Assembly (NCBI RefSeq): GCF_017104565.1
Contig: NZ_JAAGPD010000002.1
Coordinates: forward strand, 1 to 64,000
Reading direction: 5' to 3'
Source of the DNA: Paraburkholderia sp. Tr-20389
Lineage (GTDB): Bacteria > Pseudomonadota > Gammaproteobacteria > Burkholderiales > Burkholderiaceae
Length of the DNA: 64,000 bases
Below, piece by piece: positions 1 to 64,000 of the stretch. Under the pieces are notes generated by a model that saw only the letters and a list, made by a program, of their open reading frames with translations, was not told where the DNA came from and searched no databases. A program made the position numbers and the translations under genes. Each line of letters opens with the position of its first letter. Position 1 is the first letter of the stretch.

Positions 1-259
1 ACGCCCACGCCAGCACCAGCGTGATCAGCTTGACGAGGATGTTGGACAGGAAGCCCTTGAACACCTCGAAGCTCAGTTCCGAGGTCAGGCTCTGGTCGAA
101 GAGGTACAGCAGGAACGGAAGGAAGACGAACATCAGTCCGCCGCTCACGCGGTGCAGAATCGACACGCGTCCCGCCAGCGGAAGACGGTATGCCGTCAAT
201 ATCTGTCCGATACCGATGTTCCGGAATTCCGGCCTCGGTTTTTTCAAAGTGTCAGCCAC
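1..259 (-). CDS. sdhC: Succinate dehydrogenase cytochrome b556 subunit (SdhC), 5' part
   Basis: Only the first 86 codons lie in the window; the gene runs off the left edge. It starts at a GTG codon. The N-terminus contains RPEFRNIGIGQI, LPLAGRVSILHRVSGG and a hydrophobic stretch (LMFVFLPFLLYLF). The run S-I-L-H-R-x-S-G is typical of SdhC, the membrane anchor of succinate:quinone oxidoreductase; its serine and arginine lie at the quinone site in known structures. The gene is divergent from the LysR gene on the plus strand. sdhD, sdhA and sdhB would be expected next, outside the window. The identification is firm for the family; the start codon is less certain. Confidence 0.88.
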   Translation of the reverse strand, partial: MADTLKKPRPEFRNIGIGQILTAYRLPLAGRVSILHRVSGGLMFVFLPFLLYLFDQSLTSELSFEVFKGFLSNILVKLITLVLAWA

Positions 260-376
260 AAATAGACCCCTTTCGGCATTTCAAAAGAAACGATCACAGG
301 CGCGACGCGTCCTGCTTTCTCCTCTTGACGCTTGTTAGGGGACGTTATCCGGGGAGACTTCCAGGCGGCGGACCGC

Positions 377-427
377 GCGATAGCGATATTTTGTCGCGGG
401 ACTGTTATACTGTCCAATATCTATCGC
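377..427. promoter_or_regulatory. Interrupted inverted repeat around a possible LysR promoter
   Basis: Left arm GCGATAGCGATATT and right arm AATATCTATCGC are reverse complements except for two extra bases in the left arm. Between them lies TATACT (406-411), a plausible -10 element 48 bases before the LysR start. The placement would suit autoregulation of the LysR gene or control of the sdhC/LysR divergent region. Seen by eye only; no binding evidence. Confidence 0.35.
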
Positions 428-458
428 GTCTTTCTGAAATAGCTTTTACAGATATCGC

Positions 459-1355
459 ATGGAACTGCGTCATATCCGCTACTTTCTCGCCGTCGCCGAA
501 GAACGCAATGTCACGCGTGCGGCCGAGCGGCTGGGCATCGGCCAGCCGCCGCTCAGCCAGCAAATCCACGCGCTCGAAGACGAACTGGGCGTGCGCCTGT
601 TCCGCCGCACGGGGCATGGCGTCGTCCTGACGGAGGCGGGCGAGGCATTCGCCGCCGATGCCAAGCGCATCCTGCACGACACGCGCCTCGCCGTCGAAAA
701 GGCGCAGAGCGCCGGTCGCGGCGAAATCGGGCAGTTCAATATCGGCTTCACCGGCTCGGCGGCTTTCAATCCTGTCGTATCGAAGCTGATCCGCGCATAC
801 CGGCAGGCCTATCCGAACGTCACACTCACGCTGGCCGAAGGCAACACGGCGCAACTGCTCTCCTACCTCGACAACGGCCGCGTGGATGTCGCCTTCGTGC
901 GTCTCGGCAGCCAGTCGCCCGCCGGCGTGCAGTTCCATCACATCGCAATCGAGCCGATGAAGATCGTGCTGCCCGCCACGCACCGTCTCGCGAAGAAACG
1001 CAAGATCCCACTGTCCGCGCTCGCGGAAGATCCCTTCGTGATGCTGCCGCGGGAAGCGAGCCCCACGCTGCACGACGTGATCGTCGGCGCGTGCAGAGAG
1101 GCGGGATTCGAGCCGATAGCCGGGCAGCAGGCGCCGCAGTTGTCGTCCGTCGTGAATCTGGTCGCGGCGGAATTCGGTGTGTCGCTGGTGCCGGCTTCCG
1201 TGTGCCAGATTCAGGTCGAAGGTGTCGTGTACACCGACGTGCTCGGCAGTCCCATTTCGATTCGTCTCGCGCTGGCGTCGCGCATCGAGTCGACGCCGGC
1301 TAAGACCGCGAACTTTCTCGAGAAGGCGTTGGTGTTCGCTTCTCCGATCGAGTAG
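459..1355 (+). CDS. LysR-family transcriptional regulator
   Basis: 298 residues, the usual length for the family. Residues 1-60 form the winged helix-turn-helix (MELRHIRYFLAVAEE, AAERLGIGQPPLSQQIHALE, LFRRTGHGVVLTEAG). The rest is a substrate-binding-like effector domain (GEIGQFNIGFTGSA, then RVDVAFVRLG). The N-terminal pattern ELRHIRYFLAVAEE...QPPLSQQI is the type seen in CatM/BenM-like regulators of aromatic or organic acid catabolism, but no cognate catabolic operon is adjacent: the left neighbour is divergent sdhC and the right neighbour is a convergent NnrU gene with only one base between stops. The effector is unknown. Confidence 0.9.
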   Translation: MELRHIRYFLAVAEERNVTRAAERLGIGQPPLSQQIHALEDELGVRLFRRTGHGVVLTEAGEAFAADAKRILHDTRLAVEKAQSAGRGEIGQFNIGFTGSAAFNPVVSKLIRAYRQAYPNVTLTLAEGNTAQLLSYLDNGRVDVAFVRLGSQSPAGVQFHHIAIEPMKIVLPATHRLAKKRKIPLSALAEDPFVMLPREASPTLHDVIVGACREAGFEPIAGQQAPQLSSVVNLVAAEFGVSLVPASVCQIQVEGVVYTDVLGSPISIRLALASRIESTPAKTANFLEKALVFASPIE

Positions 1356-1356
1356 A

Positions 1357-1938
1357 TCAATATCCGAACGGCTTCACGCCGATCAGCCAGCCGTGAAGAA
1401 AGAAAGCGAACGCCACCCAGAGGACGGCACCCGCGACGACGGGCATCACGTCGCGTGACAGCGCCCCATTCGGATAGACCACGCCTTCGGCGCGATCCCT
1501 TCGCCGAGCCGCCGCGTAGTCGAATACTGCCCAAACGAGAAAGGCGCCGAACAGCACGACGGCGTTCAACGTGCCGTTTGCCAGCAGATGCGCGAGCGCC
1601 CAGAAGCCGACGCCGGCCGTCATCGGATGCTTGATGATCGACTTGAAGTGATTGCCCGGCGCATGCGCCGCGGGAAAGAGAATGAACGCGAACAGCGTCA
1701 GGAGCCCCGCGAGATGCGGCGCCCATGCGGGCGGCGCCCAGAGCACGACGGGCTCGCGTCGCGCGATTCCGTAGCCCCAGATGATCAGCACCAGTCCGAT
1801 CAGCGACACGACCGAATACGCCGCTTTCCAGTTCTTCGCGCCCATTCGCGCGATGGTCGCTTCGCGCCACCCTTCGGCTAAGATGCGGACCGAATGACCG
1901 CCCAGGAAAATCAGCAACCCCAGTATCAATATCGACAT
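1357..1938 (-). CDS. NnrU-family integral membrane protein
   Basis: 193 residues with about six hydrophobic segments, beginning MSILILGLLIFLGGHSVRI. The internal stretch AHAPGNHFKSIIKHPMTAGVGFWALAHLLANG is the conserved core of NnrU proteins, which belong to a membrane methyltransferase-like superfamily and were named for a link to nitrite and nitric oxide metabolism. The start was chosen because CGAGGAGCC sits just upstream; an in-frame extension of 34 codons looks non-coding. No denitrification gene is nearby, so the role here is open. Confidence 0.85.
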   Translation of the reverse strand: MSILILGLLIFLGGHSVRILAEGWREATIARMGAKNWKAAYSVVSLIGLVLIIWGYGIARREPVVLWAPPAWAPHLAGLLTLFAFILFPAAHAPGNHFKSIIKHPMTAGVGFWALAHLLANGTLNAVVLFGAFLVWAVFDYAAARRRDRAEGVVYPNGALSRDVMPVVAGAVLWVAFAFFLHGWLIGVKPFGY

Positions 1939-2222
1939 GAAGGCTCCTCGTGACAGATGTCGCCGGATGGACACGATTGTGCTGCATGATGTCGACTTGT
2001 GCCAATACCGCGACGCCATGCGCACTGCACTCACGCGCATGCGGCAATGGCGCGCTTTCTTACGCTACTGCATTACGCCTTAAAACCACACCTTAAAGAA
2101 AGCAGCAAGGCAGGTTCGCTTGCGGTTTGCGACGTGCCCGCGCCATCGTAGAACCAACAACTACAAGCGACAGCCCGCGCTGACATAGGCAAAAGCAGGC
2201 GGGCGCTTTCGCCATCGACACT

Positions 2223-2948
2223 TTATGGATTGGCGAATTCCACCCTGTTGCGCCCGCCACGCTTCGCGCGATAGAGCGCGGCATCCGCGAGACCATACGC
2301 GGTGTCGAAATCGGTGCCGGGCGGATTCGCGCTGACGCCGAAACTGGCCGTGATGCGTCGATCCACAGGCGATGCGAAAACCTGACGGCCGATCGCTTCG
2401 CGCATCTTCTCGGCTTGCCGCAGCGCTTCAGCGGGTTCGTGCGCGGGCAGCAGCACAGTGAACTCTTCTCCACCCACGCGGCCGATAAAGCCCCGCTCGC
2501 CCACGATACGCCGCAGACATTCGACGATCCCCATGATGACGGCATCGCCTGCCGGATGACCGAAATCGTCGTTGACCCGCTTGAACTCGTCGATGTCGAG
2601 AATGATCATCACGGCGCTGTCGTGGCGCAAGGCCTTCGTCGTCCGCTCGATCACAGCACTTCGGTTGAACACGCCCGTCAGCGCGTCATGCGTCGCACGA
2701 TGCGCAAGCTGCTGCGCAAGCGCCTGCATTTCGCGTTCGGCCCGATCGCTGCGGCCGATCAACCGGCGCGTCTCGCGCATCAGGCGTTCATAGTGCCCAA
2801 TGAGTTCCGCCAATGACTGACGATAGTCGTCCGCATCCGCGTCGGCAGCCGCATGGATCGCGCGCGCCTTCTCGAGCGCTTCGTTCTCGTTCTGGAACAG
2901 ATCGGGCGCGTCGCTGACAGGCGCGTACAACGTGGAGATCGGGGGCAC
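2223..2948 (-). CDS. siaD: Diguanylate cyclase SiaD
   Basis: 241 residues. Residues 20-85 are charged and helical, likely a stalk for dimerisation and partner binding. A GGDEF domain follows (ATHDALTGVFNRSA, LDIDEFKRVNDDFGHPAGD, and the active-site GGEEF at 159-163), so it should make c-di-GMP from two GTP. The RxxD inhibitory site normally found five residues before the signature is missing (the sequence there is G-E-R-G). It starts at GTG one base after the siaC stop, with AAGGAC upstream as ribosome binding site, and closes the siaABCD operon. In Pseudomonas aeruginosa SiaD is activated by unphosphorylated SiaC; the same wiring is inferred here. Confidence 0.88.
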   Translation of the reverse strand: MPPISTLYAPVSDAPDLFQNENEALEKARAIHAAADADADDYRQSLAELIGHYERLMRETRRLIGRSDRAEREMQALAQQLAHRATHDALTGVFNRSAVIERTTKALRHDSAVMIILDIDEFKRVNDDFGHPAGDAVIMGIVECLRRIVGERGFIGRVGGEEFTVLLPAHEPAEALRQAEKMREAIGRQVFASPVDRRITASFGVSANPPGTDFDTAYGLADAALYRAKRGGRNRVEFANP

Positions 2949-2949
2949 C

Positions 2950-3345
2950 TTATTGTCCTTGGTGAGAGACAGGGCGGTCAGTGAATTCGATAGCGTGGAA
3001 ATCGGCTTTCAGTTCTTCGCCGAATTCGGCAATCGTTTCGTCTTCTTCATCGCGATACCAGTTCATCAGCACACGGCTGCCCGACTGCGCAGCCTCGTCC
3101 AGCGCGTCGAACACGCTGAACAGCATCTTCGTGCTGGAGCTGTTGAAGTAGGTCAGCACGACGTCGACGGTAATGACGGCGCCCGTCGATTCGCCAAGGT
3201 ACTGGCGCAACTGTTCGATGATGGGCGCGTAGAACGCGGCCGCGTTCTCGGGATACGACTCGCCCCTGAGCAAAAGCTGATGCTGGTCGAATTTGAAATC
3301 GACTTCCGGCGACGTCGCCGTTGCGGCAATGTAGAGATTGTCCAT
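2950..3345 (-). CDS. siaC: Phosphoprotein switch SiaC (DUF1987)
   Basis: 131 residues, typical of the DUF1987/SiaC family, with the family features FKFDQHQLLLRGESYPEN and YFNSSSTKMLFSVFDAL. In Pseudomonas aeruginosa SiaC is phosphorylated on a threonine (Thr68) by SiaB and dephosphorylated by SiaA; the dephospho form binds and activates SiaD. The equivalent region here is a serine-rich run, S69-S70-S71-T72, so the acceptor may be serine rather than threonine. It sits between siaB and siaD in a tight four-gene operon. Family assignment is firm; the phosphosite is inferred. Confidence 0.88.
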   Translation of the reverse strand: MDNLYIAATATSPEVDFKFDQHQLLLRGESYPENAAAFYAPIIEQLRQYLGESTGAVITVDVVLTYFNSSSTKMLFSVFDALDEAAQSGSRVLMNWYRDEEDETIAEFGEELKADFHAIEFTDRPVSHQGQ

Positions 3346-3363
3346 AGCTCGTGCCTTTTATAC

Positions 3364-3927
3364 TCAGATGATGGCCTTGAGGCAAAACAGCGTGGTTCCG
3401 GGTTCGTCGGCACGCGGATGAAAAGCGAATTCGAGTGGCGCGCTGGCATCGCGCGCCATCGTCAGGAAACCGAGACCCGCGCCCTTGCTCTCCTCGGGCG
3501 TGTCCGCTCGCAACGAGACCTTGTAGGCCTGCTTGATTTCTTCGACCGACATGCTGCGCAGCGGCTCCAGCTTGTTGCGCAGACCTTCTACGTCATCCGT
3601 CGCGACAGGATTCACGCACATCATCAGATGCCGTTCGCCTTCGGTGGTGATGCACACTGCGCCTTCGCGAATCGAGCCACCGCCTTCGTTGCCGGGCTGC
3701 AACGAGTCGGACGAGTAATGGACGATGTTCTGCGACAGTTCGACGAACGACGAAAACAGTTTGCGGCGAGTCGGTCCGCTCACGCCTGCAATTTCCAGTT
3801 GCAACTTGACGACCTCGCCCATCGCCGCGACGATGTTATGGGAGAAATAGCCCTTGTGATAGAAGAGCACGTTACGCCGCTGCGCCAGGTCGAAAAAAGC
3901 GCGGTCTTGTTCGAGTAGTTGAGACAT
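3364..3927 (-). CDS. siaB: SiaC kinase SiaB (DUF6272, GHKL-like ATPase)
   Basis: 187 residues. The stretch SFVELSQNIVHYS is an N-box-like ATP-binding motif (E...N) and ESKGAGLGFLTMAR is a glycine-rich lid, so this is a small GHKL-type protein kinase without a phosphotransfer histidine domain. It follows the siaA stop after two bases and precedes siaC by 18 bases. The ATG used here (MSQLLEQDRAFFD) is better placed than an in-frame codon nine residues upstream, which would overlap siaA. Its known homolog phosphorylates SiaC and so turns the cyclase off. Confidence 0.87.
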   Translation of the reverse strand: MSQLLEQDRAFFDLAQRRNVLFYHKGYFSHNIVAAMGEVVKLQLEIAGVSGPTRRKLFSSFVELSQNIVHYSSDSLQPGNEGGGSIREGAVCITTEGERHLMMCVNPVATDDVEGLRNKLEPLRSMSVEEIKQAYKVSLRADTPEESKGAGLGFLTMARDASAPLEFAFHPRADEPGTTLFCLKAII

Positions 3928-3929
3928 GC

Positions 3930-5171
3930 TTATTGGTCGGTAATGCGGGCACAAAACAGGGTGAGGTCATCGCGGCGTGCTTGCACGCCTTGCCATTCGG
4001 CGAGCGCACGCCGCAGCTTTTCGCAGATTGCGGCAGGCGATTCGTCGCGGTTCTCCAGGATCAGATCGAGCGCGCGGCGGCGTCCGAACGAAATACTGCG
4101 CGGGCCGCCAATCTGATCGATGAGACCGTCCGTGCAGATGAACAGCAGGCTGCCGCGCGGCACCGCGATCTTGCGCAACTGCCACGTGTAGTCGGCGAGG
4201 CTGTCAACGTAACCGACACCCATGCGGTCCGCCGCGATCGTTTCGAACTGGTCCGAGTCCGGCGCGAGTATGTGCAGCGCGATCCTCGCGCCGGCAAAAT
4301 GCAACTGGTTTTCTCTGGCATCGAACCAGAAGAACGCGGCATCGAGTCCATCGTTCGATTGCGGCACTTCAGCCGCGCTATGCACCTGGCCCAGCAAGGT
4401 CTTCACGTTGCGATTGACGGCTGCGAGCAGTGCAGCCGGGTCGCGCGGACCAATCTGTTCGAGCGCTTGCGACAACGATGCCGATGCGAGCAGCGTCATG
4501 AAGGCGCCCGGCACGCCATGGCCGGTGCAATCCGCTGTCGCGCCGAACCAGCCATGCGGAAACGCAGCAAAATGATAGAAGTCGCCGCCGACCACATCGC
4601 GCGGCTCCCACACGAGCGCCGCTTCGGGCAGACGTTCTGCCAGCGTCTCGCGCGACGCGCGCAGCATCGCTTGCTGGATCACGCTCGCGTATTCGATGCT
4701 CTGCATGATCTGGCGATTCTTCTCCGCCTGCATCTCGGCCACCGCGCCCAGTAGTTGCAGACCGCTGCCCAGACCCGCGAAATGGCCGTCGCGCGTCACG
4801 ATGAAACCATCGACGAGCGCCTTTTCACCGACCTCGACGGTCTTGAAGGTCAGCGCTTCGATGCTCATGCCGGCGTCGACGACGAGCGGCTCCTTGTCCA
4901 TGAAAGCGATGCAGCTCTTCTTGTCGTATAGCTCGCGATGAAACGGCTTGCTCATCTGGGACAGAAAGATGTCGCGGTTGATCAGGCCGATCGGCCTGCC
5001 GCTCTCGATCACCGCGAGGCTTTTCATATCGCTGCGCGCAGAGAAGATTTCCATCACGCGCGAGTTGGGATCCTCTGCATCGACGGCGGGGACCTCCTGA
5101 CACAGGTCGCCAGCAGAGCGCGGGTCTCCTTGTGCAGACGAACGGCTAAAGCGCGAAAACGCTGGATGCAT
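3930..5171 (-). CDS. siaA: SiaA-like PP2C/SpoIIE phosphatase with N-terminal CBS pair
   Basis: 413 residues. Residues 20-145 read as two CBS repeats (VMEIFSARSDMKSLAVIE, RPIGLINRDIF, then PLVVDAGMSIEAL, DGFIVTRDGHFAGLG). Residues 160-412 are a SpoIIE/PP2C phosphatase: GGDFY (metal-binding D197), ADCTGHGVPGAFMT (D214), CTDGLIDQIGG and RRDDLTLF. It should dephosphorylate SiaC and switch on SiaD. Pseudomonas SiaA is a membrane protein with a periplasmic sensor and HAMP; this version has no membrane segment, so the signal is probably a cytoplasmic ligand of the CBS pair (often an adenine nucleotide). No strong ribosome binding site precedes the ATG, so the start may lie a little downstream. First gene of the siaABCD operon. 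Confidence 0.85.
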   Translation of the reverse strand: MHPAFSRFSRSSAQGDPRSAGDLCQEVPAVDAEDPNSRVMEIFSARSDMKSLAVIESGRPIGLINRDIFLSQMSKPFHRELYDKKSCIAFMDKEPLVVDAGMSIEALTFKTVEVGEKALVDGFIVTRDGHFAGLGSGLQLLGAVAEMQAEKNRQIMQSIEYASVIQQAMLRASRETLAERLPEAALVWEPRDVVGGDFYHFAAFPHGWFGATADCTGHGVPGAFMTLLASASLSQALEQIGPRDPAALLAAVNRNVKTLLGQVHSAAEVPQSNDGLDAAFFWFDARENQLHFAGARIALHILAPDSDQFETIAADRMGVGYVDSLADYTWQLRKIAVPRGSLLFICTDGLIDQIGGPRSISFGRRRALDLILENRDESPAAICEKLRRALAEWQGVQARRDDLTLFCARITDQ

Positions 5172-5941
5172 GGCGAAGCGAGCCAGTCGATGAAGAAACC
5201 CTGCACGCTAATATTTCTCTGTGTACTTTACGTGACAGTGAGTACTTTCGATGAATAATTCACAACGAAATTGTTCATCCTTTTCATTCGAATTTTCGGA
5301 CTGAAAGTTAAAAAGATCCAAGCTCGTCCGCTATTGCTAGAAATCACATCGAAGACAAACGTTTGCCTCACCGAATATGGACGTAACCCTCTAATCGACA
5401 AGCCTTTGTGCGATTTCAGACGCGTTGAAACCAACGCAATACATTCGGTTAGAAATGTGCTGAACCGACTGAATCACTAGATTGGCTTCGCTTTAAATAC
5501 TGCGCAAACGATTGCTTAACTACAAGCTAACGAAGACGCATTATCTGACCCGGAAGAATTACTTTCCTGAATCAACCAGACGAGCCACTCCACTCGTTCG
5601 ACATGCGCGGTATTCTCGTTGGGAAAGCAACGCCTCCTGCAAGCTCGCGCGACCTCCGTGCCGGCCTGTGCGTCACCTTGCCGCGTTTTGCGTTAAAATG
5701 TACGAACTGGTTAGTCCGGTGCAAATCACAGCGCCTCGATCGGTGCGTTTACGCCCTTCGCATTCGTCGCGCCCCGCCCGGCGAACGTCCCAACCGACCC
5801 CTGACGGGACGGCTCCGCAGCCCGAGCCATTACGAATGGACGCCATCGTGCGTCGACTTCTCGATCTGGTGCACGCGTTTGCGCAGTCCCTGATGGACTG
5901 TTCGCATGTGCCCCTCTTTTGCGTATTCATCAAGACAAGCA
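5172..5941. other. 770-base intergenic region upstream of siaA and the PQQ dehydrogenase
   Basis: No convincing gene. The part next to siaA (5200-5560) is noticeably AT-rich compared with its surroundings and holds an imperfect inverted repeat at 5251-5278. The rest shows only short, low-quality open frames. It should contain the divergent promoters of siaA and the dehydrogenase, but I cannot place -10/-35 boxes with confidence. Confidence 0.5.
5251..5278. promoter_or_regulatory. Imperfect inverted repeat upstream of siaA
   Basis: Arms ATGAATAATT and AATTGTTCAT are reverse complements with one mismatch, separated by eight bases. The site is 80 bases before the siaA start in an AT-rich stretch, a position that suits a repressor or activator site. 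No known binding protein is implied. Confidence 0.35.
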
Positions 5942-8362
5942 ATGTCCAAGCAACCTGAAACCAAGCCAATATCGACGGCCGCCCGCGTCGGCCTGATACT
6001 TGCCGGCGCAATCGGCCTGCTGCTCGGCCTGTACTTCGCGATCGGCGGTGCGCTGCTCATCGCCCGCGGAGGCACGTGGTACTACCTGCTGATGGGCCTC
6101 GCGGTCTGCGCAACGGGCATTCAGCTCGCGCGCCGCAAACCCGCCGCCTGCGTGATCTTCGCGATCGTGATCGTGGCGACCGTGCTGTGGGCCGTCTGGG
6201 AAAGTGGCTTCGACTTCTGGCCGCTGCAGGCGCGCATCTTCATGTTCACGATGATCGGCATGTTGCTCGCGCCCGTTTATCCGATGCTGCGCGGCTTCGC
6301 AGGTCTGCGCCCCGCGAAGGGCGCCGCGTGGACCGCGGGTCTCGTGCTGCTCGCGTGCAACGCGCTGTTCGTGTACGGCATGTTCGTTCCGCACGGCACG
6401 TTCGGCACGGAATCGGCGGCGGCGCTGGGCAAACACGATGCCGGTACGGGCGACTGGTCAGCCTATGGGCACTCGGCCGGCGGCGACCGCTTCGCAGGCG
6501 CGACGCAGATCGATCGCGACAACGTGAAGAACCTGCAGGTCGCGTGGACCTACCATACGGGCGACGTGCCTGTCAGCCCGTCGGGCGGCGGCGCGGAAGA
6601 CCAGGAGACGCCGCTGCAGATCGGCGACACGCTCTACGTGTGCTCGCCGCACAACACGGTGATCGCGCTCGACGCTGCGAACGGCCATGAAAAGTGGCGC
6701 CACGAATTCCCGACGAAGACGACAGTCTGGGTGCGCTGCCGCGGTCTCGCGTACTTCGACGCAACGAAGCCGCTTCAGCAGCCCGCAGTCACGGGTTCGA
6801 CGCCCGTCACGCCCGTCGCGCTGCCGGACGAACACGCTGCATGCCGTCGCCGTATCTACATGAATACGATCGACGCGAAGCTCGTGGCCCTCGACGCGGA
6901 CACGGGCAAGCTCTGCGCGGACTTCGGCGAGCAGGGCATCATCGACCTCAAGGCGGGGCTCGGCAGCGCGGCAAGCCCGCTGTACGAACTGACATCGCCG
7001 CCGACTGTCGCGGGCACGACGGTGGTCGTCGGCGGCCGGGTCGCCGACAACGTGTCGCTCGACATGCCCGGCGGGGTGATTCGCGGCTTCGACGTGATGA
7101 CGGGTGCAATGAAATGGGCATTCGATCCGGGCAATCCGCAGGACAAGCATGCACCCGCACCCGGCAAGACGTTCGTGCGCTCGACGCCGAACGTGTGGGC
7201 GCCGATGTCGTACGACGCCACCTCGAATACGGTGTACATGCCGGTCGGCAGCGCGGCGATCGACTTGTGGGGCGTGAAGCGCACTGAGCTCGACGAGCAG
7301 TACGGCGCGTCGATTCTCGCGCTCGACGCGACCACGGGCGCTGAAAAGTGGCACTTCCAGACGGTCCATCACGACCTGTGGGACTACGACGTGCCGATGC
7401 AACCGACGCTCGTCGATTTCCCCGTCGACGGCAAGAACATTCCCGCGCTGATCGTCGGCACGAAGATGGGCCAGCTGTTCGTGCTCGACCGGCTGACGGG
7501 CAAGCCGCTCACGAAGGTGGTCGAACAACCCGTCAAGTCCGCGACCATTCCCGGCGAGCCGTATGCGAAGACGCAGCCCCTGTCGGTCGGCATGCCGCAG
7601 ATCGGCGCGAATGTGCTGACGGGCGCGGACATGTGGGGCATGACGCCCATTGACCAGATGATGTGCCGCATCGTCTTCCACGGCATGCGCTATGACGGCC
7701 TGTTCACCGCGCCCGATACGGATACGTCGCTGAGCTTTCCCGGCTCGCTCGGCGGGATGAACTGGGGCGGTCTGTCGTACGATCCGAACTCGCAGATGAT
7801 CTTCGCGAACGACATGCGCCTCGGGCTGTGGGTCCATCTCGTGAAGGAAGAGAAACGCGGCGGCCAGTCGAACGGCAACGAAGCGGTGAATGCAGGCATG
7901 GGCGCCGTGCCGCTCGGCGGCACGCCCTATTCGGTGACGAAGGACCGCTTCTTCTCGCCGCTCGGCATTCCGTGTCAGAAGCCGCCGTTCGGCAGCCTCA
8001 CGGCCATCGATCTGAAGACGCGCAGCGTCGCGTGGCAAGTGCCGCTCGGCACGGTTCGCGATACGCGCCTGTGGGGCGTGCAGATGCACATGCCCACCCC
8101 GATCGGCATGCCGACCATCGGCGGCTCGCTGAGCACGGGCGGCGGCCTCGTCTTCTTCGCTGCGACCCAGGACTACTATCTGCGTGCGTTCGACAGCTCG
8201 ACGGGCAAGGAAGTCTGGAAGGCGCGTCTGCCCGTCGGCAGCCAGGGCACGCCGATGAGCTACGTGATCAACGGCAAGCAGTACATCGTGATCTCGGCGG
8301 GCGGCGCACGCCAGTCGCCGGATCGCGGCGATTACGTGATCGCCTACGCGCTGCCGCAGTAA
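5942..8362 (+). CDS. Membrane-bound PQQ-dependent dehydrogenase, glucose/quinate/shikimate family
   Basis: 806 residues. The first 140 hold five hydrophobic segments (the ubiquinone-linked membrane anchor); the rest is a periplasmic eight-bladed PQQ propeller. WTYHTGD, GTPMSYVINGKQYIVISAGG and the active-site region TVHHDLWDYDVP with a following K in GTKMGQLFVLDR fit membrane glucose dehydrogenase. Several runs differ from Escherichia coli Gcd, whereas the paralog at 34539 matches Gcd closely, so this copy may oxidise another polyol, quinate or shikimate. It passes electrons to ubiquinone from the periplasm. The ATG used (MSKQPETK) fits family length better than one 36 bases upstream. A porin gene follows. 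Confidence 0.85.
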   Translation: MSKQPETKPISTAARVGLILAGAIGLLLGLYFAIGGALLIARGGTWYYLLMGLAVCATGIQLARRKPAACVIFAIVIVATVLWAVWESGFDFWPLQARIFMFTMIGMLLAPVYPMLRGFAGLRPAKGAAWTAGLVLLACNALFVYGMFVPHGTFGTESAAALGKHDAGTGDWSAYGHSAGGDRFAGATQIDRDNVKNLQVAWTYHTGDVPVSPSGGGAEDQETPLQIGDTLYVCSPHNTVIALDAANGHEKWRHEFPTKTTVWVRCRGLAYFDATKPLQQPAVTGSTPVTPVALPDEHAACRRRIYMNTIDAKLVALDADTGKLCADFGEQGIIDLKAGLGSAASPLYELTSPPTVAGTTVVVGGRVADNVSLDMPGGVIRGFDVMTGAMKWAFDPGNPQDKHAPAPGKTFVRSTPNVWAPMSYDATSNTVYMPVGSAAIDLWGVKRTELDEQYGASILALDATTGAEKWHFQTVHHDLWDYDVPMQPTLVDFPVDGKNIPALIVGTKMGQLFVLDRLTGKPLTKVVEQPVKSATIPGEPYAKTQPLSVGMPQIGANVLTGADMWGMTPIDQMMCRIVFHGMRYDGLFTAPDTDTSLSFPGSLGGMNWGGLSYDPNSQMIFANDMRLGLWVHLVKEEKRGGQSNGNEAVNAGMGAVPLGGTPYSVTKDRFFSPLGIPCQKPPFGSLTAIDLKTRSVAWQVPLGTVRDTRLWGVQMHMPTPIGMPTIGGSLSTGGGLVFFAATQDYYLRAFDSSTGKEVWKARLPVGSQGTPMSYVINGKQYIVISAGGARQSPDRGDYVIAYALPQ

Positions 8363-8381
8363 CGCTCATCGCACGACGCTG

Positions 8382-8405
8382 AAGCGCATCCGTCCGGGTG
8401 CGTTT
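8382..8405 (+). terminator. Hairpin after the PQQ dehydrogenase gene
   Basis: AAGCGCATCC and GGGTGCGTTT pair over ten positions (two G-T wobbles) around the loop GTCC. It lies 20 bases after the stop codon. The T run is short (three), so termination may be partial. Confidence 0.45.
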
Positions 8406-8485
8406 CCATCACAGCATCATCTTCTGGCAAGCGGCGCGTTCTCGCGTCGCGAAACGCGCGCCGCTTGCCGCTCTCCCCTTCCCTC

Positions 8486-9499
8486 ATGAAACGTTCTCTA
8501 CTCGCGTCCATCGCGCTGGCCGCGTTTGCCACGCATGCGCACGCGCAATCGTCCGTCACGCTCTATGGCGCGCTCGATACCAGCATCGAAATCACGAACC
8601 CCGGCGCAGGCTACGTCGCGCGCATGGATTCGGGTGCCTATCGCGGCTCGCGTGTGGGCGTGCGCGGTGCGGAAGATATCGGCAACGGCGTGAAGATCCT
8701 GTTCGATCTGGAGAATGGATTCAGCTCGGGCAACGGCTCACTGGCCGTCGCCAATACGATCTTCAATCGCCAGGCATGGGTCGGCGCCGGCACGCCGTAT
8801 GGCACCGTGCGCATCGGCCGTCAGTATTCGCCCATCTACATTCCGTTCAAAGGACAACTCGACGCGTTCGGCGCGGGCACGATCGCGTCCGGGCTCAACA
8901 ATCTGTCGAAGATCACGCCGTACGCGAGCAACGCGATCACATATCTGTCGCCCGAATTCCACGGCTTCTCGACGACTGTGATGGCGATGCTGCGCGATCC
9001 CGCCGACGGCGACGGCAACGGCCTCGCGGGTCATATCGAAACCTTCGCGTGGCACGACGGCCCGTTGCGCGTGTCGTACGCACACCAGCAGACGCATGGC
9101 GACGGCGCATTGCGTGCCAATCTCGGCGGCGTGTCGTATGTGTACGGACCGCTCACGGGCTTCGTGTCGTTCTTCAACGGCGATGGCGGCACGCCGCGCT
9201 ATCACAACGACGGCGTGTCAGTCTCGGCACGCTATGCGGTCAATGCACGCTTTCGCGCGTCGATCGGCTACGCGTATCTGCGGGACCGCTCGGGCGGCGG
9301 CGACAATGCGGACCAGTTCAGCGCCGCCTGCGAATACGATCTATCGAAGCGCGTGTTGCTCTATGCGAGCGCAGGCTGGTTGAGAAATCGCGGAGAGGCC
9401 GAGTTCACGCTCAAGGGCGTGAACGTCACGGGCCTCGCACCGTCATGGCCGGGCGCGTCGGTGCGAGGCGTGCAGTTCGGGATGATCGACCGCTTCTAG
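8486..9499 (+). CDS. Gram-negative trimeric porin (OmpC-like)
   Basis: 337 residues with a signal peptide (MKRSLLASIALAAFATHAHA) followed by QSSVTLYGALDTSIE, the standard mature start of Burkholderiales general porins. SRVGVRGAEDIGNGVKILFDLENGF and FNRQAWVGAGTPYGTVRIGRQ are porin strands and loops, and the protein ends in phenylalanine (GMIDRF), the signal for outer-membrane insertion. It is somewhat short for the family (usually 350-390), which suggests shortened loops. It probably admits small hydrophilic solutes, perhaps the substrate of the preceding dehydrogenase. Confidence 0.92.
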   Translation: MKRSLLASIALAAFATHAHAQSSVTLYGALDTSIEITNPGAGYVARMDSGAYRGSRVGVRGAEDIGNGVKILFDLENGFSSGNGSLAVANTIFNRQAWVGAGTPYGTVRIGRQYSPIYIPFKGQLDAFGAGTIASGLNNLSKITPYASNAITYLSPEFHGFSTTVMAMLRDPADGDGNGLAGHIETFAWHDGPLRVSYAHQQTHGDGALRANLGGVSYVYGPLTGFVSFFNGDGGTPRYHNDGVSVSARYAVNARFRASIGYAYLRDRSGGGDNADQFSAACEYDLSKRVLLYASAGWLRNRGEAEFTLKGVNVTGLAPSWPGASVRGVQFGMIDRF

Positions 9500-9506
9500 C
9501 CGCCGA

Positions 9507-10337
9507 TCACGCCACCTCGTCCCATTGCGGCGCGAACGCGGGGCTCACGAGGCGCTCGTTTTTCGGCAGCGCCGCGATGGTCGCGCGATCTTCATCGTCG
9601 AGCCGCACATCGAGCGACGCCAGGTTCGACAGTTGATTCGCCTTGCCAGCCGCCTTCGGCACGGCGGCAACGCCTGGCTGTTCGAGCAGCCAGGCAAGCG
9701 CGATCTGCGTCGGCAGCACGCCGTGCTTGCGGGCAATCGCGACGATCCCGGGAATCTCCGACACGCGGTTGCGCGCCAACGGGCTATAGGCCGTCAGCGC
9801 CATCTCATGCTGCCGCACGAAATCGAGCAGCTTCTGCTGACCGAGCGTCACGTGATACTCGACCTGAATGGCCGCAAGCGGCGCACCGATCGTTTCGACG
9901 GCCTCGCGCAGCAGCGGCAACGGAAAGTTCGCCACGCCGATGGCACGCGCGAGTCCGCGCTCTTTCAGATCGACGAGCACATCGAGCGTTTGACGCAGGT
10001 TCATGTCCGGTGTCGGCCAGTGGACCAGGAACAGATCCACGTAATCGCTGCGCAGATCGCGCAGCGACCGCTCGAACGACGCACGCAGCGCCTGCGGTTC
10101 GAGTTGGTCCCACCAGACCTTGGTCGTCACGTGGATCTGTTCGCGCGGCACGGACGTCGCGGCGAGTGCGGCGCCGACGGCATCTTCGTTCTGATAGCCG
10201 GTGGCCGTGTCGATATGACGATAGCCGACTTCGAGCGCCTGCAAGACGGCGCGCGTGCAGTCCTCGCCGAGCATCGGCCAGGTGCCGAGGCCGAGCTTCG
10301 GCATGTCGAGGCCATGTCGATTGACGATGTGTTCCAA
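9507..10337 (-). CDS. Aldo/keto reductase
   Basis: 276 residues. The AKR tetrad is visible: D43 and Y48 in YRHIDTATGYQNE, K73 in TTKVWW, H106 in DLFLVHWP. The C-terminus (VPKAAGKANQLSNL) holds the NADPH-binding loop. I prefer a TTG start (reading MEHIVNRHGLDMPKLGLGTW) because GGGAG lies nine bases upstream; an ATG 18 bases earlier has no ribosome binding site. The substrate is unknown; the sequence is of the DkgA/DkgB-like 2,5-diketogluconate reductase group, and the nearby PQQ dehydrogenase family makes oxidised sugars in the periplasm. Convergent with the porin gene. Confidence 0.88.
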   Translation of the reverse strand: MEHIVNRHGLDMPKLGLGTWPMLGEDCTRAVLQALEVGYRHIDTATGYQNEDAVGAALAATSVPREQIHVTTKVWWDQLEPQALRASFERSLRDLRSDYVDLFLVHWPTPDMNLRQTLDVLVDLKERGLARAIGVANFPLPLLREAVETIGAPLAAIQVEYHVTLGQQKLLDFVRQHEMALTAYSPLARNRVSEIPGIVAIARKHGVLPTQIALAWLLEQPGVAAVPKAAGKANQLSNLASLDVRLDDEDRATIAALPKNERLVSPAFAPQWDEVA

Positions 10338-10394
10338 GCGTGAGTTCTCCCTCATGGATTTGAATTTATGGTTCTGCCTGCACCACAGCGCACA

Positions 10395-11228
10395 TCACTG
10401 CTCAGCGAAACCGAACAGCTGTCGCGGCGTTTCCCACTGAATCTGACGCCTGACTGCCGCGTCCGGCACGATCTGTTCGAACAGTGTCAGCAAGGGTCCA
10501 TAGTCGAGCCGCTCGGGCGCGCGCAAGAACGGCCAGTCGGAACCCCACACGCAGCGTTGCGGACCGAATGCGCGAAGCAGCGCATGCGCAAAGGGCCATG
10601 CGTCCTCATACGGATGCGCGTGCCGCGAATACTTTTGCCAGCCCGACAGCTTGACGCTCGCGCGGCCGCTGTCCGCGAGCCGCAGCAGCGCCTGGAAGCC
10701 GGGCTGCAGGATGCCCGCATCGATATCGGGCCGGCCGCCGTGATCGATCACGAGTCGCGCTTCCTGCCGCGCGAGCCACGGTTCCAGCGCGACCATCTGA
10801 TCGCCGCAGACCTGAATCTGCGCGATCATCCCGAGATCCGCCAGCGACGCAAAGAGCGGGCCCGCGTCGAGCACGAGATCGACGCCCTCCATCGCCGGAT
10901 TGAAGGCCACGCCTGCCACACCCGCGCGATGCAGCGCTTCGAGTTCGCCCCGGCCGATCGCGTTATCGACGACGGCAATGCCGCGAAAGCGGCCTTCGTA
11001 GCGCTCCAGCGCATCGAGCAGGCAACGGTTGTCGGTCCGGTAGCCGCTCGTCGGCCCGACGAGCAATGCATGTCGCACGCCGTATGCGTCCATCACGCGA
11101 ACGAACTGCGCGGCGGTGCCGATCTCCTGAAGCGCGGGCCGGTACATCGTGTCCGCGCGGTAGGGAAAGCGGACAGGATCGAAGATATGGCAGTGGCAGT
11201 CGATCTTGTCTTCGTCGAATACGCTCAT
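10395..11228 (-). CDS. Amidohydrolase-family (TIM-barrel) hydrolase
   Basis: 277 residues. The metal-binding start DCHCHIFDP, the later RLVIDHGGRPD and the final CVWGSDWPF are the hallmarks of the amidohydrolase_2 group that includes LigI-like lactonases and 2-pyrone-4,6-dicarboxylate hydrolases. A hydrolytic or decarboxylating step on a small organic acid or lactone is likely. The start (MSVFDEDKIDCHCHIFDP) leaves 134 bases to the divergent LysR gene, a typical LysR-regulated arrangement. The AKR gene lies 39 bases downstream on the same strand and may be co-transcribed. Confidence 0.85.
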   Translation of the reverse strand: MSVFDEDKIDCHCHIFDPVRFPYRADTMYRPALQEIGTAAQFVRVMDAYGVRHALLVGPTSGYRTDNRCLLDALERYEGRFRGIAVVDNAIGRGELEALHRAGVAGVAFNPAMEGVDLVLDAGPLFASLADLGMIAQIQVCGDQMVALEPWLARQEARLVIDHGGRPDIDAGILQPGFQALLRLADSGRASVKLSGWQKYSRHAHPYEDAWPFAHALLRAFGPQRCVWGSDWPFLRAPERLDYGPLLTLFEQIVPDAAVRRQIQWETPRQLFGFAEQ

Positions 11229-11362
11229 CAGATGTTTCCGTGTCCGGATCGCCGCGGCTTGCGGCACGAAGAGTCTAATGGCTCGACGTTTCGCTGTCGT
11301 ATGCTCCGTTTGCGCTACCCTATAACTTTTTGTTAATACCCGGCAAGGGTCACGGAAGAGCG

Positions 11363-12280
11363 ATGCGTTTCAAGCTGCGGCAGATGGAAGTGTTTCGTGC
11401 GGTGATGCTGACGGGCTCGATCAACGCGGCGGCCAAGATGCTGTATGTGTCGCAGCCGGCCGTCAGCAAGCTGGTGGCGCACACCGAGACGACGCTTGGC
11501 CTGCGACTCTTCGAACGCGCCAAGGGCCGCCTGATCCCGACGGCGGAAGCGCAGGCGCTGTTTCGCGAAGTCGAGCAGGTCTATCAGTCGGCGTTGCGCG
11601 TCGACGAGTTCGCGCGGGCTCTCGCGCTTGGACCAGCGAGTCTGTTGCGCGTCGCGTGCAGCCCGTCGCTTGCACCCGCCGTCGTCGCGCCTGCCATCGT
11701 CGAACTGAAACGTCAGTTGCCGGGACTCAGCGTCGACTGGCATACGGCGCTCATGGCCGACATGCCGCTCGAAGTGCTGAGCAAGACCGTCGACGTCGCC
11801 GTGACGTCGCTGCCGATCGAGCACGAGCATCTCGAAGCCGTGCCCTTCATGCGCGGCCACATGGTGTGCGCGTTGCCGCCCGATCATCCGCTGGCCCGCC
11901 GCGAACGCATCGCGCTAGCGGACCTGAAGCACGAGCCGATGATCCTGTTCCGGCGCGACATTCCGTTTGGCACGATGATCGTTCGCGCGTGCCAGCAGGC
12001 CGATGTCGAACTGACCTCCGTGGTGGACGTGACGCGCGCCGATCAGGCGCTCGCGCTCGTGCGCGGCGGCCTCGGGCTTGCGATCGTCGACGAGTTCGCG
12101 ACACGCAACGTCGATTGCATCGTGCGGCCGCTCGTCGAGAACCTCGAAATGGTATCGACCTTCGTCTATTCGAAGTTCTCGCCGCCTTCGCGCAGCGCGA
12201 TGGCGTTGATGGAAGCCGTGTGCCGGCGCGCGGAGGAACTGGGCAGACGGATCGGCAGCATGCCGGACCAACCGGTCTGA
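11363..12280 (+). CDS. LysR-family transcriptional regulator
   Basis: 305 residues. Residues 1-60 are the helix-turn-helix (MRFKLRQMEVFRAVMLTGSINAAAKMLYVSQPAVSKLVAHTE); the remainder is the effector domain, with DHPLARRERIALADL and LVRGGLGLAIVDEF. The start is set by GGAAGAG three bases before the ATG. The protein resembles regulators of the NocR/OccR-like branch. It is divergent from the amidohydrolase, its probable target along with the downstream AKR gene. Confidence 0.9.
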   Translation: MRFKLRQMEVFRAVMLTGSINAAAKMLYVSQPAVSKLVAHTETTLGLRLFERAKGRLIPTAEAQALFREVEQVYQSALRVDEFARALALGPASLLRVACSPSLAPAVVAPAIVELKRQLPGLSVDWHTALMADMPLEVLSKTVDVAVTSLPIEHEHLEAVPFMRGHMVCALPPDHPLARRERIALADLKHEPMILFRRDIPFGTMIVRACQQADVELTSVVDVTRADQALALVRGGLGLAIVDEFATRNVDCIVRPLVENLEMVSTFVYSKFSPPSRSAMALMEAVCRRAEELGRRIGSMPDQPV

Positions 12281-12293
12281 CGGTTCGACGGCA

Positions 12294-13049
12294 TCACGTC
12301 TTGCTTTGCGAGCGACGCAGCCACTCGTCGAGCCCGATGCGCCCGATCAACGCTTCGCCCAGCGGCACGAGCGAATGCTCGTCGACGAGACCGCCAAAAT
12401 AGCGAGCTTCGGGATCCCGCACGACTCTACGCGTATCGCCGACCGCCTTCAGATAGCGGGCGATGATTTCATCGAACGGCGCGCGTTCGGGACCGGCAAT
12501 ATCGACGGTGCCGTTGCGCGGCGCAGCGAGTGCGGCGTCGGCGACGAAGCCGGCAACGTCATCGGCCGCGATCGGCTGGAAGAGGCCCGGCGAGAGCCTC
12601 ACGGTATCGCCGTCCACGCTCGAATCGGCGATTCCGCCGAGGAATTCGTAGAACTGCGTCGAGCGGACGATCGTGTACGGAATGCCCGACGCCGCGACGA
12701 GTTTTTCCTGTGCGACCTTGGCGCGGAAGTAGCCGTTCTCCGGTGTGCGGTCGGTCCCGACGATGGATAGCGCGACATGATGCCGAACGCCCGCATTGGC
12801 CTCCGCCGAACGCAGGTTGCGCCCGGAGGCTTCGAAGAATTCCAGCACGGCCTTGTCTTCGAAGGACGGCGAATTGGACAGGTCGATCACCACCTCCGTG
12901 CCCGCCAGAGCTTCGTTGAGCCCTTCGCCCGTGATGGTGTTGACGCCGCTTCTGGGCGAGGCGGAAGCCACGTCGTGCCCCGCCTGACGCAAAATGGCGG
13001 CCGTCTTCGAGCCGATCAGACCCGTGCCGCCGATGATGACGATCTTCAT
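12294..13049 (-). CDS. NAD(P)-binding oxidoreductase, atypical SDR (NmrA-like)
   Basis: 251 residues. A Rossmann start (MKIVIIGGTGLIGSKTA, GxxGxxG at 7-13) is followed by VVIDLSNSPSFEDKA and GYFRAKVAQEKLVAASGIPYTIVRST, as in atypical short-chain dehydrogenases such as NmrA-like and NAD(P)H-quinone reductase-like proteins. The canonical Tyr-x3-Lys is replaced by a Y-F-R-A-K arrangement, so catalysis is uncertain. AAGGAG upstream supports this start over an extension of 42 codons. Convergent with the LysR gene. Confidence 0.85.
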   Translation of the reverse strand: MKIVIIGGTGLIGSKTAAILRQAGHDVASASPRSGVNTITGEGLNEALAGTEVVIDLSNSPSFEDKAVLEFFEASGRNLRSAEANAGVRHHVALSIVGTDRTPENGYFRAKVAQEKLVAASGIPYTIVRSTQFYEFLGGIADSSVDGDTVRLSPGLFQPIAADDVAGFVADAALAAPRNGTVDIAGPERAPFDEIIARYLKAVGDTRRVVRDPEARYFGGLVDEHSLVPLGEALIGRIGLDEWLRRSQSKT

Positions 13050-13317
13050 AACCCAGTCTCCTTCAAGCATGTACTGAAAACTCGTGGGCGCTTCGAGGCG
13101 AAAGCGCATTAAGGAAAACACACGATAAAAACATAGACGGTATTCAGCAAAATGAAATGTCGCTCTGGAAGGCAATCATCTTCTTGTCGCATTTGCCCTC
13201 TACGCACGGCGGTTCAATTGATGTTCCCGATGCAACACCGTGCTCCCCGTCGCGAGTCTTCTGCACCCTCATGCTTCACCCTACGATTCAGCCTGCGTAG
13301 ACGCAAAGAGGCTGAAG

Positions 13318-13668
13318 ATGAACAGAATCGATCCGTGGAGTCAGATTGTCGGCAGGTTGCATGACCGTCCGCGATTCGTCGTACAGCCGAACCCGACGGC
13401 CGCGATGGCCAATGCCTCGTCGATCCGGCGCATTGAATGGCAAACCACTTGCACGATTCTGGTTACATGGAGCGATTCGACGCTCGGCCGTTTCGAGGAT
13501 CAGACATGGCGCGCCGGCTTTGCCCGTACGTCCGGGATCTGCGGACTCACAGGCGTGGCCGTTCGGCGCGGCGACCCCGTGTTCCGGCCGCTGCAAAAAG
13601 GTGGCGTCATGCCGAGAAACGCACTCGACATGATTCTCGCCAATACGTTAAGGGCGCTGCAGATATGA
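13318..13668 (+). CDS. DUF3331-containing protein
   Basis: 116 residues. The first part reads MNRIDPWSQIVGRL and the conserved core is GRFEDQTWRAGFARTSGICGLTGVAVRRGDPVFRP, with two cysteines or cysteine-like positions in a short zinc-ribbon-like turn. DUF3331 is a small family of unknown function found, as far as I recall, mostly in Burkholderia and relatives. The gene is alone, and its last 62 bases overlap a possible small gene on the other strand. Confidence 0.8.
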   Translation: MNRIDPWSQIVGRLHDRPRFVVQPNPTAAMANASSIRRIEWQTTCTILVTWSDSTLGRFEDQTWRAGFARTSGICGLTGVAVRRGDPVFRPLQKGGVMPRNALDMILANTLRALQI

Positions 13669-13795
13669 TGTGAAGCGAGCCGCGATTCAGGCCATCGACC
13701 TTGATCGCGAACGGCTCGGCAACGGCGATGGACGGCATGATAGACAGCAACAGCGACGAGCAGAGCGCCGCTCGTAAAAGGACGTTGAATCTCAT
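13607..13795 (-). CDS. Possible small exported protein
   Basis: 62 residues. The first 26 look like a signal peptide (MRFNVLLRAALCSSLLLSIMPS with cleavage after AVA) and about 36 mature residues follow. A GGAAC sequence lies eight bases before the ATG. It overlaps the DUF3331 gene antisense and I recognise no family, so it could be spurious. Confidence 0.3.
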   Translation of the reverse strand: MRFNVLLRAALCSSLLLSIMPSIAVAEPFAIKVDGLNRGSLHIISAAPLTYWRESCRVRFSA

Positions 13796-13883
13796 GATGC
13801 GTTCCGAGAGAAAATGAATGAGCAGCAGCGCGTGATGGCCCCTTGAGACGATCACGCGCCACCACTGCATGCAACGCAACGTC

Positions 13884-15089
13884 CTAGCCGAACGATGCTT
13901 CCGGATTGCCCGCTGCCAATGCCTCTGCGCGAGTCGGTGCGGGCGGATAGATCCACTTCGTGTTGATCATCTGCTTACGCGCCTTCCCTTCGGCATGCGT
14001 CAGCTTCATCTGCCGATCCCAGCCTTCCGAATAGACGGCGCCCCACTCGCCGAGATCGACACACGTTGCGTAGAACGGCTGACGATACGGCAAGGTCGGA
14101 AGGCCGATCAGGTCCGCAGCCACGTTGTGCCCGCCGAATTGGCCCATGATCATCGCGTGCTGGCACGACATCAGCGCGTAGTGTCCGTCGTCGTCGGTCA
14201 GTGCGCGTGCGACGTCGCCCGCAATGAACACGTGAGGCGCTTCCGGCACGCGCAGATCCGCCGCCACTTCGGCGCGGCCGAGCGGATCGATATGCGACGA
14301 CACCTGTGCAGCCAACGGGCTCGCGCGCATGCCGCCCGCCCAGATCACCGTGCCTGCTTCGATGCGCTGGCCCGACGCAGTGCGCACGCCTTCCGCATCG
14401 ACGGACACCACGCCGGAGCCGAGCACGGTCTCGACGCCCAGCGACTCGAACGCCTCGGCGATGAATGGACGCGGATTCGGTCCGAGATCGGGACCAATCT
14501 CGGCTTGCGAGCCGATCACGACGACGCGCACATTCGCGTCGTCGCCGAACTTCTCACGCAGGCGCTTCGGCAATTCCGTTGCGACTTCGATGCCCGTAAA
14601 GCCGCAGCCGACCACGGCGACCGTATTGCGTGCCGTCGACGCCGGCAGCTTCGCCAACGCGTCGAGATGCGCGTCGAGTTCCACTGCGTCCTCGATGCGA
14701 TCTACAGAGAATGCATGCTCAAGACCCGGAATCGGCGGGCGGCTCAGCTTGCTGCCGCTCGTCAGCAACAGACGGTCATATGCGAGCGAGTGCGTCTGCC
14801 CATTGGCGGCCACGACGCTGACCGTCTTGTCCTGAACGGAAATTGCGTCGACGCTGCCCTCGACATACTTCACACCAATCGCGTCGAACAGCGGCAGCAG
14901 CGGTGCAGCCATGTTCTGCGGCTCGGCTTCATACATCCGCGGACGAATCTGCAATTCTGGCTTCGGCGAGATCAGCGTGATTTCGACGTCGCTGCTCCGC
15001 ACGCCGGCGCCGTCGAGTACGCGAGCCGCGCCTAGCGCGCCCCACACGCCGGCAAAGCCGGCACCCACAATCAAGATCTTCTGCGACAT
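13884..15089 (-). CDS. FAD-dependent oxidoreductase, type II NADH dehydrogenase-like
   Basis: 401 residues with two dinucleotide-binding folds: GAGFAG at 9-14 for FAD and VVGCGFTGIEVATELP for NAD(P)H, then VIWAGGMRASPLA and HVFIAGDVARAL, the usual FAD-contact motif near the C-terminus. This is the pyridine nucleotide-disulfide oxidoreductase fold without redox cysteines, as in Ndh-2 and related quinone reductases. The C-terminal membrane helix of true Ndh-2 is not evident, so the electron acceptor is open. The start was chosen at MSQKILIVGAGFAG; upstream in-frame sequence looks non-coding. It is a single gene. Confidence 0.85.
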   Translation of the reverse strand: MSQKILIVGAGFAGVWGALGAARVLDGAGVRSSDVEITLISPKPELQIRPRMYEAEPQNMAAPLLPLFDAIGVKYVEGSVDAISVQDKTVSVVAANGQTHSLAYDRLLLTSGSKLSRPPIPGLEHAFSVDRIEDAVELDAHLDALAKLPASTARNTVAVVGCGFTGIEVATELPKRLREKFGDDANVRVVVIGSQAEIGPDLGPNPRPFIAEAFESLGVETVLGSGVVSVDAEGVRTASGQRIEAGTVIWAGGMRASPLAAQVSSHIDPLGRAEVAADLRVPEAPHVFIAGDVARALTDDDGHYALMSCQHAMIMGQFGGHNVAADLIGLPTLPYRQPFYATCVDLGEWGAVYSEGWDRQMKLTHAEGKARKQMINTKWIYPPAPTRAEALAAGNPEASFG

Positions 15090-15251
15090 GATATTTGCCT
15101 TCAATTCGAGAGTTGCGAAGTCGACGACGGGCGCCCGGCTCGTAGCGAGCCGCATCCGTTCGACGCTGGAAACATCGCTTGTACGGCTATCGACGCAACG
15201 GATTGTAGGTAGCGGCACTGCACGCCAGAAGCACTGCGCATGCGTTCACCG

Positions 15252-15270
15252 TGTTGTCCGCAGGACAACA
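15252..15270. promoter_or_regulatory. Perfect inverted repeat upstream of the NADH dehydrogenase-like gene
   Basis: TGTTGTCC-GCA-GGACAACA, eight-base arms with a three-base centre. It lies between the start of the oxidoreductase gene and the end of the LysR gene, about 160 bases upstream of the former. It may be an operator or an RNA hairpin. Confidence 0.4.
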
Positions 15271-15342
15271 ATCGGCAATGGATGAAGAGGAGATAGTGGA
15301 AGTGCGCCGAACCCGAAGCGGCGTTCGAGCCGGCGTTGCAGC

Positions 15343-16245
15343 CTAGCGCGCGAATTCGGTGGTCTTCGCGGCCTCGGCCAGATAGTCGACGAACGAAGCA
15401 ATACGCGCCGATATCGCCGTGTTGCGATAGTAGACCGCATTGATGGGTTGCCGCACGTCCTGCGTCTGACGCGCGAAGAGCTGCACGAGCCTGCCTTCGC
15501 GACGGTCGCGGCCTGTCATGAAGTCCGACAGGCAAACGATACCCGTGCTCTCAAGCGCGAGCTGCCGCAGCGTTTCGCCGCTCGACGACGCGACGGACGG
15601 ATTGATCCGATACGGCTCGTTGTCCGCACCCACCAGCGGCCATATATTGAGCGACTCGGGCTGCGTGAATCCGAGCAGCGAGTGTCGCTCGAGATCCTCT
15701 ACACGTTTCGGATGACTGTGCGCCTTCAGATATTCCGGCGTCGCCAGCACGCGGATACGGCTGCTGCCCACCGGACGGCTGTGCAGCGTCGAATCCTTGA
15801 GTCTGCCGATGCGGATGGCGACGTCGGTACGCCGTTCGAGCAGATCGATGATGCCTTCGTTGCTGTTCAACTCCAGTTCGACCTGCGGATAACGCTCGCG
15901 ATAACCCGCTACGAGCGGCACGATCACGTGAAGCATGAACGGCGTGGCGGCATCGACGCGCAAACGCCCCGAAGGCCGCTCGCGCCGCGCCGCGAGTTGT
16001 TCTTCGGCGTTCTCCACGGCGTCGATGATCTCGCGCGCATTCTGCAGAAATGCCTTGCCTTCTTCCGTCAGTTCCAGCCGTCGCGTGGTCCGGCGTAACA
16101 GCGTGGTCTGCAGCTTCTCCTCCAGCCGGCCCAGCGTGCGGCTCGCACCCGACACGGTCTGCTCCAGCTGTTCGGCTGCGGCCGTGATCGAGCCCGTATC
16201 GACCACCGTCGCAAAGGTCTGCAATTCGTCGAGGGTAACTTTCAT
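15343..16245 (-). CDS. LysR-family transcriptional regulator
   Basis: 300 residues: helix-turn-helix at the N-terminus (MKVTLDELQTFATVVDTGSITAAAEQLEQTVSGASRTLGRLEE) and a CrgA-like effector domain (GRLRVDAATPFMLHVIVPLV, RTDVAIRIGRLKDSTLHSRPVG). Such regulators often repress or activate a divergent efflux or reductase operon. It is divergent from the MFS-dkgB-AKR-SRPBCC operon with 102 bases between the starts, so this operon is its probable target. Confidence 0.9.
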   Translation of the reverse strand: MKVTLDELQTFATVVDTGSITAAAEQLEQTVSGASRTLGRLEEKLQTTLLRRTTRRLELTEEGKAFLQNAREIIDAVENAEEQLAARRERPSGRLRVDAATPFMLHVIVPLVAGYRERYPQVELELNSNEGIIDLLERRTDVAIRIGRLKDSTLHSRPVGSSRIRVLATPEYLKAHSHPKRVEDLERHSLLGFTQPESLNIWPLVGADNEPYRINPSVASSSGETLRQLALESTGIVCLSDFMTGRDRREGRLVQLFARQTQDVRQPINAVYYRNTAISARIASFVDYLAEAAKTTEFAR

Positions 16246-16347
16246 ACTTGATCTGAAATCAAAAGTGTTTCCTTTATAGACCAGTTTTTCTGCAAAAGTA
16301 AAGCCGGCACACTGCGTCCATCCGTTCAAGCTTCCTGATAGACGACC

Positions 16348-17550
16348 ATGCCACTTGCCCTATTTGCGCTCACGCTCAGCGCCTTTGCAATCGGTACGAC
16401 CGAATTCGTGATCGTCGGACTCATCCCGACGATCGCCGCCGACCTCGGCGTCAATCTTCCTTCTGCGGGACTGCTCGTCAGTCTGTACGCGTTGAGCGTC
16501 GCCGTCGGCGCGCCGCTCCTGACTGCCCTCACGGGACGCGTGCCGCGCAAGACCTTGCTGATTGCGCTGATGGCGCTTTTCACGATCGGCAATCTGGTTG
16601 CGTGGCGCGCGCCTTCGTACGAATCGCTCGTGATTGCCCGCATTCTGACGGGGCTCGCACACGGCGTGTTCTTCTCGGTCGGTTCGATCATCGCGACGAC
16701 GCTCGTGCCGAAAGACAAGTCCGCGAGCGCCATTGCGACGATGTTCAGCGGCATGACCGTCGCGTTCGTCGCCGGCATTCCGCTGGGCACGTTCATCGGT
16801 CAGCACTTCGGATGGCGCGCGACGTTCCTCGTAGTGGCGCTGTTCGGCGTGATCGCGATGCTCGGCGCGCTGCTCTTCATGCCGAACAACCTGCCGCACA
16901 AACGCCCTGCGCCGCTGCTTCAGCAGGCTCGCGTGATTGCGCATCCTCGCCTGCTGCTGGTGTACGCGATGACGGCCGTCGGTTATGGCGGCTCGCTGAT
17001 CGCCTTCACGTTCATGGCGCCGATTCTCGAACAGATCGCGGGATTCACGCCGTCGCAGGTCAGCCTGGTGCTCGTTGCGTATGGCGTGTCCGTTGCTGTC
17101 GGCAACGTGTATGGCGGCAAGCTCGCCGATGCGCTCGGCCCCATCAAGGCGCTTAAACGCATCTTCCTGCTGCTCGCGGCCGTGCTGCTCGTGTTCACGT
17201 TCACGTCGCACAACGCATGGCTCGCGGTCCTGACGATGCTCGCGTGGGGCGCTGTCGCGTTCGGCAACGTGCCCGGCCTTCAGGTCTATGTGGTCAAGCA
17301 GGCGCAGCAGGTCGCGCCGCAGGCAACGGATGTCGCATCGGGCTTCAACATCGCTGCGTTCAACCTTGGCGTTGCGGGCGGCTCATCGCTCGGCGGCGTG
17401 ATCGTCGCGCATCTCGGACTGCACCACACGCCATGGATCGCCGCCGTCGTCACGCTGCTCGCTTTCGCGCTGACAGCCTTGAGCGGCCGCCTCGATCGCC
17501 GTGCGGGCATACCCGAGCGCACGGCCGAAGCCATCGCAGTGACGCACTAA
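16348..17550 (+). CDS. MFS transporter, DHA1 (AraJ/sugar-efflux type)
   Basis: 400 residues with 12 hydrophobic segments. [23 protein letters not shown] is the classical N-terminus of AraJ/YdhP-type drug or sugar efflux carriers, [15 protein letters not shown] is the MFS loop 2-3 motif, and [13 protein letters not shown] is its repeat in the second half. It is the first gene of a four-gene operon ending with an SRPBCC protein and is divergent from a LysR regulator. It probably exports a small organic compound. Confidence 0.9.
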
Positions 17551-17581
17551 CTCGCATTCGAACGCATTCAAACTGGAGAAC

Positions 17582-18394
17582 ATGACCATGCATTCCATTC
17601 CCGCATTCGGCCTCGGCACGTTTCGCCTGCAAGGCCAGGTCGTTATCGGCTCCGTGCGCAGCGGTCTCGAACTGGGCTATCGCACCATCGACACTGCGCA
17701 GATCTACGGCAATGAAGCCGAAGTCGGCGAAGCGATCGCTGCATCGGGCGTCGCGCGCGACGAGCTGTTCCTGACGACGAAGATCTGGGTCGACAACTAC
17801 TCACGCAGCAAGCTCGTTCCGAGCCTCAAGGAGAGCCTGACGAAACTGCGCACGGATCGCGTCGACCTCACGCTGATTCACTGGCCCGCGCCTGACAACG
17901 GCGTGCCGCTCGAAGAATTCATGAGCGCACTCGCGGATGCGAAGGCGCAAGGGCTCACGCGCCAGATCGGCATTTCGAACTTCAATATCGATCTGACGAA
18001 GCAAGCCATCGCCGTCGTCGGCAAAGAGAACATCGCGACCAATCAGATCGAACTGAGCCCGTATCTGCAGAACCGCAAGCTTGTCGAATTCCTCGCTGAA
18101 CAGGGCATTCACGTCACGTCGTACATGACGCTCGCGTACGGCAAGGTGCTGAACGATCCCGTCATCGGACAGATCGCGAAGCGTCACGAGGCGACACCCG
18201 CGCAAGTCGCGCTCGCCTGGGCGCTGCAACGGGGCTACTCGGTGATCCCGTCGTCGACGAAGCGCGAGAACCTCGCGAGCAACCTGCTCGCGCAACAACT
18301 CGTGCTGACGGCCGACGACATGGCGCAAATCGCCGCGCTGGAGCGCAACGGACGCGAAGTGAGTCCCGAAGGTCTTGCCCCCGTATGGGACTGA
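17582..18394 (+). CDS. dkgB: 2,5-didehydrogluconate reductase DkgB
   Basis: 270 residues. Long stretches match what I know of Escherichia coli Dkg[58 protein letters not shown] and the C-terminal [11 protein letters not shown]. The catalytic tetrad is D37, Y42, K67, H100. It reduces methylglyoxal, aromatic aldehydes and 2,5-diketogluconate with NADPH. It lies in an operon after the MFS gene, overlaps nothing real, and is followed by a second, unrelated-subfamily AKR. Confidence 0.93.
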
Positions 18395-18432
18395 ACGGAC
18401 GCTGCAAACGCAACATGCAACAAAGGAACATC

Positions 18433-19431
18433 ATGCGAATCGACATCCCCTCACACATCGGCTTCGGCACTGCGCCGCTCGGCAACATGTATCGCGACAT
18501 CCCGAACGATGAAGCCATCGCCACGGTACGCGCCGCCTGGGACAGCGGCATCCGCTATTTCGACGCCGCGCCGCTCTATGGCGCCGGCCTGGCAGAGCTT
18601 CGGCTCGGCGAAGCGCTGTCGGCTTTTCCGCGCGATGCGTACCTGATCGGCACCAAGGTCGGACGCCTGATCCTCGACGAGCACGAATCGACCGCACAGC
18701 GCGATCTCGGCGAAAAAGGCGGTCTCTTCGAGCATGGGCTGCCGAACCGGATCGTCTACGACTACACGGAATCGGGCACGCTGCGTTCGATCGAAGAGAG
18801 CCTCGCACGTCTGCGCACTGATCGCCTCGACTATGTGTGGATCCACGACCCGGCCGTCGATTTCCACGGCGAGCAATGGCGCGATGTGTTCGCCGTCGCG
18901 ATGTCGGGCGCGGCGAAAGCGCTCACGCGTCTGCGTGAAGAAGGCGTCATCAAGGCGTGGGGACTCGGTGTGAATCGTGTTGACCCGTGCGTGCTTGCAC
19001 TCGAACAGGCCGATCCCGATGGCTTTCTTCTGGCGGGCCGCTATACGTTGCTCGATCACGCCGCGGCGCTCGAAAAGCTGATGCCCGCTTCAGCCGAGCG
19101 TGGGCTCGGGATCGTGATCGGCGGCCCGTACAACTCGGGCCTGCTGGCGGGCGGCACGCATTACGAGTATCAGAAGGCGCCGCAGACCATGATCGAGCGC
19201 GTCGAGCGGATCAAGGCCATCTGCGCCCGCTTCGGCGTGGACATTCGCGCCGTCGCATTGCAGTTCTCGCTGGCGCATCCCGCCGTGGCGGGCATCATTC
19301 CAGGTGCGAGCCGACCCGAGCGCATCGCGGAAAATCGCGCACTTGCCGCGCAGACGATTCCCGGCGAACTGTGGAGCGCGTTGAAGTCGGCGGGTGTCAT
19401 CGGTCAGTACGCGCCGACGCCCGTTATCTGA
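18433..19431 (+). CDS. Aldo/keto reductase, D-threo-aldose 1-dehydrogenase type
   Basis: 332 residues. The tetrad is D44 and Y49 (FDAAPLYGAGLAE), K75 (IGTKVGR) and H138 (DYVWIHDP). The insertion with LPNRIVYDYTESGTLRSIEESLARL and IIPGASRPERIAEN places it in the group of D-threo-aldose/L-fucose dehydrogenases and pyridoxal 4-dehydrogenase. The start has AAAGGAAC just upstream; an ATG 48 bases earlier overlaps dkgB. Together with dkgB it would act on aldehydes or sugar lactols. Confidence 0.87.
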   Translation: MRIDIPSHIGFGTAPLGNMYRDIPNDEAIATVRAAWDSGIRYFDAAPLYGAGLAELRLGEALSAFPRDAYLIGTKVGRLILDEHESTAQRDLGEKGGLFEHGLPNRIVYDYTESGTLRSIEESLARLRTDRLDYVWIHDPAVDFHGEQWRDVFAVAMSGAAKALTRLREEGVIKAWGLGVNRVDPCVLALEQADPDGFLLAGRYTLLDHAAALEKLMPASAERGLGIVIGGPYNSGLLAGGTHYEYQKAPQTMIERVERIKAICARFGVDIRAVALQFSLAHPAVAGIIPGASRPERIAENRALAAQTIPGELWSALKSAGVIGQYAPTPVI

Positions 19432-19447
19432 TGCTGCGGAGACGCAT

Positions 19448-19873
19448 ATGACCAACGTCAGCGTATCAGTGGAAATTGCGGCGTCTGCGCAAGCGGTGTG
19501 GTCGGTGGTCGGCGACTTCAACGGCTTGCCCCGCTGGCTCGAACTCGTCCCCGCATCGCGACTGACGGACGACGGACGCGTTCGGCATCTCGAAGCCATC
19601 AATGGCGCATCGATCGTCGAAAGACTGCTCGATCACAGCGACGAGCGCATGCAGTATCTCTACACGATTCTGGAAGGCCCCGATCCTGTGACGGATTACA
19701 CGGCCTCGCTGTCGTTGCGCGAACTCGACGCGCATCGGACGACGGTGACATGGGCAAGCCGTTTCGAGCCGAATGATCCGAACGAAGCGGACTCGCTCGC
19801 CGCGCATTATGAAGCGCTTTACCGCGCCGGACTGACTCGCCTCAAGGAACTTCTGGAGACGCCCCGTCGCTGA
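19448..19873 (+). CDS. SRPBCC-family (START-like) protein
   Basis: 141 residues. The N-terminus MTNVSVSVEIAASAQAVWSVVGDFNGLPRWLE is the start of polyketide cyclase/dehydrase-like SRPBCC proteins, and the C-terminal helix YEALYRAGLTRLKELLE closes the hydrophobic pocket. Such proteins bind small hydrophobic ligands. GGAG lies seven bases before the ATG. Last gene of the operon; a ligand shared with the two reductases is possible but not shown. Confidence 0.85.
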   Translation: MTNVSVSVEIAASAQAVWSVVGDFNGLPRWLELVPASRLTDDGRVRHLEAINGASIVERLLDHSDERMQYLYTILEGPDPVTDYTASLSLRELDAHRTTVTWASRFEPNDPNEADSLAAHYEALYRAGLTRLKELLETPRR

Positions 19874-19946
19874 AACGCGCCATGTATGCATGTGCCAATT
19901 CGAATGGCGCGTGCATTTTTCGAAATGCCGCAGGCGCTCGGCGCGC

Positions 19947-20302
19947 AAGCTAAGGCTGCCGGTCAAGGTCGTCGTCTTCGACAACAGCGTGCTCGGTTTT
20001 GTATCGATGGAACTGAAGGCGAGCGGCTATCTCGACACGAACGTCGATCTCAGCAAGACCGATTTCGCCGCAATTGCCAACGGTGCGGGCATCTTCAGCA
20101 TTCGTGTCGAGATCTCGGAGCAGGTGGGCGCTGCACTGAAGGCAGCGTTCGCGCACGACTCACGGGCCGTCGTCGATGTCGTGACAGCGAAGCAGGCTCG
20201 CTATGCCGCCCAAGATCGAGCTGGCCCCCGCCCAGGGCTTCCGCGATTCTCAACGGACGCGGCGACGAAATCGTCGAACTCGCGCGGACCAACTTCCGCT
20301 GA
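19947..20302 (+). pseudogene. Remnant of a pyruvate oxidase (poxB-type) C-terminus
   Basis: Three consecutive reading frames together give the C-terminal domain of a thiamine-diphosphate pyruvate oxidase. The first frame gives LPVKVVVFDNSVLGFVSMEL...GAGIFSIRVEISEQVGAALKAAFAHDSRAVVDVV. After one extra base it continues as MPPKIELAPAQGF, and after a deletion as AILNGRGDEIVELARTNFR followed by TGA. About 460 residues of the expected N-terminal part are missing. No intact copy is nearby, so this is a decayed fragment left by deletion. Confidence 0.8.
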
Positions 20303-20335
20303 CGCAGCGAGCTTCGGCGCGCCGCCCTTCGCATG

Positions 20336-20989
20336 CTAACGCTGGCGGCCACCGAAGTTCGGCATCGTTCCATTGACGCGAGCACGCCGCAATTCGGCGA
20401 CGACCTCGGCGCGCGTCTTCGGCCGTCCGTTCGAAACGACGGCCATATGTTTGCGCTGACCCCGCAGCGATTTCACATGACTCGTTCCGTGCGAAGCAAC
20501 CTGCCTGGTTCGGGCGGTTCTTTCCTGAGTACGATCCGTTCCGCCTGTCTCCCCCGCGACGGAAGGCTGCGTATTGACGTTGTCGGCAACGGCAGCAAGC
20601 ATCGTCGTGTGCGCCGCTTTCAATTCGCGCGCACGCAATTCCTGCTGAAGCGCCAAAGCCTGCGGAAGATCGCTGTGGACCGCGAGCACTTCATCGAGCA
20701 GAACCTTTGCAGCCGTCAGATCGTTGCGTTGCAGATTGTCGCTGACCGACTGAAGGACGAAGGCGATGTCGGCGTCGGATGTGTCGTCGCGAGACGCGAC
20801 GACAGACGGCACATCATTGACGGGAGGCGGCGCGTTCTGCGGATCGTCCGTCGCCGAAACGTCATCGTGATGGAACGGCCAGAGGTCGGATAGCGCGTTC
20901 GACTCGATATGCAGCACGACTGCCCCGAGCGCCAGACCGCCCATCACGATGCAGCCCGCCAGCGCCCTTTTGTCGAAACGACCATTCAC
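20336..20989 (-). CDS. Membrane-anchored protein with DUF4148-like C-terminus
   Basis: 217 residues starting at GTG with AAAGGAGGG upstream. Residues 10-28 are one membrane helix (ALAGCIVMGGLALGAVVL), followed by an acidic linker, a helical segment of about 45 residues (SDNLQRNDLTAAKVLLDEVLAVHSDLPQALALQQEL) resembling a single TPR-like pair, a Thr/Arg-rich linker, and KTRAEVVAELRRARVNGTMPNFG, which looks like the DUF4148 motif of Burkholderia periplasmic proteins. Function unknown; probably periplasmic. Confidence 0.65.
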   Translation of the reverse strand: MNGRFDKRALAGCIVMGGLALGAVVLHIESNALSDLWPFHHDDVSATDDPQNAPPPVNDVPSVVASRDDTSDADIAFVLQSVSDNLQRNDLTAAKVLLDEVLAVHSDLPQALALQQELRARELKAAHTTMLAAVADNVNTQPSVAGETGGTDRTQERTARTRQVASHGTSHVKSLRGQRKHMAVVSNGRPKTRAEVVAELRRARVNGTMPNFGGRQR

Positions 20990-21137
20990 CGTTTCCCTCC
21001 TTTACATGATCGAAAGGCGCATACGTGCTGATCCAAGGGGCGCGGTCTAAGAACGAGCCTCCGAAACGAAATCGCGAGCAAGAGCGATGCCAGCATGCGC
21101 GTCTCTCGCGAATCGCGACATGAGATGAGTTCGCAAG

Positions 21138-21659
21138 TCAGATGACGATATCGCGCGTCAAGCGCACTTCCATCAGCGATACGCCGCCAATCTCGATGTT
21201 CCTGGCGAAGCCATCGCGCGCGAATCCTCGCCGTGCATAGAAGGCGCATGCTGCCGCGTTGTCATTCAGCACCCAGAGGGCGATATGCGCATAACCTTCG
21301 ACGTGAAGCATTTCGCACGCGGCCGTCATCAGCGCAGTGCCGATACCACGATTCCAGCATGCCGATGCAACGTAGATCGCCTCGATTTCCGCGCAACGCG
21401 CATCGAGGTCTGCGTCGCGTGCAGGACCGAACGCGACCCAGCCCGCTATTGCGTCGTTCACAATGGCAACGAGCACGCGCGGCGCACCGGCAAGCAGCGC
21501 GCTTCTCCACTTTTCCGCACGGGAGTGCGGATCGAGCCTGGCGAGGTACGCGACCGGCAGCAACGCTTCGTAGGCGGCTCGCCAGGCTGCGACGTGAACC
21601 GTGGCGATTCCATCTGCGTCGTCGGCTGTCGCAAGTCTGATATGCATATGATTCGACAC
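21138..21659 (-). CDS. GNAT-family N-acetyltransferase
   Basis: 173 residues. The acetyl-CoA loop is in the segment EAIYVASACWNRGIGTALMTAACEML (motif A, with R/Q-x-x-G-x-G/A changed to R-G-I-G-T-A), and motif B is LWVLNDNAAACAFYARRGFARDG. The substrate cannot be deduced. The GTG start at the 5' end or an ATG four codons later are both possible. It stands alone, divergent from the ProP-type transporter gene. Confidence 0.87.
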   Translation of the reverse strand: MSNHMHIRLATADDADGIATVHVAAWRAAYEALLPVAYLARLDPHSRAEKWRSALLAGAPRVLVAIVNDAIAGWVAFGPARDADLDARCAEIEAIYVASACWNRGIGTALMTAACEMLHVEGYAHIALWVLNDNAAACAFYARRGFARDGFARNIEIGGVSLMEVRLTRDIVI

Positions 21660-21920
21660 CTACGTTTTGGCCTTGAAATACAAGCGCTGTCGTTTTCCGC
21701 CGGTTTCCAGGCGCATGAGCGACAACCCGGCGCCCCGCATATCAGCACACTCTACTCGATGATTTTGCCTGACGTCGCGCGGCCGCTTGCGGTTCGTGTC
21801 CGCATCGTTCGATGACGCGGCGTTCCGAAGCCCACTGGCGCCCGATGACCTGACCGGCCTATGCCCGGTCTGATGCCTGTCGCATGTCGCGGGTCCGCCA
21901 AGCACTCAGGAGTGTGTCAA

Positions 21921-23387
21921 TTGAGCCAGTCGAAAGCGCGCACCACACGGCGCCATTCTTCGAGCGCATCCCTCACGCTTGACGACATTACGATCGTTGA
22001 TCACTCACTGCTCAAGCGTGCCGTCGGCGCCATGGCGCTCGGCAACGCGATGGAATGGTTCGACTTCGGCGTGTACAGCTACATCGCCGTCACCCTCGGC
22101 AAAGTGTTCTTCCCGTCGAGCAGCCCGTCGGCGCAGTTGATCGCGACCTTCGGCACGTTCGCGGCCGCGTTCCTCGTGCGCCCGATCGGCGGCATGGTGT
22201 TCGGGCCGCTCGGCGACCGGATCGGCCGGCAACGCGTACTCGCGATGACGATGATCATGATGGCCGTCGGCACGTTCGCGATCGGTCTGATTCCGAGCTA
22301 CGGCTCGATCGGCATTTTCGCGCCCGCGCTGCTGCTTGTCGCGCGTCTCGTGCAGGGCTTTTCGACAGGTGGCGAATACGGCGGTGCGGCGACCTTCATT
22401 GCCGAGTTCGCGACGGACCGCCGTCGCGGCTTCGCGGGCAGCTTCCTCGAGTTCGGCACGCTGGTCGGTTATATCCTCGGTGCGGGTACGGTGGCCGTGT
22501 TGACGGCTTCGCTGTCGCAGGAAGCACTGCTGTCGTGGGGCTGGCGTGTGCCGTTCTTCATCGCGGGTCCACTGGGTCTGGTCGGCCTGTACATCCGGAT
22601 GAAGCTCGAAGAAACGCCTGCGTTCAAGAAAGAAGCGGAAGCGCGTGAAGCCGACGAGAAGTCGCGTCCGAAGCAGAGCTTCATGGAACTGCTCGCGCAG
22701 CAGTGGAAGCCGCTGCTGCAATGCGTCGGCCTCGTGCTGATCTTCAACGTGACCGACTACATGGCGCTGTCGTATCTGCCGAGCTATCTGTCGGCGACAC
22801 TGCACTTCAACGAATCGCACGGTCTGTTCCTCGTGCTGGCTGTGATGGTGCTGATGATGCCGATGACGCTCTACGCGGGCCATCTGTCGGACAAGATCGG
22901 CCGCAAGCCTGTGATGCTGCTCGGCTGCGTGGGTCTGTTCGTGCTGTCGATTCCGGCGCTGCTGCTAATCCGTACGGGCGCCGTGCTGCCCGTGTTCAGC
23001 GGCCTGCTGATTCTCGGCGCATTGTTGTCGACGTTCACGGGTGTGATGCCGTCGTCGCTGCCCGCCCTCTTCCCGACGAAGATCCGCTACGGCGCGCTGG
23101 CGATCGGCTTCAACGTGTCGGTATCGCTGTTCGGCGGCACGACGCCGCTCGTCGCCGCGTGGCTCGTCGACCGCACCGGCAACGCGATGATGCCTGCGTA
23201 CTACCTGATGGGCGCGTCGATAATCGGCATCGTCTCCGTGCTCGCATTGCGCGAGACGGCTCGCAAGCCCCTGCTCGGCTCGGGCCCGTGCGTCGCGACG
23301 CGCGCTGAAGCGCTGAGCCTGATACGTGCGGCCGGAAATACCCAACCGTCGAAGAAGCGTCTGGCGCTAGTCCGGGAACGTGCATAG
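21921..23387 (+). CDS. MFS transporter, metabolite:H+ symporter (ProP-like)
   Basis: 488 residues from a TTG start, chosen because AGGAG lies eight bases before it; an ATG 60 bases upstream lacks a ribosome binding site. GNAMEWFDFGVYSYIAVTLGKVFFP is the signature of the metabolite:proton symporter family (ProP, ShiA, KgtP), followed by PIGGMVFGPLGDRIGRQRVL and VQGFSTGGEYGGAATF. The second half repeats the loop motif as GHLSDKIGRKPVML. The substrate is likely an osmolyte such as proline or glycine betaine, or an organic acid. Convergent with the MocR gene. Confidence 0.88.
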   Translation: MSQSKARTTRRHSSSASLTLDDITIVDHSLLKRAVGAMALGNAMEWFDFGVYSYIAVTLGKVFFPSSSPSAQLIATFGTFAAAFLVRPIGGMVFGPLGDRIGRQRVLAMTMIMMAVGTFAIGLIPSYGSIGIFAPALLLVARLVQGFSTGGEYGGAATFIAEFATDRRRGFAGSFLEFGTLVGYILGAGTVAVLTASLSQEALLSWGWRVPFFIAGPLGLVGLYIRMKLEETPAFKKEAEAREADEKSRPKQSFMELLAQQWKPLLQCVGLVLIFNVTDYMALSYLPSYLSATLHFNESHGLFLVLAVMVLMMPMTLYAGHLSDKIGRKPVMLLGCVGLFVLSIPALLLIRTGAVLPVFSGLLILGALLSTFTGVMPSSLPALFPTKIRYGALAIGFNVSVSLFGGTTPLVAAWLVDRTGNAMMPAYYLMGASIIGIVSVLALRETARKPLLGSGPCVATRAEALSLIRAAGNTQPSKKRLALVRERA

Positions 23388-23407
23388 CGAAAGCGGCACG
23401 CCGGTCG

Positions 23408-24742
23408 TCAATACGTGTAGCTGCCGATCACCTGCCGGACCTTTCTCAGCGATTCGCGAAGCACATCGAGTTCGACGGAACCCAACGCGAGGCGCACCGC
23501 ATGCGGCACATGATGCGAAGTCGCATATGGCTCGGCAGTCGAAACGGAGATGTGCTCGCGCATCAGTGCTGCGGCAACCTGATCGGCGCGCACTTCTTCC
23601 GACAGCGGAAGCCACACGAAATACGATGCGGGATGACGAACGCAGCGCAGGCCGGCAAGCACGTCGGCGGCCATCGCCTGGCGGATCTTCGCGTCACGAC
23701 GCTTCTCCGTTTCCAGCCGCTTGACGGTTCCATCGTCCAGCCACGCGCAGGCGATCGCGGTCATCACGCCCGGCGTGTTCCAGGTCGTCGCGCGGATCGC
23801 CTGTTCGATCGCCTTCATCGACTCCGGCGGCGCAACGACGAACCCGACGCGCAACCCGGTCGCCACGTTCTTCGATAATCCCGACACGTAGACGGTCGTC
23901 TCAGGCGCAAGCGCGGCCAGCGGTGCAGGCGGCTTGTCGACGAGGAACGCGTAAGCCGCATCCTCGATGATCAGCAGCCCGTGCCGGCGCGCAATCGACA
24001 CCAGTTGCTTGCGACGATGCGCGCTCATCACCCAGCCGAGCGGATTGTGCATCGTGGGCATCACATACACGGCTCGTACGCGGCGGCTTTTGCACAGACG
24101 TTCGAGTGCATCGAGATCGGGTCCTTGTGCGGCGGCTGGAACAGACGCCAATTCAAGGCCGAACGTGTCGGCCAGCACCTTGAAGCCAGGATAGGTCAAT
24201 GCGTCCACGGCTACCACGTCGCCGGGACGCAGCAACGCCATCACCGTCGCAGCCAGCCCGGCCTGCGCGCCGTTCACGAGCGACACCCGCTCCCAACCCA
24301 CGTCGAGCCCACGGCACGCCAGATGCCGGGCAACAGCCGCGCGCTCGTGCTGACGTCCGCCGTGGGGCTGATAGCGCAGCAGGCTTTCCAGATCGCCGGA
24401 TGCAGCGAGTTGCCGCAACGCCGCGCGCAACAGATCGGCCTGACCGGGCAGCGCCGGATAGTTGAAGTTGAGATCGACCATGCCCGCCGCGAGCACGAAC
24501 TGATCGATGCCTTGCCTGGGCGGCAAAGAAATCTCGCGAACGAACGTACCGCGTCCCGTCTCGCCGCTGACGAGGCCCATCGCCGCGAGTTCGGCATAGA
24601 CGCGCGTCGCCGTGACGAGCGCGAGGCCATTCTTCGCAGCAAGCTCACGATGCGTCGGCAGACGCGTGCCCGCAGGCAGCCTGCCCGAGCGGATATCCGC
24701 GGCATACGCATCGACGAGCGCCTTGTACCGGAGTTGAGCCAT
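23408..24742 (-). CDS. MocR-type regulator (GntR helix-turn-helix fused to aminotransferase fold)
   Basis: 444 residues. Residues 1-75 are a GntR winged helix (YAADIRSGRLPAGTRLPTHRELAAKNGLALVTATRVYAELAAMGLV, GRGTFV). The rest is a fold-type I aminotransferase: YPGFKVLADTFGLE, YVMPTMHNPLG, LIIEDAAY and the PLP lysine in YVSGLSKNVATGLRVGFV. MocR proteins sense PLP or an amino compound and usually control an adjacent divergent gene, here the DJ-1/PfpI gene 87 bases away. An in-frame TTG lies seven codons upstream as an alternative start. Confidence 0.92.
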   Translation of the reverse strand: MAQLRYKALVDAYAADIRSGRLPAGTRLPTHRELAAKNGLALVTATRVYAELAAMGLVSGETGRGTFVREISLPPRQGIDQFVLAAGMVDLNFNYPALPGQADLLRAALRQLAASGDLESLLRYQPHGGRQHERAAVARHLACRGLDVGWERVSLVNGAQAGLAATVMALLRPGDVVAVDALTYPGFKVLADTFGLELASVPAAAQGPDLDALERLCKSRRVRAVYVMPTMHNPLGWVMSAHRRKQLVSIARRHGLLIIEDAAYAFLVDKPPAPLAALAPETTVYVSGLSKNVATGLRVGFVVAPPESMKAIEQAIRATTWNTPGVMTAIACAWLDDGTVKRLETEKRRDAKIRQAMAADVLAGLRCVRHPASYFVWLPLSEEVRADQVAAALMREHISVSTAEPYATSHHVPHAVRLALGSVELDVLRESLRKVRQVIGSYTY

Positions 24743-24829
24743 ACGCAGATGTATCCATGACAATTATTTGATTGTAATGCTGCCTGCGCCTAGCATCTGT
24801 TCACCCCACACCTCATCGGGAGGACCATC

Positions 24830-25447
24830 ATGCATATCGCCATTCTGACGTTCGAAGGCTTCAATGAACTCGATTCGTTCATTGCACTCGGCGTTCTCAA
24901 CCGCATCAGAAAGCCGGACTGGCGCGTGTCGATTGCAACGCCGGCAACGCGTGTCACATCGATGAATGGCGTGACCATTGAAGGGCAGATTTCCTTGCGT
25001 GAAGCGAATGCAGCGGATGCCGTGCTCGTCGGCAGCGGGAAGCTGACGCGAGATGTCGTCGCCGATCCCGCATTGATGTCGCAGATGCAGTTCGATCCGT
25101 CGCGTCAGCTGTTGGGCGCGCAGTGTTCCGGCACGCTCGTGCTGGCGAAACTGGGGCTGCTCGATGGTGTGTCCGCCTGCACCGATCTCACCACGAAACC
25201 TTGGGTCGAAGAAGCCGGCGTGGACGTGCTGAATCAGCCGTTCGTTGCGCGTGGCAACGTCGCGACGGCCGGCGGATGTCTTGCTTCGCACTATCTTGCG
25301 GCATGGGTGATTGCGCGCCTCGAAGGTATCGACGCGGCGGCGAACGCCATTCACTACGTCGCACCCGTCGGCGAAAAAGAGGACTACGTCGCGCGCGCGA
25401 TGCGCAACATCACGCCGTTTCTGCACGAAGCGAGCGCAGCCGTTTGA
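24830..25447 (+). CDS. DJ-1/PfpI-family protein
   Basis: 205 residues, one glutamine amidotransferase-like domain. The nucleophile elbow is GAQCSGTLVLA with C99, and E17-region residues (TFEGFNELD) supply the acidic partner. The family includes proteases, chaperones and deglycases or isonitrile hydratases; the exact activity cannot be told. GGGAGG upstream sets the start. It is divergent from a MocR regulator, which probably controls it. Confidence 0.87.
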   Translation: MHIAILTFEGFNELDSFIALGVLNRIRKPDWRVSIATPATRVTSMNGVTIEGQISLREANAADAVLVGSGKLTRDVVADPALMSQMQFDPSRQLLGAQCSGTLVLAKLGLLDGVSACTDLTTKPWVEEAGVDVLNQPFVARGNVATAGGCLASHYLAAWVIARLEGIDAAANAIHYVAPVGEKEDYVARAMRNITPFLHEASAAV

Positions 25448-25677
25448 GGCGCATTTTCTAAACCACTCGTTGCGTGTGCATCATCGGAATAGCGACACGT
25501 TTTCGACCTCAAACGACACCGGAAAAGTCGCGAAAAATATTTATCGATTCCCTCGCCGGAACTGCTCAAGGCGGCACGATATCAGCCGACAACCAACGTA
25601 ATCCTCGGCGCGCATCGACTGATTTTCAGCACGCAAGCGAGACGTTATCGGGACGCAGTTCGACATTGGCAGAGGTC

Positions 25678-27573
25678 ATGGTGAAGCTTACGGGTTCGAT
25701 CGCTTTCAAGTTCAGCGCGGCATCGGGCGCTGCACTCGCAGTCACGGTTCTCCTTCTCACTTCGGTCGGGGCACTGAACGTGCGTCACCAGGCTGTCGAC
25801 GAGTTCGAGCAGTCCAGTCACGCGCGCATCGTCCAGGCAGACGAATCGCTCGATGTGAACTTCAAGGATGTCGAACAGAACCTCACGTATCTCACGCAAA
25901 CCGCCCAACTGAAAGCAGCCGATCAGAGCATCACCGACTATCTGAATCACGGCGGCCAGATGACGCCGGACAAGAACGGCGAAATCGAAAAGACGATCTT
26001 CGCGTTGCTCAAGGATTTCGGCGATACGCATCCCAACATGCGCTATCTGGACATCGGCACGCGTTGGGGCGGTTACGTGCAATGGCCGATCGAAAGCCTC
26101 AACGGCGAGCACTACGATCCGCGCGTGCGTCCTTGGTATCAGCTGGCGATGACGGCACCCGACCGCGTCGTGCGTCCTGCGCCGTATCTCAGTGCGGCGG
26201 GTTCGGGCGGCGCAATCATTTCGTTCGCGCGCGTCGTGAAGGACAGCAAGGGCGAGATTCTCGGCGTACTCGAAGGCGACATTTCACTCGACGACTTTGC
26301 GCGGCTCACCAGTGGCATCCAGTTCGGCAAATCAGGTTATCTGCTCGTGACGGACAGCAGCGGCAAAGTGCTCATCGATCCGCGCGAGAAGAAACACGAG
26401 TTCAAGGAACTGAAGGGCCTGGGCGGCGGCTACGAACAACTGTCGAGCGCTGCCGACGGACTCGTCCGCATCCAGATGGACGGCGTCGAGTATCAGTCGT
26501 TCGTCTATACGTCGCCAAAAAATGGCTGGAAGTACTATGCGCTCGTACCCGCGTCGGAAATGATGGCGGCTGCCAATCGCCTCACATGGACGCTGATCGC
26601 GATGGGACTGCTGGTGCTCGTCGTGGCCGTGCTGATCATGGTCGCATTGGGACGCAGGATGACCGATCCGATCCGTAATCTCGCCAACTCGATGCATGAA
26701 ATCGCAGCCGGCGACGGCGACATGACGCGTCGTCTGCCGCAGTTGAGCAACGACGAAGTCGGTCATCTCGCGAAGCAGTTCAACGCGTTCGTCGAAAAGC
26801 TGCATGGCGTTCTGCTGAAAGTGATGACCAACAGCCGTCATCTCGAACTCGCCGCAAGCGAAGTGTCGGCGGGCAATCTCGATCTGTCGTCCCGAACCGA
26901 GCAACAGGCGGCATCGATCCAGCAAACGGCGGCCAGCATGGAAGAACTGGCGGGCACCGTGCGCGGCACCGCCGATCAGGCGAAGAACGCCAACGCCGTC
27001 GCTTCGGGCGCCGTGGAAGTGGCGCGGCGCGGCAACGACGCCGTGTCGGCGGCGGCGAAAACGATGAATACCGCCGTCGAGCAGTCGGGGCGCATTGTCG
27101 GCATCGTCGGCATGATCGAAGGCATCGCGTTCCAGACCAACATTCTGGCGTTGAACGCCGCCGTCGAATCCGCGCGTGCGGGCGAGAGCGGCCGGGGCTT
27201 CGCCGTGGTCGCAGCCGAAGTGCGCAACCTCGCCCAGCGTTCGACGAGCGCGGCCAAAGAGATCAAGGCTTTGCTGGAAGCGTCCGTCGGCAACGTCGAG
27301 GCAGGCGCCGAACAGGTCAACCTCGCGGGCAAGACGATCGCCGAACTGACCGACGCGATTTCCAACGTCGCCACCATCACCAGCGAAATCGCCGATTCCG
27401 CTCGCGAGCAAAGCCGGGCGATCGGCGAGGTCAATCAGGCGGTCTCGCTGATGGATCAATCGACCCAGCAGAACGCGGCGCTCGTGGAAGAAATCGCCGC
27501 GGCCTCCGAATCGCTCAGCACGCAGGGCAAGGATCTGAACGCGACGGTCGGGTTCTTCAAGCTGGGCGCCTGA
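25678..27573 (+). CDS. Methyl-accepting chemotaxis protein with dCache sensor
   Basis: 631 residues. A first membrane helix (about 12-35) is followed by a periplasmic dCache_1 domain (to about 290) with [12 protein letters not shown] at 146-157, the R-x-W-Y pattern seen in amino-acid-binding dCache sensors. A second helix ([20 protein letters not shown]) leads into HAMP ([24 protein letters not shown]) and a signalling domain whose tip reads [23 protein letters not shown]. No C-terminal NWETF-type pentapeptide is present, so adaptation enzymes must bind otherwise. AGAGG sets the start. Confidence 0.93.
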
Positions 27574-27710
27574 GGCCACGGTGGTCACCGTTCTCGTTTC
27601 GAGAAGTATGAATTGACCTGGCGAGGGATTCTGCTGCAAGCGGCACATCCCTAGACTTCGTTCTCGAGTGATCTGGATATCCCAGTCACATCCGACCGAA
27701 GGAAATCGCC

Positions 27711-28328
27711 ATGAAGCTGTACTACCATCCGCTGTCCGGCCACTCGCATCGTGCGCGGCTGTTTCTGTCGCTGCTCGGCATCGAGCATCAACTGGTCGAA
27801 GTCGACCTGGCCGCTGCCGAGCACAAATCGGCCGAATTCTTGCAGTTGAACCGCTTCGGACAGCTGCCCGTCCTGGTCGACGGCGACATCAATATCGCCG
27901 ATTCGAACGCGATTCTGGTGTACGTCGCCCGCAAGTTCGGCAAGACCGAATGGCTGCCGCAAACGCCCGCGCTCGAAGCGGCCGTGCAACGCTGGCTGTC
28001 CGTCGCGGCGGGCGAGATCGCGTTCGGCCCGGCCGCCGCGCGACTCATCACGGTATTCGGCGCAAAATACAACGCCGAGGAACTGATTGCGCGCGCGCAT
28101 CGCATCCTCAAGCTGATCGACGAAGAGCTGGCCGGGCGCGAATACATCGCGCAGGATCATCCGACGATTGCCGACGTCGCGCTCTACAGCTACATCGCGC
28201 GTGCGCCCGAAGGCAACGTCGATCTGTCCTTCTACCCGAACGTCGACGCGTGGCTGCGCCGTATCGAAGCGCTGCCGGGCTTTGTCGAGTTCCAGAAGAC
28301 GCCTGTCGGACTCGCCGCCAACGGCTGA
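27711..28328 (+). CDS. Glutathione S-transferase family protein
   Basis: 205 residues. The thioredoxin-like N-terminal domain shows [46 protein letters not shown] (cis-proline before V) and [11 protein letters not shown] (the glutathione gamma-glutamyl site). The all-helical C-terminal domain contains [20 protein letters not shown] with the N-cap box. The catalytic Ser/Cys candidate is S9 or S12. It precedes the large PNPOx-FNR-ferredoxin gene by 74 bases and may be co-transcribed with it. Confidence 0.9.
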
Positions 28329-28402
28329 TCGCGTGAATCAACCGTAGTCGTCGGGAAGCGCAATGCGTGGCTTCCCTCTTCCCCAAGCTCGGGAGACGGA
28401 TC

Positions 28403-30475
28403 ATGAACACGGTATCGACGGACCATGGGTCGCTCTGGCATGCGGGCGAAGTCGCGCTGCAGGAAAAGGTCGGCGTGGTCGAGAAGATGCGGGAGGTCGG
28501 ACGCCGGGTGGTGCGCGACTATATGCCGGACCAGCATCGCACGTTCTATCGGCAGTTGCCGTTCATCGTTGCCGGCGCGGTCGCCGATGACGGCGATGCG
28601 TGGGCGACGTTCGTTGCGGGCCAGCCCGGCTTCATGCACTCGCCGACCGGCAAGGTCCTGCACGTCGACCTTGCCGTCGATCCGCACGACCCCGCCGCAT
28701 CGGGATTGGATGAAGGCGCGGCCATCGGTCTGCTCGGCATCGAGCTGCATACGCGTCGGCGCAATCGCATGAACGGCTTCGTGCGAAACCGGACGGCGCA
28801 GGGTTTCGACGTCGCCGTCGCGCAAAGCTTCGGCAATTGCCCGCAGTACATTCAGGCTCGCGATTTCGAATTCATTCGCGATCCCGCTGTGTTCTCCGAT
28901 ATCGCACCCACTGCAGTCGACGGTTTGAGCGGTCGTGCGCGCGCGATGATCGAATCAGCGGACACGTTTTTCGTCGCGTCGTACGTGGGCGATGGCGAGC
29001 ACCGTCAGGTCGATGTATCGCATCGCGGCGGCAAGGCGGGCTTCGTACGCATCGGCGACGACGGCAGGCTGACCGTCCCCGACTTTGCGGGCAACCTGTT
29101 CTTCGCCACGCTCGGCAACTTCCTCGTCAACCCGCGCGCCGGACTCGTATTCGCCGACTTCGAAACGGGCGACGTGCTGCAATTGACGGGCGATGCGTCC
29201 GTCGATCTGGAATCCCCGGAAATCGCGGCGTTTCAGGGCGCGGAACGGTTGTGGCATTTCACGCCGAGGCGCATCGTCTATCGCGCAGGCGCGCTGCCGC
29301 TGCGTTGGAAGTTTCAGGCAAACGGCTGGTCGCCGAATTCGCTGATGACGGGCAGCTGGGACGAAGCAGCCAGCCGCCTGAAGGCCGCCGAACTCGCGAA
29401 TGCGTGGAGGCCGTTCAAGGTGACGAACGTCGTCGACGAAAGTTCGGTGATCCGTTCGTTCCATCTCGAACCGGCGGACGGCGCGGGCCTCGTTGCACAC
29501 GAAGCCGGTCAGCATCTGCCCATACGCGTGACGCTGCCCGCTCACGACAAGCCTTGCATCCGAACCTACACGCTGTCGACCGCGCCCGCCGACGGCCTCT
29601 ATCGGATCAGCGTGAAGCGCGAAGGATCGGTGTCTTCGCATCTGCACGACACGCTGAAGATCGGCAGCATCGTCGAAGCGCGCGCGCCCGCAGGCCAGTT
29701 CACAATCGACGCCGCTTCGCGCCGCCCTGCCGTGCTGCTTGCGGCCGGCGTCGGCGTGACGCCGATGCTCGCGATGCTCAGGCATGTCGTCTACGAAGGG
29801 CTCCGCAAGCGGCGTGTGCGTCCGACATGGTTCTTCCATTCGGCGCGCTCGCTGAAGGAGCGTGCGTTCAGCCGAGAGATCGAACGGCTCGCCGTGTCCG
29901 CGAATGGCGCAGTGACAGTGGTGCGTGCGCTGACCGATACCGACGGTGCGCGCGAAGAGAAAGACTTCGACGTCGCGGGCCGGATCGATATCGACCTCTT
30001 GCGCGCGACCTTGCCTTTCGACGACTACGACTTCTATCTCTGCGGACCGACGGCATTCATGCAGTCGATGTACGACGGCTTGCGCGATCTCAATGTCGCC
30101 GACAACCGCATTCACGCCGAGGCGTTCGGTCCTTCCGGGTTGCAACGCAGGAAAGACGCCGCTGCGGCGACGGACCCCGTACGCGTCGCGGCGGACCAGC
30201 CTGTGCCCGTTGCGTTTGTGAAGTCGGGCAAGGAAGCGCGCTGGAGCCCCGACAGCGGATCGTTGCTGGATCTGGCGGAAGCGCGCGGACTGAATCCCGA
30301 GTTCGGCTGCCGAGGCGGCAGTTGCGGCACGTGCCGCACGCGCATCGTCGAAGGCGCCGTGGCATACGCTATCGCGCCTGAGTTCCAGGTGCCCGACGAT
30401 GAAGCACTGATCTGTTGCGCCGTTCCCGCCAGTCCCGAAACGGGCGGCGGCGATCGTCTGCTGCTCGATCTGTGA
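28403..30475 (+). CDS. Three-module oxidoreductase: PNPOx-like, FAD/NAD reductase and [2Fe-2S] ferredoxin
   Basis: 690 residues. Residues 1-290 resemble pyridoxamine-phosphate-oxidase-like flavin-binding split barrels (LPFIVAGAVADDGDAWATFVAGQPGFMHS, DTFFVASYVGDG...DVSHRGGKAGFVRI). Then follow a ferredoxin-reductase FAD domain (RTYTLSTAPADGLYRISVKREG), an NAD domain (LLAAGVGVTPMLAMLRH, FYLCGPTAFMQSMYDGL) and a plant-type [2Fe-2S] domain with C636, C641, C644 and C671 or C672. Electrons should pass NAD(P)H to FAD to [2Fe-2S] and then perhaps to a flavin or partner protein. Substrate unknown. GGGAG sets the start. Confidence 0.88.
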   Translation: MNTVSTDHGSLWHAGEVALQEKVGVVEKMREVGRRVVRDYMPDQHRTFYRQLPFIVAGAVADDGDAWATFVAGQPGFMHSPTGKVLHVDLAVDPHDPAASGLDEGAAIGLLGIELHTRRRNRMNGFVRNRTAQGFDVAVAQSFGNCPQYIQARDFEFIRDPAVFSDIAPTAVDGLSGRARAMIESADTFFVASYVGDGEHRQVDVSHRGGKAGFVRIGDDGRLTVPDFAGNLFFATLGNFLVNPRAGLVFADFETGDVLQLTGDASVDLESPEIAAFQGAERLWHFTPRRIVYRAGALPLRWKFQANGWSPNSLMTGSWDEAASRLKAAELANAWRPFKVTNVVDESSVIRSFHLEPADGAGLVAHEAGQHLPIRVTLPAHDKPCIRTYTLSTAPADGLYRISVKREGSVSSHLHDTLKIGSIVEARAPAGQFTIDAASRRPAVLLAAGVGVTPMLAMLRHVVYEGLRKRRVRPTWFFHSARSLKERAFSREIERLAVSANGAVTVVRALTDTDGAREEKDFDVAGRIDIDLLRATLPFDDYDFYLCGPTAFMQSMYDGLRDLNVADNRIHAEAFGPSGLQRRKDAAAATDPVRVAADQPVPVAFVKSGKEARWSPDSGSLLDLAEARGLNPEFGCRGGSCGTCRTRIVEGAVAYAIAPEFQVPDDEALICCAVPASPETGGGDRLLLDL

Positions 30476-30597
30476 GGACCGCTGCACACGATACTGCGCG
30501 GAACGCTGCTATGCTTGACGCCACCTTGCCTGCCGAGGCTTCATCCGCGGTCCGTCGACAGGCTTCTTCTGTGACATCTGCGTTCATCTCTTCAGAT

Positions 30598-31503
30598 ATG
30601 GACAGGCTCCAGGCAATGACCACTTTCGTGACCGTGGTGGAGACGGAAGGCTTCGCGTCTGCGGCGCGCAAGCTCAACGTGTCGCCATCGGTCATCAGCC
30701 GCGTGGTGACGGAACTCGAAGAACATCTGGGCGTGCGTCTGTTGACGCGTACGACGCGCGTCGTGCGGATGACCGATGCAGGCGCGACGTTCTTCGAAGA
30801 TTGCCGCCGCATCCTCGCAGAGGTCGAAGCCGCCGAGCTTTCCGCCGCCGGCGCCAACACCACGCCGCGCGGTCAGTTGACGGTGACGGCGCCCGTCCTG
30901 TTCGGCAAGATCTACATCACGCCCATCGTTCAGGACTATCTGACGCGCTATCCCTCCGTCAGCATGCATTGCTGGTTCATGGACCGCATCGTGAATCTCG
31001 TCGACGAAGGCGCGGATGTGGCAATCCGAATCGGCGAGCTGCCGAGTTCTTCATTGCAGGCGATCGCCGTCGGCCACGTTCGGCGCGTGCTGTGCGCATC
31101 ACCCGCCTATCTGGAAACGCACGGCGTGCCGCAACATCCCGACGATCTCACATCGCACGTCGCGATTCAGGCGACCGGCCTCACGCCTGCGCCGGAATGG
31201 CGCTTCCGTGTCGACGGCAAGCCGTTGATCATGCCGATCCAGCCGCGCCTCGTGACCACCACCAACGACTCGGCGATCGCGGCGGCAGTGGCGGGCCTGG
31301 GGATGTTGCGGGTGCTGTCCTATCAGATCGCGCAGGAACTGGCGAACGGCTCGTTGCGTGTCGTCCTCGCCGATTACGAGCAAGCGACGCTGCCCGTTCA
31401 TGTGGTACATCGCGAAGGCAAGCACGCGAATCAGAAAGTGCGCGCGTTCCTCGATCTCGCGATCGAAACGCTCAGGACAAAGGCTTCGCTCTGGCGTGCA
31501 TAG
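30598..31503 (+). CDS. LysR-family transcriptional regulator
   Basis: 301 residues. Residues 1-60 hold the helix-turn-helix (MDRLQAMTTFVTVVETEGFASAARKLNVSPSVISRVVTELEE). The effector domain begins GQLTVTAPVLFGKIYITPIV and has GADVAIRIGELPSSSLQAIAVG, typical of the CrgA/AaeR-like LysR branch that controls reductases and efflux. It is 122 bases after the three-module oxidoreductase on the same strand and may regulate it. The chosen ATG begins the domain; upstream in-frame sequence is poor. Confidence 0.9.
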   Translation: MDRLQAMTTFVTVVETEGFASAARKLNVSPSVISRVVTELEEHLGVRLLTRTTRVVRMTDAGATFFEDCRRILAEVEAAELSAAGANTTPRGQLTVTAPVLFGKIYITPIVQDYLTRYPSVSMHCWFMDRIVNLVDEGADVAIRIGELPSSSLQAIAVGHVRRVLCASPAYLETHGVPQHPDDLTSHVAIQATGLTPAPEWRFRVDGKPLIMPIQPRLVTTTNDSAIAAAVAGLGMLRVLSYQIAQELANGSLRVVLADYEQATLPVHVVHREGKHANQKVRAFLDLAIETLRTKASLWRA

Positions 31504-31568
31504 CGGCAGCGTGCCGCGAATCGCTGCATACGAGCGCTATGCGTCCGCGCCTGCCTCAGCACATACGA

Positions 31569-32426
31569 TCAGAATCGATAGTTCAGGGACGCGAGCGTAT
31601 TCAGTTCGCTTCTGCGTTCGGTGATGGGACTTGCGGCGGCATAGTGCTGCAAACGGCCCAGCGTCACCGCAACGGAGCCGACCCAGTGCTTCGAAAAGTC
31701 GTAGCTCACGTAGCCGTTCAGATGCACGTCGCGGATACCTGCGCCCGTGTTGTACGCGGGCAGGCCCGAGGCCGTGCTTTGCTGGCTAGACACGCCGAAG
31801 AAGGTGCGCGTGTACAGCGCGTCCGCCCAGGTGAAGCCGGGGCCGAAGGAAAACAGCCAACCGCCTGTGGGAAGCGACGCGTACAGATCCGTCACGACCG
31901 TCTTGCCCTGACCATGCCCGGCGATGTCCTGATACAGCGCGACGGAGCCGGTGAACGCCCAGACCGTGTAGTCGGCAAACAGCCTGAGTTTAGGGCCACC
32001 GTCGACGTTGCCCAAGCCATGCAGATGCGGATCGTCCTTTTCCTGGCGCGACTGGAAATCGAAGCTCAGCGAAGCGCCGACGTGATAGTTCTCGCTGCGG
32101 ATCACGTTCACGCCCAGCACGTCCGGGCCTTGCGAGAAGACGCGGTCATCGTAGGAGATGTCCAGCGCCGGATAAGGAAACACACGCAGTTCGCGCGAGC
32201 CCGGATACAGCGGCGTAATCACGACGCCCGGCCCGAATGCGATCTTCCACTTGCTGGCAGGCTTCGTTTGAGCAGTGCTATCCGGCGAATCCGTAGCCGA
32301 CGAAGCAGGCGAAACCGTCGTGTCGGGCAGATCGTCCGCCAGTGCGCCGCTCGATTGAACAGCCAGCGCAAGCGCAGCCGCCGCGCATACGCCCCTTGCC
32401 GCGTTGAACATTACCGGCTTCGTCAT
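31569..32426 (-). CDS. MipA/OmpV-family outer membrane protein
   Basis: 285 residues. A signal peptide of about 30 residues (ends SSGALA) is followed by a Ser/Thr/Asp-rich linker and a beta-barrel with KIAFGPGVVITPLYPGSRELRVFPYPALDISYDDRVF, the MipA/OmpV start, and a terminal aromatic residue (ASLNYRF). Family members are scaffolds for murein enzymes or adhesin-like outer-membrane proteins. Its ATG overlaps the hydrolase stop by one base (TAATG), so it is translationally coupled, the last gene of a three-gene operon. Confidence 0.88.
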   Translation of the reverse strand: MTKPVMFNAARGVCAAAALALAVQSSGALADDLPDTTVSPASSATDSPDSTAQTKPASKWKIAFGPGVVITPLYPGSRELRVFPYPALDISYDDRVFSQGPDVLGVNVIRSENYHVGASLSFDFQSRQEKDDPHLHGLGNVDGGPKLRLFADYTVWAFTGSVALYQDIAGHGQGKTVVTDLYASLPTGGWLFSFGPGFTWADALYTRTFFGVSSQQSTASGLPAYNTGAGIRDVHLNGYVSYDFSKHWVGSVAVTLGRLQHYAAASPITERRSELNTLASLNYRF

Positions 32427-33316
32427 TACGCGCGTCCTTTGCCCATTGCCGCAAGCTGCCGAAGGCGCCGCGCGAGCGCCTTCGAAACGACGGGCTTGCC
32501 GCCCGCGTCGCCAGTGCGGCTCGTTATTTCGCTTTCGCGCAGAAACAACGCTGTTTCGCGCGCAACGATCTCGCGCTCGTTGTCGGAAGTGATCATGTGA
32601 TACGAATCGTCGAGCCAGATCGTGCGCAAGAAGGTCGAGCCGATCGACGACGCAACGAAGCGCGGATTGCGCGGGCTCGATGTTTCGTCATCGATGGCGT
32701 GAACGATCAGGCAGTCGTTACGGATGCCGCGCACTTGCGAACGCACGCATGCTGCAAGCCGGCTCGCCTCGTGCAAGGCGGGCAGCGAGATAGTAGACGG
32801 GCCGACTTCGCTGAAGTCGTCGCGCTCCATCGCACGCGCGATCTTGGCGCGCAGCGCGTCGTTGCGCAGCCCATAAGGCGCCGACTCGCGATAGCGGTAG
32901 CGCGAACGCAGCGGCGAGTAGTACGCCCAGTTCAGCAGGAAGCGATACCACGGAATCGCCCAGCCATCGTAGGCGAGCGTCAACGACAGGAGCGCGACGG
33001 CCTGCGCCTGCGGGCGGCGATGCACGAGCGCGAGTGCGAGCGCCGCACCGATCGACAGCCCGCAGATCGACACCCGTTCGTAGCGCTCGGCCAGCGCGTC
33101 GTATTCGCGCGTTGCCGCGTCGAGCCATTGCTCCATCGCCTGTTCCCGCGAGCCGGCCGTATAGCCTTCGAGCACGGGCACGCAAGTGGTGAAGCCTTCG
33201 TCGCTCAGAAAGCGTGCGAGGTACCGCAACTCCAGCGGCGAGCTGGAAAGGCCGTGCAACATCAGCACAGCGTGGCTATCGCCTTCGTTGAAGATCGTTT
33301 GGACTGAGGTTTTCAT
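32426..33316 (-). CDS. Alpha/beta-hydrolase (carboxylesterase-like)
   Basis: 296 residues. The oxyanion region is LMLHGLSSSPLELRYL (HG at 21-22), the nucleophile elbow is GLSIG with S88, and the late histidine is in LDDSYHMITSDNE with an aspartate in IVHAIDDETSSP. This pattern fits carboxylesterases of the Est30 type. No signal peptide is seen, so it is cytosolic or membrane-associated. It starts five bases after the DUF4118 stop and overlaps the MipA start. Confidence 0.86.
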   Translation of the reverse strand: MKTSVQTIFNEGDSHAVLMLHGLSSSPLELRYLARFLSDEGFTTCVPVLEGYTAGSREQAMEQWLDAATREYDALAERYERVSICGLSIGAALALALVHRRPQAQAVALLSLTLAYDGWAIPWYRFLLNWAYYSPLRSRYRYRESAPYGLRNDALRAKIARAMERDDFSEVGPSTISLPALHEASRLAACVRSQVRGIRNDCLIVHAIDDETSSPRNPRFVASSIGSTFLRTIWLDDSYHMITSDNEREIVARETALFLRESEITSRTGDAGGKPVVSKALARRLRQLAAMGKGRA

Positions 33317-33321
33317 GTGTA

Positions 33322-34164
33322 TCAGTCGCCGATGCGCAGCACGAGGAAATCGCCCGCGTGCGTCGTGAATCGTTCGCACACACAGTCGACGAGCTGCGTG
33401 GCGCCGTCGCCCGTTGCACCGTGCGCGCCCGACGGCATGGCATGCGCGTTCGCGGCAGACCTGCGCAGCCGCACGCGATGCCGGCCCGGCCGCAATGCCT
33501 TCGAGAGCCGACGTGCATCTTCCGGTTCGACGTCGTCGAAGCGGGGACCGGGCGCGATCTCCGCAGGCGGCAGCGCGAAGACATGTGCCGCGCTTGCAGC
33601 AGCCGTCGCGGCACCGGCATCGGCGCTTCCGGACCAGTCCGGCGTGCGCTCGAGTGCCTGGATCAGCACGAACGAATTGCTGTGTTGCGACAGATGACGC
33701 AACAAGCGGTGGGTTTCATCGACGGCGCGGCGCGCGAGCATCCGGTCGTTGTCGTGGCGCAGCAGCATCTCATAGCGCGACTGTGCAACCGACGTGACCA
33801 GTTCGGCGCGAAACTGCGCGCGCCTCAACCGCTCCACCAGCGTGATGACGACGAGCGCAACGAGCGGATACGAGATGACGAACAGCACGTCGGAGCGATC
33901 GACGACGCTCACAACGGCATAAGGCGGCACGAACAGATAGTCGGCAATGCATAGGCCGGACAGCATCACCGTCAACGCCGGTGCAAGGCCAAAGTAATAC
34001 TCGATCAGCACTGCCGCGATGGCGAATGCAGTACCCGGCATCACAGGGCCGAGCAACGGATGCAACAGAAGACGCAGACCACTCGCTATGAATAGCGCGG
34101 CAATGGCGGCAATCCATCGCCGAGGCCCTCGGGGCGCCCAGCGACGGGCATTTTGGACTTGCAT
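33322..34164 (-). CDS. DUF4118 membrane protein (KdpD-like sensor fragment without kinase)
   Basis: 280 residues. Four hydrophobic segments between about 15 and 110 match the DUF4118 membrane module of KdpD-type sensors (GTAFAIAAVLIEYYFGLAPALTVMLSGLCIADYLFVPPYAVVSV). The cytoplasmic half has a helical linker (RRAQFRAELVTSVAQSRYEMLLRHDNDRMLARRAV) but no H-box, N-box or G-box, so it is not a kinase. First gene of an operon with the hydrolase and MipA genes and divergent from gcd. A signal-transfer role by partner binding is possible. Confidence 0.78.
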   Translation of the reverse strand: MQVQNARRWAPRGPRRWIAAIAALFIASGLRLLLHPLLGPVMPGTAFAIAAVLIEYYFGLAPALTVMLSGLCIADYLFVPPYAVVSVVDRSDVLFVISYPLVALVVITLVERLRRAQFRAELVTSVAQSRYEMLLRHDNDRMLARRAVDETHRLLRHLSQHSNSFVLIQALERTPDWSGSADAGAATAAASAAHVFALPPAEIAPGPRFDDVEPEDARRLSKALRPGRHRVRLRRSAANAHAMPSGAHGATGDGATQLVDCVCERFTTHAGDFLVLRIGD

Positions 34165-34538
34165 TAATTTGCGTTCGCCGGAGATCCGGCCGATTCAACT
34201 GCGGCCTTTAGGGCCAGGGTGAAATGATGCGCGAGTATCGAACGCGCGAGGTCCGAACGATATCACATGTAATCCGCTGTAATACTTGGGTTTTTCCGAT
34301 TTCGACAGGAATCCGACGTCGCCGCGCGCATTTTATGCGCGCTAACGTTTGCGTGATTTAAGGGACATGAACCATCATTAAAGGCGCAAGTGCTCCAAGC
34401 CGCGAATTCGCTTTTCCATTCGGCGTTTGCAAGCCGGATTGCACCGCGATCAGGCCCGCGCGTTGCTACTGCCTTAAGGGTTTAAGCATCGCAAACGCAC
34501 GTTCGACGCAGTGAAGCAGGTAACAGGAGGCTTACACC
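34165..34538. other. 374-base divergent intergenic region before gcd
   Basis: No gene seen. It holds the divergent promoters of the DUF4118 operon and gcd. A repeated TGTAAT (34269 and 34279, ten bases apart) is present about 260 bases before gcd. ACAGGAGG lies ten bases before the gcd ATG as its ribosome binding site. No clear -10/-35 pair was identified. Confidence 0.5.
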
Positions 34539-36941
34539 ATGAACGACAAGAGCAAAGCGCATACGTCACCATCGGGTATCGGACGATGGCTCAGCGTTCT
34601 GTTTGCCATGCTGTCAGGGCTTTATCTGCTGATCGGCGGTGTCTGGCTCGTCGCGATAGGCGGGTCGCCTTATTACATTGTTGCCGGGATCATTCTTCTT
34701 GCTGTCGCCTGGATGATTCATCGCGGTAATGGGCTCGCGTTGCTGCTCTATGCGCTGCTATTGATCGGCACTGTCATATGGGCCGTATTCGAAGCAGGCT
34801 TCGATTTCTGGGCGCTCGCGCCACGCACCGACATTCTCGTTCTATTCGGCATCTGGCTACTGCTGCCGTTCGTGTACCGGCTGTTCGATGCATCGGCGCG
34901 ACGCGGGGCCGCTGCGCTCGTCGTGTGCCTTGTTCTCACGGGCGTTGCGCTCGCCTATGCCGCGTTCAACGATCCACAGGAAATCAACGGCAAGGTCGCG
35001 GAAAACGCGGCCGTGTCGCTGACGCAGGCGGACTCGCATCCCGGCGACTGGACGGCATACGGCCGCACGCAAGCGGGCACGCGCTATTCGCCCCTCACGC
35101 AGATCAACCAGGACAACGCGAAGGATCTGCAGGTCGCGTGGACGTTCCAGACGGGCGACAAGAAAGGCCCCAACGATCCCGTTGAGATCACCAACGAAGT
35201 GACGCCGTTGAAAGTCGGCGACATGCTTTATCTGTGCTCGCCGCATCAGCTTCTGTTCGCACTGGATGCCGCCACAGGAAAGGAAAAGTGGCGTTTCGAT
35301 CCCGGCCTGAAGCCCGACCCGAGCTTCCAGCACGTGACCTGCCGGGGCGTGTCGTATCACGAGACAGCGGCCGCCGCCGCGGCGAAAGGCGCAGCCGCGC
35401 AAAGCGCGCTGTCCGCGTGTTCGCGCCGCGTGATCCTGCCCGTCAACGACGGCCACCTGTTCGAACTGGATGCTGTGACGGGACAGCGTTGCGCCGGCTT
35501 CGGGAACAACGGCGATCTCGATCTGCAGCATCTGCAACCGGTAAAGACGCCGGGTCAATATGAACCGACGTCGCCGCCCGTCGTGACCGACAAGATCATC
35601 GTCATGGCGGGCGCCGTGACCGACAACTATTCGAACCACGAGCCGTCGGGCGCGATACGCGGCTTCGACGTCGAAACGGGACGCCTCGTATGGGCCTTCG
35701 ATCCGGGCTCGGACACGCCGAACGCCATTCCCGACGACCAGCACGCGTTCACTCTGAACTCGCCGAATTCGTGGGCGCCCGCTGCTTATGACGCGAAGCT
35801 CGACCTCGTCTATCTGCCGATGGGCGTGAAGACGCCTGACATCTGGGGCGGCGATCGCACACCGGAGTACGAGCGCTACGCGAGCGGCCTGCTCGCGCTG
35901 CATGCGTCGACGGGCAAGCTCGCGTGGTTCTATCAGACCGTCCATCACGATCTGTGGGACATGGATCTGCCCGCGCAACCGACGATCGCCGATATCACCG
36001 ATCGCAGCGGCAACGTCGTGCCCGCGATCTACACGCCAGCGAAGACGGGCAACATCTTCGTGCTCGACCGCCGCACGGGCACCCCGATCGTACCCGCGCC
36101 CGAACAGCCCGTACCGCAAGGCGCGGCCAAAGGCGACCACGTGTCGCCGACGCAGCCGTTCTCGCAGCTCACATTCCGTCCGCAGAAGAACCTCACGGAC
36201 GCCGACATGTGGGGCGCAACGATGTACGACCAGCTCGCGTGCCGCGTGATGTTTCACCGGCTGCGCTACGAAGGTACGTTCACGCCGCCGTCCGAGCAGG
36301 GCACGCTCGTTTTCCCCGGCAATCTGGGCATGTTCGAATGGGGTGGCCTCGCCGTCGATACCGACCGGCAGCTTGCGATTGCCAATCCTATCGCGTTGCC
36401 GTTCGTGTCGAGGCTCATCCCGCGCGGGCCGAACAATCCGATCGAGCCGCCCGCTAGCGGCTCAGGCGGCACAGGGACGGAGACAGGCATCCAGCCTCAA
36501 TACGGCGTGCCCTTTGGCGTGACGTTGAATCCGTTTCTGTCTCCCGTCGGCTTGCCGTGCAAGCAACCGGCATGGGGCTACGTTGCCGCGCTCGATCTGA
36601 AGACGAACCAGGTGGTGTGGAAGAAGCGCATCGGCACGGTGCGCGACAGCGCGCCCGTTCCCCTGCCGTTCAAGATGGGCATGCCGATGCTCGGTGGTCC
36701 GATGACGACAGCGGGACACGTGTTCTTCATCGGCGCGACGGCCGACAACTACCTGCGCGCGTACAGCACCGACACGGGTGAAGAACTATGGCGCGCGCGG
36801 CTTCCCGCCGGCGGCCAGGCCACCCCGATGACCTACGAAGCGAACGGCAAACAGTATGTGGTGATCGCGGCGGGCGGACATGGTTCGTTCGGCACGAAGC
36901 TCGGCGATTACGTGATCGCCTATGCGTTGCCGAACAAATGA
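34539..36941 (+). CDS. gcd: Membrane-bound PQQ glucose dehydrogenase
   Basis: 800 residues, the length of Escherichia coli Gcd (796). The first 140 residues hold five membrane helices. The propeller contains VILPVNDGHLFELD, SPNSWAPAAYD, the active-site VHHDLWDMDLPAQP and PAKTGNIFVLDRRTG, SEQGTLVFPGNLGMFEWGG and QATPMTYEANGKQYVVIAAGG, all very close to the Escherichia coli enzyme. It oxidises glucose to gluconolactone in the periplasm and feeds ubiquinone, with acidification that dissolves phosphate. No PQQ synthesis genes lie in the window. It ends four bases from the convergent citrate synthase-like gene. Confidence 0.95.
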   Translation: MNDKSKAHTSPSGIGRWLSVLFAMLSGLYLLIGGVWLVAIGGSPYYIVAGIILLAVAWMIHRGNGLALLLYALLLIGTVIWAVFEAGFDFWALAPRTDILVLFGIWLLLPFVYRLFDASARRGAAALVVCLVLTGVALAYAAFNDPQEINGKVAENAAVSLTQADSHPGDWTAYGRTQAGTRYSPLTQINQDNAKDLQVAWTFQTGDKKGPNDPVEITNEVTPLKVGDMLYLCSPHQLLFALDAATGKEKWRFDPGLKPDPSFQHVTCRGVSYHETAAAAAAKGAAAQSALSACSRRVILPVNDGHLFELDAVTGQRCAGFGNNGDLDLQHLQPVKTPGQYEPTSPPVVTDKIIVMAGAVTDNYSNHEPSGAIRGFDVETGRLVWAFDPGSDTPNAIPDDQHAFTLNSPNSWAPAAYDAKLDLVYLPMGVKTPDIWGGDRTPEYERYASGLLALHASTGKLAWFYQTVHHDLWDMDLPAQPTIADITDRSGNVVPAIYTPAKTGNIFVLDRRTGTPIVPAPEQPVPQGAAKGDHVSPTQPFSQLTFRPQKNLTDADMWGATMYDQLACRVMFHRLRYEGTFTPPSEQGTLVFPGNLGMFEWGGLAVDTDRQLAIANPIALPFVSRLIPRGPNNPIEPPASGSGGTGTETGIQPQYGVPFGVTLNPFLSPVGLPCKQPAWGYVAALDLKTNQVVWKKRIGTVRDSAPVPLPFKMGMPMLGGPMTTAGHVFFIGATADNYLRAYSTDTGEELWRARLPAGGQATPMTYEANGKQYVVIAAGGHGSFGTKLGDYVIAYALPNK

Positions 36942-36945
36942 TGCT

Positions 36946-38109
36946 TCAACCTTCGACGCCTTCACCTTCGTCGACAGCGGGACCGACATAATGCGCGCGA
37001 GGCCGCAGCAGCGTTCCGCCCATCATCTGTTCGATCGAATGCGCGGCCCAACCGACGCTCCTCGCAACAGCGAACAACGCGAACGCCGCGTCTCGTTGCA
37101 GCTGACAATGCTCGACGAGCGCGGCAAGCGCCACATCGATGGTCGGCTGCTTGCCCGTCAGCCGATCGACGCAACGGATCAGCTCGCCCGTCGTTTCCGA
37201 AGGCGTCAACATCGACAGCAGATAAGCCGCTCGCGGATCGCCCTGCGGATAGAGTTCATGTCCGAAGCCAGGCAACGAAGCGCTCTCGGCCAGCCTGCTT
37301 CGCACTGTCTGCTCGATCCCCGCGCGATGCGCATCGTCGAGCAGCCGATACACGCGCGCGATTGCGTCGCCGTGCAATGGTCCGGAAAACGCGGCAAGAC
37401 CCGCCAGTACGCAGGCGCCGAGCGACGCGCCCGTCGACGCAGCCACACGCGCGGCGAAGGACGAACTCGTCAGTTCCTGATCGGCAAGCAGCACCAGCGT
37501 CTGACGCAGCAGATCCGCATGTTTCCCGGCACGCCATGCCCCCGCGATACGCAGATGCAGCGGCCCTTCATCCGCTGGAAGCTCGACGAAGCCGCTGGCA
37601 AGACGGCCCACGAGTTCAGCCGCTTCGGCATGCATGCCGGCGACATCGCGCGCACTGCCTGAACAGCTTCGAGCCGCCGCCATACTCATCGCTGCGAAGA
37701 CGCGGGCTCTGGCAGGGCCGTCGATCTCCAACGCCTCGAACGCGGGAAAGCAAGGCGGTTCGAGCGAGTCCCACAAGAGTTGGGCGGCCTCTTCCAGCGT
37801 CGCCGTCGCCGCCAGATGAATTGCGTCTTTTCCTCGGTAATAGAGACGTCCGCGAACGATCGTCGAGATGTGCGTATTGATGATCGGCTCGCCCCACGCC
37901 ATCGTGCTTGCCGCGATGTTCTTACGCGCCCGCCCCAGGTCGCGCTTTTTCATCAGCGCCGATATATCCGACGAACGGTAGAGCTTGCGGCTCGTGTGAT
38001 CGGGGTCCCAGCGCACTTCGATCTGCCCGCGGCTGACATAGGCGTACAGCGTCTGTTTGCGCACGCCGAGCGCCTCGCACGCCTCCTCCTGTGTCATCCA
38101 GTTCTTCAC
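36946..38109 (-). CDS. Citrate synthase-like protein with N-terminal helix-turn-helix
   Basis: 387 residues from GTG (or 383 from the ATG four codons on). Residues 1-60 are an excisionase/MerR-like DNA-binding domain (MTQEEACEALGVRKQTLYAYVSRGQIEVR, then RKLYRSSDISALMKKR). The rest is a citrate synthase fold with H246 (SGPLHGDA), H284 (PGFGHELY) and D325 (PTIDVALAAL), but the usual HELxxS histidine is glutamine (DQELTSSSF, Q211). A perfect palindrome abuts the start codon. Divergent from an MFS/2-hydroxyacid dehydrogenase operon. It may be a catalytic 2-methylcitrate/citrate synthase relative, a regulator sensing an acyl-CoA or oxo acid, or both. Confidence 0.82.
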   Translation of the reverse strand: MKNWMTQEEACEALGVRKQTLYAYVSRGQIEVRWDPDHTSRKLYRSSDISALMKKRDLGRARKNIAASTMAWGEPIINTHISTIVRGRLYYRGKDAIHLAATATLEEAAQLLWDSLEPPCFPAFEALEIDGPARARVFAAMSMAAARSCSGSARDVAGMHAEAAELVGRLASGFVELPADEGPLHLRIAGAWRAGKHADLLRQTLVLLADQELTSSSFAARVAASTGASLGACVLAGLAAFSGPLHGDAIARVYRLLDDAHRAGIEQTVRSRLAESASLPGFGHELYPQGDPRAAYLLSMLTPSETTGELIRCVDRLTGKQPTIDVALAALVEHCQLQRDAAFALFAVARSVGWAAHSIEQMMGGTLLRPRAHYVGPAVDEGEGVEG

Positions 38110-38110
38110 G

Positions 38111-38127
38111 TTGATTGACTCAATCAA
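38111..38127. promoter_or_regulatory. Perfect 17-base palindrome at the start of the HTH-citrate synthase gene
   Basis: TTGATTGA-C-TCAATCAA, two perfect eight-base arms around one base. It lies one base upstream of the GTG start and 141 bases from the divergent MFS start. The spacing of the half sites (TTGAT and ATCAA seven apart) does not fit an FNR box. Autorepression by the adjacent helix-turn-helix protein is the simplest reading. Confidence 0.6.
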
Positions 38128-38267
38128 GGTTGACGGTCTTGGGTGCCGCCGGTTTAATGCAAAACACAAACACACCTAAAAGAACCGGACAGGCATTCGC
38201 ACATGCTGCATGTCGTTCGCGTTCCCATTCTTGCGACCTGTTCAGGGGCACCAAGGAGGAGATATCG

Positions 38268-39623
38268 ATGGCTTCACACCGAACGAGTGAGTATATATCC
38301 ACCGCGTCGGAACGCATGACGCGCACCCGCTACTCGATCCTCGCGACGATCCTGTTGCTCGCGACGGTCGCCTATGCGGACCGCGCGATCCTGTCGATCG
38401 CGGGTCCGGGCATTTCGAAGCAATTCGGACTGAACCACGTGCAGCTGGGCTACGTGCTGTCGGCGTTCAGCTGGGCGTACGTGGTCGGGCAGATTCCCGG
38501 CGGCCTGCTGCTCGACCGGCTCGGCACCAAGAAGATGTATGGTGCAACGCTGATTCTGTGGTCGATCGCAACGATGCTGGTCGGCTTCATCGGCAACGTC
38601 ACGTCGGATCTCTCCGTTGCGCTCGCGCTGCTGTTCGCGTTGCGCTTCGCGCTCGGCCTGATCGAAGCGCCAAGCTTTCCCGCCAACGGGCGCGTCGCCG
38701 TCATGTGGTTTCCCAAGGAAGAGCGGGGGCTTGCGACGTCGTTGTTCGCGTCGGCGTCCTACTTCGCCGTCGCGATCTTCTCGCCGTTCGCGGGCTGGCT
38801 CACGGCAAAATACGGCTGGCCCGCGCCGTTCATTGCGCTCGGCCTGATCGGCATTGCTGCGGCAGGACTGTGGGCTGTCGTGATGCACGAGCCGCGCAAT
38901 CATCCGCGCGTCTCCAGTGCCGAACTCGATCACATCGTCGCCGGCGGCGCAATGATCGATATCGACTCGAAACACGAACTGCAATCGCGACCCGCTGTAT
39001 CGTGGGCGATGGCGCGCACGCTGCTCGGCAACCGGATGCTGTGGTGTTCGTACATCGGCCAGTACTGCACGATCGCGCTCAGCTATTTCTTCATCACGTG
39101 GTTTCCAATCTACCTGGTCCAGGCACGCGGCATGAACGTGATGGAAGCAGGCTTTGCGACGATGATTCCCGCCGTGTCCGGCTTTCTCGGCGGTATCGCC
39201 GGCGGCGTGATTTCCGACATGCTGATCCGCCACGGCTGGAGCGTATCGTGGGCGCGCAAGACGCCGTATATCGTCGGCATGCTGGTGGGTTGCTGCCTCG
39301 TGCTGTCGGCTTTCACCGAAAGCAATGCCGTGATCGTCGGACTCATGACGCTGGCCTTCTTCGGCAAAGGCGCGGCTGCGGGTGCGGGCACCTGGGCCAT
39401 CGTCAGCGATACCGCACCGCGCGAAGCAGTGGGCCTTGCGGGCGCGATCTTCAATTGCGTGGGCAACATCGGCGGTATCGTCACGCCGATCGCTTTCGGC
39501 TACATCGTGCAGGCGACGGGTGGCTACACGGTCGGACTCTACTTCGTGGCCGCGCATTGCCTTGTCGCTGCCGTCGTCTATCTGCTGTTCATGGGCAACA
39601 TCCAGCGCGTGAAGATGAACTGA
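38268..39623 (+). CDS. MFS transporter, anion:cation symporter type
   Basis: 451 residues with 12 membrane segments. RTRYSILATILLLATVAYADRAILSIAGPGISKQFGL and GQIPGGLLLDRLGTKKMYG are the marks of the ACS family (galactonate, glucarate, hexuronate transporters). FAWP-like VMWFPKEERGLATSLF is also conserved. CCAAGGAGGAG upstream gives a very strong ribosome binding site and fixes the start. It pairs with the 2-hydroxyacid dehydrogenase downstream, so a sugar acid or hydroxy acid is the likely cargo. Confidence 0.9.
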   Translation: MASHRTSEYISTASERMTRTRYSILATILLLATVAYADRAILSIAGPGISKQFGLNHVQLGYVLSAFSWAYVVGQIPGGLLLDRLGTKKMYGATLILWSIATMLVGFIGNVTSDLSVALALLFALRFALGLIEAPSFPANGRVAVMWFPKEERGLATSLFASASYFAVAIFSPFAGWLTAKYGWPAPFIALGLIGIAAAGLWAVVMHEPRNHPRVSSAELDHIVAGGAMIDIDSKHELQSRPAVSWAMARTLLGNRMLWCSYIGQYCTIALSYFFITWFPIYLVQARGMNVMEAGFATMIPAVSGFLGGIAGGVISDMLIRHGWSVSWARKTPYIVGMLVGCCLVLSAFTESNAVIVGLMTLAFFGKGAAAGAGTWAIVSDTAPREAVGLAGAIFNCVGNIGGIVTPIAFGYIVQATGGYTVGLYFVAAHCLVAAVVYLLFMGNIQRVKMN

Positions 39624-39669
39624 AGCAGGATCGACATTCGATCATGCCGTAATCGATGCAACATACCAG

Positions 39670-39693
39670 GCCCGGCGTGCCGATACGCCGGGC
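39670..39693 (+). promoter_or_regulatory. GC-rich hairpin between the MFS and dehydrogenase genes
   Basis: GCCCGGCGT and ACGCCGGGC form a perfect nine-base stem around GCCGAT. It ends 21 bases before the dehydrogenase ATG and is not followed by a T run, so it is more likely an mRNA stability or attenuation element than a simple terminator. Confidence 0.45.
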
Positions 39694-39714
39694 GCTCTTC
39701 ATGGAACACAGCTT

Positions 39715-40710
39715 ATGCAACAAGCCGACACGCTCAAGCCAGTCATCCTCAACGCAGCCGAATTGCCGGAGTGGACCCAGGCCGAACTCCGCGCGCTCTT
39801 CAACGTGCTCGAACTGCCGAAAGATCCTGACGCCGCGTCTGCGTTTCTTGCGGAACACGGCCATCGGGTACGCGGCATCGCGTTGCGCAAGACGAAGATC
39901 GATGCCGCGTTCCTCGATGCCTTGCCTTCCCTGGAGATCATTTCCAGCTATAGCGCCGGCCTCGACAACCTGGATGTGAAAGCCGCCAGGACGCGTGGCA
40001 TCCGGATCGAAAACACCTCGCACATTCTTGCCGAAGACGTCGCCAATGCGGCCGTCGGTCTGGCGCTTGCCGTCACGCGAGATTTCGTCAACGCCGACGC
40101 CTTCGTTCGCGCGGGTGTCTGGCCCGAGCAGGGACAGTATCCTCTCGGACGGTCGATCTCGCGCATGAAGATCGGCATCGTCGGACTAGGCACGATCGGC
40201 TCGGCGATCGCTTATCGGCTGCAAGCATTCGGCTCGAAGCTGGCGTATTTCGGCCCTTCGCGCAAACCCGTCGAGATGCCCTACTACGACGACATCGTCC
40301 GCCTCGCCCACGATTGCGACATGCTGATCCTGACCTGTCCGCTGTCTCCGGCGACGCATCATCTCGTCAATGCGGCCGTGCTCGATGCGCTGGGGCCGCG
40401 CGGGTTTCTCGTGAACATCGCTCGCGGTCCCGTGGTGGATGAACCCGCACTGATCGCCGCGCTGGCGGACAACAAAATCGCGGGCGCCGCGCTCGATGTC
40501 TTCGAACACGAACCGCTTGTTCCCGACGCGCTGATCCGCGATCGTAGAGTGGTGCTGACGCCGCATATCGGCTCCGCAACGAACGAAACGCGCCGAAGCA
40601 TGGCGGAGAACGTCGTCGATACGCTCGCGCAGCACTTTGGGATCACAGGACCTCGCAGCCACGCCGCGCAAAGCGATCGGGCTGACGTGGCCGTCGAGAA
40701 CATCGGCTGA
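39715..40710 (+). CDS. D-isomer-specific 2-hydroxyacid dehydrogenase
   Basis: 331 residues. The NAD(P) site is IGIVGLGTIGSAIA (GxGxxG at 157-162), and the catalytic triad is R237 (VNIARGPVVDE), E266 (DVFEHEP) and H284 (LTPHIGSAT). ISSYSAGLDNLDV is the substrate-domain motif of glyoxylate/hydroxypyruvate reductases. It likely reduces a 2-oxo acid such as hydroxypyruvate, glyoxylate or 2-ketogluconate. It follows the MFS gene after 91 bases and is probably in the same unit. Confidence 0.9.
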   Translation: MQQADTLKPVILNAAELPEWTQAELRALFNVLELPKDPDAASAFLAEHGHRVRGIALRKTKIDAAFLDALPSLEIISSYSAGLDNLDVKAARTRGIRIENTSHILAEDVANAAVGLALAVTRDFVNADAFVRAGVWPEQGQYPLGRSISRMKIGIVGLGTIGSAIAYRLQAFGSKLAYFGPSRKPVEMPYYDDIVRLAHDCDMLILTCPLSPATHHLVNAAVLDALGPRGFLVNIARGPVVDEPALIAALADNKIAGAALDVFEHEPLVPDALIRDRRVVLTPHIGSATNETRRSMAENVVDTLAQHFGITGPRSHAAQSDRADVAVENIG

Positions 40711-40750
40711 AAGAAGCGCGAGAACGCACGAAGCGAACGGGATGAGGCAA

Positions 40751-40792
40751 TGCAGGTTCTACGCGCAAGCGCTCGTAGCCGTCGAACCTGCA
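40751..40792 (+). terminator. Long inverted repeat after the dehydrogenase gene
   Basis: TGCAGGTTC and GAACCTGCA are perfect nine-base arms 24 bases apart, with an inner pairing CTACG/CGTAG. It lies 40 bases after the stop codon. There is no T run, so it may be a processing or bidirectional barrier structure. Confidence 0.35.
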
Positions 40793-40818
40793 AGGCTACA
40801 ACTTCCAATCGACACCTC

Positions 40819-40847
40819 TTCAAAACCGTTCGGTTAGTCGCTACAAT
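40819..40847 (+). promoter_or_regulatory. Likely promoter of tRNA-Leu
   Basis: TTCAAA, a 17-base spacer and TACAAT (40842-40847), which is 11 bases before the tRNA 5' end. The -10 matches the sigma-70 consensus at five of six positions and the -35 at four of six. Confidence 0.55.
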
Positions 40848-40858
40848 TGCGTCCCCTT

Positions 40859-40943
40859 GCCCAGGTGGCGGAATTGGTAGACGCACTATCTTGAGGGGGT
40901 AGCGCTGAAAGGCGTGCGGGTTCGAGTCCCGCCCTGGGCACCA
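40859..40943 (+). tRNA. tRNA-Leu (anticodon GAG)
   Basis: 85 bases with encoded CCA. The acceptor stem GCCCAGG pairs with CCTGGGC, the D arm contains AATTGGTAGAC, the anticodon stem CTATC/GGTAG encloses the loop TTGAGGG with anticodon GAG, a long variable arm (CGCTGAAAGGCG) is present as in class II tRNAs, and the T loop is GGTTCGAGTCC. Its 3' end is the integration site of the island that follows. Confidence 0.97.
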
Positions 40944-41045
40944 AAGGATATTCCGGCAATTGCCGCTTCATTCCAAGAAACCCCGCCAGATTAAGGTCTC
41001 GCGGGGTTTTTCTTTCCGTCACATGCCCGCTCGTCCCTTCGACAG
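40927..41045 (+). repeat. Left direct repeat (attL-like), includes tRNA-Leu 3' end
   Basis: Starts TCCCGCCCTGGGCACCA within the tRNA and continues through the terminator to TCGTCCCTTCGACAG. It matches 52706-52823 at roughly 110 of 119 positions, with one single-base gap and scattered substitutions. Confidence 0.85.
40978..41011 (+). terminator. Rho-independent terminator of tRNA-Leu
   Basis: AAACCCCGC pairs with GCGGGGTTT across a 14-base loop and the right arm runs into TTTTT. It lies 35 bases after the tRNA CCA and is contained in the left direct repeat. Confidence 0.85.
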
Positions 41046-41117
41046 CCGCGGGTTTCTGGTGGTATTTTTTGTTGGTATCGGGCGAGATTCCGCTCCTTCC
41101 GCCTTGGAGATACCACC

Positions 41118-41334
41118 AGCCGCTTACCGACGCCCAAGTCAGAAATGCCCGCTATAACCCGCAGGGAGTCGGTAACCGCCTGGCTGACGGCGGACGCATG
41201 TAGCTGCAACTCGGTAAGTCCGGCGCGAAATGCTGGCGCATGAACTACCGGTTCGCTGGCAAAGACAAGACTTTAGCGCTCGGCATTTATCCGAACGTCT
41301 CGCTTTCCTGCGCGTTATGCCGTCAACGGTCGGC
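41118..41334 (+). pseudogene. Truncated tyrosine-recombinase integrase (DUF4102 N-terminus)
   Basis: Reading after the lost start gives PLTDAQVRNARYNPQ, then LADGGRM, a TAG stop, LQLGKSGAKCWRMNYRFAGKDK and TLALGIYPNVSL, which is the arm-type DNA-binding domain of tRNA-targeting phage and island integrases. The initiator ATG appears as AG (one base lost after GATACCACC), one internal codon is a stop, and homology ends after about 70 codons. The catalytic domain is absent. Its place next to the tRNA 3' end fits an island integrase. Confidence 0.82.
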
Positions 41335-41364
41335 AAGTTCAAACTCGTCCTCCTCGCAAGCCCT

Positions 41365-41712
41365 CGACGTCACGGCTGTACTGCTATCCAGGTTTCTCGT
41401 TGCCACCGACGAAGGGGGTGCCATCGCGGGAAGCGTCTGTCTGGAACCTTTGCGAATGGATGCGTTGCTCAGGTCGCTGGCTGTCGATTTGCATCTGTGA
41501 GCAACGGGTTTCGGCACGTCTCTGCTTCATGCGATCGAACGGGAAGCCGAGGCGCGCATCTATGCGGCCTTGTGGCTCTTGCCAACGACCGCGCAGCGCT
41601 TTTCGAACATCGCGGCTACAGCGAAGTCGATCGAACCAGTGTGCCGGATGAGGTACGAGAAACAACTCAGTTAATGCGACTCTGCCCATCTACCGCCGTG
41701 TGCATCGCATGA
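41365..41712 (+). pseudogene. Arsenic-resistance N-acetyltransferase-like gene (arsN2 type), broken
   Basis: The frame gives FLVATDEGGAIAGSVCLEPLRMDALLRSLAV, a TGA at 41498-41500 where arginine is expected, then ATGFGTSLLHAIEREAEAR and LWLLPTTAQRF, followed by a one-base deletion near 41603 and FEHRGYSEVDRTSVPDEVRETTQ, LCPSTAVC. This is the GNAT fold of ArsN2-like proteins, which acetylate arsenic-related compounds. The broken integrase runs into it in the same frame, so a deletion probably joined them. No other ars gene is in the window. Confidence 0.75.
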
Positions 41713-42058
41713 TGCTCACACTCTACGCGCCATTGGTATTCAAACCTTTCAACGTCTGTTGACCGATTCCCCCTGCTGGGCCGAAGCTGATTATGGTTGA
41801 CTGAACCGGCGGTTTATCAGTCAGCGTCCTATTTCTGTCCCGTTTCCAGCCCTTATATCCGGCTATATTTTTCACGGTTCAAAGAGTCTTAATGTCAGCG
41901 CGACACCTTGCACCCGGCGCGACTCGCATCAATGGCAGCAGATCAGGGAGATCCCGCCGCGCGGCTGCATCCGTCGGCTGTCGCCGTGCGTACAAAGGGT
42001 ATGACGCGCCGCCGGTCTCATCGTCCGCTATCGGCCCGTCGCTGAGGGAGATCGCGCA
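41713..42058. other. 346-base region before the FAD oxidoreductase operon
   Basis: No gene seen. It contains the ECF-type promoter at 41966-41992. TTATATCCGGCTATATTTTT near 41850 is AT-rich and could hold another promoter, but no clear pair was identified. Confidence 0.5.
41966..41992 (+). promoter_or_regulatory. ECF-sigma promoter, copy 1 (FAD oxidoreductase-DUF1365-CFA operon)
   Basis: TGCATCC, 16 bases, CGTA. The same pattern with the same spacing occurs three more times in the island, each before an operon. It lies 66 bases before the ATG of the first gene, leaving a leader of about 60 bases. Confidence 0.75.
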
Positions 42059-43357
42059 ATGGATGTGCAGACGGCCACCTGTCCAGTTTCGCCCGGCAGT
42101 CGCGTCGCTGTCGTGGGCGCCGGTATTGCCGGGCTCGCGAGTGCGTATCTGCTCGCCCGCCGCCATCGCGTGACCCTTTTCGAAGCGTCGGGCTATGCCG
42201 GCGGCCACACGAATACCGTCGACGTCGAACTGGACGGCCTCACCCATCCCGTCGATGCCGGCTTTCTCGTCTTTAACGATCGCACCTATCCCAACCTGAT
42301 CGCCCTCTTCGACGAGCTTGGCGTCGAGTCACACGAAAGCGACATGACATTTTCCGTCTCGCTCGATCATGGCCGGCTCGAATGGGCCGGCACCAATCTG
42401 AACACCGTGTTCGCGCAGCGGCGCAATATGCTCTCGCCCAGCTTCCTGGCCATGTTGCGCGACATCATGCGTTTCAACTCGGCGGCTGAAACGCATCTCG
42501 CAGCGGCGGCCGCCAGCGGATGCTCGGTGGACGACCTGCTGACGGAAGGACGTTACGGCGCACCGTTCCGGCAGCACTACCTGTTGCCGATGGCAGCCGC
42601 GATCTGGTCGTGTGCGACGTCCGACGTGCTGCGCTTCCCCGCCGCGACCTTTTTGCGCTTCTGCCTGAACCATGCACTGCTGCAGGTCAATCGCCGTCCA
42701 CGCTGGAAAACAGTCGCAGGCGGCGCACGCGAGTACGTGCGCAGGATCGTCGCCACACTGGACGACGTTCGGACGAACGCGCCCGTCTTCGCGGTGCGCC
42801 GCACGCAGGATGGCGTCCTGATCGCGAGTGGATCAGGATGGGAGCGCTACGACGCCGTCGTTCTCGCCACGCACGCGCCCGATACGCTGCGTCTTCTCGA
42901 AGACCCCGGCGAGGACGAACGTGGTGTGCTCGGTGCGATTCGCTATCAACCCAATGTCGCGTGGCTGCACACCGACGCGGCATTGCTCCCGCGCCGCGAG
43001 CGGGTATGGTCCGCGTGGAACTATGTGTCGCAAGGCGCAAACAGCATGCGGCCGGTCTGCGTGAGCTATCTGATCAACCGTCTGCAGCCGTTGCAGTTCA
43101 GGAGCCCCGTAATCGTGACGCTCAATCCTTCACGACCGCCTTCACACGAAACGATCCTTAAGCGCTTCGACTACGATCATCCGCTGCTCGACAGCGCGGC
43201 CGTTGCTGCTCAAACTCACCTCCCTTCGTTGCAGGGCGTGCGGCGCACGTGGTTCGCGGGCGCATGGGCGGGCTATGGCTTTCATGAGGACGGGCTGAAG
43301 TCGGCGCTGCGCGTTGCGTGCGACTTCGGCGTCGAACCCGCATGGTCCGTGCGATGA
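42059..43357 (+). CDS. FAD-dependent amine-oxidase-like oxidoreductase of a fatty-acid-modification operon
   Basis: 432 residues. The FAD site is VAVVGAGIAGLASAYLLARRHRVTLFEAS with GGHTNTVDVELDG, followed by VDAGFLVFNDRTYPNL, and the C-terminus FAGAWAGYGFHEDGLKSAL closes the FAD domain. Proteins of this kind are regularly found with DUF1365 and cyclopropane-fatty-acid synthase genes in proteobacteria, often under stress sigma factors; they probably oxidise a modified acyl chain. The stop overlaps the DUF1365 start (ATGA). First gene of the operon, behind the ECF promoter. Confidence 0.87.
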   Translation: MDVQTATCPVSPGSRVAVVGAGIAGLASAYLLARRHRVTLFEASGYAGGHTNTVDVELDGLTHPVDAGFLVFNDRTYPNLIALFDELGVESHESDMTFSVSLDHGRLEWAGTNLNTVFAQRRNMLSPSFLAMLRDIMRFNSAAETHLAAAAASGCSVDDLLTEGRYGAPFRQHYLLPMAAAIWSCATSDVLRFPAATFLRFCLNHALLQVNRRPRWKTVAGGAREYVRRIVATLDDVRTNAPVFAVRRTQDGVLIASGSGWERYDAVVLATHAPDTLRLLEDPGEDERGVLGAIRYQPNVAWLHTDAALLPRRERVWSAWNYVSQGANSMRPVCVSYLINRLQPLQFRSPVIVTLNPSRPPSHETILKRFDYDHPLLDSAAVAAQTHLPSLQGVRRTWFAGAWAGYGFHEDGLKSALRVACDFGVEPAWSVR

Positions 43358-44151
43358 ACGGGACATCATCCAATCAGGCAGCATGGCTGCTGTCTGGTCA
43401 CGTTGCTCACGAACGGATGCACCCCGTGCGTCACCGTTTCGTCTATCCCGTGTTCTGCATTCGATGCGATCTCGCGAGGCTTCCGGAACTGGATTGCTGG
43501 TGGCTGGGCGTCGATCGTCTTCGACCGCTGAGTCTGATGAGGCGCGACTATGGCGCATGCGACGGCACCGATCCGCTCGCGTGGATACACGGCAAGTTCG
43601 CAGACGCAGGCGTCGACCTCGACGGCGGCTCTATCTGGCTGCAAACCTTTCCACGCATATTCGGCTACGCGTTCAACCCGGTCAGCTTCTGGCTCTGTCA
43701 CGACCGTGACGGCAATCTGCGCGTCTTGCTCGCCGAGGTGCGCAACACATTCGGCGAGCGCCATTCGTATGTGCTCAAAGCAGCGGACAACCGTCCTGTC
43801 GACGCGAATACCCAACTCGTTTGCACGAAGACGCTGCACGTGTCTCCGTTTTGTCGCGTCGAAGGCCACTATGTCTTCCGCATCCGCGAGAGTGCGCACG
43901 CATCCTCGATCTCCATCGACTATCACGATGCGCAAGGGCTCCTGATCCGCACGGCCATTTCGCTCGACAAACACCCTCTTACACGCGCCAGTGCGTTGCG
44001 CGCGCTCGCACGGCAACCGCTTCTCACGGTCGGCGTGATCGTGCGCATTCATTGGCAGGCGCTGCACCTGTGGCTCAGAAAGGTGCCCTTTCACGGCAGA
44101 CAACCGCCATCGCCTCACTCTCATCAAACAACAACCAACGAGGAATCGTGA
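43354..44151 (+). CDS. DUF1365-containing protein
   Basis: 265 residues. LLSGHVAHERMHPVRHRFVYPVFCIRCDL, FPRIFGYAFNPVSFWLCHDRDGNLRVLLAEVRNTFGERHSY and VSPFCRVEGHYVFRI are the DUF1365 hallmarks. The family is of unknown biochemical function but nearly always sits between an FAD amine oxidoreductase and a CFA synthase, as here. Translation is coupled to the preceding gene by an ATGA overlap, and the CFA gene starts two bases after its stop. Confidence 0.9.
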   Translation: MNGTSSNQAAWLLSGHVAHERMHPVRHRFVYPVFCIRCDLARLPELDCWWLGVDRLRPLSLMRRDYGACDGTDPLAWIHGKFADAGVDLDGGSIWLQTFPRIFGYAFNPVSFWLCHDRDGNLRVLLAEVRNTFGERHSYVLKAADNRPVDANTQLVCTKTLHVSPFCRVEGHYVFRIRESAHASSISIDYHDAQGLLIRTAISLDKHPLTRASALRALARQPLLTVGVIVRIHWQALHLWLRKVPFHGRQPPSPHSHQTTTNEES

Positions 44152-44153
44152 CC

Positions 44154-45365
44154 ATGACGCTTCAGCGCGCCTTCTATGCCGCGGGCGGTGCGTCTGCTTT
44201 TGCCCGGCTGTTTCTCGCGTTGCTGAGCCGCGTGTGCGTCGGCCATCTCGTTCTGACGACGCCCGGCGGCCAGCAACGCGTATTCGGCGACCCGCATGCT
44301 CATCCGGGCGCGCAACTCATCCTGCGAGACTGGCGCGCGTGTCGCGCAATCCTTTTGGCAGGCGACATCGGTTTTGCCGAAGCGTACCGTGCGCGGTGGC
44401 TCGACACGCCCGACATCGTCGCGCTGCTGAGGCTCGGCATCCGCAATGAGGCTGCGTTGCCGCGCACCGTGGCGGGCAGCATGCCGGCACGGCTTTTCTA
44501 TGGATTGCGGCACTGGCTGCGCCCGAATACGCGGCGTGGCAGCCAGCGTAACGTGCACGCGCACTACGATCTCGGCAATCCGTTCTACGCACTGTGGCTC
44601 GACCCGAGCATGACCTATTCGAGCGCGCTGTTCGGGGGCGATGCCGACCTGACGCTCGACGATGCCCAGGCGGCAAAATATCAGCGCATCGTCGACGTGT
44701 TGCAGTTGCGTGCCGGAATGCGCGTGCTGGAGATCGGCTGCGGCTGGGGCGGCTTCGCGCTGCACGCCGGCCGTCTGGGTATCCGCGTGCATGGCGTGAC
44801 GATTTCCGGGGCACAGTACGAATGGGCGCGCGAGCGCGTGGCGCAAGCCGGACTCGGCGATCTCGTCTCGATCGAGTTGCGCGATTATCGGGACTTGCGT
44901 GGTATCTATGACGCGGTAGTGTCGATCGAAATGTTCGAGGCCGTGGGAGAACGCTACTGGCACACCTTCTTCACTGCGCTGAAACGCCTGTTGAAGCAAG
45001 ACGCGCGCGCGCTCGTCCAGTCGATCACGATCGACGACTCGCACTTCGCCGCTTATCGTTCTTCCAGCGACTTCATCCGCGAATACATCTTTCCGGGCGG
45101 CATGCTGCCGGGCGCCGAACACTTTCGGCTCGCGGCGAAACGCGCGGGCATGGAGTCGGTCGAGTCGCTATCGTTCGGAAGCGACTATGCGCGCACGCTG
45201 CGATGCTGGCATGAGCGCTTCGAGGCGAACCTCGAAGCCGTGCGCGCGCTCGGCTTCGACGATCTTTTCATTCGCACCTGGCGGCTCTATTTTGCGTATT
45301 GCGAGGCAGGTTTCGCCGAACAGCGCACGGACGTCAGGCAGTTCGTGCTCACTGCCGCCGCGTGA
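44154..45365 (+). CDS. Cyclopropane-fatty-acyl-phospholipid synthase, copy 1
   Basis: 403 residues. HAHYDLGNPFYALWLDPSMTYSSALF (137-160) and the SAM motif VLEIGCGWGGFALHAG (191-206) are typical, followed by SIEMFEAVGERYW and EYIFPGGMLPGAEH of the CFA family. It transfers a methylene or methyl group from SAM to the double bond of unsaturated acyl chains in phospholipids. CGAGGAA is the ribosome binding site. Last gene of the operon. Its N-terminal extension of about 120 residues is usual for full-length CFA synthases. Confidence 0.93.
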   Translation: MTLQRAFYAAGGASAFARLFLALLSRVCVGHLVLTTPGGQQRVFGDPHAHPGAQLILRDWRACRAILLAGDIGFAEAYRARWLDTPDIVALLRLGIRNEAALPRTVAGSMPARLFYGLRHWLRPNTRRGSQRNVHAHYDLGNPFYALWLDPSMTYSSALFGGDADLTLDDAQAAKYQRIVDVLQLRAGMRVLEIGCGWGGFALHAGRLGIRVHGVTISGAQYEWARERVAQAGLGDLVSIELRDYRDLRGIYDAVVSIEMFEAVGERYWHTFFTALKRLLKQDARALVQSITIDDSHFAAYRSSSDFIREYIFPGGMLPGAEHFRLAAKRAGMESVESLSFGSDYARTLRCWHERFEANLEAVRALGFDDLFIRTWRLYFAYCEAGFAEQRTDVRQFVLTAAA

Positions 45366-45384
45366 GCCGCGTTCAGAATGCGGC
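45366..45384. terminator. Hairpin between the convergent lipid operons
   Basis: GCCGCGTTC and GAATGCGGC pair with one G-T wobble around a very short loop, immediately after the CFA stop codon and 12 bases before the lipocalin stop on the other strand. No T run; it may act in both directions. Confidence 0.35.
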
Positions 45385-45396
45385 CCGCTTCAGGCG

Positions 45397-46008
45397 TCAC
45401 TTAGCCGGCGGCAGAAAGCCGGGCTTGCCGATCTGCTGCGGATGCTGCGGCACACGTCGAAAACGCGACGCGTCGAAGCCCAACGCATCGAGGCGCGCGA
45501 GCAGTGAACGATAGACGTCGTCGCTGACATCCGGTTCACGCGCGAAAATCCAGCCAAGGCTTTTGTCACGAACGCCGAGCAGCGTATAGCGATAATCGTC
45601 ATCGACGTAAAGCGTCAGTTGCGTCACGTGAACCGGCCAGACGATACGCACCTTCCACTCGCCGTTGCCACTGCCCGGCACCACGCTGTCGACGAAATGA
45701 AACTTCGACGGCGACGCGTCGAACGTCTTCGCATGCGCGGTGTAGCGGTCGTCGATCTTGCCGTCTTCGCGCAGCGACCAGTCCGTATAGCTGCCGACGT
45801 ATTTGCTTTCGAGGAAATACGGAATGATCGCGATCACATACCAGCGGCCCATGTAGCGCGGCAGATTGACGTTCGCGGGCCTCAGCGGCGCGTCGGCACG
45901 CGGATTGGGATTTGCCGGCGATTGCGAACATGCCGACATCGCAAAGGCCGCCGCCGCGACAGCAACCAGTGAACATACAGCTCGCGTATTCCACGTCGGC
46001 ATTTTCAT
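45397..46008 (-). CDS. blc: Bacterial lipocalin (Blc-type lipoprotein)
   Basis: 203 residues. A lipoprotein signal ends at AMSAC with C27 as the lipidated residue. The lipocalin fold starts with YMGRWYVIAIIPYFLESK (GxW motif) and continues with TDWSLREDGKIDDRYTA, VRIVWPV, YTLLGVRDKSLGWIFAREP, the Blc signature. These outer-membrane lipocalins bind fatty acids or lysophospholipids and respond to membrane stress. It follows the second CFA gene by four bases, the last gene of its operon. The lipid partners in the same unit fit a role in membrane repair. Confidence 0.92.
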   Translation of the reverse strand: MKMPTWNTRAVCSLVAVAAAAFAMSACSQSPANPNPRADAPLRPANVNLPRYMGRWYVIAIIPYFLESKYVGSYTDWSLREDGKIDDRYTAHAKTFDASPSKFHFVDSVVPGSGNGEWKVRIVWPVHVTQLTLYVDDDYRYTLLGVRDKSLGWIFAREPDVSDDVYRSLLARLDALGFDASRFRRVPQHPQQIGKPGFLPPAK

Positions 46009-46012
46009 CCCA

Positions 46013-47110
46013 TCACCGCTTCTCGAACAGGTAGTGGGCTACGCCCCACTCGTTGCCGTTTGCGTAGCCGAAGAGTTCGGCCACGCTCATGTAAAACATC
46101 CGCCAGCGCTGAAACCACAGTGCCGCGCTCTCCACACCATAGGCCAGGCCGAGCTCGGGCATCACCTGTGCGCGCCCCGCGTCGAGATTCGCCAGCCAGT
46201 GCTCTGCCGTGCGCGCGTAATGCGCGCCGCCGATCCACCATTGCCGGTCGATGCGCAGGTCATTCTGAAAGTGCTGCAACAGCGCTTCCGAAGGCATCGT
46301 GCCGCCCGTGAAGAAGTACGTCGACATCCAGTCCGTCGCATCGCGGGTCTGAAAATGCCAGGCCATCGTCCGATGCGCGAAGATATGGACGAAGAGCTTG
46401 CCGTCGGGGCGCATCCAGCGCGCAATACGTTCGAGCAGCAACCCATAGTTCTTCATATGCTCGAACATCTCGACGGATAGCACGCGGTCGAAATAGCCGG
46501 TGCGCAACCCATCTTCGAATTCGAACTGCACGACGTTGCCCGTTACGACGCGCAGATTCGTGATGCCGGCCGACGCTGCTCGCGCCTCGATGAATTCACG
46601 TTGACCGCGCGAGTTCGACAGGGCCACGATCCGCGCTCGCGGGTAACGCATCCCCAGCCACAACGCGAGCGATCCCCACCCGCAACCGAGGTCAAGTATG
46701 GTCTGACCGTCTTCGATCTGCGCGCGCTCTGCGTAGAGCGCGAGCATTGCCTGCTCCGCCTGTTCGAGCGTCTCGTCGCCGCGTGGGTAGAGGCAGCACG
46801 AATACTTCAGCCGCGGACCCAGATGTGCCTCGAAAAACGACGACGGCAACTCGTAGTGTTGCGTGTTCGCGGCGTCGGTCTCGATTGCGACGGGACTTGC
46901 GCGCAACTCGTCGATGAGCGCGCTGAACCGTTGCGAACGAAGCGCATGATCGAACGCACCTTCTTCGATCAGACGCTGCCGCATCAGCCGGCGCATGCCG
47001 AGGCGAATCAGACGATCCGGCACCCAGCCGCGCTCGCACGCATGGATCAGCCAGTCTTCGCAGGCGTTTTTCGGGTTGTCGATTGAAGGCCGGGTTACCG
47101 TGAATGACAT
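46013..47110 (-). CDS. CFA-type SAM methyltransferase, copy 2
   Basis: 365 residues. HYELPSSFFEAHLGPRLKYSCCLYP (85-109), ILDLGCGWGSLALWLGMRYP (138-157), VLSVEMFEHMKNY and FFTGGTMPSEALL are CFA-family motifs, but the protein differs strongly from copy 1 and lacks the usual long N-terminal domain. It is of the subgroup found with DUF1295 genes. It probably methylates fatty acyl chains in phospholipids. A GTG three codons upstream is an alternative start. 49 bases after the DUF1295 gene. Confidence 0.9.
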   Translation of the reverse strand: MSFTVTRPSIDNPKNACEDWLIHACERGWVPDRLIRLGMRRLMRQRLIEEGAFDHALRSQRFSALIDELRASPVAIETDAANTQHYELPSSFFEAHLGPRLKYSCCLYPRGDETLEQAEQAMLALYAERAQIEDGQTILDLGCGWGSLALWLGMRYPRARIVALSNSRGQREFIEARAASAGITNLRVVTGNVVQFEFEDGLRTGYFDRVLSVEMFEHMKNYGLLLERIARWMRPDGKLFVHIFAHRTMAWHFQTRDATDWMSTYFFTGGTMPSEALLQHFQNDLRIDRQWWIGGAHYARTAEHWLANLDAGRAQVMPELGLAYGVESAALWFQRWRMFYMSVAELFGYANGNEWGVAHYLFEKR

Positions 47111-47159
47111 GGCGTGCACCGTTCGCTTGAGTGGAATGCGTGCCGGGAATCAGTAGTAC

Positions 47160-47939
47160 TCAGCCGCGACGCGGCGGCCACGGTATCAACGCGCTGGTCT
47201 CACGCATGTACTCGGCGTAGCCAGGACGCGAATGGACCAGATGCGCTTCGAGCATCGGCACGCCGGACAGCTTCATCAGCAGCCATGCCATCAGCACGGG
47301 TGGAATCAGCGTCAACCATACCCAGGGCGAGCCGACCGAAAGCGCGACATACGCTACCCAGTGCAGGCATTCAAAAAAGTAATTCGGATGCCGCGAGTAG
47401 CGCCACAGGCCGGCGCGGCACACCTTTCCCCTATTCGCCGGATCGGCGACGAAGCGCCTGAGCTGGCTGTCCGCAATCGCCTCGCCGCCGACCGACGCGA
47501 ACCAGATCAGCGCCGCTATCGCGACCCATGCGGCGGAAGGTCTGTCCGCCCGCCACGCAGGCACAGCGAACGCAAGCGACAGCACGAGAGAGATGACAGT
47601 TTGCAGTTCGAGAAACCAGAACATCTTGCGCCCCGCGTCCGCGCCCCACTGCTCGCGGTATTGGTGATAGCGCGGGTCTTCCGGCTTGCCCGCGTTACGC
47701 CGCCACAAATGCCAGCCGAGGCGTGCGCCCCAGATGCCGCCGCCGATCGCGACGAGCACGCGGGCAAGCGGATCGCCGTTGCCCGCGATCCCATAGAACA
47801 GCGCGATCGTGCCCAGCGAGAAAGCCCATATCGGATCGATCATGCCGGCGTTCGCGCTCGTCCGCTGCCACACCCAGAAGGCCGCGAACAGCGCGACGAG
47901 CAACACGAACGCAATAGACGCAGCGACGACGGGCGACAT
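47160..47939 (-). CDS. DUF1295 membrane protein (steroid 5-alpha-reductase-like)
   Basis: 259 residues with six or seven membrane segments. The C-terminal RAGLWRYSRHPNYFFECLHWVAYVAL is the signature of the DUF1295/steroid 5-alpha-reductase C-terminal family, whose members act on lipid substrates with NADPH or methyl donors. AAGGAG upstream fixes the start; the in-frame sequence further upstream is the promoter region. First gene of the DUF1295-CFA-lipocalin operon, 50 bases behind an ECF promoter. Confidence 0.88.
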   Translation of the reverse strand: MSPVVAASIAFVLLVALFAAFWVWQRTSANAGMIDPIWAFSLGTIALFYGIAGNGDPLARVLVAIGGGIWGARLGWHLWRRNAGKPEDPRYHQYREQWGADAGRKMFWFLELQTVISLVLSLAFAVPAWRADRPSAAWVAIAALIWFASVGGEAIADSQLRRFVADPANRGKVCRAGLWRYSRHPNYFFECLHWVAYVALSVGSPWVWLTLIPPVLMAWLLMKLSGVPMLEAHLVHSRPGYAEYMRETSALIPWPPRRG

Positions 47940-47988
47940 CGACGACTCCTTGTAACGCGAGCTGGCAAGACTTCTATTTGGCAGGTTA

Positions 47989-48015
47989 TACGCGCCAAGA
48001 AGGCGCGTGGATGCA
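47989..48015 (-). promoter_or_regulatory. ECF-sigma promoter, copy 4 (DUF1295-CFA-lipocalin operon)
   Basis: On the minus strand TGCATCC, 16 bases, CGTA, followed by TAACC. It is 50 bases before the DUF1295 ATG. Same bases and spacing as the other three copies. Confidence 0.75.
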
Positions 48016-48123
48016 TTGCGGCAAATGTGCCGCAAACCATATGCCGTTGCGGAGGCCATGTCGCGGAATTGAATCGATTCGGCGCGGTTTGCCGCGTCGT
48101 TAGCCCGTGCAAGACTGTTGCGT

Positions 48124-49422
48124 TCAGCCGCGAAATGACTGCACGATCAGCACGATGTTCAGGCCCAGCACGACTGCCGTGCAAATCAGCGCACCCGCGT
48201 TTGTGACCATGCGATTGCGAAAACGCCCCATCACCGCTGTACGCGAGGTGAACCACACCAATGCGATCATCGGAACGGGCAACGCGACACTCAGCACGAC
48301 CTGGCTCAATACCAGCGCGCGTGTTGCGTCCACTCCGCATGCGACCACGACAAACGCGGGCGTCATCGTCACCAGCCTTCGAACGCAGAGCGGAGTATGA
48401 AAACGCACGAAGCCCTGCATGATCATCTGCCCTGCCATCGTCCCGACCACCGAACTCGATATGCCGGAGGCAATCAACGCGGCGAGGAACAATCCTGCTG
48501 CGGCGCTTCCGAGCAGTGGCGTGAGCGTGTGCCACGCCGTCTCGATCCTGACAATGTCCGGGTTTCCCTGATGAAACGCGCCCGATGCCATGATCACCAT
48601 CGCCATGTTGATGAGACCTGCCACGCCGAGTGCTGCGACCACCTCGAGATTCGAAAACTTCAGCAACGTCGAACGCTCGCGGTCGTTGCGCGCCGACACG
48701 CGACTTTGCATCAGCCCGGAATGCAGAAACAGCACATGCGGCATCACGGTCGCACCGACGATCCCCACCGCGAGCGTCAACGCATTGTTGTCGGGAATGG
48801 CGGGCGTAACGACGTGATGTGCGACCGCGCGCCAGCTTACTTGCGTCAACGTCAGTTCCGCGAGGTACGATAACCCGATCACGCCCACGAGCGCCGCGAT
48901 CGTGAGCTCCAGTGGACGAAAGCCGCGCTTCTCGAACTGCAACAGGCTGTAAGTAACAGCGGCCGTGATACCCATCGCCGGCAACATGGGCAGCCTGCAG
49001 AGCAGCGACACGCCGATCGAACCGCCCGTGAATTCGGCAAGATCTGTCGCCATCGCAGCCAGTTCACTGACCATCCACATGGCGATCACACAACGGTGCG
49101 GCAGGTGGTCACGGCACAACTCCGCGAGATTGCGCCCGGTGACCAGACCCAGTTTTGCCGACAGCGACTGAAACAGCATGGCAATCATATTTGACAGCAC
49201 GACGACCCACAGGAGCGCGTAACCATAGCCCGCACCCGCCTGGATGTTGGTGGCAAAATTGCCGGGATCGATATAGGCGACCGAGGCGACGATGGCAGGA
49301 CCGGCAAATGCGAGCATTGTGCGGGGACCGCCGCGTGCACCGTCGAGCGCCGCACGCATCGTCGTTCGCGAGCGCTCGGAGAGCGATGCGGGCACTGCGG
49401 TGCGTACAGCGATTCTGTTCAT
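48124..49422 (-). CDS. Nramp-family divalent metal (Mn2+/Fe2+) transporter
   Basis: 432 residues with 11 membrane segments. The metal-binding DPGN motif is at 52-55 (VAYIDPGNFATNIQAG) and the second motif is VMPHVLFLHSG (M-P-H). The family imports manganese or iron with protons. It lies 98 bases after the ferritin-like gene, but an intrinsic terminator lies between, and I see no clear separate promoter. Expression by partial readthrough, or by a promoter I cannot place, is inferred. Confidence 0.92.
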   Translation of the reverse strand: MNRIAVRTAVPASLSERSRTTMRAALDGARGGPRTMLAFAGPAIVASVAYIDPGNFATNIQAGAGYGYALLWVVVLSNMIAMLFQSLSAKLGLVTGRNLAELCRDHLPHRCVIAMWMVSELAAMATDLAEFTGGSIGVSLLCRLPMLPAMGITAAVTYSLLQFEKRGFRPLELTIAALVGVIGLSYLAELTLTQVSWRAVAHHVVTPAIPDNNALTLAVGIVGATVMPHVLFLHSGLMQSRVSARNDRERSTLLKFSNLEVVAALGVAGLINMAMVIMASGAFHQGNPDIVRIETAWHTLTPLLGSAAAGLFLAALIASGISSSVVGTMAGQMIMQGFVRFHTPLCVRRLVTMTPAFVVVACGVDATRALVLSQVVLSVALPVPMIALVWFTSRTAVMGRFRNRMVTNAGALICTAVVLGLNIVLIVQSFRG

Positions 49423-49460
49423 GGATGGTCCCTGGTCGTTGTTGCGCGCAAGACGGCGTG

Positions 49461-49497
49461 CAAAAAACAGCGGGCGAAACGCTGCACACCGCCCGCT
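49461..49497 (-). terminator. Strong rho-independent terminator between the ferritin-like and Nramp genes
   Basis: On the minus strand CAGCGGGCG, a 13-base loop, CGCCCGCTG, then TTTTTT. The stem is a perfect nine bases. It lies 24 bases after the ferritin-like stop and 38 bases before the Nramp ATG. Confidence 0.85.
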
Positions 49498-49520
49498 GCG
49501 CCAGCCGACGCAATGCGAAA

Positions 49521-50486
49521 TCACGCGCTCATATTGAGCGTGCCATTCACACCGTTCGGAAAGAACCCTCCCTTCATGGCCGCGGAGCTCGTCAGATACA
49601 CGATATTCAGCACGTTCGCGTAGTTGCGGCTGAACGCAAGGCCATTGCTGTCTAACGGGACGATGTTCGATGTATCGGCTGTGGCGCCGGAAATGCCCTG
49701 ATCATCGTGGCCATTGTTGTCAATGGCGTCGCGTGCTGCCGAAATCGCGTTGGCCGCCGACACCAGGCTCGTCATGTCGATACCTCTTGCATATAACGTC
49801 GTGCGCACGAGGCCCGCGTGATACGCCTCGGCCGCAAGTATGCCCGCCGCCGCTTCGAGAAACGTCTTGTTCGTGATCAACGGCGATGCGCCCTTGTAGG
49901 CAGTCACGCCCACGTCTTCGAAGATGAATGCGCCCAGCAGGAAGTTGTTGTCGCTAGCGTAGGGGTTGAATGCGGCTCCTGCGCCGACGAGTCCCGCAGC
50001 ACGCGCCGCGTTCGAGAACGCGCCGTTCGGGTCCGTGCCGCCGATGTCGATTGCAGGCTGCGCGACAGCCGCCGAGCCCAACGCACTACGCAGAAACGTG
50101 ACATGCTCGCGCTCGTCCTTTGCGATCTCGTTCGCGTAGGCTTTGACAACAGGATCCTGAAACGGTACCTGCTGGCCGGCAATCACACTCCCCATTGTCC
50201 CGACGCCCGTGGTCATTGAGGCGGGCAAGCCAGCACCCGTGGTCGCGTAACTGTAGAACTGCGATTCAAGATATTCGAGGTTGAGCGCAAAGTTGAGAAT
50301 CTCTGCATCGGTAGGCGCGGCGGCCGCACCGGCGTTGTTGCCCGATCCCCCACCACATGCGCTGATGATCGTGCCGCCCACCAGCCCCAGACCAAGACCA
50401 CCGGCGTTTCTGAAGAACTGTCGGCGGTTCCGGCGACGCTCGGCACGCCGGTCGAACGTATCGAGAAGTGCTTTCGCTTCTGACAT
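49521..50486 (-). CDS. Ferritin-like exported protein (Tat signal plus lipobox)
   Basis: 321 residues. The N-terminus has twin arginines (RRNRRQFFRNAGGLGLGLVGG) and a lipobox-like ISAC with C44, so export by Tat with possible lipidation. The mature part has the ferritin-like helices of the desiccation-related PCC13-62 group (EILNFALNLEYLESQFYSYA with E71 and E74; ANEIAKDEREHVTFLRSAL; AAGILAAEAYHAGLVRTTLY). A di-metal centre and a protective role against oxidants are possible. AAGGAG upstream. It is divergent from the sigma gene and has its own ECF promoter. Confidence 0.88.
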   Translation of the reverse strand: MSEAKALLDTFDRRAERRRNRRQFFRNAGGLGLGLVGGTIISACGGGSGNNAGAAAAPTDAEILNFALNLEYLESQFYSYATTGAGLPASMTTGVGTMGSVIAGQQVPFQDPVVKAYANEIAKDEREHVTFLRSALGSAAVAQPAIDIGGTDPNGAFSNAARAAGLVGAGAAFNPYASDNNFLLGAFIFEDVGVTAYKGASPLITNKTFLEAAAGILAAEAYHAGLVRTTLYARGIDMTSLVSAANAISAARDAIDNNGHDDQGISGATADTSNIVPLDSNGLAFSRNYANVLNIVYLTSSAAMKGGFFPNGVNGTLNMSA

Positions 50487-50588
50487 GACCCTGCTCCTTT
50501 CGATGTTCAGATCAACTCATGCAAATCACGGCATGAACGGAGACACGGACTTGTCACTGGCAGGCAACGGTCGCGTCTTCAACTGCAA

Positions 50589-50615
50589 TACGACGCGAAC
50601 TCGCGGGCGGATGCA
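50589..50615 (-). promoter_or_regulatory. ECF-sigma promoter, copy 3 (ferritin-like gene)
   Basis: On the minus strand TGCATCC, 16 bases, CGTA, followed by TTGC. It lies 103 bases before the ATG. Confidence 0.75.
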
Positions 50616-50758
50616 GCGCGCTACAACTATATTTTTTGCCGGGATCATCTGCAGTCCGATCGTCTTGGCAAGACATGCTTCGTCCGCATCGAATGCTGCA
50701 ATTCTGACTATCATCAGTCCAGGCTGTTGGGCAAAATTCCCGTATCCCTGACCGTTTT

Positions 50759-50785
50759 TGCATCCACGACACGTGCAGGCGCGTA
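50759..50785 (+). promoter_or_regulatory. ECF-sigma promoter, copy 2 (sigma/anti-sigma operon)
   Basis: TGCATCC, 16 bases, CGTA, followed by AAAA. It lies 145 bases before the sigma ATG and implies autoregulation. Confidence 0.75.
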
Positions 50786-50929
50786 AAAAGGAAAGCAATT
50801 CGACGATCGAGACGATCCGAGGTCCTGATGCTCTTGCAACTATTCGCTGGTAACAGGACGTTCGCCACTCATTGCGCTGATACACTACGCGCACGAAGGC
50901 GTACGTCGCACAGTCAGCCCGGGTGGAAC

Positions 50930-51532
50930 ATGTCCTCAAGGCAGCCAAAGGATTTACGTGAACCATCGGGCGCGCCCAAGTCCGCGGATACCGCCGCGCG
51001 CGACGATCTGAACGGTATGCTGTCCGCCGTCGCTTTGCGCGATCGGGCTGCGTTCGAAACGCTTTATCGCCGGACGTCCCCGAAAATCTTCGCCATTTGC
51101 ATCAAGATACTGCGTGACCGATCAGAGGCGGAAGACACACTCCAGGACGTGTATGTCACGGCATGGAACCAGGCGGCAACGTTCAATCCGCAACTTTCGA
51201 GCACACTCACCTGGCTTGGCACGATAGCCAGAAATCGCGCAATCGATCGCATCAGGCGCCGCCACACGCAACCGCTCGATGAAACCTCTGCTGAAGAGAT
51301 CGTCGACGAATCACCGACACCTGCCGCCCTCGCGCAACTCAGCCAGGAGAGGCAGCGGCTCGAACGCTGTCTGCAAGCCCTGCCGGACGCGCAGCGGCAT
51401 GCCGTCAGGGAAGCGTTCTTTACGGGGTCTTCTTACGCTGAACTTGCCACACGCATGAGCGTTCCTCTGGGCACCATGAAAAGCTGGATCCGGCGCAGCC
51501 TGATGCAACTGAAAGCGTGTCTTGAACGATGA
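50930..51532 (+). CDS. ECF RNA polymerase sigma factor (SigK-like)
   Basis: 200 residues. Region 2 is FETLYRRTSPKIFAICIKILRDRSEAEDTLQDVYVTAW...TWLGTIARNRAIDRIRRR and region 4 is LPDAQRHAVREAFFTGSSYAELATRMSVPLGTMKSWIRRSLMQLKACL. With the downstream RskA-like gene it belongs to the SigK-like group. Four promoters with an identical pattern in the island point to its regulon. The stop overlaps the anti-sigma ATG (ATGA), so the pair is translationally coupled. The start ATG follows GGTGGA. Confidence 0.92.
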   Translation: MSSRQPKDLREPSGAPKSADTAARDDLNGMLSAVALRDRAAFETLYRRTSPKIFAICIKILRDRSEAEDTLQDVYVTAWNQAATFNPQLSSTLTWLGTIARNRAIDRIRRRHTQPLDETSAEEIVDESPTPAALAQLSQERQRLERCLQALPDAQRHAVREAFFTGSSYAELATRMSVPLGTMKSWIRRSLMQLKACLER

Positions 51533-52248
51533 ATACACCCCACTCTTCCGACGAAAACGATCTGCGCTGCGCGGAGTACGTACTAGGCGTGCTCGGCGAG
51601 AGCGAGCGCCGCGAGATCGAACTTGCGCTGCAGCAGGAACCGGGCATGGCGGCATCGCTGGCGCGCTGGCAATCGCGTCTGATGCCTTTGACGGAGGATC
51701 TGGAAGACGTGGTCCCGCCGGCCCACGTCTGGGATCGTATGCAATCTCAGCTGGGATGGGCACGGGCCGGGCGTCGCGCCGGATTGTGGCACAGCCTGTC
51801 GTTCTGGCGCTGGACGGGGTTGACGTCGGTCGTCGCGGCGTGCGCGCTGGCGATCGTGCTGACGCGTACCGTGCAATTGCACAACGCCGCCGCTCCCGCA
51901 GCGGGCGCGCAATACCTCGTCGCAACGCTGGAGCCTCAGGGTGTGGGCCCAAGCTGGACTGCCACCGTGGATTCGCAAAATGCGCAGATCGTCGTCGTGC
52001 CGCTGCGTGGCATTGCGATTGCGGCAACCAAGTCGACGCAATTGTGGATGATTCCGCAAGGCTCGAAGCCAATCTCGCTCGGTGTGATCGACACGCAGCG
52101 CCCAACGGTCGTGCATGTCGCGCAGGCGCAGCTTCAGAATCTCGGGCCGCAGACCTCGCTTGCCGTGTCACTCGAGCCCCATGGCGGATCTCCAACTGGG
52201 CAACCCACCGGACCAGTGCTCGCTGCCGGGCACATAGAGGGAATCTGA
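51529..52248 (+). CDS. Membrane anti-sigma factor (RskA-like)
   Basis: 239 residues. The cytoplasmic N-terminus (CAEYVLGVLGESERREIELALQQEPGMAASLARWQSRL) is an anti-sigma domain, residues 94-115 form one membrane helix, and the periplasmic C-terminus (WTATVDSQNAQIVVVPL, TKSTQLWMIPQGSKPISLGVI) matches the RskA C-terminal domain. It should hold the sigma factor inactive until regulated proteolysis. Coupled to the sigma gene by an ATGA overlap. Confidence 0.9.
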   Translation: MNTPHSSDENDLRCAEYVLGVLGESERREIELALQQEPGMAASLARWQSRLMPLTEDLEDVVPPAHVWDRMQSQLGWARAGRRAGLWHSLSFWRWTGLTSVVAACALAIVLTRTVQLHNAAAPAAGAQYLVATLEPQGVGPSWTATVDSQNAQIVVVPLRGIAIAATKSTQLWMIPQGSKPISLGVIDTQRPTVVHVAQAQLQNLGPQTSLAVSLEPHGGSPTGQPTGPVLAAGHIEGI

Positions 52249-52705
52249 ACCGCATCCGCTAATGTGCATTGACGAGATCAGCTTTTCCGTGCTCGCTCAA
52301 ATGCGATGACCTGTGATCAATCGCGGGAGTGTGGCGCCTGTCGCGACAAAGGAGAGCGCATCGGCGAATTCCGAAGCAGGATTCAACCTGCGGTCTAGCC
52401 GCTCGCCGTGAGCCAGCACTGTTGTCCAAGCGCAAGACGAGGCAGCGCTACCGCTCATCGCGATGAGCTATGCAGAAATAGCCTCGATGCCGTTCGCGAG
52501 CGTGGGTTAGATTTCGCCGCACAAAAGGCATAACGTTGCTCGATGCTCTCGCGATGTCTGTAGTTCCAATGCGGAGTGCTCCCTATTCAGTCGGGAGGCA
52601 AACGAGGGAGACTGGCCGACTTCCCCCGAATCAATCTCTCGGGTCCGCTCTTTACCAACGGCCGCCCGTTCACCTGTTGGCACGCGAAAGCAAGGATTTT
52701 TTCAT
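52249..52705. other. 457-base non-coding stretch at the right end of the island
   Basis: No supported gene. Some short open frames exist but lack ribosome binding sites and family resemblance. It may be the scar of lost island DNA next to the right repeat. The gap continues through the repeat to the next gene at 52931 without a further feature. Confidence 0.5.
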
Positions 52706-52823
52706 TCCCGCCCTAGCACCAAAAGATATTCCGGCAATTGCCGCTTCATTCCGGGAAACCCCGCCAGATCAAGGTCTCGCGGGGTTTTTCTATCCATCAC
52801 ATGCCCGCTCGTCCCTTCAACAG
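52706..52823 (+). repeat. Right direct repeat (attR-like)
   Basis: Begins TCCCGCCCTAGCACCA, a damaged copy of the tRNA-Leu 3' end, and ends TCGTCCCTTCAACAG. It matches the left repeat at about 110 of 119 positions. It carries its own copy of the terminator. Confidence 0.85.
52756..52789 (+). terminator. Second copy of the tRNA-Leu terminator
   Basis: AAACCCCGC and GCGGGGTTT stem with a T run, identical in stem to the one behind tRNA-Leu. It is in the right repeat, where no tRNA body precedes it. Confidence 0.75.
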
Positions 52824-52930
52824 GCATCACGAACACGACCAGCTGAATCGATACTCCGCCTGAGTGAATCGTCTGCTCTGCCGCCGAGAATAACCTTTGA
52901 CGCTTGCTCTCAGGTGCAAAACCGTGGATG

Positions 52931-53587
52931 TCAGCCCGTCAGATCGGCCGCACGGTCATCTACGGCGAACGATTCGTCAAGTGCTGTCGCTACGACAGGA
53001 TCGGCCGGCCACAAAGGCATGTGTGCGAGATGTTCGTCATCCTTTCTCCGCGCGATGCCGGCAGCTAACGCGAACACTCGCGCCCCCCGACCGCCACGCT
53101 TCGCGGCTACGTATCTCGTGATCTGTAGATCCCCGTCGGCTAACATTCTCCGTACGGCGATAAACACTTCATTACGGCGCACTCCGAGGCCTTCAGCGAG
53201 TTCCATTGCGGTGCGTTCGCTATCGCCTCCCAGTACCTCCAGGATTCGCGCCGCCAGATGCCCCCCTTCTTGCGTCTCTCGATCTGCCGCCCGATGCTTC
53301 CGTGCCCAGCGCGGTTTCTCTGCACCTCTCCCGATGAGTGATGTATCGGCTGGTAACGCGTTGTCGGCGCTGCCGGGATTTCGCGCGCGGTAACAACGCT
53401 GATCAATATCGAGTCGGCTGAGAGGGTTCTCGAACATCATTGCCAACTGTTCGGCGTCAAAGCGCACACGAAGCACACGGCATACGTCACGCCATCCCTC
53501 GCACATACCACTTCGTGAGAGGTCGTAAGCAGCCAGTCGGATCGCTTGACGAGCCTCGACCTCGTCCCAGGCAAGTGCACGCTTCAT
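52931..53587 (-). CDS. Hypothetical protein with possible winged-helix C-terminal half
   Basis: 218 residues. The N-terminal part MKRALAWDEVEARQAIRLAAYDL, GWRDVCRVLRVRFDAEQL, DIDQRCYRARN resembles a hypothetical protein I associate with Burkholderia genomes. The C-terminal part (GGHLAARILEVLGGDSERTAMELAEGLGVRRNEVFIAVRRMLADGDLQITRYVA) reads like a winged helix-turn-helix. No function can be given. Start at the ATG with GGGAC upstream. Confidence 0.7.
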   Translation of the reverse strand: MKRALAWDEVEARQAIRLAAYDLSRSGMCEGWRDVCRVLRVRFDAEQLAMMFENPLSRLDIDQRCYRARNPGSADNALPADTSLIGRGAEKPRWARKHRAADRETQEGGHLAARILEVLGGDSERTAMELAEGLGVRRNEVFIAVRRMLADGDLQITRYVAAKRGGRGARVFALAAGIARRKDDEHLAHMPLWPADPVVATALDESFAVDDRAADLTG

Positions 53588-53634
53588 GGCAGGTCCCGCA
53601 AGATATGGCGACGCATGATAATCCGGGCAAAAGC

Positions 53635-54879
53635 TTAAAAGACCAGCCCGAACAGTTTCTTCAGCAACTCTTCCAGTGACATCATGGTCAGCGCCAGCGG
53701 TACGATCGGCACAAGTACTGCGGCCGCAAGGCGCACGATGGCATCCCGGGTAATGGGCGCAATTCGCATGTTGCGCACTACATCGAAACTGTTGGCGAGA
53801 TCCGCGAGCGACTGGATGTCGCCACTCCCTACCAAGGCCTCGCCGGCGGAGGCACCGCCTCGCAGCCATTTGTCGTCGAACTCGCGCACGTATCGTTGCG
53901 CCAGTGCTCCGTATTCACTCAGGCCCCTCCGCTTCGCCTGAGCCAACTGAGGCGCGAAGACCAGCAACGGACCAAACACCAGGCACAGCAGAAAGCAAAC
54001 CATTGCCCCCGTCTCCGCCTTGAATTCCGTCAATGCGGCCCCCGCGAAGAAGATGCGATTTGCGATTTGAGCAGCCAGCATTGCTCCGTGCGCGACAAGA
54101 AGGGCCATGAACGCATAGACGGTGTTGGCGAGAAACCCAAGGCCACCGACACGATCGGGATGAGTGGGAACCAGGTTCAACTCGATACGCGATACCTGCC
54201 AGAGAAACCTCGTCCAGATAAACAACCGGAAGTACCAACGGATCAGCAGAAACTGAAATATCGGCACGCTGACGTAGCCATACCAGAATCCGGCGAGCGA
54301 GAGCGTCAAGCCGCCGGCACCTGGTATTGCGTACCACGTCGCCGTCGTTTGAAGGGCGGTGTATTGGCGCCAGACGACGAGGACACCGACGCCGTACACC
54401 AGAGCGATCAGAAGCAGTTCTCCAACGACTGAATTGCGCAGACGGAACGCCGACCTGATCGCCTCATCGAACCGCGTTACCGAGACATCAGGAATGATCT
54501 TCCGGTCGAGGAACGCACGTGCGATCGGGCGCAGGCGGCGATGCACGATAAGCTCGGCGATGATTAAAACCGGCACAGCGACAAGGAAGCGAATGTGAAC
54601 TTCCAGATCCAGCAGGAACGGTACGGCCACGCTGTGACCAAGCAGATGCCCCTCGAGTGTTGCGAGCACCAGTAACGGCAGCCAGGCCACGAGTGTGATG
54701 ACGAGAACGCGTTGGCGCACCAGCTCCAGTGCATCGTCAGCCATGTGCGTGCGGCGCAGAAGCTGAAAGAGCGGCCCTCCCAGAACCAGCGAGAAATTCT
54801 GGGTATCTCGCAGGATATCGTCAGCGGACGGGACCGCATGATCGGTCCTCTTCGGTCCCAGGCCCAGGTAGTGACTCAT
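53635..54879 (-). CDS. Multi-pass membrane protein of unknown function
   Basis: 414 residues with about eight hydrophobic segments, e.g. VLVITLVAWLPLLVLATLEGHLLG, FLVAVPVLIIAELIVHRRL, LLLIALVYGVGVLVVW, MVCFLLCLVFGPLLVFAPQLAQAK and the C-terminal AAAVLVPIVPLALTMM. The N-terminal 50 residues are soluble (DDILRDTQNFSLVLGGPLFQLLRRT). AGAGG is the ribosome binding site. No family function is known to me; it stands in a colinear block of envelope genes. Confidence 0.78.
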   Translation of the reverse strand: MSHYLGLGPKRTDHAVPSADDILRDTQNFSLVLGGPLFQLLRRTHMADDALELVRQRVLVITLVAWLPLLVLATLEGHLLGHSVAVPFLLDLEVHIRFLVAVPVLIIAELIVHRRLRPIARAFLDRKIIPDVSVTRFDEAIRSAFRLRNSVVGELLLIALVYGVGVLVVWRQYTALQTTATWYAIPGAGGLTLSLAGFWYGYVSVPIFQFLLIRWYFRLFIWTRFLWQVSRIELNLVPTHPDRVGGLGFLANTVYAFMALLVAHGAMLAAQIANRIFFAGAALTEFKAETGAMVCFLLCLVFGPLLVFAPQLAQAKRRGLSEYGALAQRYVREFDDKWLRGGASAGEALVGSGDIQSLADLANSFDVVRNMRIAPITRDAIVRLAAAVLVPIVPLALTMMSLEELLKKLFGLVF

Positions 54880-55096
54880 GGTTTGGTGCCTCTTTCTCGG
54901 GATTGATTCGGCCGCTACTTCGAGAAATCCGGAGATCGGCGGATCGACAGTCGCACATTCATCTTCGACTTAGCACTCATCGTACGAGCGGACTCAACAT
55001 GCAAATTGATCCACGTCATGTTTGCTCGTTCCGTCACCTTGCGAAGCTTGTATGTGGCAGCTTCAGCGGGAAAGAGCAATCGGACCAATCGATCGA

Positions 55097-55702
55097 TCAC
55101 TGCAGCGGCACGCCATCGCGAGAGATTCGAATCGCCGTAGCCTCGACGAAATCGACACGTACACTGTCGCCTACGTTGAGCCCATTCAGAAGACCGTCGG
55201 ATGAGGCTTCCAACGTCACTGTCCGGGTTGGACCGCGCAGCGTCAACTGGCGCTTTGTGTAATCAATCTTTTCGACAGTCGCCACCACTTCAACCCGATG
55301 CACCGCCAGCGACGACCCTACAGATTGAGCGGTGCTGAATCCACTGTCTATCCGCTCTCGAATACCATTCGACGACGTCGTTACCGCGCGAAGCAGAAGA
55401 GCCCGGCTGTATGTGATCGCGACTGCATCGCCCGTCTTCAGCGAAGTCACATCGCCTACTGACGGATCCACCACGACGTCCACCGGATCACCGTTCTCTT
55501 GAACGAGAGTAACGCTATTGCGTAAGGCATCGATCCCGAAGACGATAGCTCTCGCCCTAGTCACACTACTGCCGGAGAATTGTCTTGATTGTTCGAGAGC
55601 GGGAGGCGGCTGACTCTGCCCATAGATATGCGCTGTCGCGCCCATTGTCGACAACAGAACAGTAATGCCGATAAAAGACCTTACTGACCATTGGATGCTC
55701 AT
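55097..55702 (-). CDS. Exported protein with two related beta-rich repeats
   Basis: 201 residues. An N-terminal signal segment (SFIGITVLLSTMGATAHIYGQ) is followed by two similar units: RARAIVFGIDALRNSVTLVQENGDPVDVVVDPSV...LKTGDAVAITY and EVVATVEKIDYTKRQLTLRGPTRTVTLEA...LNVGDSVRVDF. They look like DUF5666-type or OB-like modules. GGAGG lies seven bases before the ATG. Probably periplasmic; function unknown. Confidence 0.72.
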   Translation of the reverse strand: MSIQWSVRSFIGITVLLSTMGATAHIYGQSQPPPALEQSRQFSGSSVTRARAIVFGIDALRNSVTLVQENGDPVDVVVDPSVGDVTSLKTGDAVAITYSRALLLRAVTTSSNGIRERIDSGFSTAQSVGSSLAVHRVEVVATVEKIDYTKRQLTLRGPTRTVTLEASSDGLLNGLNVGDSVRVDFVEATAIRISRDGVPLQ

Positions 55703-55816
55703 GGCTCAACCTCCGTTCGAACAGACCATAGCCCCACTGGTTGGTTGACCCACTCCACGCTACATCGAGCCATCTCACCACTCAAACGCATCCACGCGTT
55801 TATGCGGCTGTCCCGG

Positions 55817-56014
55817 TCACTCGCCTTTCCGTTGACCGGATTCAGAGTTCGGCCCCGACAAGTGCGGGCCCGGCTGTGGTGTCATGGTGGCGCCCTCTGC
55901 CGGCACGGCAGCGGTTGGTTGTACCATGGCGGCTTGCGGGGCCGGCGCCACAGCGGCGCCGATGAGAAATCCACTCGATGTGAGGAAGATCGCGGCTAGA
56001 AGCAGGAATTCCAT
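55817..56014 (-). CDS. Small exported Pro/Ala-rich protein
   Basis: 65 residues. MEFLLLAAIFLTSSGFLIGAAVAPAP is a signal or membrane anchor segment, followed by a flexible Pro/Ala/Thr-rich tail (QPTAAVPAEGATMTPQPGPH). GTGAGG lies eight bases before the ATG, which argues for a real gene. No family recognised; it lies between the two-repeat exported protein and the 289-residue exported protein on the same strand. Confidence 0.5.
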   Translation of the reverse strand: MEFLLLAAIFLTSSGFLIGAAVAPAPQAAMVQPTAAVPAEGATMTPQPGPHLSGPNSESGQRKGE

Positions 56015-56122
56015 GTTGTGCCTCACTAATATTCGTAGTCGCCCTTCAAGAACTTCGGTCGCAACGTATCGTCATTGCATGAGTGCCTCGGTTGTTTGCC
56101 CTGATTGGGCCCCCGTCGCAAT

Positions 56123-56992
56123 TCAATGTATCGACTTTTCAGTTGGTCGGTTCCGAAAAGGAAGCGGCGATTGTGCGGGTTGCTCGGCGGCTGGATTCTT
56201 GAATGGTTCCACAGTGGCCCCGCTTATAGCAGGCAGCAGTACGAAGTCCCGCTCTGTTTCAGACATCTTTGCGATCGCATGCAACGTGACCCTTGTGGTC
56301 CAGCACACATCCGATGGCGTCGCCTGAGACGGATGCACCATGTACAGCTCATACCGATCCATGCTCGCGGGATCCGCATCCAGCTCGATGACGATCGCGC
56401 GGGACAGTTCCTCCACGGCCGCGTCGTATTCCTCTTGCGTCGGAAGTCGTACGGGAATGTCCGAGCCACTACTCACCAACACTCTATAAAGCAGTCGCAG
56501 ATAGAGCGCGGTATCTGTATCGGACATCTGGGCCAGCGTGATGCGATTCATCACCGCGGTCATATCGACAAGACCAAAGCAATTGACGGGAACCAATTCG
56601 TCGAGCAGTCGCGTGAACAGTTGCAGGTAATCCAGACGCTCGTTCGGCGTCAGGCGCGCAAGCCCGCTCGACATCAGCGCTTCCCGCTTGCCTTCGTCGA
56701 AAAAGACTTTCTGAAGCGCTCGCGCACCACCAGGAAAACGGGTTTGGATAACGGGATCTCGCAGGATCACGTCGAACCACGCCGTCAGCACTCGCGCTTT
56801 CTCAGAGCCCGGAACGATTCCGTTTTGACTCAGCATGTCGTCCAGACTGTCCCCTCGGGAGGTCGACCGGGCTATCACGGTCGCCCCCGTTTCGGGTAGG
56901 CCGACGCGAGGGGGCTGAAAAGCAGCGTTCGCACTCAATGAAGGCAGTACCGCTAGCCAGGCGAGGACCAGCAAGCTGTGTCTCTTCGCCAT
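56123..56992 (-). CDS. Exported hypothetical protein
   Basis: 289 residues. Signal peptide MAKRHSLLVLAWLAVLPSLSANA. The mature part is largely helical (DDMLSQNGIVPGSEKARVLTAWFDVILRDPVIQTRFPGG; LTPNERLDYLQLFTRLLDELVPVNCFGLVDMTAVMNRI). Two cysteines occur (in VNCFGLV and SDVCWTT) and could form a disulfide. No family function is known to me. An FNR-like box lies 122 bases upstream. Confidence 0.68.
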   Translation of the reverse strand: MAKRHSLLVLAWLAVLPSLSANAAFQPPRVGLPETGATVIARSTSRGDSLDDMLSQNGIVPGSEKARVLTAWFDVILRDPVIQTRFPGGARALQKVFFDEGKREALMSSGLARLTPNERLDYLQLFTRLLDELVPVNCFGLVDMTAVMNRITLAQMSDTDTALYLRLLYRVLVSSGSDIPVRLPTQEEYDAAVEELSRAIVIELDADPASMDRYELYMVHPSQATPSDVCWTTRVTLHAIAKMSETERDFVLLPAISGATVEPFKNPAAEQPAQSPLPFRNRPTEKSIH

Positions 56993-57113
56993 CGCGAAGA
57001 TCCGTAGAATCACTTCATGCTCCGGTAAAACATTGACTCGAAGGCGCACGCAACACAGTTGCTTTGTCACTTGCCACCTGCCATTGACGATACGCACGCG
57101 AACATCTAGCGGC

Positions 57114-57127
57114 TTGATTCAGGTCAA
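57114..57127. promoter_or_regulatory. FNR/ANR-like box upstream of the exported hypothetical gene
   Basis: TTGATTCAGGTCAA fits the FNR/ANR dyad TTGAT-N4-ATCAA at nine of ten positions. A second close copy (TTGACTCAGGTCAA) is at 62942, and the flanks (ACG...GGGAACC and ACG...GAGAACC) are also similar. It suggests control by low oxygen. Confidence 0.55.
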
Positions 57128-57258
57128 CGGCCTCGGGAACCGAGACATAGAGGGAATCCCTTCGTCGCATTCGCAAGGAATGCCAGGGAGATCGTCGCTT
57201 CCTTGCCGCAGCGAACCGATCCGCATGTGACGAACCTTAAGTCCGTCGCGACGATAGA

Positions 57259-58695
57259 TCATTCGTCGATACTGCCAACGTCGCTCGTTTTCGCATGCTC
57301 GTTGTCGATTCCCGATGTCATTTCCGATGCTCCGCCCAGCCCTTGGGTGTCGGGAATCCTGGCCAGCGCCCTATCCTCATCGAACATATGTTCCCGCACA
57401 ATCGCGGCATCCAGTAACTCGAGCTCGCGGAGCAACGCCTCATGACGCGATACGGGCAACGTTTTCATCAGGTTTTCGATCATCGCGCGCAGCCGCCTGT
57501 CGATTTGCATGCTGCCCGCGCCACATTGGCGAATTTCCCTGATGCTGATATGCACATAGTCGCGCCATTGGGGCGTGCGAAAAAGCACGCGTGCTTGCCC
57601 GCGGTCGTCCCTAACCGTCCGGTCCGCGAGAGATCGCTTGCCCACCACGCGCAATAGCCTATGCAACTGATCGATCGCCAGTACAGCCGTCGTAGGGTCA
57701 TTGATCGCAGCCGATAATGCCTTCAGGGCGATATCGACCTCGATCCGGAATGCGAACATCGGATCCTGCTCCATCGTTCGTTCCGAGCCGAGTGCAACGA
57801 GGCTTTGTAGTCGCCGATCGTCAGTTTCGCGAACCGCAACGCTCCCACCGTGCAGGTAGAAGAGTGGCTCGTCGGTAGCGATGAAATCGCCGACCTGAAC
57901 TGCGAACTCAATGAGGCAATCGAGACGTTGAGCCTCCCGTGCCAGACCGTGCAGGTTAGCGGCTAGGACAACGCCGGAACGTCCGCGGTAGGCGACCACT
58001 CGCCGACTTTTCGCGCCGCCCTTTGAAGCGCGATCGCCGTTTGCCGCTGAGGCCGACTCCTGTATCGCTGCACGCTCGATTTTTTGCGATCCCGAGACCC
58101 ATTGCCGCCGGGCTTCATCGAATGCGTATGGATAGATGTGGCGAATGACGGCGAATCCCTGATCGGCGACGCGCCCTATGAGGCTCACTGGTCTCAACAA
58201 TCGCGCCGAGTAATCGATCAGCAGAATAAATGCGACCAGCGAAGCAAGACCGATAATCGTTGCCAGAAATACCTGCAGTTGAGGCACAACGACGGATTGA
58301 CCCAGTTCCGCCATCGTCCTGTGCGTCCAGAGAAGCGAAAATACGAATAGCCCCACGATCCATCGGATAACGTTGTCGCGCAACAGGGTGGTGGCGATGA
58401 TGCGCGGTGTGTATTGTCCACCCGCCACCTGAATGGCAACGAGCAAAGAACCGAAGCTGAAAACCAGACAGGAGAGGTTCAGCGTAAAAATTCGATCGAG
58501 TATCGAATGTGCCTCGTCGGCATTGACGGCAAGGAATCCGTGCTGCAGATCGTACGCATGATACGTAGTCAACCAGGCGCCCACGTATTCGGCAATGCGC
58601 TTCAGCACAATGCCGGCAATCACTGCAAGAATAGGCACGATCCACAGCGAGGACCGGACATAGCTGATCACGCTGTATCGTCGGTTCCAGGCCAT
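57259..58695 (-). CDS. DUF2254 membrane protein
   Basis: 478 residues. Four hydrophobic segments in the first 165 residues (LWIVPILAVIAGIVLKRIAEYVG, LNLSCLVFSFGSLLVAIQVAGGQYTPRIIATTLLRDN, IVGLFVFSLLWTHRTMAEL, FLATIIGLASLVAFILLIDYSARLLRP) and a soluble C-terminal half with FQEDPMFAFR-like DPMFAFRIEVDIALKALSAAINDPTTAVLAIDQLHRLL are the DUF2254 marks. The family is of unknown function. Follows SulP after 65 bases on the same strand. Confidence 0.88.
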   Translation of the reverse strand: MAWNRRYSVISYVRSSLWIVPILAVIAGIVLKRIAEYVGAWLTTYHAYDLQHGFLAVNADEAHSILDRIFTLNLSCLVFSFGSLLVAIQVAGGQYTPRIIATTLLRDNVIRWIVGLFVFSLLWTHRTMAELGQSVVVPQLQVFLATIIGLASLVAFILLIDYSARLLRPVSLIGRVADQGFAVIRHIYPYAFDEARRQWVSGSQKIERAAIQESASAANGDRASKGGAKSRRVVAYRGRSGVVLAANLHGLAREAQRLDCLIEFAVQVGDFIATDEPLFYLHGGSVAVRETDDRRLQSLVALGSERTMEQDPMFAFRIEVDIALKALSAAINDPTTAVLAIDQLHRLLRVVGKRSLADRTVRDDRGQARVLFRTPQWRDYVHISIREIRQCGAGSMQIDRRLRAMIENLMKTLPVSRHEALLRELELLDAAIVREHMFDEDRALARIPDTQGLGGASEMTSGIDNEHAKTSDVGSIDE

Positions 58696-58760
58696 GCAAG
58701 CCTCCCTCGCCAGTTACCACATGGGGAACATCGAGCGCCCGATGCGCGCTCGATCACGGG

Positions 58761-60551
58761 CTATGCCAGCCTGGTGGCGTCCGGCAACGTTCCTTTTCCT
58801 GTGTCCTCCAGCGTGACGGACGTTGTGTCGACGCCTCGCAGGAACGCATCGACTACGTCGCTCACAGTGACACGCCGCCCTAGATGGCCAACCCGCTCCT
58901 CAAGACCTTCCGCTCGCAGGATGTCGCGCGCACCTGCATGGGCCATCACGATCCGAAGAAGCATTCCTCTCCTGGCAAGGTCCGCTTGCAGTGCCGCCAG
59001 CATTCGTGCGCCCGCCAGGTCGACTGCTGGAGAACTGGAGAGGTCGCAGATCACCAGTTTGATCGGAGTCTCATTTGAGCGGATCTTCTCCCATACCGTC
59101 GCCCGTACATGTTCGGTGTTGAAGTAAAGCAGCGACGCCTCCACGCGAAACATCAACACGCCAGGCACCGACTCGTTGTCGGGGTGACGTTCGACATCTG
59201 AATAGCGTTGCGTACCGGGAATGCGCCCCAGCATCGCTACGTGAGGATGTGCGGCGCGCCTGATGAGCAACAGCATCGATGCGAGAACTGCGAATATCAC
59301 GCCCTTCAGGATGCCAAGCTGCAGGACTGCGGCAAACGCGAGCATCGACACGAGGAACTCATAACGGCTCACCCGCCATACATGACGCAGTTCGCGGATG
59401 TCCACGAGTCCCTTGACCGCAACAAGCACGATCGCGGCAAGCACCACGTTGGGCAGATTGGTGAGCAGTCCCGTGAGGAACAGCAGACACACTCCGATTG
59501 CGATCGAAGCGAATACGAGCGAAAGCGGCGTCTTTGCACCCGCCTTGTCGTTGACGGATGACTGCGACAAGCCGCCCGCCACCGGATAGCCCTGGAAAAG
59601 CCCTGCCGCGAGATTGGCCGCGCCCAATCCCAGCAGTTCCTGGCGTGGATCGATTTCATAGCCGTTCTTTTGTGCAATCGCCCGCGCGGCAGAAACGCTT
59701 TCGACATACGACAGCAACAGGCATGCAAACGCCAACGGAATGATGCCGTCGACATCGCGCACGCGCAGCGCCGGAAAGTGGAAATCAGGCAAACCGGTCG
59801 GCAACGTGCCGACGATCTTGAATCCCATCTCGCGAAGCGGCGTGACCGTCAGCAGCACGATCGACAACACCACGACGAACAATGCAACGGGGCGGCCGGG
59901 AAGAAACTTTTCGCCCAATAGTAGAAGAGCGAGCGCACCGATGCCGAAGATCAGTACCACGAGATGCGTATCGGGAAGCTGTCCGACGAGAATCGCGACG
60001 CGCTCGAAGAACTGCTCACCGCCTCCCTTGACGCCGAACAGCTTCGGCAATTGTGTCAACGCGATGGTCAGCGCCGCCCCCGCCTTGAAGCCGAGCAATA
60101 TCGTTTCGCTGATGAAGTTCACCAGCGAACTCAACCTGAAAATCCACGCCAGCACGCACATCACGGCGACCAGAACAGCGGTCAGGGCTGCGATGGATGC
60201 GAACCTCGCTGGGTCGCCGCCTGCCATGTCGGCGACAGTTACACCAACGAGCATCGAAATCGCCGACGTGGGGCCGATGGCCAGTTGGCGCGACGATCCG
60301 AACACCGCATAGAACAGGCCGCCCGCCAGGTAGCAGTAGATGCCGTATTGCGGCGGCAACCCTGCGAGCGTCGCATAGGCGAGCGAGACAGGTATGCCAT
60401 AGGCGGCAAGCGTCACACCGGCGACTGCATCGTCGGGAAGCCAACGCCACTGATAGTTAAAGAGCCATTGTGCTGGCGGAACGATCGCACGCCAGCCTGT
60501 AGCGGGAGTCTCGATTACGGTTGTGGCGCCTGAGACTTGTTGCTTAGCCAT
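58761..60551 (-). CDS. SulP-family anion transporter with STAS domain
   Basis: 596 residues. About 11 membrane segments with DAVAGVTLAAYGIPVSLAYATLAGLPPQYGIYCYLAGGLFYAVFGSSRQLAIGPTSAISMLVG near the N-terminus, typical of SulP sulfate or bicarbonate transporters. The C-terminus from about residue 445 is a STAS domain (MFRVEASLLYFNTEHVRATV, LVICDLSSSPAVDLAGARML). GGGAGGAGAG upstream. The transported anion cannot be told. Confidence 0.93.
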   Translation of the reverse strand: MAKQQVSGATTVIETPATGWRAIVPPAQWLFNYQWRWLPDDAVAGVTLAAYGIPVSLAYATLAGLPPQYGIYCYLAGGLFYAVFGSSRQLAIGPTSAISMLVGVTVADMAGGDPARFASIAALTAVLVAVMCVLAWIFRLSSLVNFISETILLGFKAGAALTIALTQLPKLFGVKGGGEQFFERVAILVGQLPDTHLVVLIFGIGALALLLLGEKFLPGRPVALFVVVLSIVLLTVTPLREMGFKIVGTLPTGLPDFHFPALRVRDVDGIIPLAFACLLLSYVESVSAARAIAQKNGYEIDPRQELLGLGAANLAAGLFQGYPVAGGLSQSSVNDKAGAKTPLSLVFASIAIGVCLLFLTGLLTNLPNVVLAAIVLVAVKGLVDIRELRHVWRVSRYEFLVSMLAFAAVLQLGILKGVIFAVLASMLLLIRRAAHPHVAMLGRIPGTQRYSDVERHPDNESVPGVLMFRVEASLLYFNTEHVRATVWEKIRSNETPIKLVICDLSSSPAVDLAGARMLAALQADLARRGMLLRIVMAHAGARDILRAEGLEERVGHLGRRVTVSDVVDAFLRGVDTTSVTLEDTGKGTLPDATRLA

Positions 60552-60629
60552 TTCACTCTCCTCCCGGTCGGTCGATCCGTAAATACAACCATCCGGCCAG
60601 CCCGTTTCGAGCCGCTGTCACGCAACACA

Positions 60630-61361
60630 TCAACCGCCGCTAGCGGGTCGCATGTTGGGCCACGTCAACGAAACGAAAGTGCCCCCGCGCCGGGGAATAT
60701 CGAGGCTTCGCGAACGTTCAAGTCCGTTCAGCTTCGCGACGAGCCGGTATCGTCCCGGTGGAACTTGCGCGTAGAGATAGGGGCCGTCCGAAGTGGCTGT
60801 GAAGATCAAACGGCCATCGGTGCTCAATATGCGCACGTCGACACCCGAGACGAATTCACCGCCGTTCGCGGTGAAGCGGGCGCGCATGCTGTAGCGGTCC
60901 GCCATGGCACGCATCGCGGCGGCTTCATCAACGCCCACGCCACCCGTTACGTATGCGATACCCAGACTGCGCTCGACGGGCGGCCCTCCCGCTGCGGAGG
61001 GAAGCTGCGCACCGGTTCCCGTACCGCTACATGTTGTGCCCATACCCATGCCCATCGGCATGTCGCCGTCATGGCCCATCATCGAATGGTGGCTGCCCAT
61101 GCTGTAGGGCAAGTCGGCGCCCTGCTCCTTCGCTCGCGAGACCAGCAGTTCGTGCCATTTCTGCGCGACAGCCCGACGTTCCGCATGGGTCGGCGCCTCG
61201 CGCATTTTTGTACAGAACTCGGCGCGCTCCGAGGGCGTAGTCAGGTCGCCCGGCGTGACAGTGCGAGCGGGCTGTGTGAATCCTTCGAGCGGAACGACGA
61301 TGACCAGACATAGCAGTGCGCCTACTATGGTCCTGTGCGTCACTGAGAAAACCGTGCACAT
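60630..61361 (-). CDS. Exported Met/His-rich protein with carboxypeptidase-regulatory-like domain
   Basis: 243 residues. Signal segment TIVGALLCLVIVVPLEGFTQ. A Met/His-rich stretch (SMGSHHSMMGHDGDMPMGMG at 88-107) with C111 could bind copper. The C-terminal 95 residues (ARFTANGGEFVSGVDVRILSTDGRLIFTATSDGPYLYAQVPPGRYRLVAKLNG) resemble a carboxypeptidase-regulatory-like beta sandwich. GGAG lies seven bases before the ATG. Function inferred only from composition; between DUF2252 and SulP genes on the same strand. Confidence 0.7.
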   Translation of the reverse strand: MCTVFSVTHRTIVGALLCLVIVVPLEGFTQPARTVTPGDLTTPSERAEFCTKMREAPTHAERRAVAQKWHELLVSRAKEQGADLPYSMGSHHSMMGHDGDMPMGMGMGTTCSGTGTGAQLPSAAGGPPVERSLGIAYVTGGVGVDEAAAMRAMADRYSMRARFTANGGEFVSGVDVRILSTDGRLIFTATSDGPYLYAQVPPGRYRLVAKLNGLERSRSLDIPRRGGTFVSLTWPNMRPASGG

Positions 61362-61445
61362 GAAATGTCTCCACCAATCTGTCTGCCGCATCCGATTCGT
61401 CGAGACGAGGGATGCATACCTCTACGCCATTGCGTTAGCACATCC

Positions 61446-62867
61446 CTATTCCACTGTCGTCGCCTGGATCCGGCCTTCGCGAATCGCCTGAATGAACGCA
61501 CGATAGTCACGCCGGTTTTGGGAGCTATACTCCGTCGCAAATTCGGTGATCGCGTCATCGAACGTTTGGCCCGAACCCATATAGGCTGCGATCATTGCCG
61601 CATCCCCCGAACGCGCGTGAGCGCGCGCGAGGGCATGCGCACACATACGCGCGTATTGCCTGAGCAAGCCGGTATCCAGTGATTCGATGACCACCGACAT
61701 CTTCATGTCCCGCAACTGGCGGATATAGAAGTCGCGTCCGTTTGATCCGCGGCTCCAGCCGAGAAAGACATCGCTGGCCGCCTGCATGATGCGCTGGCCA
61801 GCAATGACGCGCTCTCCGTGATTCACATGCAGGCTCTTGCCCGCATACGGCTCAAGCACCGACGTTCGCGCTTCCTTGACCTGCAAGAAGAGAGGGTCGT
61901 TGTCCGAGGCCATGAACAGACCGACAGCGCACATCGTGCCGACGCTGCCGACGCCGACCACCTTCAGTGCAAGATCGACGAACTCGAATCTGTCGAACAG
62001 CACGCGCACATGCTCGGCGAGGCTCTCACGGTATGAATGGATCGCTTCCGCGTAACCCGACTGAAGACCCGGGGCGATCTCTTCAGTGGGATGAAAGATG
62101 AGCGGCGGCTCGTCTTTGATACGTGGCCGCCCGCCTTCCTCCGAAACCAGTTTCGGATAGAAATGATCGGGCATGGTCTTGCGACGTTCGACTTCGATCC
62201 GCTCTCCTATACGCTTGCGGACTGCTTCAATGACAGCGGGATCGCCTGAGCGGTCCTGGTATTTCTGCAGATCGATTTTGTCGTACCAGACGTCCAGCGC
62301 ACGCATGGATGCGTAGTCGTGCATGCGCTCACGGTATTCGCGAACGAGTTCCGTCGCTACGCGGGTTGCGTCGCTATACGGCAGTTCCAGATGCTGCGCC
62401 GCGATAACGACACTCGTTGCGAGCCGTTTCAGATCCCATTCGAACGGTGCAGGAAGCGTTTCATCAAGGTCGTTGATATCGAAGATCACGTTGCGCTCAG
62501 GCGTTGCAAAGCCACCGAAGTTCATCAGGTGAGCGTCACCACACGCCTGCACGCGCAACCCGCTCGTCGGCGTTGCAGCGAGGTCGGCCGCCATGACAAT
62601 GGCGGCGCCACGATAGAACGCAAACGGAGAAGTCGACATTCGCCCGAAGCGAATAGGAATCAGGCTCGGCAGTCGTCCAACGTTAGACATGTCGAGAAGT
62701 TCCATTGGATCCTGGCGTCGCTCAGAAGCCTTCCAGCCGGCCTGCGACGACCTGGGCACAGCTTCACGTACAAGCCGTCCTTGTGCAGCCCTTTCGTCGG
62801 GCGTTCGATACGAAACAGGCGCTGTATGTGCATTGCGCGTTGCCTTGTGCGAAACGGCTTTGTCCAT
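61446..62867 (-). CDS. DUF2252 protein (kinase-like fold)
   Basis: 473 residues. MSTSPFAFYRGAAIVMAADLA, VQACGDAHLMNFGGFATPERNVIFDINDLDETLPAPFEWDLKRLATSVVIAA and DNDPLFLQVKEARTSVLEPY are the DUF2252 core; the family has a fold related to aminoglycoside-type kinases (the DAHLMNFG run resembles a catalytic loop) but unknown substrates. AGGAG lies seven bases before the ATG. It is divergent from the outer-membrane transporter-like gene. Confidence 0.88.
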   Translation of the reverse strand: MDKAVSHKATRNAHTAPVSYRTPDERAAQGRLVREAVPRSSQAGWKASERRQDPMELLDMSNVGRLPSLIPIRFGRMSTSPFAFYRGAAIVMAADLAATPTSGLRVQACGDAHLMNFGGFATPERNVIFDINDLDETLPAPFEWDLKRLATSVVIAAQHLELPYSDATRVATELVREYRERMHDYASMRALDVWYDKIDLQKYQDRSGDPAVIEAVRKRIGERIEVERRKTMPDHFYPKLVSEEGGRPRIKDEPPLIFHPTEEIAPGLQSGYAEAIHSYRESLAEHVRVLFDRFEFVDLALKVVGVGSVGTMCAVGLFMASDNDPLFLQVKEARTSVLEPYAGKSLHVNHGERVIAGQRIMQAASDVFLGWSRGSNGRDFYIRQLRDMKMSVVIESLDTGLLRQYARMCAHALARAHARSGDAAMIAAYMGSGQTFDDAITEFATEYSSQNRRDYRAFIQAIREGRIQATTVE

Positions 62868-62941
62868 CACATCGCTCCTAATGGCAATCAGGCTTTACCA
62901 CCCGTATGCGATTTACCATACCCGGGCGGCGCTCCGTCAGA

Positions 62942-62955
62942 TTGACTCAGGTCAA
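62942..62955. promoter_or_regulatory. FNR/ANR-like box between DUF2252 and the transporter-like gene
   Basis: TTGACTCAGGTCAA, eight of ten dyad positions of the FNR/ANR consensus. It lies 75 bases before the DUF2252 ATG and 105 bases before the divergent ATG, so it could serve both. Confidence 0.55.
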
Positions 62956-63060
62956 CGCTTCGAGAACCTGAAGATTCACCATAAGCGCGGATTTCTTCGC
63001 GATGGCCTCAGTTGTGAATGAATGCGGTCGGTATCAAACTGGATTCACCCGAGGATACCC

Positions 63061-64000
63061 ATGGCAGCTGATTACCGATTCGCGGCGCAGTCACGCGCAA
63101 GCCCAACTCGTGGTACATCGTGTTCGTTCCGCGCGCGCGACTGGCGCGCAACGTCCGTCGCTTCGTGCTTTTTCCTCATCGTCATACAGGTATCGGCTCA
63201 GGAACTGGAGCCGCGCGCGTATTCGCCCGCACCGGTGGGCACCAACTTTATTGGACTCACCTATTCGTGGCTGGGTGGGCAGGTCCTCGTCGATCCGTCG
63301 CTTCCCATCAGCGATGTCCATGCACACATCAATTCCGCGTCCGTTGGATACGTGCACGTATTCAATCTTGCCGGCCGCGCCGCTTCGCTTGCACTGCGTG
63401 CGCCTTTCATCAGCGGAGACATCTCCGGCAACGTCTTCGACGCACCCAATCAGGTGCATCGCGCCGGTCTGGGCGACCTCCGCTTCAGGCTTTCGATCGA
63501 TCTTCTTGGTGGTCCTGCGCTGACACCGGAAGAATTCGCGCGCCGCACACCGGACACCATCGTCGGCACGAGCCTGATGGTCATTGCGCCGACGGGACAA
63601 TATGAATCGGCACATCTCGTGAATGTTGGCAGCAATAGGTGGGCGTTCAAACCGGAGTTCGGCATTTCGCAGCCGCTCGGCAACTGGTTCGCGGAAGCAA
63701 CAGCAGGCGTTTGGTTTTTCACGGACAACACGTCGTTTCTCGGTGGCAAGCGACGTGGTCAGGCGCCGCTCGGCGTGCTCCAGTTGCATGGCGGATACAT
63801 GTTCCGCCCTGCTCTGTGGTTGGCTGCCGATGTGGGCTTCTATACCGGCGGTGCGACTTCCGTCAACGGGATCACGAACGACGACTCTCAAAACAATGCG
63901 CGCTATGGGCTTACGCTTTCACTTCCGGTTACGCGCGACTGGTCAGCCAAACTCGCCGTGTCGAATGGATTCATGGTCAGGGCCGGAGGAAACTACAAGT
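63061..64000 (+). CDS. Outer-membrane transporter-like protein (MetA-pathway phenol-degradation type), 3' truncated by the window
   Basis: 313 codons are present and open at the right edge. After a signal segment (VASCFLFIVIQVSAQ) the mature part begins ELEPRAYSPAPVGTNFIGLTYSWLGG and continues with VMVIAPTGQYESAHLVNVGSNRWAFKPEFGIS-like SLMVIAPTGQYESAHL, GVWFFTDNT and LQLHGGYMFRPALWLAADVGFYTGG. This is the beta-strand pattern of the outer-membrane family annotated as transporters for phenol degradation. GAGGATACCC precedes the ATG. Confidence 0.8.
   Translation, partial: MAADYRFAAQSRASPTRGTSCSFRARDWRATSVASCFFLIVIQVSAQELEPRAYSPAPVGTNFIGLTYSWLGGQVLVDPSLPISDVHAHINSASVGYVHVFNLAGRAASLALRAPFISGDISGNVFDAPNQVHRAGLGDLRFRLSIDLLGGPALTPEEFARRTPDTIVGTSLMVIAPTGQYESAHLVNVGSNRWAFKPEFGISQPLGNWFAEATAGVWFFTDNTSFLGGKRRGQAPLGVLQLHGGYMFRPALWLAADVGFYTGGATSVNGITNDDSQNNARYGLTLSLPVTRDWSAKLAVSNGFMVRAGGNYK

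Follow-up and report, generated by a model that had tools for sequence, protein, structure and literature searches.

The window, that is, the whole 64-kb stretch of Paraburkholderia sp. Tr-20389 DNA that was analysed, harbours an island with genes for a lipid cassette, a ferritin-like protein, a manganese transporter and a sigma/anti-sigma pair, together with four copies of the sequence TGCATCC-N16-CGTA. The Pfam families of the products agree with the functions named in the initial annotation, and the island is laid out as follows:

41966..41992, + strand: P1, predicted SigK-type promoter of the FAD oxidoreductase/DUF1365/CFA operon; exact motif
42059..43357, + strand: FAD-dependent oxidoreductase, amine-oxidase family (PF01593; closest solved relative LkcE, PDB 6f7v, 4e-43)
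43354..44151, + strand: DUF1365 protein (PF07103, 2e-75); start codon uncertain
44154..45365, + strand: CFA1, cyclopropane-fatty-acid-synthase-family SAM methyltransferase (PF02353, 1.5e-82)
45397..46008, - strand: lipocalin, Blc-like (PF08212, 4e-26)
46013..47119, - strand: CFA2, second CFA-family methyltransferase (PF02353, 2e-39); start possibly ATG 47110
47160..47939, - strand: DUF1295 membrane protein (PF06966, 7e-62), head of the putative DUF1295/CFA2/lipocalin operon
47989..48015, - strand: P2, predicted SigK-type promoter before DUF1295; exact motif
48124..49422, - strand: MntH, NRAMP Mn(2+) transporter (NF001923, 485 bits, over cut-off); predicted start
49521..50486, - strand: ferritin-like protein, Ferritin_2 (PF13668, 2e-44)
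50589..50615, - strand: P3, predicted SigK-type promoter before the ferritin-like gene; exact motif
50759..50785, + strand: P4, predicted SigK-type promoter before the sigma operon, putative autoregulation; exact motif, not universal among relatives
50930..51532, + strand: SigK-like ECF sigma factor with Cys147 and Cys197 (domain, PDB and cysteine alignments)
51529..52248, + strand: RskA-like membrane anti-sigma factor (PF10099, RskA_C, 83.7 bits, cut-off 29.4)

The sigma and RskA-like genes overlap, and the DUF1365 gene lies immediately 3' of the FAD gene in all 38 genus loci. The ferritin-like protein has a Tat-like and lipobox-like N terminus, as read from its sequence, and two ExxH motifs, which are kept in 24/24 homologues of at least 200 aa. 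Downstream of its gene lies mntH, adjacent to it in 23 of 24 loci and without a promoter motif of its own, so that manganese import, initially suggested as a possible part of the regulon, would belong to it only as the putative operon neighbour of the ferritin-like gene.

A motif scan of the window found the four exact copies against a chance expectation of 0.04, and none of 100 dinucleotide shuffles reached four, which bears out the earlier view that their number lies far above chance. The sites had been described as having exactly the same bases; this is true of the 11 motif positions, but the 16 spacer bases vary. The distances from motif to likely start codon are 66 nt for the FAD gene (ATG 42059), 49 nt for the DUF1295 gene (ATG 47939), 102 nt for the ferritin-like gene (ATG 50486) and 144 nt for the sigma gene (ATG 50930), in agreement with the 50-145 bases given before. 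As had been noted by eye, there is no fifth exact copy in the window, and allowing one mismatch adds a single site at 8062-8088 on the minus strand. The 9.0-Mb genome contains eight exact copies in total and none of a reversed control pattern. Each of the four copies outside the island is embedded in an ORF whose length is 285-793 codons and whose third-position GC is high, and therefore all promoter-like exact copies of the genome fall in this island. The regulon had been called self-contained, which holds for the exact copies of this genome but not for four close relatives (G001, G042, G053 and G083), in which the lipid operons and the sigma gene are on different contigs. The shorter pattern GCATCC-N16-CGTA has 19 matches in the genome, 15 of them beyond the island; long ORFs cover 13 of these, while the remaining two (L058 and L064) lie outside long ORFs and have no ORF start in the next 350 nt. 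This ORF-placement screen is crude, as only two of the four island promoters (FAD and ferritin-like) came out as lying before an ORF; the DUF1295 site was counted among the covered ones, and no ORF start was detected downstream of the sigma site.

That half of the eight genomic copies lie within coding sequence would fit chance repeats or a repeated element. This reading is hardly credible, given the expectation for the window and the differing spacers, and the same motif with the same spacing also occurs in other genera. Among 79 named sigma loci (1.445 Mb), TGCATCC and CGTA are separated by N16 in 115 exact copies distributed over 70 loci, while each of the other spacings tested (N10-N23) gave 0-2 copies and 300 permuted motifs gave a mean of 0.62 and a maximum of 8; the spacing and permutation controls refute chance repeats. 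The comparison of homologous loci proposed in the initial annotation thus recovers the same motif.

To place the motif relative to genes, the 420 nt before each estimated gene start and the first 60 nt after it were scanned. With the window included, the motif precedes the FAD gene in 35 of 38 genus loci exactly and in two with one mismatch (one has none), the DUF1295 gene in 14 of 17 genus matches exactly and in three with one mismatch, and the ferritin-like gene in 13 of 25 exactly and in 12 with one mismatch. The internal genes, with all sets pooled, lack it even at one mismatch (RskA 0/102, DUF1365 0/70, CFA2 0/47, MntH 0/30); the motif is found before operon heads, not before internal genes. 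The genus and named sets have genomes in common and are related, so that these counts are not independent. Sigma query matches without an upstream motif number 8/24 in the genus and 51/82 in the named set (some paralogues are among the matches), and the predicted sigma autoregulation is not general. In the named set the motif is also missing upstream of 17/32 FAD, 13/32 DUF1295 and 2/7 ferritin-like genes; at one locus (L271) the operon behind the motif begins with a different gene, a desaturase. Of the 115 exact copies 71 precede a queried gene and 44 do not. Fasciclin (mpt83-like) genes carry the motif in Paraburkholderia relatives and Pantoea. A SigK-like pair, a fasciclin gene and the cassette occur together in a Paracoccus locus (L330), where neither the exact nor the core motif is present. 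In a second genome group with a divergent motif, the promoter aligns well across 17 aligned loci, the whole stretch having a mean column identity of 47%; the stretch behind this motif was considered as a candidate small RNA, and no conserved ORF was seen in the 17 loci.

The initial annotation had placed an ECF factor and an RskA-like anti-sigma factor in the segment. Both are indeed found, and the sigma factor can be specified as SigK-like: its neighbour encodes an RskA_C domain, and it has cysteines at both SigK redox-cysteine positions. In a PDB search its best match is SigK (4nqw, 7e-32), but Rhodobacter RpoE follows closely (2q1z, 1e-29), and the same lipid cassette adjoins sigma-ChrR pairs, as FAD/DUF1365/CFA in Pseudoalteromonas and as FAD with DUF1295/CFA/lipocalin on Rhizobium pRL12, which would suit an ECF11 (RpoE-ChrR) singlet-oxygen system instead. 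Such an identity is very unlikely and was rejected, on account of the domain found in the anti-sigma factor, the sigma cysteines and the promoter motif. In a Pfam search only RskA_C, and no ChrR cupin domain, was found in the window anti-sigma factor, whereas two ChrR proteins have the cupin. Cys147 and Cys197 align with both SigK redox-cysteine positions and are probably the equivalents of SigK C133 and C183, as they lie 50 positions apart when aligned with 4nqw. Both are invariant in 22/22 aligned genus sigmas (window included), but missing from two ChrR-paired sigmas; they are also missing from three other aligned paralogues (L234, L236 and L238). Cysteines equivalent to C133/C183 have been reported in 94% of ECF18 and 56% of ECF19, the families of the SigK/RskA type in the broad sense, and in <2% of other ECF families (PMC7509140). 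Finally, neither of the two ChrR loci scanned contains TGCATCC-N15-17-CGTA. Against the actinobacterial-type NCBIfam SigK model (PRK09646), the window sigma scores 157.7 bits, under the cut-off of 226, which the sigmas of Tsukamurella (242.8 bits) and Streptomyces NBC_00069 (265.9 bits) pass; by this sequence measure it is SigK-like, and not SigK in the strict NCBIfam sense.

Across 98 genus genomes, an intact RskA_C gene is present in 36/38 genomes with the FAD gene versus 16/60 without it, and the mean number of exact motif copies is 6.4 in the 53 genomes with RskA_C versus 2.8 in the 45 without; Fisher and Mann-Whitney values computed for the associations do not allow for the relatedness of the genomes. 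Of the 24 FAD-gene genomes that lack a close sigma homologue, 22 have a 39-42% identical sigma adjoining an RskA_C gene. Two genomes (G096 and G020) retain the FAD operon and its motif with no sigma detectable at E 1e-22, and many sigma genes are themselves motif-less; both observations would fit a situation in which another regulator (a repressor, an activator or a second ECF sigma) bound the motif and the SigK-like gene were merely one of its targets. This alternative is improbable in view of the two-block form of the motif with one fixed spacing, its orientation towards operon heads and its association with RskA-bearing genomes. Furthermore, the -35 of the DUF1295 site in G096 is degraded by one base to TGCcTCC, which would be expected once the sigma had been lost, but both motif sites are intact in G020, where the RskA-like frame is interrupted.

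The four matching sequences are thus very probably shared promoters of one SigK-related sigma factor with an RskA-like anti-sigma factor, as the initial annotation had proposed in attributing them to the local ECF sigma. This promoter reading is strongly supported, since related loci conserve the motif together with its spacing and its position, and since it co-occurs with SigK/RskA-like pairs. With high confidence, the segment can be described as a predicted SigK/RskA-type ECF regulon reading four TGCATCC-N16-CGTA promoters, with a putative role in protection against membrane oxidation. RskA in the inner membrane would hold the sigma factor until an envelope or redox signal frees it; the two conserved sigma cysteines suggest that the signal is a redox one. 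RNA polymerase with the released sigma would then read the putative FAD oxidoreductase/DUF1365/CFA1, DUF1295/CFA2/lipocalin and ferritin-like/MntH operons, as well as the sigma factor's own operon, which would create positive feedback. The likely output is a modification of unsaturated membrane acyl chains by methylation and oxidation or reduction, with the lipocalin contributing to lipid handling, while the exported di-metal ferritin-like protein and manganese uptake would serve iron/manganese handling, the combined effect being protection against membrane oxidation. A BfaA/BfaB-type 10-methyl fatty-acid pathway was considered and not adopted.

We take mycobacterial Rv0449c-Rv0446c to be the corresponding FAD/DUF1365/CFA/DUF1295 cassette. 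The SigK/RskA regulon of Mycobacteriales is autoregulated from the Rv0449c promoter, and Yersinia has an mpt83-sigK-rskA cassette (PMC7509140). The window shares with these systems a SigK-type ECF with two cysteines and an RskA_C anti-sigma factor. In Tsukamurella and Streptomyces NBC_00069, sigK genes over the NCBIfam cut-off and RskA_C genes adjoin FAD/DUF1365/methyltransferase genes with lipocalin or DUF1295, and both this arrangement and the presence of the motif suggest that the window cassette is controlled by the SigK-like sigma. In three of four actinobacterial loci scanned, a related site, CCCATCC-N16-CGAA, lies ahead of the FAD operon or of the FAD gene within it; the window shares CATCC-N16-CG(A/T)A with three of the four, but N15 counts equal those of N16 and SigK is adjacent in only one of the three. 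The predicted promoters of the window have TGCATCC as -35 and CGTA as -10. The window differs from these SigK/RskA systems in that the lipid cassette forms two putative operons, each with a predicted promoter of its own, and includes a second CFA enzyme, that a ferritin-like/MntH operon would belong to the regulon, and that no Fasciclin domain, and hence no mpt83-like target, was found in this genome. Since cassettes without fasciclin occur beside SigK in Tsukamurella and Streptomyces, this target is not treated as defining the type. The regulator itself thus belongs to a known type, whereas its target set in this genome looks like a local variant. SigK-type regulons of this kind are widespread; no description of this promoter or of a Burkholderiaceae SigK regulon was found in titles and abstract openings of the literature.

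The cassette also occurs beside other regulators. The ECF11 loci have a ChrR cupin anti-sigma factor and lack the cysteine pair, and the RpoE-ChrR singlet-oxygen core regulon includes furan-fatty-acid genes (PMC6852236). FAD/DUF1365/CFA genes adjoin a MerR-family gene on a Klebsiella plasmid and a helix-turn-helix gene on a Cupriavidus plasmid, stretches in which neither an annotated sigma gene nor a TGCATCC-CGTA motif was found. It could be speculated that the cassette is a portable membrane-oxidation module captured independently by ECF11-ChrR, SigK-RskA and MerR, and that the product of the SigK branch both protects the membrane and forms part of the sensor, its oxidation freeing RskA (compare the furan fatty acids needed for ChrR turnover), while the ferritin-like/MntH arm simultaneously swaps iron for manganese; this is a tentative and rather doubtful extension.

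SigK-type control, which has mainly been studied in tuberculosis bacteria, would thereby gain a counterpart in a soil bacterium, whose targets are few and whose promoter is sharply defined. It is suggested that a widely shared target is the lipid cassette and not the antigen genes, and an iron/manganese arm would be added to the SigK-type regulon. Outside mycobacteria, both the signal to which SigK-type systems respond and their lipid product would become testable.

All four copies of TGCATCC-N16-CGTA, the predicted promoter of the SigK-like ECF sigma factor encoded in the island, were recovered as exact matches where the initial annotation had placed them, against an expectation of 0.04 per window, so that its claim of an above-chance occurrence stands. 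The window holds no fifth exact copy, as had been judged by eye, the sole additional match with one mismatch lying at 8062-8088 on the minus strand. The genome scan proposed at that stage yielded eight exact copies in 9.0 Mb, and a reversed control pattern gave none across the same 9.0-Mb genome. Each of the four exact copies beyond the island sits in an ORF, 285 to 793 codons long, whose third codon positions are strongly GC-biased, and since all of them fall within such coding-like frames, every promoter-like exact copy is in the island. An exact motif with the spacer TCTTCCGGCGGCAGGT occurs within an ORF in genome G000 (contig C57, 31414-31440); the motif with this spacer was found again in many genomes among the matches listed, and is a main source of background matches.

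Homologous islands were also compared, as the initial annotation had suggested, by scanning, in the genus sets and the window, the stretch that begins 420 nt ahead of each estimated start and runs 60 nt past it, and the motif recurs before the genes that head operons. Before the FAD gene it is exact in 35 of 38 cases, has one mismatch in two and is missing in one (L051, a locus where the FAD gene comes after the second methyltransferase gene, CFA2); the 17 DUF1295 genes show 14 exact and three one-mismatch motifs, and the 25 ferritin-like matches 13 and 12, respectively. Across all sets, and even with one mismatch allowed, no motif was found before the operon-internal genes RskA (0/102), DUF1365 (0/70), CFA2 (0/47) and MntH (0/30). 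Single exact motifs precede one of 71 CFA1 genes, at a locus that yielded neither FAD nor DUF1365 (L255), and one of 33 lipocalin genes, at a locus that yielded no further gene of the cassette (L262). Before the sigma gene the motif is less regular than before the target operons, with 10 exact, six one-mismatch and eight absent among the 24 genus matches, and 22 exact, eight one-mismatch, 51 absent and one sequence too short in the named relatives, both sets including some paralogues. In the latter set, exact, one-mismatch and absent motifs number 14, 1 and 17 for the FAD gene, 16, 3 and 13 for DUF1295, 2, 3 and 2 for the ferritin-like gene, and 15, 6 and 0 for a fasciclin gene.

The named set comprises the best 80 of at least 432 relatives, in 79 distinct loci, of which one is titled Eremiobacteraeota and the others are proteobacterial. 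With the N16 spacer it contains 115 exact motifs, in 70 of the 79 loci, counts that indicate constraint and not independent events, because the named and genus sets partly share genomes and many of these are related. Every other spacing from 10 to 23 gave 0 to 2 motifs, and 300 permutations of the two motif blocks gave a mean of 0.62 and a maximum of 8. A queried gene follows 71 of the 115; among the remaining 44 is a motif preceding a fatty-acid desaturase that heads an operon (L271). The initial claim of a sigma regulon is upheld: with a motif conserved in position and spacing, the island is, as judged from sequence, a genuine regulon whose general type is already known.

In 18 of 22 genus loci with a more distant sigma factor (L212-L233) the motif is directed away from the sigma gene (16 exact, two variants), roughly 110-125 nt upstream of the start of sigma homology; no conserved ORF was seen behind it, and it could possibly drive a regulon transcript that is non-coding or antisense. 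On contig C50 of genome G015 (L083), two tandem motifs ~350 bases apart precede a small protein, predicted by eye to be secreted, and a lipoprotein-like protein that matched no Pfam family. Contig C58 carries a comparable tandem pair, and the genes behind both pairs are possible further regulon members.

By Pfam, the first operon encodes an FAD amine-oxidase-like protein, DUF1365 and a CFA-family methyltransferase, the second a lipocalin, a second CFA-family methyltransferase and DUF1295, and the remaining genes an NRAMP transporter, a Ferritin_2 protein, the ECF sigma factor and an RskA_C anti-sigma factor. The nearest PDB match of the FAD protein is the amine oxidase LkcE, and its gene adjoins DUF1365 in 38 of 38 genus loci. 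The NRAMP protein scores above the NCBIfam cut-off for MntH, and its gene adjoins the ferritin-like gene in 23 of 24 loci, the window counted; at L041 (G078) the mntH homologue (10500-11489) is split over two frames, which may reflect either a disrupted gene or an error in sequencing. The ferritin-like protein had no match in a PDB search up to E 1; its two ExxH motifs are conserved in every one of the 24 homologues that reach 200 aa, the window protein among them, and its N terminus reads as a putative Tat-like signal with a lipobox-like cysteine.

Among PDB entries, M. tuberculosis SigK ranks best for the window sigma factor and Rhodobacter RpoE next. The window protein scores below the cut-off of the NCBIfam SigK model; it is SigK-like, not SigK by NCBIfam. 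Two cysteines reported to be important for SigK-RskA (PMC7509140) have counterparts in it that do not vary in any of the 22 genus sequences aligned. In the alignments the pair is also present in five 39-42% identical sigma factors, and absent from three other paralogues and two ChrR-paired sigma factors. RskA has been placed in a group regulating ECF19 (PMC7406223).

Similar arrangements are found in actinobacteria. A Tsukamurella plasmid carries, in order, FAD, DUF1365, methyltransferase, lipocalin, sigK and anti-sigma genes, and a plasmid of Streptomyces NBC_00069 has a sigK-anti-sigma pair diverging from FAD, DUF1365, CFA, DUF1295 and hydrolase genes; both sigma factors exceed the SigK cut-off and both anti-sigma factors have an RskA_C domain. 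Immediately upstream of the operon, Rhodococcus and Tsukamurella have CCCATCC-N16-CGAA, which in Streptomyces NBC_00158 precedes the FAD gene, while NBC_00069 has only CCAATCC-N16-CGAA, spotted by eye; the raw count with N16, 3, does not exceed that with N15, also 3, so it is position that carries the argument. No sigma factor is annotated in the Rhodococcus and NBC_00158 stretches. Among proteobacterial plasmids, a Pantoea locus has the exact motif before a fasciclin gene, and in a Paracoccus locus with RskA_C, fasciclin and the cassette neither exact nor core motif was found. As this genome yielded no fasciclin gene, its SigK-like sigma factor scores below the cut-off and a ferritin-like/MntH arm is present, the regulon is a variant, of which a literature search at title and abstract level found no published description.

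Named relatives with sigma loci include Paraburkholderia, Burkholderia, Caballeronia, Pandoraea, Rhodanobacter and Dyella, and Paraburkholderia plasmid records carry the sigma factor at 84-87% identity. Among the 98 genus genomes, 22 have a close sigma factor (E up to 1e-40), 38 the FAD protein, 24 the ferritin-like protein and 53 RskA_C. Of the 38 that have the FAD gene, 37 carry RskA_C, interrupted in one and intact in the other 36; where the FAD gene is lacking the figure is 16 of 60. Exact motifs average 6.4 per genome with RskA_C versus 2.8 without. Of 24 FAD-gene genomes lacking the close sigma factor, 22 have a 39-42% identical one adjoining RskA_C elsewhere in the genome. In G096, an FAD-gene genome, neither a SigK-like sigma factor nor an RskA_C gene was found, and the DUF1295 promoter has a changed -35 (TGCcTCC; L137). 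In G020 no sigma factor was found at E 1e-22, the RskA-like frame is interrupted by a stop and both lipid-operon promoters are intact (L138, L211). The lipid-operon motifs of these two close relatives are apparently orphaned promoters, the operons being kept without a detectable sigma factor. Contig C3 of G053 carries two sigma copies (230276 and 297903; 83 and 84% identical to the window's), each accompanied by RskA.

The cassette also adjoins other regulators, namely a sigma-ChrR pair in Pseudoalteromonas (with photolyase) and in Rhizobium (with DUF1295, CFA and lipocalin), and a MerR-family gene on a Klebsiella plasmid. At the sigma-ChrR locus of Rhizobium pRL12 (L324), TGATCC-N18-TAAG, which we take to be an ECF11-like pattern, lies ~30 nt before folE (4065-4092, minus strand), and was not found before the FAD or DUF1295 genes. 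In Aeromonas, riboflavin is reported to lower both an FAD/DUF1365/cfa cluster and a ChrR anti-sigma gene (PMC10012899), and a review of ECF11 describes furan-fatty-acid genes as part of the core regulon and required for ChrR turnover (PMC6852236). The desaturase heading the L271 operon supports unsaturated acyl chains as the substrate. The most economical reading, in which we infer both the stress and the lipid product, is that the regulon would serve in defence against membrane oxidation.
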